From contig NC_064763.1 of assembly GCF_011397635.1 (NCBI RefSeq), positions 25,929,437 through 25,993,436 of the forward strand: a stretch of DNA of 64,000 nucleotides, written 5' to 3'. Source of the DNA: Epinephelus fuscoguttatus. Taxonomy: Eukaryota; Chordata; Actinopteri; Perciformes; Serranidae. This document shows positions 1 through 64,000 of the stretch, in pieces. Under the pieces are notes generated by a model that made no database searches, was not told the DNA's origin, and saw only the letters and a program-made list of their open reading frames with translations. The translations under genes were made by a program, and so were the position numbers. The first letter of the stretch is position 1. Each line of letters opens with the position of its first letter.

Positions 1-617
1 AGTGAACCCAAACAGTAAAGGTGCAGCCTTACAACCACAACAATGGGCAGAAAGATGCTGAAATGAGCGACTCCTTTCACATACAAGCAGTCACATGATC
101 CATTAAGGACTTGACCTCCACGTTGGCTTAAAAGCTGAGGATTTAAAGTTCATCATTGACCTTGGAAACAGCGGTAGAGGAAAGACTTAATACCAAAGAA
201 TCAAAGCCATACTTCCATCTGCTCATGATGATCATGTAATACAAACAAAAGCTCCAGAACAGCCACTAAATGGACCTTGTGGTGCGATTGTTTCTCAGCT
301 AATTAATGCTGTGTATAGAACACACACAAGCAAGCCCATGACGATCGTAAGATGAGAGCAGATGTGACTAAGCATAAAAAAGGACTACAGAAGTATTGCC
401 TTAAAAACAAATACTGAGGAGGCATTATGCACACACAATCATAAAAAAAAAGATTACAGCAGGCACACACGGAAATATCAGACATGCATGTGAATCAGGA
501 TGCAAGCTTTTTTTGCTGGTGCCACGTGTTTTGCTCTATATTATGCCTCGATTATTCTATAAATGTATCAGTGGGACAGCAGTGAAAATATTTTAATATC
601 TCTCATAGGAATTACAT

Positions 618-752
618 ATCTCGTCTGGCCTGGGAATGCCTTGGGGAGCTGGAAGGCATCGCTGGGGAAAGGGACGTCTGGGGTGCTTTGCTTGGCCTGC
701 TGCCCCAGCGACCCAGCCCTGGATAAGAGGATGAAAATAGATGGATGGATGG
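618..752 (+). repeat. 3' end of an RTE/Rex3-like LINE
   Basis: The stretch resembles the widespread fish LINE 3' end: a GC-rich segment with GGGACGTCTGG and CTGCTGCCCCAGCGACCC, then GGATAAGAGGATGAAAATAG and a short ATGG tail. Only the last part of the element is present, so it is a dead, 5'-truncated copy. Assignment to the RTE (Rex3) clade is from memory of the family. Confidence 0.55.
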
Positions 753-828
753 ATCCTCATGGGGCAAAATGTATCATATAGTTTTAGAAATATTCAAATA
801 CAATATACTCAAAACCTTGCACAATTTA

Positions 829-1150
829 ATGCCATATTATATATATCAAAACTGACAAGACTGGTAGATGGAGATGCTGGAACACTTGACACAAGATACA
901 AAGAGGAACTAGCACAGGGAACAGGGAGCACATAGACTACATACACAGGGGCGCAGGGATAATTGGGCACAGGTGAAACACATCAGGGCAGTGAAGCCAA
1001 TCACAGAAGCAGGTAACACATGAGGGCAGGAAGTGAGGATCTGAAACGAGAGGAGAGGTGAGTAATAAAATAAAACAGGAAATAAATATACAAAATGAGA
1101 ACAATAAAATGACATGACCAAGGGAGCTTTACAAAACATGACAGAGCTGA
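829..1150. repeat. Interspersed repeat, family shared with 22755-23190
   Basis: AG-rich stretch with CAGGTGAAACACATCAGGGC, AATAAAACAGGAAATAAA and a terminal ATGACAGAGCTGACC. The same kind of text (GACACAGGTGGAG, CACAGAGATGAAC, GGAACAAAGGG) is seen at 22755-23190 and is familiar from many fish genomes. No coding potential. The element class is not known to me. Confidence 0.5.
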
Positions 1151-1524
1151 CCATATTTTATACTAATTTATGTAAAATAGAGATTAAACGAGGATTGGAT
1201 AGATAGAAAGCGAAAATATGGGGAGAGGGGATTACAGGCCATAAAGTCAGTTATACTCTGGTTGCATAACACTGTGCTATGGTACATGAAGCCAGCAGGA
1301 CATCAGACTCATCAAAGCTGATTGATGGATAATGTGATGAAATGTGTTCAAAAGACTCAGTGGGGGGGCATCATACGTTAAAATATGGCTCAAAGTGACC
1401 ATTGGGTATTAAAACATTCAGACTTGCTCTGTTTCAGGCACAGGTGCTTCCCGGTCTGTTGTTTGTCGGCACAGAAGCACTCACTCATTTACATTTTCTC
1501 CAAACTTTAGAGCTTTTTAAGGGA

Positions 1525-1618
1525 AAAGTTAAATATTTTGAGAGAAATACACTTATTCACACTTGTGCCAAGAGTTAGAATAGAAGATTGACACCACTCA
1601 TATCTGTACACTCATATG
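1525..1618. repeat. Fragment of a dispersed teleost repeat, cut by a hAT element
   Basis: The segment ends AAGATTGACACCACTCATAT..CTGTACACTCATATG. It matches the same family as 12035-12130 (AAGATTGATACCACTTTGAT..CTGTACGGTAAATATG). The hAT element starting at 1619 is inserted directly into it. Confidence 0.5.
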
Positions 1619-2627
1619 CAGTGGCACCATGTAGGGGTAAAAGTTAGGACAATTCCAGTCAGGGGCCCCAAAATAGGTAAAAAATTAATATAACATTATC
1701 AAACCATCATCATTAAGATTTTTTTTTTCACATAGTAATAGATTTAATGATCTCTTCGTTTTTACTTGTTTTTAGCAGTAAAAGTTAAATATCCCGATTG
1801 AAAAAAAGTAAACATCCATACTGACTGACCACCCCCCTGTATCTGCATGAAATGGTTTGGTCCTGCATGAGTGCACTGAAGGTGATGTGCCTTGTAGCAG
1901 TTAGCAGTTGCCCTAGAAAGCTACAGTCATCACCATGCTACCTAGTACTGAAGAAAAAGGGAAATTAAGAAAGGAAAGAGAGGAGAGGCAAAAGAAAGGG
2001 TGTCAATATGTGACCCAGTTTTTCTCCAAAAAAGGTGGGTAGCCTATAAATTAGTCTGTGAGTGGTAGAAATGAACCTGTTAGCTTAATGTCCATAGTGA
2101 AATAAGCTAGCTACACACTAATGTTAGCCTACATTTCACTCCTTTTAACCTATATTTAATCAGTGCAGGTAAATGTTTAGCAAGATATTCATATTAAATC
2201 AGTTGTCCCTGCCCCTTTTACCAGACTCAACAACAGATATCTGTCAGAAGCAGCGTCCCTGTCTGCCCATAACTTTACCCCTCCCTGTCCCAGTGAAGGT
2301 GAGCAACATTGTGTTGAATGACATGCCAATTAGCATCATTCTTATTTATACCTACCTTTTCATTTGATGTCACTTATGACCATATTTCAAACCTCAAAAC
2401 CTATTGATTTAGTGATCACTTGATCTGTCTTGTAGCACCTCCATGAGGCCTTTTAATTCCATATTCCATTTCAACTTTATTTTCTTGTTGGCATATATGT
2501 GCAGCTAAGTTAAAAAAAAATCTGCTCTAGATAGGTCCTAGATATGTGGTGACAACAGCTGTGCAGGGGGGCCCCAATGTAATATTTTTTTTTTTCATGG
2601 GGCCCAAAATTCCTGGCAGCGCCCCTG
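1619..2627 (+). mobile_element. Non-autonomous hAT transposon with intact 8-bp target duplication
   Basis: The 1,009-bp element begins CAGTGGCACCATG and ends GGCAGCGCCCCTG, imperfect terminal inverted repeats of hAT type. It is flanked on both sides by the identical octamer CTCATATG (1611-1618 and 2628-2635), the 8-bp target duplication expected of hAT. Around 1938-2030 it encodes a Lys/Arg/Glu-rich N-terminus ending in a VTQFFSKK-like motif, typical of the start of ZMYM/TTF-type hAT transposases. The catalytic domain is missing, so this is a deletion derivative. Confidence 0.8.
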
Positions 2628-2779
2628 CTCATATGTGAACATCTCCCAAACTGCACAAAGGCAGAAAATGACCTACTGTTAGAAGTTACAAACAGCCTCC
2701 ACTGTGTGGAGCCAAAGCTCTAATGGGAATCTCTTCCTTCTCTATCGCTCTGTGTATTTGGTACCAAAATACTGCATAT

Positions 2780-3619
2780 CAGGGGCTCCAACACCAAAGG
2801 GGGTCGCGGGATTATTTCCAGGGGTTGCGAGCTGGTTGTGGAGAAAAACATAAAATGTCATATTAAAAATAAAATAAAATATTGTTAGACTGGGAAATGG
2901 TTTTTACATGACATTGCCTGTACCAGTGAAATACTGTAGTTCACCTCAGGAAAGATTTCATTGAATGTGTTTGAGAGACAGCAGTTGCTTTCATGTTGTT
3001 CACTAGCTTGTAAAAAGTGTGGTCCAAACAGTTAGACTGGGCTGATGTCATGTCCCTACTGTTTGGTTCAGGAATGTTGCAGAGAGATCCATGCCATGAG
3101 GACAGCGATGGAGGCACATAGGGTCAAGAGTTTTGGGCATATACATATATATCTTACCAACAGTGTCTTACTGCCACTTTTATGTTATATCTGCTTGCAG
3201 ATGTGCCCCGAAAGTGGCTACTGTAAATCGTCTCGTTTCATGATTAAACAGAGACTTGACATTGGACAACATCAATATACATGTTACCCAGCAGTCATCA
3301 TTACACATCTGTACATGACAAAACTTCAGAAGAAAATAGGAAATTATTGATTTAACTAAATAGTTTTTTATAGTTAAATGTAGAATAAGCATATCATTTT
3401 GTTATAGATTGATACTATTTTACAAAAACAGAAAACCATAATGGAGATAGGTTTGCTTTTTTGAGGGCATATATAGAAAATCACACGATTTTTAAGGGGA
3501 CGGGACCCAGTCCAACCATACTGCCTGCACTGTCTATATTTATGCCCCTGGCTGGAAGTTCTTCAAACACGAACCTGATTATTCTGGGGTGTTGCAACTC
3601 AGAGAGGTGAGAACCACTG
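2780..3619. mobile_element. Old hAT-like element
   Basis: The left end reads CAGGGGCTCCAACACC followed by GGGGGTCGCGGG. The right end, read inverted, gives CAGTGGTTCTCACCTCTCTG. This is the usual hAT terminal pattern (CAGTGGTTCTCA, then a GGGGTCGC block). No exact 8-bp duplication is left and no transposase is readable. It lies 153 bp after the hAT at 1619-2627. Confidence 0.5.
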
Positions 3620-3868
3620 GTCTACATTTACATAAGTCTGTCATACAAATCACACCAACAGCGACCATTTTAGATCCATACAACGGATGATGTAGAGTGT
3701 GACTATTCTGTCTCACACAGGGTCCGCCCTCTCCCGGACCCTATGGATTCACCCACTGAAATTCCCATAAAGGAGTCGGCCAATCAGTACATACCTACCT
3801 GAATTGTGTGGCGCCCACAGTATATAAGGAGGCAACCTACATCTGTTAGCACAGATGGAGACATCTCC

Positions 3869-4540
3869 CTAGGATAGGGGTAGGCAACCTGCAGTTCTGA
3901 AACCATATGCGGCACTATAGCCCTTCTCTAGTGGCTTTGACAAAGAAATTATTTGGGAATCAATGACGGTTTTTTTGTTTTTTTTTAAACACTCTAATTT
4001 TAATTTCATCATTGTTGTGGGCCTGAAGAAATTCTGCCCCTATGCACCAAATTAATAATAATAATAATAATGATAATAAAGATTTTCTCAACCAAAATGT
4101 GCTTCAGCCATTTAAGGTCTGGCACCTTTGCCTCCAAATTTTGCCAAACCACAAGAGTGGTGGCTATTCTCAAATCTCCCTAGGTGGGTTACCAGTAGGT
4201 TCCAAACAAAAAAAAGTAAAAGTCCCAGAGGAGAAGAGAGAATTTAATCGTGTGTGGACAGCTTCATTTACTTTCACCGCCAACTTTACAGAGTTTAAGT
4301 CCCAAATAATCATAAATAGCCCACTGCAGAGTAACAAGCTTGGAGTAAAACATGTTATCAAATGCTTATTTGGACCTATTACTAGTTTTGATTGGCTAAT
4401 TTAGTCTTAGTAGGATGTGTTTCCTTCATTATAGGGTTCAAATATGTTCTTTGGCTCCAGACAGAGGTTTTTTTTTTTAGTTATTATTTGTAGTAAAAAC
4501 GGGCTCTTTTGATAGTAAAAGTTGCCAAACCCTTACCTAG
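3869..4540. mobile_element. hAT-like remnant with 20-bp terminal inverted repeats
   Basis: The left end CTAGGATAGGGGTAGGCAAC and the inverted right end CTAGGTAAGGGTTTGGCAAC match at 15 to 16 of 20 positions. The interior contains CTATAGCCCTTCTCTAGTGG and, near the right end, ACTATCAAAAGAGCC, both typical of a widespread vertebrate hAT repeat. An AAT microsatellite sits inside. No transposase is readable. Confidence 0.5.
4051..4079 (+). repeat. (AAT)n microsatellite
   Basis: Consecutive AAT/TAA triplets interrupted by one TGA, inside the hAT-like remnant. Confidence 0.85.
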
Positions 4541-5409
4541 GGGTCCTGTAGCTTCTATTCTGCTGGCTGAAGAGGCATCATCATATGTCTCCATATGTGG
4601 GTTCCACATATACTTGGGAAGACATGTCTTGATTGGCTGGCTACATTTATGCAAATTTCAGCAGGCAAATGTGTGCGTGTGATTGGAGGAGAGTATGCAT
4701 AGAGTCTGTATCACCTGTGCTAAAATAAATAGGATCATAATATTAAAACTTTCTTTTCTTCTGGTTCTTCTGGTTCTTCTGGATCAGCTCTGCCATCACT
4801 GACTTCCCCCCCAACACTCTAACAGAAATGAATACCTGGGTTGTGGTTATCTTATCTTATGCTCCCCCTGGTGCACCCATAGAGAACTACACCTATTATT
4901 CTTCTGTCTGTAAGTTTATCTTATTTACAGAAATCTCAAGCTGGTACAGCATCAAATCTGTTTAGTACTACTTACAAACATGGTGTGCTTATAAGGGGAT
5001 TAATTAATTATTGTTTTGATGTTAATAAATCATTGACACAACTCTTGGTTACCAGGATATGAAGGATAAAATTGAGGATTCCTTTGTTTACATGCTCATA
5101 GCCAGCATAGTTTATCTTTTTCCTCATTTATCATTTTGTTTAGTTAATAAATCCTCCGACTGACAGGCTGACCTCTTTGTGTTTTTTGTGACACAAATCC
5201 ATTTTGTATTCAGTCTAAAACAGGTTTGACCTGTTGCTTTTTATATCTGTTATTGTAACATTGTGTATAGCGTTCTAAGTTTCCTTAAGTTATGACGTTG
5301 CAAAATGATCTCACTGATCACCCACACACACACCCAGGGTGTAACTGTATTAAATACAGTGCTTGTCCAGAAAATGTTATTAAAAGAGCCATAACAGTGG
5401 AAAAAATAA

Positions 5410-5412
<3 letters not shown>

Positions 5413-5471
<59 letters not shown>
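5413..5471 (+). repeat. (TG)n microsatellite
   Basis: About 29 uninterrupted TG dinucleotides. Confidence 0.95.
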
Positions 5472-5473
<2 letters not shown>

Positions 5474-5785
5474 ATAGTGCAGTGACAGACAAGCCCCTCC
5501 CATTCAGAGTCCTGAAAAGCAGGTGCATAACATGCCAGACAAATAATGCTGCTGACTCCTTGTGACGCAACAGTACATGTCTCAATGCCCGTACGGTTTT
5601 AGCTCTGTAGTGTCACTCTGGAAACACTTGTTCCTATCTGAACACTCACAGGGTAAAGACACACCCTGAGGCGCACCTTTACTGCCAAACAGACATAGAA
5701 AAAAGATAAATCTCTTCCCTCCAAAAAACCTACAGGGACATCAGTGGTGCACAGCAATCATTTTGGATGATATAGGGCCTTTTCT

Positions 5786-5825
5786 GATGTGATGTGATGT
5801 GATGTGATGTGATGTGATGTGATGT
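5786..5825 (+). repeat. (GATGT)8 pentanucleotide array
   Basis: Eight perfect tandem copies of GATGT. The identity of the copies suggests recent slippage, so it is probably length-polymorphic. Confidence 0.95.
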
Positions 5826-6177
5826 AAAATCAAATTACTTCCTGTTCAGGAGATTGTTGAGCGACACGTTCAGGATAAAGACATTGTATGTGACATTCAC
5901 CTGCTCAGGTTGACGTTTGAGGGGCGTGCCACATGTGTCACCTATTGATCCTGCACGAGAAAGTCACAGTGAATTCACACAGCAGCAGCAGCCAGCCAGC
6001 CAACAGCTATAGAAACAAGTTTGTATCAGTAAAGAGAAGAAAATGCATGTTTAATGTTTGTGGTTTGGCTTTTAGTTCAAGGTTGGAATTTGCCCACAGG
6101 AAGTTATGTTCCGAGAAAATGAAGACAAAATTATGAAAGCTCCCGGCATTTGTTTTGATGGATCCTCATATCAGCAC

Positions 6178-7634
6178 ATGTTTGCCCCCTTTGTCAGGTA
6201 AAGTGGTGGTTTTGGTGGTGTGTCTAATTTTCCTTAATTACAAACCACAGCTCAGAAATCACAGCTGGAGCTGGTTTGAATCTATTATTTGCCAATATTT
6301 ACAGATAACTTGTATTTAATTCCCTTTTTTTACTTCCTTATTTAACTTTTAAAATATCTTGCTGTTATTTTTGTGAATTTGTTTGGCTTTGTTTGTGAAT
6401 ATACTGTTTGATCTTAAGGTCAAGTATTAAGTGAAGTTACTGATAATATTTCTAAGAAAGGATGTTCCTGAAATGCATCAGCAACACTGTGATGATAAAG
6501 TGATACTTAGATTATATCAAGGGGCTGGAGAAAACCTTCCCAGCAGGATGGCGTAGTGGAGTTTTCCTTTGCCAGAAACTTAAACAACACATCTGGATTT
6601 GTTACACAAGGCAACATCGTTCCTCTCAATCACAATCAGCTTTGTGGCTGCTCTTACACATCTTGTTCTTACATGTCAGGAGCTGACTTCACTCATTGTC
6701 TTCTGATACTCAATCAAGTATGTTTAAAGTCATTCATGTAATCTAGCAATACCTGTACCTTAGTAAAACTGCTGTTATTTGTCACTACAGCTCATAATAT
6801 TCTTTCATATTTTGGGACTTCCTCTTCTGCTCCCACCACCGAACTTCTTATACAGTACATGGGAACGGCGCAGCTTCATAACAGATGTAAACATCTCTAA
6901 AAAGCTCTCGCCTGAGTAAACATTTACTATTTGTTAATGGAAGCCAACATTTATTGTCTATACAGTGCAAAATGTACCACTCTCTATGCTGTTTGCACTT
7001 TCCTTTAGCTGTGATAAAGGTAATGTGTTTGCTCTGTTGTAATGAACTGTGATTACACTCAAAGGTGTGTCTGAGCAGGAATGTGTTCAAGAGTTTCATT
7101 CGTTATTCATCTCTTCAGGACGTTGTACGATATGGTTAATTGACTGAATGATGAGAACCAAAGAGAAAAACCTTTTAGCCATAATCACAGGAAAGGCCTT
7201 AAGCATTCATTGACGTGGGTGTCGTGGGAAGAGGTGGTTGTTATTAGCCTGAGAAGTTTTTTGTATGACTCACTCTTTTATCCCTTTGAAGTGCTGTGTA
7301 ACAATAAGTACCAAAAGGGCCAAAAGTCACAACAAAGAAGCTTAAAGCAGACATTTATACCTTTGAAAAAGTGTTTAAATGACTGTGTTTGTTATGTGAC
7401 AGAGTGAAGAGGCCAGGCTCACATGTCAAAGATCTACACTGGCTGTGCATACTTCTCCTCCTGGTCGTCCTTTTGGCAGGTACGGTATGACATCAGCTGT
7501 GACAGGTTAGAATTGTTTGAAGACAATGGAGTGGCAGCGTCTGTCGTCTGGTAGCCTTATCTGGACTGACAACTCTGCACCTCTATTTATAAGTCGCAAT
7601 GTCTGACATGCCAGTCATTCAGCATTCATCAAGT

Positions 7635-7674
<40 letters not shown>

Positions 7675-8288
7675 TGAATAAGTAAAATTTCCCTCCGAAT
7701 TTATATCTTAACCTGTTATTCTAGTCTGCTGCCTGTTTCCTTATCACATTTTACGATGCTACAACTTCTTGTGAAGGAAGTTGAGCACAATTCAGAAACA
7801 CTGGACAAGTGCCATTTATCCCTGAGCTTATAAAATAACTTTTGTTTTTAAGGAACAAAATTAAAACTAGAATAGAGCTGCAACAATTAGTCAGTTAAAG
7901 AATTAGTTGATTGACCGAAAATTAATTGTCAACAATTGTCATCATTTGTCAGAGCCTTCAGCTGTTCTGTGTATTTATTTTCCCTATTTCTTTAGCTATT
8001 ATTAACATACATCATGAGTCTCTAAAATCTCCAACAAATCAGTCAGCCGATGTGGGAATGAAACACAAGATAAAGTAATTCTTTACACCGATGTCTAGTG
8101 TCCACCATACAGCATTATGGCTGTGGGTCACAGTAAAACTGAAGTTGAAGTTTGAATTTTTCTTTGTCATTCGCTCTGTGCTGACAAAAACTAATTATGG
8201 TTTCTTCCTCCCCCAACAGGTCAGGCTTCCTGTAATGAGACCACTGCTTCCCCTCTTTCCAGTCCTACAACAAATGCACAGACTTCAG
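6178..8288 (+). CDS. adgrg2: adgrg2 exons 1-3: signal peptide and N-terminus
   Basis: Coding exons 6178-6197, 7403-7479 and 8220-8288. The joined product starts MFAPFVRVKR and has a hydrophobic core [14 protein letters not shown], then [14 protein letters not shown]. Splice sites: 6197 CAG/GTAAAG, acceptor GTGACAG before 7403, 7479 GCAG/GTACGG, acceptor CCAACAG before 8220, 8288 CAG/GTAAAC. Exon 1 is the least certain because no homology supports it; it is inferred from the open frame, the donor and the matching phase. The 5' UTR probably extends upstream of 6106. Confidence 0.6.
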
Positions 8289-11200
8289 GTAAACTTGCAA
8301 AGCCGACAGAATCATCCCACTCACTGCCATGTCAGGAGTACACTAATATTCCCTTAAGGAAGTTACAGTGGGTTCCTAGAAAAATAAGCAAAAGTTTATT
8401 TTCACAATGTGAGTAAGAGTGAATACTCTCATCTTAGGTTTCACTTCCTCCACAGTTATATCCTCAACTGTACGTAACAATGATAGAATCATGGTTTTAA
8501 TCATATCTATCAACCAAAATCTTTTCAAATGGAGGTCCCTGCAAAATCTTATCATATAGGGGTCTGTGACTTTATGTATATGAACTAATGTTAAAGGTTT
8601 TAGACATGATAAAGGTTAAGAGCCACTGGTTAAATCCACTGTATAATGATGCATCATATTGTTTCTGATGTAAGATTTTATCCCAAAGTAACTTACTTAA
8701 GTGTAAAGAAGCCCAAAATGGAAATATTGAGAATAAAATCTAATTCAAATTGTACTTAAGTAAGATATGTGACTGAATATAAGCTAGTTATTTTGCACAG
8801 CTGGAATCAGAGTAACTTTAAACATTCAACTGGAACTCCTTAAAACAGTACTGACATGCACATGTGTACCTGTCCTGACATATGGGCATTTTTAATGTAA
8901 GAGATGCGTCCTAGTCTGTGTAAAAACTGCATTGTGAAGTTCAGCTGATGCTAATTTAAGGCTGGAAAAAAATATGTAATTAAAATTTAAAATCAGTTTA
9001 CCAGTTATGAAGAGTAAAAGAGGCTGTGAAAACACCTGTATACTGACTCTGTGGTTCTAGGATTTTGATACGCTGCATTCATTTTGACTGTTTCTAAATC
9101 AGTCTCCTCAGCAACATTCTGTCTTTCCTTCTTATGACAGTATTTTACCATGTTGATGTCACCGTGGACGTCAGTGGACAGAAGGATGAATCAAACATCA
9201 CTGCTTGGGTATGTTGGGAAACTGGTTGTTGACTAATTGTTAATAGTAATATAAATCCTGTGATTACATATATTAAATATTGTGTTTTCCTTTTCTCAGC
9301 TTGAGGACGTGTTCCGAAACAACCTGCAGAGTTGCGTATCTCAGATCAACGAACAAACAACAGCCACACCTGCCTCTCCACACACTACATCTGCAAGCAC
9401 TTCAAATGTGACGACACTCATGACGCCAGCGACAGCAACACTGCAGACCTCTAATACAACTACAGCTGCAGCAAACACGACGTTACACAGCTACAGCACA
9501 ACACCGGCAGCAACGACATTAAGGAGCTCCAACACAACTACAACAGCAACAACAGCATCAGAAAGCTCCAACACAACTTCACCTGCAACAACAGCAGTAA
9601 AAGGCTCCAACACAACTACACCTGCAACAACAGCATTAAAAAGCTCCAACACAACTGCAACAACAGTGTTTAAAACCCCCACCATGACTATAGCTGCAAC
9701 AACAGCATTACAAAGCACCATCATAACTACACCTGCAACAACAACAGTATTAAAAAGCACCACCATGGCTACACCTGCAACAACAGCATCAAAAACCACC
9801 ACCATGGCTACAGCTGCAACAACAGCATTACAAAGCACCATCATAACTACACCTGCAACAACAGCGTCAAAAATCACCACCATGGCTACACCTGCAACAA
9901 CAGCATCAAAAACCACCACAATGGCTACAGCTGCAACAACAGCATTACAAAGCACCATCATAACTACACCTGCAACAACAGCGTCAAAAATCACCACAGT
10001 GGCTACAGCTGCAACAACAGCGTCAGAAACCACCACAGTGGCTACACCTGCAACAACAACAGCAGTAAAAAGCACCACCATGACTACTTTTGCCACAACA
10101 GCGTTAAAAACCACCACCAAAACTGCAACGGCAACAACAACAGCCTCAGAAACCATCAAGACAACTACTTTACCTGTCACCGGAGTGATCACTCAGACTG
10201 TTCTCAGTGAAGACCAGAACAGGCCAACAAAGAGACCACTTCCCTCTCAGGCAAACAAGGAGCGTGTAGCTCGTGAAATCAGGAACAGTGTGACACAAAC
10301 AAGGTATCACTGCAACAATTTCTTGTAAATAAATGAATGACTGAATGAAAGGGTGAATCTCCAGATAGATAGATAGATAGATACTTTATTCATCTCCTTG
10401 GGGAATTTCAGGTATCCAGTATCTCCTGAATCTCTCAGTCCTGCAGCGCAGTGAGACAAGTTGCTCACTGCAGCTGCTCCTCTGTCCGGCCAGTATGTTG
10501 TGGACAGGGTGGCTGACATTGTCCCTTATGCAGCTTATTCCAAGTGCGCCCCTCCACCACAGTTCCCAGTGAGTCTATTCCCCTGCCCAGCACTGAGCTG
10601 TCAGATAAAACCACAGTCAGATAAAACATGAACAGCACCATTAGCGTATGATGGCTAATGCTAACATTAGCCACCATACCTTACCGGTCATACCAGATCA
10701 AGTGAAACCTTTAGCAACAGAATATCTGGGTGTATTTTATAAAGCAGGAATATGAATTCCACTTTTTATTTGTAAGAGGGAAAATGTTCCTTGAGGCAGA
10801 AAGTGGTTTCTGGCACAACTTCACCGATTCACAAGGTGCATGGAGAGTGAGGAAACACTGAAGAATGTCAAAAGAGCTCCAGCAACACTTGTGGTATGGA
10901 AAGAAACTTTATTGACCGACGCGTTTCGGCTTGTGGCCTTCATCAGGGTCATCCTGATTGAAAGAGGGAAAATGTGAAATCTCTTCTTTCAAAATGTATA
11001 CAAACTGGCTTTAAATCAATCCTGTTTTTCATCAGTGTCGTCTCAATTTATTTTTCAGTGCGATCACCAATGACATAACAACTGGCCCGTATCAAGTAAG
11101 TTACCATTTAAATGTATCTATGGGTTACAGTGTGTGAATAGAGGGTTAATGAATATTAATTCATGTTCTAACAGGGAATAGAAGTTTCATGCGCCACAAA

Positions 11201-14200
11201 GACTGCAATAAGGTAAGTGGAATATCAAAAATGTTCAAATGGCTAAAACAAGCGTATAGAATCTGTCTGTTTTTAACAACAACCTTATACCTCAGAAAAA
11301 CCAACTGCTCCGTGACACTGCAGCTGAGGCATAGCATCCCCCCGTGTTGCATCCTCCGTACGCTTTGTGCAGCCAGTAAAGCTTCCTCTGACATCCATGT
11401 GGTGGGAAAAAAAGCAGATAGAATCCGTGAGTGTTGTATTATCTTAAATCCATAACTCACCTACCTAATGAGTTCCCATAATGCATTCAACTCTCTGTGT
11501 CATTGAACAGGTGGACTAGAAAATGAGTGCAATAGCAATATACAAGAGGAAAACAGTTGTGTTTATACTGGACAAGCCGGTGCAGCATGGTAAGATGTTT
11601 GTTTGAGTTTCCTCTTTTCAACCTCCCAGCTTATTCATGAAATTAACAAGAACATGGGACTTTTTTTTTTTCTTTCTTTTTTTTTTTTTTTGGAAAAGCA
11701 GTATTTGTAATTTGATCTTTAGGGTAAATATACAGTACGATCGAGTCATTGCTTTAAATTTTTGAAACATTTTATGAGTTTTTTTGGCGTGCTGCACACT
11801 AATTTTTCAACTGTCTTTAAATAGCCAAGAGTCTGAGTCAGCATATGTGATTCCTCAACGCAACACAACTCACTGTGATGAGGGTGAGCCCTGAACATTT
11901 CCCCTAAACATCTTCAGATAACAGAAAGTAAAGGAAGTACTCAACCCCTTGTCACTGATACCCACAACAGACATTAAGACATCATTATGTCCACATAACA
12001 TGAAGTCCAAGTAATTGTCACTTGAACTCGGACATTAATTCAAGAAATAATTCAACATTTGTAGCTTTCTTGGCAAGAGTTTGATAAGAAGATTGATACC
12101 ACTTTGATATCTGTACGGTAAATATGAAAATATGAAAAAATAAAACATTATGTGAAAAATAAGACGGGTTGAATACTGCAAAAAGAAGTTAAAATTTGCT
12201 GTTGCTGTGCTCACACTGAGATTTGAATACAGTAACTAACATGCTTTGACTGTTTCAGTAAAGGGGAATAACGTCTGCAACTGCTCTGCTTACTGCAGTG
12301 GAACTGGTGAGTATTTTATCACCTAACAAGACAACCAGATTATTATCTAAAGAGATATAAACTCATATTGATTCTTTGCTTTCAGATGCATACTACACTT
12401 TCGAGATTTTTATAAAAGATACCAGCAAGATGAACCTTACATATGTCTCGTCCCTGGTGAGTTTACATATTCTATGTGTGCATGTGTAAGTTTATATTGT
12501 AGTATTTGTCTTTAACTGTCAATTTTACAGCAATTATCTGTTGATGCATCAGACTCTAACCTCTTGAATCTTTACAGATTCATAAGCTTAAACAGCAACC
12601 AAACTGCTCTCCAAGTGCAGAGTGAGTTTTGCCATTCTACAAACATATAAAAATAAAATTGTACATGAATAAATCCAAATAAAAATAAATAACAATCTTT
12701 ATAATGTTACTTTGCAGAGTTCCATGTCCATTGTCCATCCTTGCATCTGAATACAAGGTAATCAGCAACCAAAGCGTGATCATATTGCCTGAATTTCCTG
12801 CTAAGATTATTTTGACTATTTGCTGGACTAATGCTGATCCAAATGATATCAGCCTTTCTGAGTCATGCATTTCATTGAGGAAACTGAAACTAAAATGCAT
12901 CAAGTACAATTTTATGGCTTTTGTGCAGAGTTTCTCCTTTTGTGACACAGTTTGTACATGAAATACAACATTTGGGACCAGTTACACAGAACATCTTAAG
13001 TTTTCTCCCTCAAGTATGACACCTGAGGCTTAATTTCTCCATAGCTGAGGGACTTACACAGTTGCACAGAATCCCTTTAAAGGTTTCCTTAAAGAAAAAC
13101 ATTAACTCATTTACAGCGTTGAAAGAGGTTTTACGGCGGTAAAAGTTTCCATGGAGATTGTTTGTTTGTTTGGACTCTCACAAAGTTGGCTTATAGTTAG
13201 ATATTGGAAAAATGACACAAGAAAAGAAGACAAGAAAACCATATTGGTCAGAGGAGGAAAAGATTATACTTCTGGGTGAATACAATCATAGAAAGCACAT
13301 TGTACAAAGTAAATTTGATCCCCAAATACCAGATTGTAGGAAGAAACTGCAACAAAAATTAATTCAGTCAAATCTATAGTGTAAACATAATTGTAGTTAT
13401 AATTATAGTTTTGTTTTTTTGTACAATTAAAACACAAAAAAGGCAAGAAAATTGAATAATGAAATACAGTGCAGGGAGAGGCCAAAAATCCCAGGGGGCT
13501 TACTTAAAGCCTCCACACGGGCCTTTTACAAAGTTATTAAGAACTCAAAGGTACAGAAAGATAAAGAACAATACATAAAATGATACAGGTGATAACAAAC
13601 TACTAATAACAAAATATGTTTGATTGCAACAAAAAAAACAGCAACAATAGTAAAAAGATAGAAAAATCTTAACCTAAGGTGTTTTGTGTAACCGGCACCT
13701 GGCACTAACTGACACTTTTCAAGCCCAAACAGCATTTTGGGGGACTTTTTTTTATCTTTTAATGCACAGAAGAATATTTTGTATCAAAAATACATACAAT
13801 TTTATTTTTTATTTTTTAACTATATTTTATATTTATTTATATTTTTATTTTTTTTTAATTATTTTAATGTGTTACTTCAACATAATCGCTTGAGATAGTT
13901 TGACTAAAATGAAAATTTCTTCTCAGGATGCCAATGTGACATGTGGACTCAATGAGGCAAAGTGAGTATAATCATATAGTAGCTTTGAAGGAACATATTT
14001 AATTTGCTGATACATTTGTGACTGACACCTGTGCACCTCTGATTTTTTTTTTTCAAAATTCTAGTCTTCAAAGCTGCAGTGTGATTTTAGTCTTTGCCCA
14101 TGAGGTTCCTATCTGTAATGTGTCGACAGCCGTGATCAATGTGTTTCAGTCTGTGAAAGAAATTAGTTTCAATGGACAGGTGACCCGAGCAGGTGTGTAT

Positions 14201-17200
14201 ATTTGATACAAGGAAACAAGTCAGTTCAGTTCATACAGTCAAGAATAACTGAGGGGAATCCTGTAACACTCCTTATTTGTGTTTTTTCTTTGTCACCCAG
14301 CAATTTGTGGAAATTCAGAAGTCAACAGCAACCCACTAAAATCGGAGTTCAAGTGGGACATAGTTTACCTAAAGCCTGCCTCCTTTTGTACAATAGAAGA
14401 GTCCAACCCCAACCTCACTTGGTTTGTATGATCTTCTTATGATCCCATCTATTGCAATATTTAAGAGCTGTTTGTATCGTAGCTGATCAACATGTAACAC
14501 CTGATGATGAACATTTCTAAACACTTTTACACAAGATCTTAATTTCTCTTTTTTATTTGTAGTCCAAATGGAGTAAATGTGCTTGTGCAGATGGATGAGC
14601 AGTGCAATCAGAGGGTTTTTACCACACCTAGCCCAAACGTGACAACCACACTCAGCCCAAACGTGACAACCACACTCAGCCCAAACGTGACAACCACACT
14701 CAGCCCAAATGTGACAACGGCAGAACCCAACACCACCACCTCGTCCGTCAATGTAACTTCTCCGCTGAACACAACTGTGACTGCACAACCAAACACCACC
14801 ACCCCGTCTGCGAATGTAACTTCATCCCCACTGAACACAACAGCTCAAGCCCTAAATGCCACCACCACCAGCTCTGCTGCTAATGTCACAGCGACAGGTT
14901 TGTTATCACCTCAGCAGCACTGTGTATAGCTCTGTTTCAGTCCTTACATCATTATTACATCATTTATAGTGTCCTCTTTAAATTGTGTTGACCACAGCTG
15001 ACAGCCAAGCCAACGCGCTGCTTGACCTGACCGGAGACGTGTCCAGTCTGAACTCCAGCCAGGTGGATCAGCTTGTGTCCCAGCTGGAGAATCTGTTGTC
15101 AGGCCCGACTGTCAGCCTGGCACTGGGAAACACCTCTGTCCGTATCGTCAGTAATCTATTGGGTGCTTCTCCTGAGGTGCTGTCTGACTCCTCCAACAGG
15201 TTACAGATTAATTTATCTATAATTCTCTATTATGTACAGTAAAAAAAGAAATTCAATAGTATAACTCAGAGGTTCCTGACTTTTTTTTTTTTTTGCACCT
15301 GTTGCAAGCGGTAATTGTCCTCCACACCTGATTACTGAACATACTGAAATGTAAAGTTAGACCACTAGAGATTGTATAAAAGTAATGGACAAAGTCACCA
15401 TGAAGTCATCTACCCTATTGCTCAGTGGACTCCTATTTGGAGGCCTTGAGTTTACCACTTAGACTGTCGCCATCTTGGATTTTTGGAGGCAGAAGTTATA
15501 TTTGGACAAGAGGGTGGAGCTAACCCTGATGCTAGCTGCTACTTTGTTAGCATGGTGCATTTACAGTCTATGGTTGACTGTGATAATGTTAATGCTGATG
15601 CTAATTTTCATCAGCAAAAAAAGCAGGCTTAAACCATTAAAACCAAATATACTTACTGGAAAAAATGGACTTCTTAGAGCAGTGGTCAGCAACGGTAACT
15701 ATCAAAAGAGCCATTCTGAGGCCTAGTTCAGGGCCACGGTCCAGAGGTTGGGAACCACTAGAGTAACTGAATTATCTCTAATATCATAATCACTCATATT
15801 TTGCACAATATCCGTTCATTTCTTTTTCTTTCTTTGTTTTTCACCAGGATCATAGGGATTGTTGATACAGTGGGGTTGAAGCTGGTCCTTGATGGAGAGG
15901 CTCAGACCCTCTTGTCCCCAGCTGTGGCTTTGTCTGTGAAACCAGCAGATGGCAGCAACTTTCAGGAAACATTCTTCTCCATCTCAGACCCCAATGATGT
16001 CCAGGTACGACATGAGCAGTCCACTTTATTTCATCCGCATCAAGTGTTGTATAGGTAATACATCACAATATTTGTGATGCTGTTTAGATGAGTGTGATCC
16101 TGTGAGACGCTGGTTATTCTAAAGCAGATGTTCGTGTTTCAGAGTTTAGAGATTAGTAACTAAGTACTCTAGCCAAGTGCTGTGTGCAATTTTAGAAAAC
16201 TTGTACATAACTTAAGCATTTCCATTTTATGCTACTTAATCCACTACATTTCAGAGGGAAAGACAATACAGTGTTAGTTTAGATTAAATCTGTGGTTTTT
16301 GTCTTGTGACCAATTACAAAAATGCAACGTCCTGTTTGGGGCCCTTGTTTTCAGCTCCAACACAAGGGCATTTCCCATCTAAATTTTTCCGATGGAAAAT
16401 ACCAAAGTATGACTACTTGTGCAGCAAAAAAAAAAAAAAAACATCTTCTTTCCTCTGTGACCTTTTGAAGGGGACCTGACCCCTAGGTTGGGAAACACTG
16501 GACTTAACTGTTTGTAAAGTAGATAAAGCAGCTCCTCCTCAACTTGTAAATGCTGCCCATATGTTGATGCACCTAAAGCACAATTTGGATTTTAAGTGCA
16601 AAACTTTTTGTTGATTTTTGTTTTTAGATTGTTGCAAAACATTTACTTAGTTAACGGATCTGAGTACTTCTTCCACAACTGAAACTTAAGCTCCTGCAGC
16701 CACATTTTGGAACAGGCAGTAAGGAGTAAAACAATCTGGACCCACTTAAAACTATCTGATATTTGTTAAAGTATTGTTTGCAAGAGGATGAGTAATCCCA
16801 GAGGCATTAACGGACTCATTGACAGCAAACAGACATTTTTCACACCAGAAACGTTGACGTGTCACAGCATGAAACACACAGGAGTAATTAATGACAGGAA
16901 TTGTTTATGGCTGCTTTCCATTGATGTGTTCCAGCTCCAGCACCTTGGTATTTTGCTGGCAAGGCCTTGTTATTGGTATTTGTTCCATTTGCATTTTTCC
17001 TGTCCTGGAAAAGTGTCTTTATATGTCCTGCTGCACGTGCAATGATTAGAAATAGTTCTCCAACATAACCTGAACATGGAATTCCTTGTAAACAATAAAT
17101 TCAGTTAATTTAATTTGAAACACTAATCTATGTCTGGAAAAAAATACCTGCAATAATACATAATCTTGACGTTAGCTGCATTCAGTATATTTCAGAAATG

Positions 17201-20200
17201 TGGAAAGTGGTTTCTGCTTCTGTTGCATGGAAACATTCAATTAGGTGAACTAGGTCAGCCTACTTCCCTTCATCACAACGACACGACTTTTTTAATATGA
17301 TTTCTGCGGGTACATCCCTGGATTACACTTGTTTTTGTACATGTGGCACCCAAGAAGAAATGGGTTGAGCTATTACAGCTCAGCTATTGCAAACAATGAT
17401 CTCTGACAGATTGGTGTCAGTTGCCCCAAATAAAAAAGTGGTATTAAAACTCTATGATGATAAAATCTAGTCGTTAAGCCTGTGTATTTCTGTTCATGTC
17501 CCACGTGTGTTGCAGGTTCGTGGGGATCCCAGGCTCAGAAGAAGTGTGAGAAAAGGCTCCTCCATACCTCAGGGCTCCATCAGGCTGCCCCCCACCCTCA
17601 CACAGAGTTTGACCTCTGAGCAACAGCAGCTGGTCTCCAGAGTCCAGTTCAATTTCTACCAGGAGAGCACAGTGTACCAGGTCTATGCATTTAACAAATG
17701 TCACATTCAAAAGAACTCTGACACACTTGGCTTTACTACAATACAGAAATGTGTTGCTGTAATCATCTGTGTTTTTAATTTTACACCCCTGAATTAGCGC
17801 TCTAACAGAAACTCATGGACTATATTTTAAATTACATATGGCAACACTGTCTTTACAAACTAATAACCTGTGTTCACTCTAAATGGTCATGCAGGACAGA
17901 TCTTTGGGAAAACGCAAACTCAATAGTGGGATCCTGGGAGCGAGTGTGGCCAACCTGTCAATCAAAGAACTGCAGGACGACGTTGTAATTCACCTGAAGA
18001 ACATGGAGCCTGTTCCAGTGAGTCAGTTTAAAAAAATGTTTTTTTAAGGACATGGGATATTTACTAACAGACTTAAATCTATAGACAAAGGTAAAGCGGC
18101 ACAGGTAGCACACAGCCACATCAAATTTGAATTCTCTCTGGGGAAAACAAATATAAGACAAAGGTGAAATTTTCATGTGTTTTAGCAGATTAAATACAGA
18201 CAGGCCACAAACATGCCGCAAGATTAATAGTGGTCTTTTGTCTCGTGTCTTTTCCCAAACTACAGGCTAATTTTGTGGCTACTTGTGTTTTCTGGGACTT
18301 TACATTAAATGGTAAGTTTTCCAACTGTGTCAATCAGAAATAAGTAAAAATAAATCAAGATAAAAATATGATTCATCCATGTTTTCTCTCGGCAGACGGA
18401 TCAGGTGGTTGGAATCCGAGAGGCTGTTCTGTCCGAAACAGCACTGACAATGAGACAATATGTGGCTGCAATCATTTAACTAGTTTTGCTATACTGCTGG
18501 TGAGATGATCATCATATTTCTATATTTTCATGCATCCTTTCGTTGGGTAAACACTTTTCCACTCTGCTGTAACTTTACCTTGTTTCTTTGCTTTCCCACA
18601 GGACCTCTCCAGAGAGACACTCACCAGTCGTGTGCAGGCCACCATCCTCACCTTTATCACATATATTGGCTGTGGAATCTCTGCCATCTTCCTCTCCGTC
18701 ACCCTCCTCACATACTTGTCTTTTGGGTGAGTGTCGAGAGCCATAAGATAGATTACACACATCCAGCTTTTTATAAATACCACTTAAGTAGCATGCATTG
18801 TTGTCTGCAGTGGCTAATGCTGTTATTTGGCATTTACATGTCCTGAATGAAAGGAAAGACTGCTCCTTAAGTGAGCTGTGCAGTTTTTATAACATGCTGG
18901 AGGGTGTTCCTGTCCCGAGCAGCATAGTTTTCATACCAGACTGTGACTGAACTGGTGAGGACACGCGACTGTACATCTGTAAAAGTTGCTGAGGGTAACG
19001 GTTGGCATGCCAAATTTCCTCAGCTTTCTTAAGATGTAGAGTCGCTGCTAGGATTTCTTGATGATCTGCCATGTGTTGTGAAACCAGGTGAGATCCTCGC
19101 TGATGTGGGTACCAAGAAATTTAAAGGTTCTCACCCTCTGTTCCTCTGTCTCACCCATGTGTAGTGGCATGTGCTGCCCTTTACCCCTCCTAGTTACCAT
19201 CTCCTTGGTCTTATCTGCATTTGGGGAGAGATTATTTGATAGCAGTTCACATACAGGTATGATGATCTTGGCTTTGTCAGTAATATAGACAATGCTAACA
19301 CATTATAAAAAGTGTTTTCAACTTTTTAAATAACAGTTTCATGGCAGTTCATCTTGTGATGTTGAACAACATTCTGCCTGAGCAACTGTTACGCACAGTG
19401 TAGCATAGTATAATAGTGAGACATTATCAAATGTGAAAGCGGCCTTCTCGATTATCCTGACCACCAAACAAACACAACATATATAAAAATTGATAACAGA
19501 TCTATATTATTTTATCCCTTAGGCTGCCATTTATTACTTCTGGAGATCAAAAGTGGATCTGGTTTGCAATGCAGTATTAAGAACGTGCAAAATTCAGGAA
19601 AACTAGAAAGAGGCAGATCTTTTTTTCACAGCACATTTTACAGTAGATGCATTGTTCACTGAGAAGAGTCCACTGAGATGCGTCATGTTGTCTAAATCAT
19701 TTGAACATTGCAGGAAGTTGCGGAAGGACATTCCATCCAAAATCCTAATCCAGCTGTGCATGGCTCTGCTGCTGCTGAACCTGGTCTTTCTGGTGGATGC
19801 GTGGCTGGCGCTCTACCCTGACGCTGTGGGCCTCTGCATCTCCACTGCCTGGTTCCTTCATTACTTCCTGCTGGTCACCTTCACCTGGATGGGACTTGAG
19901 GCTGTCCACATGTACGTGGCCCTCGTGAAAGTCTTCAATAGCCACGTATCACGCTACATGCTGAAGTTCTCGGTGGTCGGCTGGGGCGTCCCGATGATCG
20001 TGGTCATTATTGTCATTGCGATTGACAAGGATAACTACGGTCTTGTCTCCTACGGAAAGTTTTCCGATGGCACCAGTGATGACTTGTGAGTCTTCTGACA
20101 GATGCCTTACATGCACATTATTCTACACACTATTAGACACATGAAATAAAACCTGCACAAAATGAAAAACTAACCTTTTAATTCTCATCCATGTCTTCTC

Positions 20201-22178
20201 CCACAGCTGCTGGCTGAAAAACGACATTGCTTTCTATGTGGCAGTGGTGGCATATTTCTGCGTAATTTTCCTCTTCAACCTCGCCATGTTTGTGGTGGTG
20301 TTGGTCCAGCTGTGTCGGATAAAGAGGCAGAACCCTCACAATGCTCAGCACCGCACCACGCTGCAGGATGTGCGCAGTGTGGCAGGGATAACTGTCCTCC
20401 TGGGCCTCACTTGGGGTTTTGCCTTTTTTGCCTGGGGGCCCCTTAACCTGCCGTTCATGTACCTCTTTGCCATCTTTAACTCCTTGCAAGGTGAGTTGAC
20501 TTTTTTTTAAACAATTGTGAACTACTGCAACTACAAGAGGTCCTGGAGCATACAGTCATAAATGTGCACACACAATATGAGGCTGATTGCTCCGGTAGTT
20601 TGTGAGATAAACTGGGAACAGACAGATACACACACTCACACATACAACCAAACGCTTGATCTCCTCAAAACTTATATCTGGCAGAATGATGGCTGGGGCC
20701 CTGATCACACAGAAAGCGTTTTAGCAGCTGGAGCTCCTTTTTGTAATTGTTTTTCTTTGAACTTTTCGAGCTGAAAAACTTCATCTCGGTGCGGAAAAAC
20801 TTTATCTCTTTTTTCGTCAGCTTTTTTCCCATTGTTCAATTGGATGAACTGAGAAGCAGGCCTTCTGTGGCAGCCACAACAACAAGTTTACAGTTGGCAA
20901 ACAATGGAGGACAAACTGGTGGTAGCAGTTGCAGAGCTATACAACCTGACGATAGACAGCAGGTTGTCAAACTGCCCCCGAGTCATCCTAAAATATGTCT
21001 GGAAACAGCTAGCATGGAGGCTAAGCTCCTGGACCAACTGGTGGTACTCCCTGTGACCCCCCCTCTTTTTTAGGGTCTCATGTACCCACAAAGACCTCTG
21101 TTTCCCTGTGCCCAACAAACTATTTACTGACAGCCTCTCACCCTCAGCTAGAGCTAGAGCACCTACCCTCTACTCAGTGCCATGGGCCTCGCATTTTGCA
21201 ACCTGCAAAACGCTTTCTGTGTGATCAGGGCCTAAAACTACAATAATAGCACCCAAGTTATTAATCGTAATAATCCTTTATTAAGTTTTGGTCTGGTAGC
21301 GCTCATCTTTCACACAAAATGTGTAGAAAAGTAGACCAAAAACACTAGCAGAATAAACTTAGACACACTGTGTATGCATGTGATATACATACAAAGGCTC
21401 TTTCTGTTTTGCAGGTTTCTTTATATTTGTGTTCTACTGTGCGGTGAAAGAAAACGTGAGAAGGCAATGGAGGACGTACCTGTGCTGCGGCAAAATGAGA
21501 CTAGCAGAGAACTCAGGTTAGAGATGATCACGACTCTGCCAACTTGGCTGAAAACCTTAACATGTTTGGTCTTTTTAAGCTAGTCCTTCAAAGTAACTGA
21601 TTCAAGTGCATCAGTTGCCTGTTGGTATTTTATTACACAATGATTATGTTACAATTTTTGTTTTGTGGGATTTCTTTTAACAGAATGGAGCCGCACTGCA
21701 ACACAGAAGACTGTGAAGAAGTCATCAATGACCAAACTGACATCTCTTAATTCCTCAAAGTCCTCCCAGTCCAATAACTCATCCAGCTCCACCTCTTTCC
21801 TCGTCAGTGACTCTTCAGAGCAGATGAATGGCATTGGTAAGTGAAGACATTCAGCCACTGATTGTGCCAGTAATTCATACACGATATTTTAATTTTAGTA
21901 GTAATCGCCCTGACAAACTATGTTAAAAACAGATTTTATTGCTGCAGCTCTTTAAATATGTTGACACCCCTGGTCTTGGCAGATTCTGTGCTGACAGTGG
22001 CCAGGAGCCCACCGTCATATAGCCTAGGCGTGCATTTGCAAAAATGGAAATAACGCAGTAATGCTGTGTTACAGGCAGCCCGTTTGAAGACAGAATAATC
22101 ACAGCAGATGAAGACCCCAGTATGGACGTGGTCCTCAATGAGATCAACAGACAGTACAGAGACCAACAAGCCTCCTGA
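6178..22178 (+). CDS. adgrg2: Adhesion G protein-coupled receptor G2 (GPR64-like)
   Basis: Thirty coding exons joined in frame give about 1,446 residues. Order: signal peptide (about 1-36), two cysteine-bearing modules with Thr-rich mucin-like regions (about 56-801), a GAIN-type region (about 802-1055), a GPS cleavage motif CGCNHLTSF (H1059-L1060/T1061), seven membrane segments and a Ser-rich cytoplasmic tail. From [16 protein letters not shown] onward the 7TM region follows mammalian ADGRG2 almost residue for residue ([43 protein letters not shown]). The family is self-cleaved at the GPS and activated by the exposed stalk. Mammalian ADGRG2 acts in the male efferent ducts; a fish role is not implied by sequence. 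At about 1,450 residues it is longer than the human protein (about 1,017), because of the duplicated and mucin-like ectodomain. The start is uncertain: in-frame ATGs at 6106, 6133 and 6178; 6178 gives the most normal signal peptide. Confidence 0.9.
7637..7669 (+). repeat. (CA)n microsatellite
   Basis: About 16 CA dinucleotides in the adgrg2 intron after the signal-peptide exon. Confidence 0.95.
9141..11883 (+). CDS. adgrg2: adgrg2 exons 4-10: ectodomain module, first copy
   Basis: Exons 9141-9208, 9300-10303, 11059-11095, 11175-11212, 11296-11426, 11511-11589 and 11825-11883, with start/end phases 1/0, 0/2, 2/0, 0/2, 2/1, 1/2, 2/1. Landmarks are [38 protein letters not shown] and NTTHCDE. 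The 1,004-bp second exon carries a long Thr-rich insertion. The same exon order, phases and cysteine spacing recur at 12386-14897, so this is one half of an intragenic duplication. Mammalian ADGRG2, as I remember it, has a single such cysteine-rich module. Confidence 0.75.
9378..10170 (+). repeat. Thr-rich coding repeats (13-residue unit) in adgrg2
   Basis: Within the 1,004-bp exon the protein is a run of imperfect 13-residue units of the form [13 protein letters not shown] (39 bp). In the middle, three units form a higher-order repeat: CAGCATTACAAAGCACC recurs near 9703, 9823 and 9940, spacings of 120 and 117 bp. The composition (Thr, Ser, Ala, Pro, with NTT sequons early on) is that of a mucin-like O-glycosylated stalk. 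The long open frame on the opposite strand here is only a by-product of the repetitive codons. Confidence 0.9.
10361..10620. repeat. Retroelement-like remnant with ATAG tail
   Basis: (GATA)n at 10364-10382 is followed by CTTTATTCATCTCCTTGGGG, a terminal motif common to dispersed fish retroelement remnants, then non-coding text. It lies in an adgrg2 intron. The exact family was not identified. Confidence 0.4.
10890..10955. repeat. Dispersed repeat fragment (GACGCGTTTCGGC motif)
   Basis: GACGCGTTTCGGCTTGTGG then CCTTCATCAGGGTCATCCTG is a recurrent motif at the ends of dispersed elements in fish genomes. Only a short piece is visible, in an adgrg2 intron. Confidence 0.35.
12035..12130. repeat. 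Dispersed teleost repeat fragment
   Basis: AAGAAATAATTCAACATTTG, TTTCTTGGCAAGAGTTTGAT and AAGATTGATACCACTTTGAT follow each other as in a widespread percomorph repeat. It is the same family as 1525-1618 and probably as the CTAAGCTAAGCTAAG fragments near 38720-38755. Confidence 0.5.
12259..12306 (+). CDS. adgrg2: adgrg2 exon 11: short cysteine-rich linker
   Basis: A 48-bp symmetrical (phase 1/1) exon encoding [16 protein letters not shown], between acceptor GTTTCAG and donor G/GTGAGT. It separates the two copies of the duplicated module and has no counterpart in the other copy. Because it is a multiple of three it could be skipped without breaking the frame. Confidence 0.7.
12386..14897 (+). 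CDS. adgrg2: adgrg2 exons 12-18: ectodomain module, second copy
   Basis: Exons 12386-12456, 12578-12621, 12718-12757, 13927-13961, 14065-14192, 14301-14421 and 14563-14897, with phases 1/0, 0/2, 2/0, 0/2, 2/1, 1/2, 2/1, identical in order to exons 4-10. Landmarks are [38 protein letters not shown] and VLVQMDEQC. Exon sizes also track the first copy (71 vs 68, 40 vs 37, 35 vs 38, 128 vs 131). In this copy the last exon has expanded to 335 bp with Thr/Pro-rich repeats. Confidence 0.75.
12974..13699. mobile_element. Harbinger-like element carrying a Myb/SANT fragment
   Basis: The left end GGGACCAGTTACACAGAACA and the inverted right end GGTGCCGGTTACACAAAACA form imperfect terminal inverted repeats (about 16 of 20). 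The element lies in the long adgrg2 intron between exons 12718-12757 and 13927-13961. It carries the short open frame at 13212-13379. No DDE transposase is present. Confidence 0.6.
13212..13379 (+). pseudogene. Truncated Myb/SANT-like (Harbinger accessory) protein
   Basis: A 55-residue open frame beginning [20 protein letters not shown] and continuing with LLGEY and IVQSKF. This is the tryptophan-containing SANT/Myb-type DNA-binding start found in the accessory protein of Harbinger transposons and related host proteins. Normal proteins continue well beyond this point, so it is a truncated relic rather than a host gene. Confidence 0.55.
14622..14717 (+). repeat. Four 24-bp coding repeats (LSPNVTTT) in adgrg2
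   Basis: Four near-identical copies of an eight-codon unit encoding LSPNVTTT. Each unit provides an N-V-T glycosylation sequon as well as Thr residues. The last unit differs by a single C-to-T change in the Asn codon. Confidence 0.95.
14998..18499 (+). CDS. adgrg2: adgrg2 exons 19-24: GAIN-type region and GPS
   Basis: Exons 14998-15199, 15848-16004, 17516-17680, 17895-18017, 18266-18311 and 18396-18499 (residues about 802-1067). Signature pieces are [66 protein letters not shown] and SFAILL. The paired tryptophans and cysteines ahead of HLT are the GPS signature; cleavage is expected between L1060 and T1061, leaving TSFAILL as the tethered agonist. Introns hold repeats but no other gene. Confidence 0.9.
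15390..15580. repeat. Dispersed teleost repeat fragment
   Basis: Contains TTTGGAGGCCTTGAGTTTAC, GTCGCCATCTTGGATTTTTG and GGTGGAGCTAACCCTGATGC in that order, a combination common in percomorph genomes. It lies in an adgrg2 intron. Class unknown to me. Confidence 0.5.
15681..15762. mobile_element. Very short hAT-type remnant
   Basis: AGCAGTGGTCAGCAAC..ACTATCAAAAGAGCC on the left and GGTTGGGAACCACTAG on the right are hAT-like termini only about 80 bp apart, so nearly the whole interior is gone. The left end resembles the right end of the element at 3869-4540. Confidence 0.45.
16170..16683. repeat. Dispersed teleost repeat, related to 30240-30510
   Basis: Begins with TTAAGCATTTCCATTTTATG..CCACTACATTTCAGAGGG and ends with AACGGATCTGAGTACTTCTT and CCACAACTG. 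The same style (ACTTTTTACTCCACTACATT) is seen at 30240-30510. Non-coding, in an adgrg2 intron. Confidence 0.45.
18602..20490 (+). CDS. adgrg2: adgrg2 exons 25-27: transmembrane core
   Basis: Exons 18602-18726, 19714-20085 and 20207-20490. The first holds TM1 ([18 protein letters not shown]). The second holds TM2 to TM4 ([56 protein letters not shown]). The third holds TM5, TM6 and most of TM7 ([53 protein letters not shown]). These are typical class B2 GPCR segments and the strongest evidence for the ADGRG2 call. Confidence 0.95.
18885..19250 (-). mobile_element. LINE fragment, C-terminal end of reverse transcriptase ORF
   Basis: Read on the minus strand with one frame change, it gives [49 protein letters not shown] and [12 protein letters not shown]. 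This is the well-known end of the reverse transcriptase ORF of fish non-LTR retrotransposons. A stop and a frameshift show it is dead. It lies in the adgrg2 intron between TM1 and TM2 exons. Confidence 0.75.
20697..21232 (-). mobile_element. Deleted Harbinger transposon with perfect terminal inverted repeats
   Basis: GGCCCTGATCACACAGAAAG at 20697 continues to 20722 and is matched base for base by the inverted copy at 21207-21232 (26 bp, then further similarity after a 1-bp indel). Between them, on the minus strand, lies the N-terminal part of a transposase. The perfect repeats suggest a fairly recent insertion into the adgrg2 intron between exons 27 and 28. No clear 3-bp target duplication was identified. 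Confidence 0.75.
20888..21118 (-). pseudogene. Harbinger transposase N-terminal fragment
   Basis: A 76-codon frame with [40 protein letters not shown] and QFDNLLSIV. The W-V-H..R..GE[YF]..L..EL..D...F..YFRM....FD.LL pattern is the standard start of PIF/Harbinger transposases. The catalytic DDE domain is absent because the element is internally deleted. Confidence 0.75.
21415..22178 (+). CDS. adgrg2: adgrg2 exons 28-30: end of TM7 and cytoplasmic tail
   Basis: Exons 21415-21516, 21684-21836 and 22075-22178 (stop TGA at 22176-22178). They encode [39 protein letters not shown], a Ser-rich stretch ([20 protein letters not shown]) and a C-terminus ending RDQQAS. The first 50 residues follow mammalian ADGRG2 closely; the tail is shorter. 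The 3' UTR follows, but no canonical AATAAA was found in the next few hundred bases. Confidence 0.9.
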
Positions 22179-22754
22179 TCCTGAGAGGACACAACAGACT
22201 GTTAAATGGCTCTTAATTTGAAACACCTGTACATACTGTAATAATAGATAGTAATTTATGTACCATCCATTTGCACATAATATGTATTATATGGAAATCC
22301 TACATTATAAATGGCACTTGATTTTTGAACACTTTTTATATACTCATACTGAACACTTATTGTATTTCCACAAAAAACAAACAAAAAACTTTTATTCACT
22401 GGTACTGTGATGTTATCAGTATAAGTAGTCAAATTCCAGTGGTGTCTTGCACACACTGACTCATGGTCAACAAGTCAATATCAACACAAGCCAACAGACT
22501 GACACCAGTTTTGAGCTTAAATTACTTTTTTGTAATTGCCATATAAAAAGAATTGTGTTTGTATTTATCAGTTTTTTGTTATTATTCTCAACTGTATTAG
22601 AGCTAACTCTGTCAGGTGTTAGGTGGTGGGAAAGTGGAGACTCTGATATTCTAAAAAGTAAGGGGAACTGCGAAAGTCATCAGGGTTCATCCTATGAGGG
22701 ACAAACATTTCTGTAAAGTGGCAATCTATCCAGTAGTTTCACTTCAGGCTAAAG

Positions 22755-23190
22755 ATGTCAGCAATCAGTTCAGGAAAGACCCAAATGCAGAGCAGCAGGC
22801 AGGTTTAAGGTTTAACCAACAGCAAGCTTTAGTAAAGCAGATAAAAGATATCCAGAACAGGCAGGTAACTGAAAGTCCAAATGAAAGATGATCCAACACT
22901 AAACTAAAAACAAACAGAACACAAGACACCAGGCAGGACACAACACCAAGAACACAGAGATGAACACAAAACGAACGCACATGAACTGACAAGGAACAAA
23001 GGGAAACATAAAGAAAACTAATCACAAGAATGAGACACAGGTGGAGTAGGTGGACATGTGCAAAAGGAGGGAAATGGGGACTGGCTTACAACAAGGTGGG
23101 GACACTAGGGTGGAGAAAACCAGACTAATACAGAACAGGTGTGAAGGGAAGACTCTAGGAGCAGGGAAAGGACTAACAAGACTGATGGAA
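22755..23190. repeat. Interspersed repeat, second copy of the 829-1150 family
   Basis: Long A-rich non-coding run with CAGGAAAGACCCAAATGCAG, GCAAGCTTTAGTAAAGCAG, GAGACACAGGTGGAG and GGGAAGACTC. The start and order of motifs are those of a repeat frequent in percomorph genomes. Class not identified. Confidence 0.5.
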
Positions 23191-23734
23191 GTTTAAGATG
23201 AAAAATTAACTTACAAAGACCTTAACAGTGGAAATTACTATGAGAGCAATGTCGCTTACCTCTCACATGGAGTACAACAGCAAAAGGGGAAAGGAAAGGC
23301 TGGAGACACCACTTTATAAGTGGGGTACCCCCAAAGTTCAATGTAGGGGTACAGAAAGTGAGTACCAAATGTCCCACATTTTGATTACTGATGGGATGGA
23401 AGGATATATTCACACTGTTCACAGGCTAAGTCAGTCCAGTCCCAACAAAAAAAAAGACAGCGGCCACAAATTCTTTAGGTAGAGAACGAGGATGACAGGA
23501 CTATCAGTCGACACTGCTCCTGTGCTGCAGGGTTTGAGCCCTCTGTCTGCCTTCTGGGGATGAGTGAAGTACTCTCATGTATTTATTATTGACAACACAC
23601 CTGGTGCAGACCTAATCTCTCTTTACTGTACAAAGTTACTTCAGGGCAGCACATAGCCTCAAGAGTTGAGCTCACAACTTAACAGATTAGTTAATGTAGC
23701 TTTCAAACAGGAAGGACAAGACACAGTTAAGTAG

Positions 23735-24008
23735 TCGGGGCGGCTGTGGCTCAGGAGGTAGAGTGGTTCGATCCCAGGCTCATCTAGACTGCATGTTGAA
23801 GTATCCTTGAGCAAGATACTGAACCCCATCTTGCTCCTGATGGCTGTTCCATTGCTCTGTGTGTGTGTGTGTGTGTGTGTGTGTTAAAGCTGTGTGGCAG
23901 GTGGCACCATGTATGGTAGTCTCGACCACCAATGGGTGAATGTGACTCGTACTGTAAAGAGGGCTTTGAGTGGTCAGAAGACTAGAAAGGTGCAAGTACA
24001 TTTACCGT
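23735..24008 (+). mobile_element. tRNA-derived SINE
   Basis: Starts GGGGCGGCTGTGGCTCAGGA and GGTAGAGTGGTTCGATCCC, a degenerate tRNA-like head with A- and B-box relics; about 20 bp between the boxes are missing. The body has CCTTGAGCAAGATACTGAAC, and the end has TGTAAAGAGGGCTTTGAGTG and AGACTAGAAAGGTGC, the usual tail of a widespread teleost SINE. A (TG)n tract (23858-23884) has grown inside it. Confidence 0.8.
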
Positions 24009-24374
24009 TTAGTCCAAAGAGCTCAACATCTTTAAACTCCTGTGTGTCGCGAATAAATCTTACATTGATATTTCTAATAGATTTTAGAGTTACTGATGTT
24101 GTTGTAGCTGCAAAAGTACTTTTGAACAGCATATCCCCTCTTAATGTACATTTTTAGATTATGACTGTGTATTACTTTTTTCAATGTGTGAATGCAAAGG
24201 CATTACACCCACATTCAGCCTTACTTATTAGAGCAACAGGCTAGTGTACTAACACAACTGTGCAAACCTTTATCAATGGCTCATGCTGTATCTACACTTA
24301 TTATTCATCAACACCATTTCTTTTGTAAAAACAAAAACAAACAAAAGTCAAGATATTTTCCCCCAAAAACATTT

Positions 24375-24380
24375 TTTATT
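24375..24380 (-). terminator. sms: Candidate poly(A) signal of sms
   Basis: TTTATT on the plus strand reads AATAAA on the minus strand, about 1.1 kb past the sms stop codon at 25510-25512. It is the best canonical signal seen there, but the 3' end of the transcript cannot be fixed from sequence alone. Confidence 0.35.
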
Positions 24381-25509
24381 GTAGAGTTCACAGAAAGTAT
24401 CTCAAGTGGGACAGAACAGCATTTGGTGAAATTATAGAATAAATAAATGTAACTGAGTCCCACAGGGTTGATCACGTGTAAACGTGCTGTGTACTGTATA
24501 TGCAAGCTACATTCACTGTCCTTTACATGCACCTAATACAGTCTTAAAAAACTTTAAATATATTGGAGAAACCAAAAGGTGCTAATAAAACATGACATAA
24601 AAACAGCACAAGCACAGAGGTGGCATTAAAGTGGTGGAATCGTTTCCCTTTTAAAACACATTTGGACTTAAAAACTTCAGTCTCACTGGGCATGATCACA
24701 TTGCCTTGATACAACCTGAAAGAATCAATCACATTTGAAAGGCAGTAACAAATACAGAGCTTACAAGCAACTCAGTTCAGACGGGCTGACCCTACATCTT
24801 GGCCTATCACACGACAGGAGCTCATCACTCAAAAGTAAAGAACCTTAGAAAATCTAAGGAAAACAAGAGAACACACGCCTGTTGATGAAAAGATGAGTTA
24901 CACCACATTATCAGTGTATCAAATCACTGTTTAAACAGCTAACGGTTCCTTCAGAGTACATGCAAATGGACATTACAAATCAAGTAACATGAACAAAATA
25001 CAACTGATAAGTTGTAGTAAACAATGGTAGAACACAACTAAAACAGGAACAAAGAGAAGGAAGATTAGGGTCAAATGGGGTTAATGGAGCGGGGATAATA
25101 AAACCGCCATTGTACCCCTTCAGATGTGCTCAGACTGAATGTAAATTCAATTTTCATCTTGACTTATTCACAATAACTTCACTGTTGGGAGTGTTTTTGC
25201 AATCCATGCTTATTAACCAAAAACAGCCAATTGCTGAACAGATGTTAGCTGTTGTCAGTCAGCTGGAGCTCATTAACAATAGGTACAGACTGCAACCAGT
25301 GTGTAGAACTCCAATTATTTTTCTTCATTATATTTCTCCAGACCCTTTTTTTTTTTTTTGTTTTGAAGCCCAAATAATACATTTATCCAAACTTTGTATT
25401 GCCTCTAATGTTTGTCACGTTCAGTCTGAACAGACCTTTAAGGCTACAGCAGAAATGGGACGAGCATTCACATTCCAGCTGCTGGGGATTCAAGCAGACA
25501 GCATCTTCT

Positions 25510-28500
25510 TTACACCTTCCAGATGTTGTAGAAAACCCATCTGATTCAATAGAATTAAGGAAACGCAACAACATATGACAGCATGCAAAAATGTATTGTA
25601 CTTCTGTCCATTATCTCTATCATTTATAATAACACTGTGCTGTCAGAGGATCAGACAGGACAGTTATACTTACCAAAACTACAAAAATTAGATCCAAATT
25701 GTAATAAAACAGTAAAATAATATATTTTTCTAAAAGTTGTTTTTGGATTTATGCACTCCAAAATAATAAATGGGATAAGAAATACCTATTTAAGCTACAT
25801 AACACATCAAAGATCTTTGAACTGATGAAAGGATACTGCTCCAAGTAGGAGGGCACGCACACCACCTCTTTGGAGAACTTCACAGGACACGAGAGCTTCC
25901 TCAGCTGCTCCTCGTACAGACACAGAGCCTCTGTCATGTTCTCGGCGTTACCCTTGTAAATGGAAGCAGAAAAATAAATGTCATGAGACACACACTGTTG
26001 CCAATTTTTTTTTTTTCAACCATTACTGGGTTATAAGCAGAAGTGATGTGTTGCAATACTCAACCACAATATAGTGGAAAAAAAGTGATGCTGCCATTCT
26101 CTCCCTGACTGATATCCAACTGGTTTAATTGTACTAATGTTTTCTCCCTGCAATATTTCCTGGCCAGATATCCTGTTTTGACAGGCAACTCATCAAATTA
26201 AGGAAGCACGTTCCTCTGAAAGTGCAGTTTTATAGGGGGTTTAAAGTTAAGTCTCACATGCAAACATTTTCAGTGAACGTAAGAGCTGACTGGGGCATCT
26301 CTGGTATATCAGCAGTTTGCACTAAACACTCGCCAGTTACTACACGCAACTCACCTGTGTAAGATATTTCCCCGAGGGATGCAGGACTTTCATCGACAGA
26401 TCCAAGATGAGACGCAGGAACTCCCATGTTGAATCTACGACAGGCAGTTGGATAGGTTCAGACACAAGCATTGCACTTATATAACACCACAGAGAATAAG
26501 TAAACAAAAATATACAATATTTTAAAAGAAATACTGTACCTTCTTCTGGCTCTGTGGAAATTGGGATTGCAGTCAGGTCATTGATTACGTAATCAAATGT
26601 CTTTCCGTCTGAGACATACTTCTTCAGCACAGGGACACAGTCCTCAACTAGAACCTGTAATGCAGGAGACAAAAAAATCCACTCAGTTTAGACTGAAGTT
26701 TCTTTTGTTTGGGGAATTTGCTTATACATAACAGGACGCACATGCATGTGTGACACAGTACAGAGTTGTACCAACAGGCTAAGACATGCTGCAAGGCACC
26801 GCAAGCTACTAAACATGGCTGTAAACAATGCTGGATTTAAAATACTGTTTTGTAAAATGTTTTATGTTGACGTAAATGCACTCAATATGTTTGTTAGACC
26901 CTGTTTGTTTACAGAAAAACCCCACAGGGTTGATAACCGCCTGTGTGATACCGGTTATTTACTGAACCTACAATGAACATATGAATATTCATTCAGCACT
27001 CACTTGGTAACAGTCTCCCTTCAGGTTGTCGAGGACATGGCCGCAAGTTTTCCTCATGTGCTTTTTGCACGCGTCTATCACCTTCTGGTCAATGTGCACA
27101 CGCCGTTAAGGAAACATCATTCAGGTGCTGATGTGCAACTATACGTATTAATAAAATGTTGTGAGAAAAAACTACATTGCCTTATTGGGAAAAAAAAAAC
27201 AAAGTCACAATACAGAAATAAAAGTTCAGCAGAACATGTAAAGGATATATCCAACATGGTGATCATCTTTGGCTTTTGTTTGACCATCTCAGACAGGATG
27301 CCTCCGTCGCCTCCTCCCAAAATCAGCACCTCTTTTCCAGCAAAATTCTCTCTTCCGCTGCCCATGATGGCTTTGGTGTAGGCCAAATCACTCTCTGCCA
27401 GGTCTGCAAGGTACAGTAATCATTTAGACACTAAAATACTTGATCAGTTATAATAAATGACACAAACTAACAAGTTGAATTTAGTACATTATATTTTAAA
27501 GTGGATTAGGAACCAGTGCTGCCTGCCCTGTTATCTGATGATACTCAGTTTTATGACGTTTCAGTGACTGGGGAGTACTAAATTACAATCAACATTATGT
27601 ATATAAATACAAAATATGAGTAACTGTATGCTGTTATGTAAAATATGTTGTTGTTGTATATACTTACTTAAGTCATCGTCCAGTATTAGGACATTTCCAT
27701 ACTGGTTTGAGTGCAAAATCTTAATGTTTTGGTATGGAGAATCTTCTTCGTACACCATCTGGTCCATGTCGTACTCAACCAGTCTGCCATCAGTCGTGGG
27801 CCAGTATCTGTCAACCTCTGCTCCTCGTAGGAGGGCTGGAAGCCTGGGGATGAATGGTTACCGACACAATTAATCAACATGCAAGATGGAAAAATCGCCT
27901 TTCCATAACATCAAAGCAATGAATCTCCAGAAACTTACCTCTTAATCCTTGTAATATTGTCTTTTAGGGTTTCCTTTAGCTTTGTTTCCAGTGCATTTAA
28001 AAGCTGTGGAAAAACAAACAGAGTCAGAAACATCATAAAAGCTTAACTGCACAACAGTTTTGGTGACCTAGAGGGATACTCTCCTGTGCTACATGGGCGG
28101 CACACTAACAGCAAAACACATAAGCAGTAAACAAGGCAGCAGCCAAATCCTTTCACTGTGCTCTTGCGTGCATCTACTGGTGCTCCAGAGCAATTAGGGG
28201 CATGGTTTGGTATTTCTAGAGATCTACCAAATGTGCCGCCTGTGTGAAAGTGCATGTTTTGGCCCAAGGCAAGTGAAAAACATGTGCCGGCAACACTGGT
28301 CCTCATCTTATGTGTCTGTCACATATCCAAAGCTATTTAACTTCTTACTTTTATCATGTCCTTGAAATATTTTTGGCACAGATTTTTACGTCTCCTGGAT
28401 AAACAGCACAAGGCGGTTTACAGTGCAGTGAATTTAATGAGTGCTATAAGAAGTTCATCCCGGGACAAGCCTTAATGATACCAACATCATGTGACATGCT

Positions 28501-31500
28501 GCATACTAGTGGGAGTTTCTGTGTGTTACAGCTTTCAGGTACAGGATAAAGTATTGTGTTTTTGTCTTTTAAATCACCTACATTGTCTACTTGTGCAATG
28601 TTGTCCTCTTCATAACACTGCAGATCAACAGTGACCAACCCACGGGAGTGCACACGCAGAACAGCAAGCCTGGAAATGAAGTGGTAAGGATTAAAACAGA
28701 GCTCTGAAAGCCATAAAGTATGTTGAACATTTTATTTTACTAAATTGATGCTCCACCCCACATCTGTTTTTCCACAAACCCACACCCTGCTGCTTCGATT
28801 AGTGGCTGTAAATGTTTTCCTGTTTTGCAAAGAATTTTGAATGATGACAAGTTCTCACAGTGTAAAGCATCGCTATTTGTTCATTCAGCTTTTGGGAAGA
28901 CACTGAGCTTTCAGACGGACCACATACTGCAAGAATTGGTGTGATAAGTTTCTGTGGAAGTCAGATATTTTTTTCCATTGTGAAAACTTGTCACCACAAG
29001 AATCCATGGAATCCAGAGCTGACTCGCATTCCTGTTTTTCGTGACAGTTACACTACTATGGGATATCGATGACAGACTTTCGGGTGAGTGCTTTCAACTA
29101 AATTTGGTCACATATTCTCTTTGTACTGCTTTACATCTGGAGGCATATTCACAAAACATCCTGAGGCTGAAAGCAGCTCCTAAGTGGCAGAAATAGCAGA
29201 AACGATGTCTGTCCTGTGTCTAAATTTTATCCTCACACTCGTGTGTATTGATCAATCCCACATGGGAAAATGATGTCACAACAAGCAGGTCAATAACCAC
29301 CTACTCTCATCTGAACTTTCACAGCTCTGACTGCGAAATCTCACTCTTTCCGACACATCACAAACTACAAAGCGAAGGGAAACACTGCAGGGTTCTGTCT
29401 ACAAAAAAAAAAAAAAGACACTGTCTCTATTTAGTCTCTCTTAACATATTCCCATGGAAACAAACAAACCCTAATTATTTAAATAGCTAACTTATTCATT
29501 TCCAGATGGATAAGCCAACTAAAAGCCCCTCTGTTCTCAGATATTTTCAATAAAAGTCCCAGTCCCATGTGCGACCATAAAAATCTGATGAGCATGTTTA
29601 CGCCAAATGTGAACCCAATGTTATGTAATGAACTACCCAACTCTGAGAAGTGTCTGAAAACTTCCTGAATCTGTACCACAGACCAAAGGAAACACAAAGC
29701 TTTTGTTGGTAAAAAAAAATAAAATAAAGTGGTCTGTCTTACCGGCCATTCTTGCCTACAAAAGTACCAAGGTATCCATGCCCATTTGTTTCATGGACAG
29801 TCTCTGTCATTTCCTGCTCATGAAATATGGACAGTAGACCAGGAACTGTCGATGCAGAGTCAACTGGGGAAAGAAAGAGAGCGGAACAATGAAAAACTGG
29901 AATTATTTTCACTCTTGATACATCACTGGCATCACTCATGAAAGAACAGCTTTTGCATTTGAGTAAATGTACTCCTCATGCAGGCTGAACAGCCCCTGAC
30001 ACTATTAGGGTTATTATTGATTAAGTAACATGTAAGCAGCATTTTAGTGTTGCAGCTGGTTACGGCTGAGCTAATTCTAAGTCATGTATTGTTGTGTAAA
30101 AATGAACAAAAGCAATGCATATTACATAACCATACTATTTTTAAATCGTCATCTGCAATGAAACAACTTATTTTAGCTGTCAAATAAATATCTTTGAGTA
30201 AAAAGGGCAACACAGTGGAGTACAAGTAACAAAAAGCACCACTACTCTCCATAAAAAAAAAAAACTACTTGTACATATATTTGTAGGATTTCAAAGCTCC
30301 TCTGGGAGTTGTAGTCAGGATCCGAAAACAGCACAGTATGTCTATCTTTTGTGGTTTTATACTTCTACTCCACTTGAGAAGAAAACTGTTATATACTTTT
30401 TACTCCACTACATTTATGTAATGGCTCTGGTTAGGACTTACTTTTCAGATTAAGATTTAACATGCATACAACACATTAGTTTATATGATGCACTGTGTTT
30501 AAAGCAGTTAAAATTAGCCTTTACTTTTTTGAGTACCTGGCTTTTACTTAATAAGCAGACATAAAGTGTGATACTGAATACGTCCATCATGTAATTTAAA
30601 ATCTCTGTGTTAGGACTGATTTTAAACACATAGTGATCACTGTTAATCTTCATGGCCTGTCTCCAGATTACATTTCAGACCTTTTAATCCCTTATGAACC
30701 TTTGCGTAGATTGACATCCTCAGGTATAGGTCTTTCACTTGTTCCAGAGTCCGAGGATATAAGGCTGTCTGAGTCATTTTCTCCATTTAAGTCTCCTGAA
30801 AAAAGTCCTATCGAAAAGCATATCCTGATTTTATCTGAGCTGGCTTTCTATTTTATTGATATGATATTGATTTAAATTATCATTTATTATCTTAATTTTA
30901 GTTTTGGTCTTTTATTTTTACCTTTTACTTTTGTGAGACTTTGATATTTTAGTTTGTTTCATTCTCCAATGTTTTGTTTTATGTAAAGCACTTTGTAACT
31001 GTGTTTTGAAAGGTACCATGTAAATTACGTTTTATTATTTTTAGATTTTTTAAATATCAAAGAGACACATACTTCCTGTAAGTGCTATTTTAAGACAAGT
31101 AGGATAATGCTAGTCTAAATGCGGTTTAAGAGCTCGACGGTGACATCTGAAGCAGTCCCAGCATCATCCCACTCCTCGCCTTTGCCGGCTTGTTAGCGTC
31201 TTAACACAAAAACTACAAAAATGGCTGAAAACACGTCACTTCCTGTGCGACAGCGCTTGTTAGACCATACTTAATTTTCTATTAGCCGGAGGTGCTTTGA
31301 GCCGCTGTCCTGAGCAACGAGACTGCATAGACGTCAACTTAAAAAAAAATGTAACGTCTAACGCACGAGCATGCAAATGACATTAAGATTAAATTTTTCC
31401 CCATACAACAACTTTTAACTTTAAATTCTAGCATGTCAAAATATATTTGTTTATGTAATTATCAGCCATGTTTAACCAAAATCAATATAGCGTCAACTGT

Positions 31501-31684
31501 TTTGAAGGGCAGTGACAGACTAGCAGGTATTAGCAAGCTAGCCTGGTAGCTAGCATGCAGCTTTGGTGCAGTGGCTGTAACCTGAATGAACTGGCTGTGT
31601 TCCCCCCGTGATCCCGCCGCGCATCGCGCCCCTCTTACCTGCAGTAGAGAGCTTGAAGTCGAGGGTGTAGTGTCGCAGAGCCAT
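25510..31684 (-). CDS. sms: Spermine synthase
   Basis: Eleven coding exons give 360 residues (human 366): 31639-31684, 29743-29863, 28582-28669, 27939-28003, 27668-27843, 27249-27403, 27004-27093, 26540-26654, 26355-26434, 25837-25952 and 25510-25540. The enzyme transfers an aminopropyl group from decarboxylated S-adenosylmethionine to spermidine in the cytosol. The start [15 protein letters not shown] matches the family N-terminus, and the N-terminal domain includes [12 protein letters not shown]. The catalytic domain has [27 protein letters not shown] (about 194-199, cofactor loop), the acidic motif [12 protein letters not shown] (about 269-280) and [12 protein letters not shown]. The last 31-bp exon, WVFYNIWKV then stop, is a shortened version of the family C-terminus; it is joined to CCSYLEQ-type text via donor CA/GTATCC. 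One intron is AT-AC (see 27094-27248). All frames join without a break. Confidence 0.96.
27094..27248 (-). other. sms: U12-type AT-AC intron in sms
   Basis: The 155-bp intron between codons for MLD and IDQ starts ATATCCTTT and ends GTGTGCAC on the minus strand. It has TTCCTTAACG about 10 bases before the 3' end. These are the donor, branch-point and terminal consensus of the minor-spliceosome AT-AC class. No GT-AG alternative keeps the frame and the conserved protein sequence across this junction. Confidence 0.9.
30240..30510. repeat. Dispersed teleost repeat, related to 16170-16683
   Basis: CTACTTGTACATATA, AAAGCTCCTCTGGGAGTTGT and TATACTTTTTACTCCACTAC in an sms intron. Non-coding and of unknown class. 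Confidence 0.35.
30636..31045 (+). mobile_element. LINE 3' end (ORF2 tail and 3' UTR)
   Basis: The plus strand encodes [20 protein letters not shown] and [16 protein letters not shown], the familiar last part of a fish LINE ORF2 (LNGL.P.Y.SDLL.PY.P.R.LRSS). The text TGTAAAGCACTTTGTAACTG and AAAGGTACCATGTAAATTA near the end is the usual LINE 3' UTR. It lies in the first sms intron, antisense to sms, and is 5'-truncated. Confidence 0.75.
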
Positions 31685-31960
31685 GTTTGAGAGCAACCGT
31701 CTTCCATGCCTGGGAATGGAGAGGCTGCGAGTATTTATCTGCAGAGACAGAGGGAGGGCCCTGCTACCACTGCTGCTACCACTGCCCACTACACCAAACC
31801 AGGCGTGGCTATGGGGGCTCGTGCGCTGCGGTGACAGAGCAGAGAGTAAACAATGAGACAAGAGAGATATCGCCCCCCCCTGCTGTGTTTGCATTGGCGC
31901 GCGACGCATAATGGTAACAGTAGAGTCCAGCTCAAACACAAGTAGATACATATCTTTAAG
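31685..31960 (-). promoter_or_regulatory. sms: Putative sms promoter and 5' UTR
   Basis: Sequence just upstream of the sms ATG is richer in CpG than its surroundings (for example GGCGCGCGACGC near 31896-31907, GTGCGCTGCGGTG near 31821-31833). No TATA box is obvious, as expected for a housekeeping enzyme. The transcription start is not determined. Confidence 0.4.
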
Positions 31961-33980
31961 CCAACATTTAAATTCAGGAATTTACAGCCACTTATTTGAT
32001 AGAATTTTAATAGTTAAAGCACAAGATCCACTCATGGTTCGTTTTTCTTCAGTATATGTTTATTTATTTATCTTAAATGCCCATCTGCTTCGTTTTTTCA
32101 AGGTTCATCTTGATCTAGGAAGTTGCATCCAAAACCAGAGGAAATGTACAATAACAAGTCCCGAGCCTAAAGTGTTGGAAATATTTTTATTTCTTTTTCA
32201 CACATGTTAAATATTTTTTTGCATTTTGTTCCAACAAGATAATTAACTTGTGCACACAAGATAAAAACAATATATACATCACGTTTTGGCACTTCCATGC
32301 ATGTCTACGTGCAAGCTTGTAAGGATTTCATTGTATGACATTCTGAAGTGAAAATAATATTTAAAGAGGAACAGCACCTTAATTAAGAATTCATTTATCT
32401 TATATCTATGGCCTTGGAAAATTCAATACATATTTGTGAGCATGAGCAACTCTCTTAAAGCCAGAAACCAGAGAATAAGTCTCAAACTTCTGACGTCATA
32501 GGGTATAAAAGCTGGAGCTTCTTGTAGGCAATTAATAAGAGACTGATTTTATGGACCCGCAGAATGTTTTTCTTTTTTTCTTTTTTCTTTTTTTTTTTTT
32601 TTTACCTAAATGAGCTTTATTTAATCGTAGTGTTCTCAATTCTGAAACAGAAAATGTACCCATGTATTCAGAACAGTCCCCTGTGTGCTCTCAGTGTCAT
32701 CTATAACATCTTTCCCAATTCATTGTCTATGGAACAGCTCCACACTTTATAATTATAGTAAAGTTGAGTTTTGGCACTCTTGAGAGTTCTTAATTTTAAA
32801 TGCTATTTTTGAACTGAGTGAAACCATAAGTATAATGTATGAATTTTAAAAATAGGATAGGCATAGTTCATCTTTAATTAGCAAAGTTCTTCTCATAACA
32901 TGGTGGCTGTGTGCATATGAAGTCCTTAGCGATGCATATGAATTTATAGTAGGCTTTTTATTTTGTGTGACACATGACTGAATAATTTGAATTTTTGTCT
33001 CTGTTTTATAAAGATGCAGGAGAAACACTTTGATTTAAAATCACTAGCAGCCTTCTTGTTTATTGTCTCAGAATATAAAATACAGCCAGGGTATAATGAC
33101 AATCAGACTTCTCATGAGGACACCTCAGCTCCCACACAGAAGTCTCACAATACATTTACACCAAATTATTTCAGTCAAACAGCTCCTGCTGCTTAATCAC
33201 AACTGATTCTGGGTCTGTCATGATAAGCTGTTTGGCCTTACATTTCACCAAACTGCCCTACGACACACCCTGCTACTCAAATGCAAAAAGCGGGGGATGG
33301 TAGCCTAAAACTCACTGAAGGTGCACATCAAGCACTGTATACTGTGCAGTATAATGTAATGTAGTAGCATATGTTTGCTCCATTTTGATAAAGTCCACAC
33401 TATATTCATAATGACAGTTGAGGGGCTGCTGCAGCTGGTTTACTCTCTCACTGACTAGACTTGTTTCTGGCATGGAAAAGATGTGAACACACCTTAGCCT
33501 CGAGGGACAGAGAGGAGTTACGGCTTCAGGTAGTGTTCAAGAGTAAAGCTGAGCATGCTGTATGGGACATTCCCGCTATGCAGCAACAGTTAGGCCACAG
33601 AACATTTGAAATAAAGAAGATGGATTGTTAATGAGTTTTGTGTTGCATTGTCAAAGCAAAGTGACATGTTTAACTGTCAGGTAAACACACTGGCCAATCT
33701 CAGGCACTCAGATAATACAGGTGGAGTGGTTACAGGGAGGTACATTTTGAGGTAAATTAGCCATTAAGCTCTGCGAATTATTCGGATTTAGGTAGCTACA
33801 CATAACTTTTACAACTAAATCACAATTTGGCACCCAACTCTTCATAATGTAGCCTAACAGGGTGCAGCCTTAAGGGTGTGACAAACATATTAACATCATT
33901 AAACATGGAGGAAAAAAATGATGAGTGGAAACTTTTGCTTGCCCTTCTTTAATCATTAGAGTTCCCTTTTTGAAAGGCAG
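31961..33980. other. Gene-free stretch between sms and the PH-domain gene
   Basis: AT-rich sequence with a T-rich run at 32564-32603. No exon, RNA gene or recognised transposon was found. Confidence 0.5.
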
Positions 33981-33984
33981 GAAA

Positions 33985-34110
33985 CTAAAAGGCAAGGCAG
34001 CTTTATTTGTATATCACATTTCATACACAAGGGTAATTTATAGAGCAATACAAGGATACAAGGACTACAAGGATACAGGTTGGAAAATTACTTCAGGGTC
34101 ACACAGTGCA
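33985..34110 (-). repeat. LINE-like 3' tail fragment
   Basis: AAGGCAAGGCAGCTTTATTT and GTATATCACATTTCATACAC AAGGG are the reverse of a common fish LINE tail. A short ACAAGGATACAAGGACTAC duplication follows at 34052-34078. Confidence 0.5.
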
Positions 34111-34246
34111 CAAAGAAGCTGTTGTTGTGTCTATGTGCCCCAGGAATTAGTCATAAAACCTAGAAATGAGTTAGCATATATGCACACCTCTTTCCCTCGT
34201 CTTGAAGTCAATGTGTTTTTTGAATTGATAATGGTTAGATGCCTAA

Positions 34247-34670
34247 AATAAGGTCTGAGGTTAACACAGCCTTTGGAGACTTTCATATTTTGTTTTACGA
34301 CATAAAATAGGTCAAATATCCCACCTGTGAACTTTGAAGTTTGTATGTGTCTTAAAAAAGGCAGTTGCTAACAAGTGGCAATGTGGCATTGTACAGTGCA
34401 GCGCCAAACACGGCTTTCCAGTCTTGTTATGGGGTGAGGTTAGGTCACTCGACCTTACTGTAGTTTGTTTATAGCCTATCGTTAGCTTTTTACCTCTGGA
34501 GATTGCATTTAGGCTTCAATAATCATGAAAGTGGAGTTCAATTCTGAAGATTATATTGCTGAACAAATCATGTCAGCATCATAAACGTTTGCCATTGAGC
34601 TTATTTTCTGCAATAATCCAACATCCCATCGAAAAAGCCCATTGGCTTTTTGACAAGGAAAACAGTGTAA
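34247..34670 (+). repeat. Dispersed repeat, inverted partner of 38790-39230
   Basis: Shared segments include TTTTACGACATAAAA, GTTGCTAACAAGTGGC, GCATTTAGGCTTCAATAATC and GCTTATTTTCTGCAATAATC. The same segments appear in inverted orientation and the same order at 38790-39230. Non-coding. Confidence 0.7.
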
Positions 34671-36822
34671 CGCTAACTTCTGCATCAGCCTACAGAAAAG
34701 ATTCATCCCTACAGTACTCTATACATATGCTAATGTTCTTTCTGTCTACAGTATATATGTATAAATTGAGTATTTTATAATTTTGTGGCTTGTAGTTCTT
34801 GTTACAGGAATGACTCGTACACTAATTGTGTTGCAATATGACTCATTTTCCATTGCATTTGGGGAAAAACCGTTAAATGAAATGAAATGAGTGCAGTCTA
34901 CATCAGCTGGACTTTGTAGAATTGAGCATATAAACAGCACAGTATTCTTCCGGTTCTCTGATCAGTCGTGCAGCTCAACAACTTATGTTGCAGCTGTTTC
35001 CGTCTGCAGATGACTCAGTGGCTGTGTGGTACACCACAGATTCAGCAAGATATCATGATGGCATTCACTGCCATATCTCACTAAAGTCACTGCAGTCATT
35101 GGTAACTGATTTCTGTGTTCATAAAACATACAAAAACTACAAAAAACATCAAAAAAAAATATGAAGACAAGCAGGCAAATTTGAATTAATTTCCATTTCT
35201 CAGTTTTATTCATATAAAGTAACTCAAATGGGCTCCAATAAACATAACATTAATCTGCTTTTAACCTAACAAAGATATAAAACACTGTAACAACTGGACA
35301 TTAGAAAGAAACACAGTACATGCACAAAGGTGGATGATGCTGAGATTCAGAAGAGCCTTAGTAGGCAACGTTAGCTTGTCCACAATCAGAGTTTAACTGT
35401 AGCGAAAAAAAAAATCTGATGCAAAGCCATCAAAGGTTTTAAAATAAGAGAATACTCCTACAACATTATGCAGCAACAGTTCACAATGTGTCATGTTGCA
35501 AATCTGCCATTAGTATCCAGAGCATAGTAACACGTGGTTCATTTGTGACAAACACATACAGAGCATATTTGCATTCTCACAAATTATCATCACAATCACA
35601 GATATTGTTGATTATGTAATTATCGCACCAAATAGTGCACATAAGGGGAGGGCAATATGAACAAAACTATTTTTGCAATAATTATCAAAGTGTCAATATC
35701 ACAACACAGGTTCTCTACTTTGTCTCACTTATGTTTTTACAAGTTATACTTTTGGTCACAAATAAATGTAAATTAAATGTTACAAAATATTCCTGGAATT
35801 TAAAAAAAAAAATCTCAAGTGTTGAATATAATATAATAATTTGATATAATATAACCCTCATCAGAGTTAGTTACCAATGAGACAAAGATAAAATACACTC
35901 CAGGAAGTACAGATAGAGTAACAGATTAATGCAAAGGCCTATTACACATTAAAACACTGCACAACGGGCTGTGATACTCTGGGTTTTACAACTCTGAAAC
36001 GTCATCAAGGTAGCGACTATTTTATCTTTCGTCAGGATCACAAGTACAAATACTGTGTTGATGTCACAAAGTAATATACCAGAAATGTGTGTTGAAGCAA
36101 AAAAAAAAGCTCTAAAAACCAACTGTACACTTACTGCTCAGCACCAAACAGCAGACAGACGCAGTTAGCAATAAGCTGGTGAACTTTGTGGAGCATTTTA
36201 GCAACTAAAGAGACAGACAGAGACCAAAAACAGGGCTGAAAGAAAGTGAATATTGGACTTATAATTGCCAAGTGGAAAAGCAAGGACATAATCACAATCA
36301 GTTTACAATGATAACAGTTAATCATGATTCCTTATGGCCACCTTGTAGCTGTGTAGCTAATGCTAACCATTGTTGTAGTAGCAGCTCGAAGCAATACGTT
36401 TAACATGTTGTCCAACATTTGTGTTTCAAAATACTTTAAAATGGTCAGTTTAACTTTCTAGAAATTCCCTCCTGGCCCAACAGAAGGCGTACATTGAAAA
36501 TATTTCCTTCCCCAATGGTAAATTGGTGATCACAGCCTCTGCCTGGAGACAGAGACACGCCTCCAAATGAATGCAAATGTTGCTCTGTAACTGCTGACTC
36601 TAAGATAAACCTAACTGATTTCACAGTGTAAATAAGCAACTGTTTGCTAACAAGTTTGCTCTATCAACAAGGTGTGATCAATGTTGTGCTCACACTTGTT
36701 TCACTGGGTCAATACACAAAAAAAAATCAGTTACTGGTTATCAGTTGAAGTACTGACTGAATTTCAAAGCAACTTGGTAAGTTTTTAGCATCATGTATCC
36801 ATAGCCTCCGTGCAGCACATCA
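34671..36822. other. Gene-free stretch, probably 3' UTR of the PH-domain gene in part
   Basis: No coding exon was recognised. The part next to 36823 should be 3' UTR of the minus-strand PH-domain gene. A TTTATT (AATAAA on the minus strand) occurs near 35207, but nothing ties it to the transcript. Confidence 0.4.
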
Positions 36823-39800
36823 TTAGAAAGTAAATCCACCACAATCAAAAGCATCAAAATCAGAATCTGCCACTTCAAAGTCAAAGCTGTTAAAATGAGG
36901 GGAGTCGAGTGCAGGGCTGCCGGTGTGGTACGCTCCTGCTGGTCCCATGCCAGAGAAATCCGTGTTGATTGGCAGGTCAGGAGCTTTGGCTTCCAGATTA
37001 GGGAGCGAGCATGCGCCTAGGTAACCCATGGCAGAGGAAGCAGCAGCCCCTCCCATCAGCAGATAAACCGCCCTCACTGCTTGGGCATTACTGATAGTGC
37101 CGTGGCGCAGACACCCTGGTGAATGTACGCCTCCTTTGTAATACTTTGTGCGAGGAGAACTCCTGCCTGTTGGGATTGAGTGGTTTAAAAAACAAACAAA
37201 CAAACACGGTCACTTGTTTGACTAGATTCTTTACTCTCGCTTTGCATGAAAAACTGTTACAGACAAACAACACGCCCTACACTCACCTTTCTCCCGCGGG
37301 GAAGCACAAGTCATAGGCCCCGGGGAAGGTGCCTCTGTGTCGCTGACAGGTGGAGTTGGTGGATCTTTGTCGAGGATTTGCTCAGGCACCAGATCTCGGA
37401 GAGTAATTCGTGGTGGTGGCACCTGGTGTCGCTTACAAGGACTGAGAGGTGATGAGAGACTCTGTAGGGGGTAAAATAAGAATCCAGAAAACATATTTTG
37501 CATTATAAAAGTGATGCTTATATTAAAACATTACAAACATTTCTATCTACAGTTTTAGCCATGCTAGCAGCCCAGCTTTGGGAAAGGCAGTCAGTCTAAA
37601 TGTCCGCTGCTGTGACACAGACCAAAATATCTCAACAGTTATGGGATGGATTGGCATGAAAGTTGGTACAGGCATTCATGTCCCCCTCACGATGATCCTT
37701 TAATGAGCATCATCATCAGGTCGAATTTCAATTTAACCAATGCTGTAGTTTATGACCAAATACCTGCAAAACATCAATCAGTATCTGCATTATGCAGCTT
37801 TTGCTTTGATTGTATGTGAAACTGCTGTCATGAAAACACAAGCTGGGGCATGGCCTCAGTGAGTAACAGACCTGTTTCTGTATTGTGCATGCCCAGTTGT
37901 GCTTAACAGCCTGTTAAACTTCCGTCTCAGAGAGTCTCTGAGTCAAATCTTTCATGAGCACACACCCACTGAGGCAAAAGAGTCGTTCATGAATCGGTTA
38001 GCTAATGGCGGGTGAACGACATGAACCAGGGTACTTCACATCAGCATGGCAGCAGTGTCGCTGTAAGCATTACTGTAATGCTGATGTTAGCATTGTGCAG
38101 CTTTACAGAGCTGCTAGCTCGGCTGTAGACTTGGTAAGGTTTACACATTTTCCAACGCAAATACCTTATTAAATCATTAACTCACCTGTTTAACTTTTTT
38201 CAGCACATTCAGCCATTGACTAAAAAGGGACAAACACATTTGTTATTACCTACTGTAATCATCCTAACATCAATTCATCAGTTCAAGTGCATTCCAGTGA
38301 AACAACCAGGTATGTAGCAGGAGTGGAATGTGCAGTATGGTGCCTGCCTGTCACTCTTGCACACTTCCTGCTGTACTGGGTGTAAGCTGAGATGTCCTAT
38401 TTGAGATGAAAGGTATGCAGGAGAGGAAAATACGGTAAATGAGAATCTGGAGTGGCACTGGCCTTTTGTTCTTGACAAACATGCATAAAGACTAGAAACA
38501 GGGGGGACAGCTAACCTGGGTCGTCTGTCCAAAGCTTAAAAAAAATCCACCCACCAGCACCTCTCCAGCTCACTAATCAGGCTATCGTATTATACCTCTC
38601 TTTTATTCCCTACAGGAGGAGGAGGAGGGTGAAAATGACAAGTTGTGGTTTTAGGAGGGTTATGTGCCAGACTAATTTTTGGATGACTTCCTGGACTGTT
38701 TCTATACTTCTGTGTAGCCTGGCTTTATGCTAAGCTAAGCTAAGCTAAGATAAGCTAACTGGCTGCAGGCTGTTGCATCATATAGTGCTCCAGGGATGAT
38801 GTTTTTCAAAAAGCCTATGGGATTTCTCCATTGGATTTTGGATTATTGCAGAAAATAAGCTCTGAGGTGAACAAACTATTATAATACTTAGATGTTTTGT
38901 TCAGTAAGATACAAATAAACACCACTTTTATGATTACTGAAGCCTAAATGCAATTGACAGACGTAAAAAGATAACGTTAGGCTATAAACAAACCACGCAA
39001 CGGTTGAATGACCTACCATCACCACCATAAAAAGACTGTAAAATTGTGTTCGGTGCGGCTCGGTGTGATGACGTTCTGTAGTCTCATTTAGCCACTTGTT
39101 ATCAACCGCCTTTTTAAAGCCACACCTAAGCTTTGAAGTTCACAATTGGGGTGTTTGCTGATGTGTTTTATGTCGTAGAACAAAACATGTACGTTTCTTC
39201 AGCTTGTGTTAATCACAGACCTCATCTCAGGTGTCTAATCAAACACCCATTCAAAAAGACCAATTGCCTTTGAGACAAGGGAATCATTTGTGGTACAATG
39301 CTAACTCATTTGTGGGTTTTAGGGCTAATTTCTGGGGCATAAGTTCAAAGATCAAACATGTATTTGCGAGTGAGTGTTATTTTCTCATCGAACTCATTGC
39401 AAAAATGTAAAAAATCTTATTTCCCCAAATACTGGAACTATTCAGCTGAGTAACTGGTGGCACATTTGTGAAATTGCACCACAAAACTTTAGCTGGTTTT
39501 AACATGTGTCCATCATTTCACAGGCAAAGTCATTATACACGGTGAGCACCAGACCTGCAGTCTGCAGGGGTCTCAGTCATCAGCAGCAGGTACTTGCTCT
39601 GGGGGAGGATCAGGGCAAAGCAGCAATCCCTACTTCCACCGGAGGGCAACTTAGGCAGGTCTAGGATCTCTTTGCCTTCCACGATTGCCTCACAGCTGCT
39701 CTGCAACAGCACCAGCTGGTCGGGGGGAGATGAGGCATCGTGGCACACAAGGAGACTGCCCTCAGCTGTCAGGAGCAGAAATCTCTTCTTCCACTGTTTG

Positions 39801-40716
39801 AAAATAAATCCACCTGGATAAGAGAAGCAGGTTATTCTGTGATAAACATTTCCAATCATAAGCACGAAACACCTAAAGCTTATTGACAGTATTAAGTGTG
39901 GTCACAGTGATCATGATAGCAGTGGGAGCAGGGTACAGCTGGATTAAACACTCAGTCATTCTATCATCTCCGCAGATTAGAGGCAGTCAGGTGGTTGGAG
40001 GATCAAGGGGCTGCGGATGTGGCGCTCAACCAATCGGGGAATGTTGACTGTGATTTAGCATCATCACACGCACACATCTGGATCTACTCATTCTGTGTGC
40101 ATACAGTGAAAAAACACATGGACACACTAAACAGAAATACAATCCCAAAATCTAGTGAAATAAGTCTGAAAAGGAGCAAGTGAGATTTAACCTGGTCTAT
40201 GAATCTTTTTTTGTGTATTTTCAGACACATTTTCAGATTCTTGTTATCAGGGTACGTATTATATATTTTTGAAATAATCTATCCATCCAATACCCTTAGA
40301 GGAGAAAATCATTATGATTCTCCTCTCAAAATCCTGCTTGGTCTCGGAAGCATTGCTAACTCTAACACTCTTAATATCACAAAATGGTATGGGTCCTTTT
40401 GGCAAAATGTTCTAAAGAATTTGGGGAAACACTAGGATGCAAAATGCATTAATCATCCTACCTATCAATTATTCAGCATCGTCATACCTAAATGCAGAAT
40501 CCAATTCCAAATCCTGCTATGCTCTTATTCTAACAGGACAAAATATAAACAAGAACATTTGTAAATCACCATAAAATCTACTGTGAACTGCAAAACTATC
40601 CTGTAGGAGGTTATAAGAGAGGCAGTCATTTTAGCTTACAAAATATAACCACAGCTGTGGAGGATAAACTCACCATACATCCTTAGCACGCCATGGTGGA
40701 TCCCCGAGACGCTCAT
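36823..40716 (-). CDS. Unidentified small PH-domain protein
   Basis: Five exons in frame give 284 residues: 40674-40716, 39555-39813, 38186-38219, 37287-37461 and 36823-37166. Residues about 10-113 read as a pleckstrin homology domain: GVLRMYGGFIFKQWKKRFLL, then TAEGSLLVCHD, an acidic mid part, CCFALILPQSKYLLLMTETP and the closing helix CSQWLNVLKKVK with its invariant Trp. PH domains usually bind phosphoinositides or proteins at membranes; the KQWKKRF basic strand fits that. The rest is Pro/Ser-rich (RDLVPEQILDKDPPTPPVSD) and ends with a Gly/Ala-rich patch (LLMGGAAASSAMGYLGAC) and an acidic Phe/Asp-rich tail (FDFEVADSDFDAFDCG). I do not recognise the family. The exon 2 donor CAG/GTCTGG is weak but is the only junction that restores the PH helix. 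Confidence 0.7.
37556..38135. repeat. Dispersed teleost repeat in an intron
   Basis: Contains AAATATCTCAACAGTTATGG, GATGGATTGGCATGAAAG and, at the far end, GCTGATGTTAGCATTGTGC and ACAGAGCTGCTAGC. The pair of ends is that of a very common percomorph interspersed repeat. Class unknown to me. Confidence 0.6.
38480..38780. repeat. Dispersed teleost repeat with CTAAG array
   Basis: CTAGAAACAGGGGGGACAGC, AATCCACCCACCAGCACCTC and CTGTGTAGCCTGGCTTTATG followed by GCTAAGCTAAGCTAAGCTAA. These phrases belong to one widespread percomorph repeat, here in two pieces. Confidence 0.55.
38790..39230 (-). repeat. Dispersed repeat, inverted partner of 34247-34670
   Basis: The inverted text shares TTTTGTTCTACGACATAAAA, GATAACAAGTGGC, GCATTTAGGCTTCAGTAATC and GCTTATTTTCTGCAATAATC with the copy at 34247-34670. 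It lies in the intron between the second and third exons of the PH-domain gene. Confidence 0.7.
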
Positions 40717-42649
40717 GTTGACAGCCGACGTATCCCGGGCTCAGAGAGAAATGTCTGAGGGCAGGATGGGTGAAAAGCACATGAGGCTCAATGTGAGTTT
40801 TAATGCTCAGCTCGGCTTTAATCCTCGTTCGGATTGGATGTTCTGCAGGGACACATTTCAAGAGCTTGGTATGAAAATGGGTTTTGATGAGATGCTACAC
40901 ACAAACTGTGGCGGTGTGTGCTAAGTTACTTTGTAAAATGGCTTATCAGCATGATTTCAACGTTTCTTTATTCTTTATTATCAATTCAGTTTTACATACA
41001 CAGAATTTAAGTTCATTTTAATCAGTTGCACAAAATCTCTCAGGCTCATCCCGTCTGTCAAATCCAAATACAGAAAAGAACTGTTGAAACCTTTACTTCA
41101 GTTAGTAAATCTTATCAATCCATCACTGTGAATGATAAGCCAACAGAAGCCAGAATGTCACTGTGGCCCCTAAACGCACCTTAGTTTGCTTTAATTTATC
41201 TTTCAACAGGTCCACAGCAGTCATGAAAAGACAAGTACGGTAGCTTGAGTCTTTTGCTGTGCAATTTAGTGTCTTGTCATCTGTAATCCTTCACATTAAG
41301 GTGGTTATCTGTTTAGACTGACTACTATTAACAAAAAAATTTATTGGTACATCGGTTCAGATCTCTTAAAAAGATGTCAGGGTTGTAAATGTGGAACTGT
41401 GGATAACCTTTAGTAAATTTGCAAAGGTATGACCTGACTATCTATGTAAATTAAAATACCTTTTGACCCCCCCTTATCATATAATTATGTATAATTTATT
41501 CACTGAATACTAACTGAATCCAAACTGTATATGCTGCAGATTAGGACATACATTTGAAGAATTCTCAGACTGGACACGGCTGTCTTTTGTCACATACACA
41601 CATTATACATACAGCATGCTGATGAGCACAAGATCTAATGAATCTCACATTACACTCAAGTTTATTCTTACACAGAATTTATTCATCATTGCAGACTTAA
41701 AGTTATCTTGAAAAACAATAAATACAATCATTTAAAATCAAACATAAGCTACATTATCTGAGGAAAACTAAACAGAGAAATAAATATAAATATGCTAGAG
41801 TGAAACTGACAGTAATCACAAAGAAAATATATGGTGAATTTAAATTAAACTATTGATTACATGTAACAACAGAAAGGTGAGAGTGTTGAGCTAACTTTCA
41901 AGCTAACTATATTCTGTTACATATAGTTGATTCAGCTTCTCTTACTGCTAAGGCACTTTATCACATTCTCACATAACAGTGGCTTTATCTTCAACTTCTC
42001 AACAAACAACAAATTAAAACAAATCTATGGAAACCCATGATGTCCCTAAATTGATTAAAGTGAAAATCTTCATGCATTTTGATTACATGATTACACTTAA
42101 AAAAACTTTTGTGTGAATCACATTTGCATAGTAAAAACTCTCTCTCTTTACAGCCACCTCAGGGACACCAGAGTTACCAAAGTTTGAAGTAATGTTTGTG
42201 CTGTTAATTCAAATTCATGAAAATTATTTTGCAGTTTTCATGTCAAAATCGATTTGTTGTGACTTTTGTCAGGAATGATGAACACAAGCAGCACTTCAAT
42301 AACCTCTATAAACACATTCTGCGTGTGTTAAGAGACTGGAGGCGATGAGACAAGAATTTTAGAGGTGTTCTTGTTTGTAGTTTGAGTAGTACTGACCAAT
42401 TATGTTTAAACAGCAGGTAAACAGTCCCAATCCATGTGTAGAGGCAAAGTGCACTGGCTAAAATCTCGGAACCCATCAGTTATGTCTAGCTTTATATACT
42501 GTATATCTGTTCATAGAAATGAGCTGAAATGACCGAAGACGAAAGAGGAAGTCTTGACTTAGATATCATCAGACCAACAGCCAATGGGTTCCAAGACTGG
42601 TGCTTCAATTATTATATTTTTCCCTCTGTAAGTGTGAAGTACTTGTTAG
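40717..42649. other. Intergenic stretch between ryr1 and the PH-domain gene
   Basis: AT-rich with no coding exon. The right part should be ryr1 3' UTR; AATAAA on the minus strand is possible near 41496, 41687 and 40969. The left 200-300 bp would hold the promoter of the PH-domain gene. No named repeat was recognised. Confidence 0.45.
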
Positions 42650-63529
<20,880 letters not shown>

Positions 63530-64000
63530 CTGAGAAAAGGGACAATAACCAAAAAGCATTCACAGTATCTCATAAAATGCCAGAGGTATGACACGACAGT
63601 TACCACTGCTTTGTATCGAACACATTGCAGCCTTGATTCAATGCCAGGCATCACTTTCATGGATATAAGACCTCATTTGTAATTAACTATTTTAACCATA
63701 ATGCTAGGAATGACTGCAACACCATGACAGCAAAAATGAAACTGACATTATGGACAATATATGCTACTGTACTGTATGCTACTGACTGAGCACTTCTACA
63801 GTGCTGCAAACTGTTCATTGTGCTATTATGCAAACAGTCAATCTCTCCATTTAGAAATACCCAGCTACATTCACTGGGGAATTTACTGTCGACAATGTGT
63901 AAAGAAAACGTATTTCCTGTTATTCCCGGAATATAAAAATCATTGTTTCTCTGAGCTCAGACTGGTAAGTAGAGGGTATAGTGAAAATGTGTGGGCAAAG

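Follow-up and report, generated by a model that had tools for sequence, protein, structure and literature searches.

Adhesion GPCRs are thought to turn force on, or binding to, their ectodomains into exposure of a tethered agonist. In the excerpts of the literature cited here and below, ADGRF1, ADGRF5, ADGRG6 and ADGRG4 are named as SEA-bearing receptors, and ADGRG2 is not credited with such a domain (PMC6954182, PMC10687090). In the ADGRG6/GPR126 protein (6v55_A), as excerpted for zebrafish Gpr126, a disulfide loop (C369-C375) is followed by SEA, HormR and then GAIN domains, and this single unit is placed behind CUB and PTX domains (PMC6954182). ADGRG4/GPR112 possesses an N-terminal pentraxin, a long mucin-like stalk and a SEA-HormR-GAIN architecture with one SEA domain, which lacks an autoproteolysis motif, according to excerpts of two papers (PMC10687090, PMC13197933). 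The ectodomains of ADGRF1 and ADGRF5 contain SEA domains carrying a GSVVV-type cleavage motif, as given in an excerpt (PMC6954182).

In this work, we analyzed an adgrg2 gene in a stretch of 64,000 nucleotides (the window; C12:25929437-25993436) and searched the genome to which it belongs (1.047 Gb). Our main reading, to which we assign a probability of about 0.85, is that a cassette of this gene was duplicated in tandem ahead of the GAIN region. The cassette probably comprises eight exons with phase-1 bounds, and would encode a C-x5-C loop, a SEA-like segment and a four-cysteine HormR-like segment.

Gene model and repeated exons

The coding model lies on the plus strand and contains 30 exons (6133-22178) with GT-AG borders at every intron, 1461 codons and no internal stop. 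The exon borders were re-derived by hand and checked by script, and the exon 1 start codon was chosen without supporting evidence. An excerpt of the zebrafish repertoire paper warns that adhesion GPCR coding sequences are often 5'-incomplete (PMC4335454). The closest PDB match of the predicted protein (phmmer) was mouse ADGRG2 (7wui_R, E 1.1e-193), with ADGRG6 and ADGRG4 behind; judged by this match of the GAIN and 7TM regions, the window gene is an ADGRG2 orthologue. In the whole predicted protein, Pfam recognized the GPS and 7tm_2 domains (E-values in Table 1) and no other domain, and the GPS motif (residues 1072-1078) is of the cleavable H-X-S/T type. The GAIN region also contains the sequence RGDPRLRR (residues 938-945; exon 21, 17516-17680), which combines an RGD with a furin-like R-x-R-R site; near this position, the second adgrg2 gene of this genome, located on C21, has SRSKR, and mouse ADGRG2 is without such a site in the alignments.

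Table 1. Exons of the two probable units and the regions behind them in the window adgrg2 gene (positions in the window; structural elements and domain assignments are predicted)
Feature	Position	Strand	Phases	Length (nt)	Assignment
Exon 3	8220..8288	+	1/1	69	Probable start of unit A; one Cys kept (ASCNETTAS)
Exon 4	9141..9208	+	1/0	68	Unit A; SEA-like, putative strand 1 and start of helix 1
Exon 5	9300..10303	+	0/2	1004	Unit A; putative end of helix 1; 289-residue Thr-rich insert
Exon 6	11059..11095	+	2/0	37	Unit A
Exon 7	11175..11212	+	0/2	38	Unit A; putative strand 2 with Cys446
Exon 8	11296..11426	+	2/1	131	Unit A; putative strand 3, helix 3 and strand 4; Cys457, Cys470
Exon 9	11511..11589	+	1/2	79	Unit A; HormR-like, exon one of two
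Exon 10	11825..11883	+	2/1	59	Unit A; HormR-like, exon two of two
Exon 11	12259..12306	+	1/1	48	Probable start of unit B; C-x-C-x3-C loop (overall C-x5-C)
Exon 12	12386..12456	+	1/0	71	Unit B
Exon 13	12578..12621	+	0/2	44	Unit B
Exon 14	12718..12757	+	2/0	40	Unit B
Exon 15	13927..13961	+	0/2	35	Unit B; putative strand 2 with Cys616
Exon 16	14065..14192	+	2/1	128	Unit B; putative strand 3, helix 3 and strand 4; Cys626, Cys639
Exon 17	14301..14421	+	1/2	121	Unit B; HormR-like, exon one of two, with Trp
Exon 18	14563..14897	+	2/1	335	Unit B; HormR-like, exon two of two; Thr/Asn-rich stalk of ~90 residues
Exons 19-24	14998..18499	+			GAIN region with GPS motif CNHLTSF (Pfam GPS, E 7.9e-17)
Exons 25-30	18602..22178	+			7TM and C-terminal tail of ADGRG2 (7tm_2, E 1.8e-52)

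The initial annotation described a seven-exon tandem duplication, in which exons 4-10 and 12-18 have the same phase series and a linker exon separates them. The phase series agree exactly in the re-derived model, and units A and B are homologous by sequence comparison. The window gene carries two homologous units with the frame kept, and the proposed intragenic tandem duplication of a cysteine-bearing extracellular module stands, with equal phases and frame-neutral class 1-1 ends. The proposed bounds are doubtful: exon 11 is assigned to unit B instead of serving as a linker, because it is a 1/1 exon like exon 3, occupies an equal position in the two fish genes and, as in mouse, specifies a C-x5-C loop. 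The repeat units are probably exons 3-10 (8220-11883) and exons 11-18 (12259-14897), eight exons each. Exon 3 is the phase partner of exon 11, a pairing not supported by sequence score, as their likeness is too low to raise the unit-to-unit alignment score. Since both ends of each unit, bounded by phase-1 introns, are in the same phase, a copy could be inserted without breaking the reading frame.

Mouse ADGRG2 (7wui_R), which shares the orthologous GAIN-7TM part with the window gene, has one unit and not two, as had been supposed for mammalian ADGRG2, and its module is without the long Thr-rich insert. As in fish, a C-x5-C loop is present ahead of the single mouse module, and the spacings of the mouse Cys triplet (11 and 13) are those of fish unit A. 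Within exon 5, positions 9501-10139 form a coding minisatellite (39/117 nt, about 16 copies), so the Thr-rich insert of unit A may differ in length among individuals.

Candidate domains of the units

We read each unit as a C-x5-C loop followed by SEA-like and HormR-like segments because of its position, its exon layout and the published architecture of ADGRG4 and ADGRG6. The proposed order of loop, SEA, HormR and GAIN is that of ADGRG6, from which fish adgrg2 differs in having two units. The exon phases agree for the four adgrg6 pieces found in this genome: 1/0, 0/2, 2/1 and 1/2 at the places of E4/E12, E5/E13, E8/E16 and E9/E17 (E, exon). Although these phases were imposed in the scan, the exons are genuine by their match to Gpr126, the peptide pieces matching its SEA-HormR part with E 1.3e-26. 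There is no match at the sequence level between ADGRG6 and the adgrg2 units. With strict or relaxed splice rules, neither the strand-2 exon of adgrg6 and adgrg4 nor most of the adgrg4 unit on C9 was found convincingly; a six-frame match on C11 resembling strand 2 was rejected, as it had no usable splice sites.

ADGRG4 resembles fish adgrg2 in its long mucin-like stalk, its proposed SEA-HormR-GAIN order and a SEA domain without the autoproteolysis motif, and differs in its single SEA domain and N-terminal pentraxin. A SEA domain in the ectodomain would also be common to ADGRF1, ADGRF5 and fish ADGRG2, the fish units being without the cleavage motif of the former: neither a GSVVV-type nor a furin motif was found between strands 2 and 3 in any of five sequences (four fish units and mouse).

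The Pfam SEA models gave no match to the adgrg2 units up to E 10. As a positive control, the SEA_Gpr126 model matched adgrg6 of this genome (E 4.5e-20) and zebrafish Gpr126 (E 2e-29). Since the scans miss the adgrg2 units while SEA_Gpr126 finds adgrg6, SEA membership is not claimed; the units represent SEA domains that have diverged strongly, or else another kind of segment at an equal position. No HRM match was obtained in the Pfam scans of the units, which gave a few unrelated sub-threshold matches, e.g., FOG1-like_PR and KH_1. For the unit B segment, the HRM negative is a weak one, because pieces of its relatives score poorly too: the adgrg4 piece stayed below the HRM cut-off (E 0.0041), and the adgrg6 piece gave no match. 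The defining pattern of HormR is four cysteines with a Trp. Four cysteines are found in the HormR-like segments of both window units and of unit B on C21, and five in unit A on C21; of these segments, only those of the B units contain the Trp. Nothing relevant was retrieved from the PDB with unit B or with profiles built from fish sequences alone. A profile match to mouse was discarded as evidence, since the profile itself contained the mouse sequence.

The second adgrg2 gene and the age of the doubling

The 7TM search of this genome yielded 57 matches. They include the second adgrg2 gene on C21, whose closest PDB match is ADGRG2, adgrg6 on C11, an adgrg4-like gene on C9 (ADGRG4, E 4e-41, narrowly better than ADGRG6, E 1.5e-39) and another adgrg4-like gene at C12:32.4 Mb, assigned by resemblance only. 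An exon scan of the C21 gene with the required phases imposed found E4' and E7'-E18' in order and, tentatively, E3'; neither strict nor relaxed splice rules gave a convincing E5' or E6'. Spliced together, E7'-E18' give 1212 codons and no stop. In a shuffled-peptide control covering 12 of the C21 exons with 200 shuffles each (E3' and E18' left out), E7', E8', E11', E16' and E17' were equalled by at most one shuffle and E4' by six, while E9', E10', E12', E13', E14' and E15' were equalled by 38 to 192. The chosen exon ranked top among candidates in 9 of the 12 cases, second in two and fifth in one; E9', taken from the scan with E17, ranks fifth in the scan with E9. Order, frame and cysteines speak for the weak unit B exons, and 12 of 12 unit B cysteines align between the window and C21 genes; for E9' and E10', the support is order, frame and HormR-like cysteines only.

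To the extent that its exons were recovered, the C21 gene appears to carry both units; therefore, the doubling is probably old and not a quirk of one gene. E18' (C21:12321443-12324246, minus strand, 2804 nt) ends in a tail of ~920 residues with 30% Thr and 100 N-glycosylation sequons, a stalk far longer than that of the window gene. We infer that the duplication predates the split of the two genes, which likely arose in the teleost genome duplication, as suggested by an excerpt of one paper (PMC8584163); gpr64a and gpr64b are named in the excerpted zebrafish repertoire paper (PMC4335454).

The minus-strand neighbours in the window are spermine synthase (about 27117-27857) and a PH-domain protein (39533-39901), both by Pfam, and a frame with a Pfam EF-hand (48203-49765), which we take to be a ryanodine-receptor-like protein. 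The nearest paralogue of the latter gene is on C5, and none of its nine matches is on C21. Short repeat-like matches were all that two 20-kb regions next to the C21 gene (12293501-12313500 and 12343501-12363500) had in common with the window flanks. The second of these regions contains a gene of the Patched family, recognized by Patched and sterol-sensing Pfam matches; SMS and PTCHD1 are located near ADGRG2 on the human X chromosome.

The duplication could be older than the fish-tetrapod split, so that mammals lost one unit instead of fish gaining one, a possibility to which we give some weight while leaning against it. The mouse module resembles both fish units, pair scores favouring unit A and the loop favouring unit B, but such a mixture is also expected if mouse represents an undivided ancestor and the fish units changed in different parts. 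The six-row tree, with its long branches, favours neither option clearly (p-AU values of 0.294 and 0.297; bootstrap support of 61 and 75 at the relevant forks).

Proposed working and meaning of the double module

Each unit would fold as loop-SEA-HormR as in ADGRG6, and the loop that joins strands 2 and 3 may be stapled by the cysteines on its two sides. Doubling of the cassette, together with the Thr-rich stretches (289 and ~90 residues in the window gene), would lengthen the stalk, and with the glycan-rich stretches the two cassettes would put a binding surface further from the membrane; the change in stalk length, suggested in the initial annotation, follows directly from the sequence, and a changed ligand surface, suggested there too, would be a possible further effect. 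Ahead of the self-cleaving GAIN domain, SEA-like units without known cleavage motifs would serve as a binding surface and as non-shedding, force-bearing spacers that pass a pull on to this domain. The combined proposal, in which the ADGRG2 of ray-finned fish acquired a double loop-SEA-HormR ectodomain through an old duplication and its cysteine-held SEA-like domains act as two serial non-shedding mechanical spacers before GAIN, is tentative, and we doubt that it holds in full.

With phase-1 introns on both sides of each unit, one unit, or just E11, could be skipped without a frame shift, possibly as a means of regulation. Taken further, the units could be alternative cassettes, one or the other being skipped in most transcripts, so that the protein usually has a single module. 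Skipping of E3-E10, E11-E18 or E11 alone preserves the frame; excerpts of two papers report alternative splicing of ADGRG6 directly before its SEA domain (PMC6954182) and N-terminal domain variability for mouse Adgrg2 (PMC6667449). However, both units persist in two paralogues, with the unit B cysteines fully aligned, and we consider this explanation unlikely. It is highly improbable that there was no duplication and that common phases and slight similarity arose by chance in a gene rich in small exons: a Markov control reached a run of 10 in 262 of 20000 simulations and the alignment of window unit A with C21 unit B is not significant, but the sequence comparison of the units largely refutes such an origin.

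Tandem duplication of the cassette remains our preferred reading, and domain duplication via phase-1 units is a well-known route. In agreement with the initial annotation, which knew of no earlier report, no description of a doubled ADGRG2 module was found in the openly licensed PMC literature by titles and abstract openings, among the matches listed. As far as these searches show, the double loop-SEA-HormR layout is undescribed for any adhesion GPCR among the openly licensed PMC papers listed as matches. Like ADGRG6 and ADGRG4, ADGRG2 may follow a loop-SEA-HormR-GAIN plan. According to excerpts of the respective papers, ADGRG2 marks mouse tuft cells (PMC8105302) and was employed to mark brush cells in the skin of catfish (PMC10613986); therefore, both architectures may be comparable in similar cell types. 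With one pre-GAIN module in mouse and two in fish, the receptor constitutes a natural experiment in length and module number.
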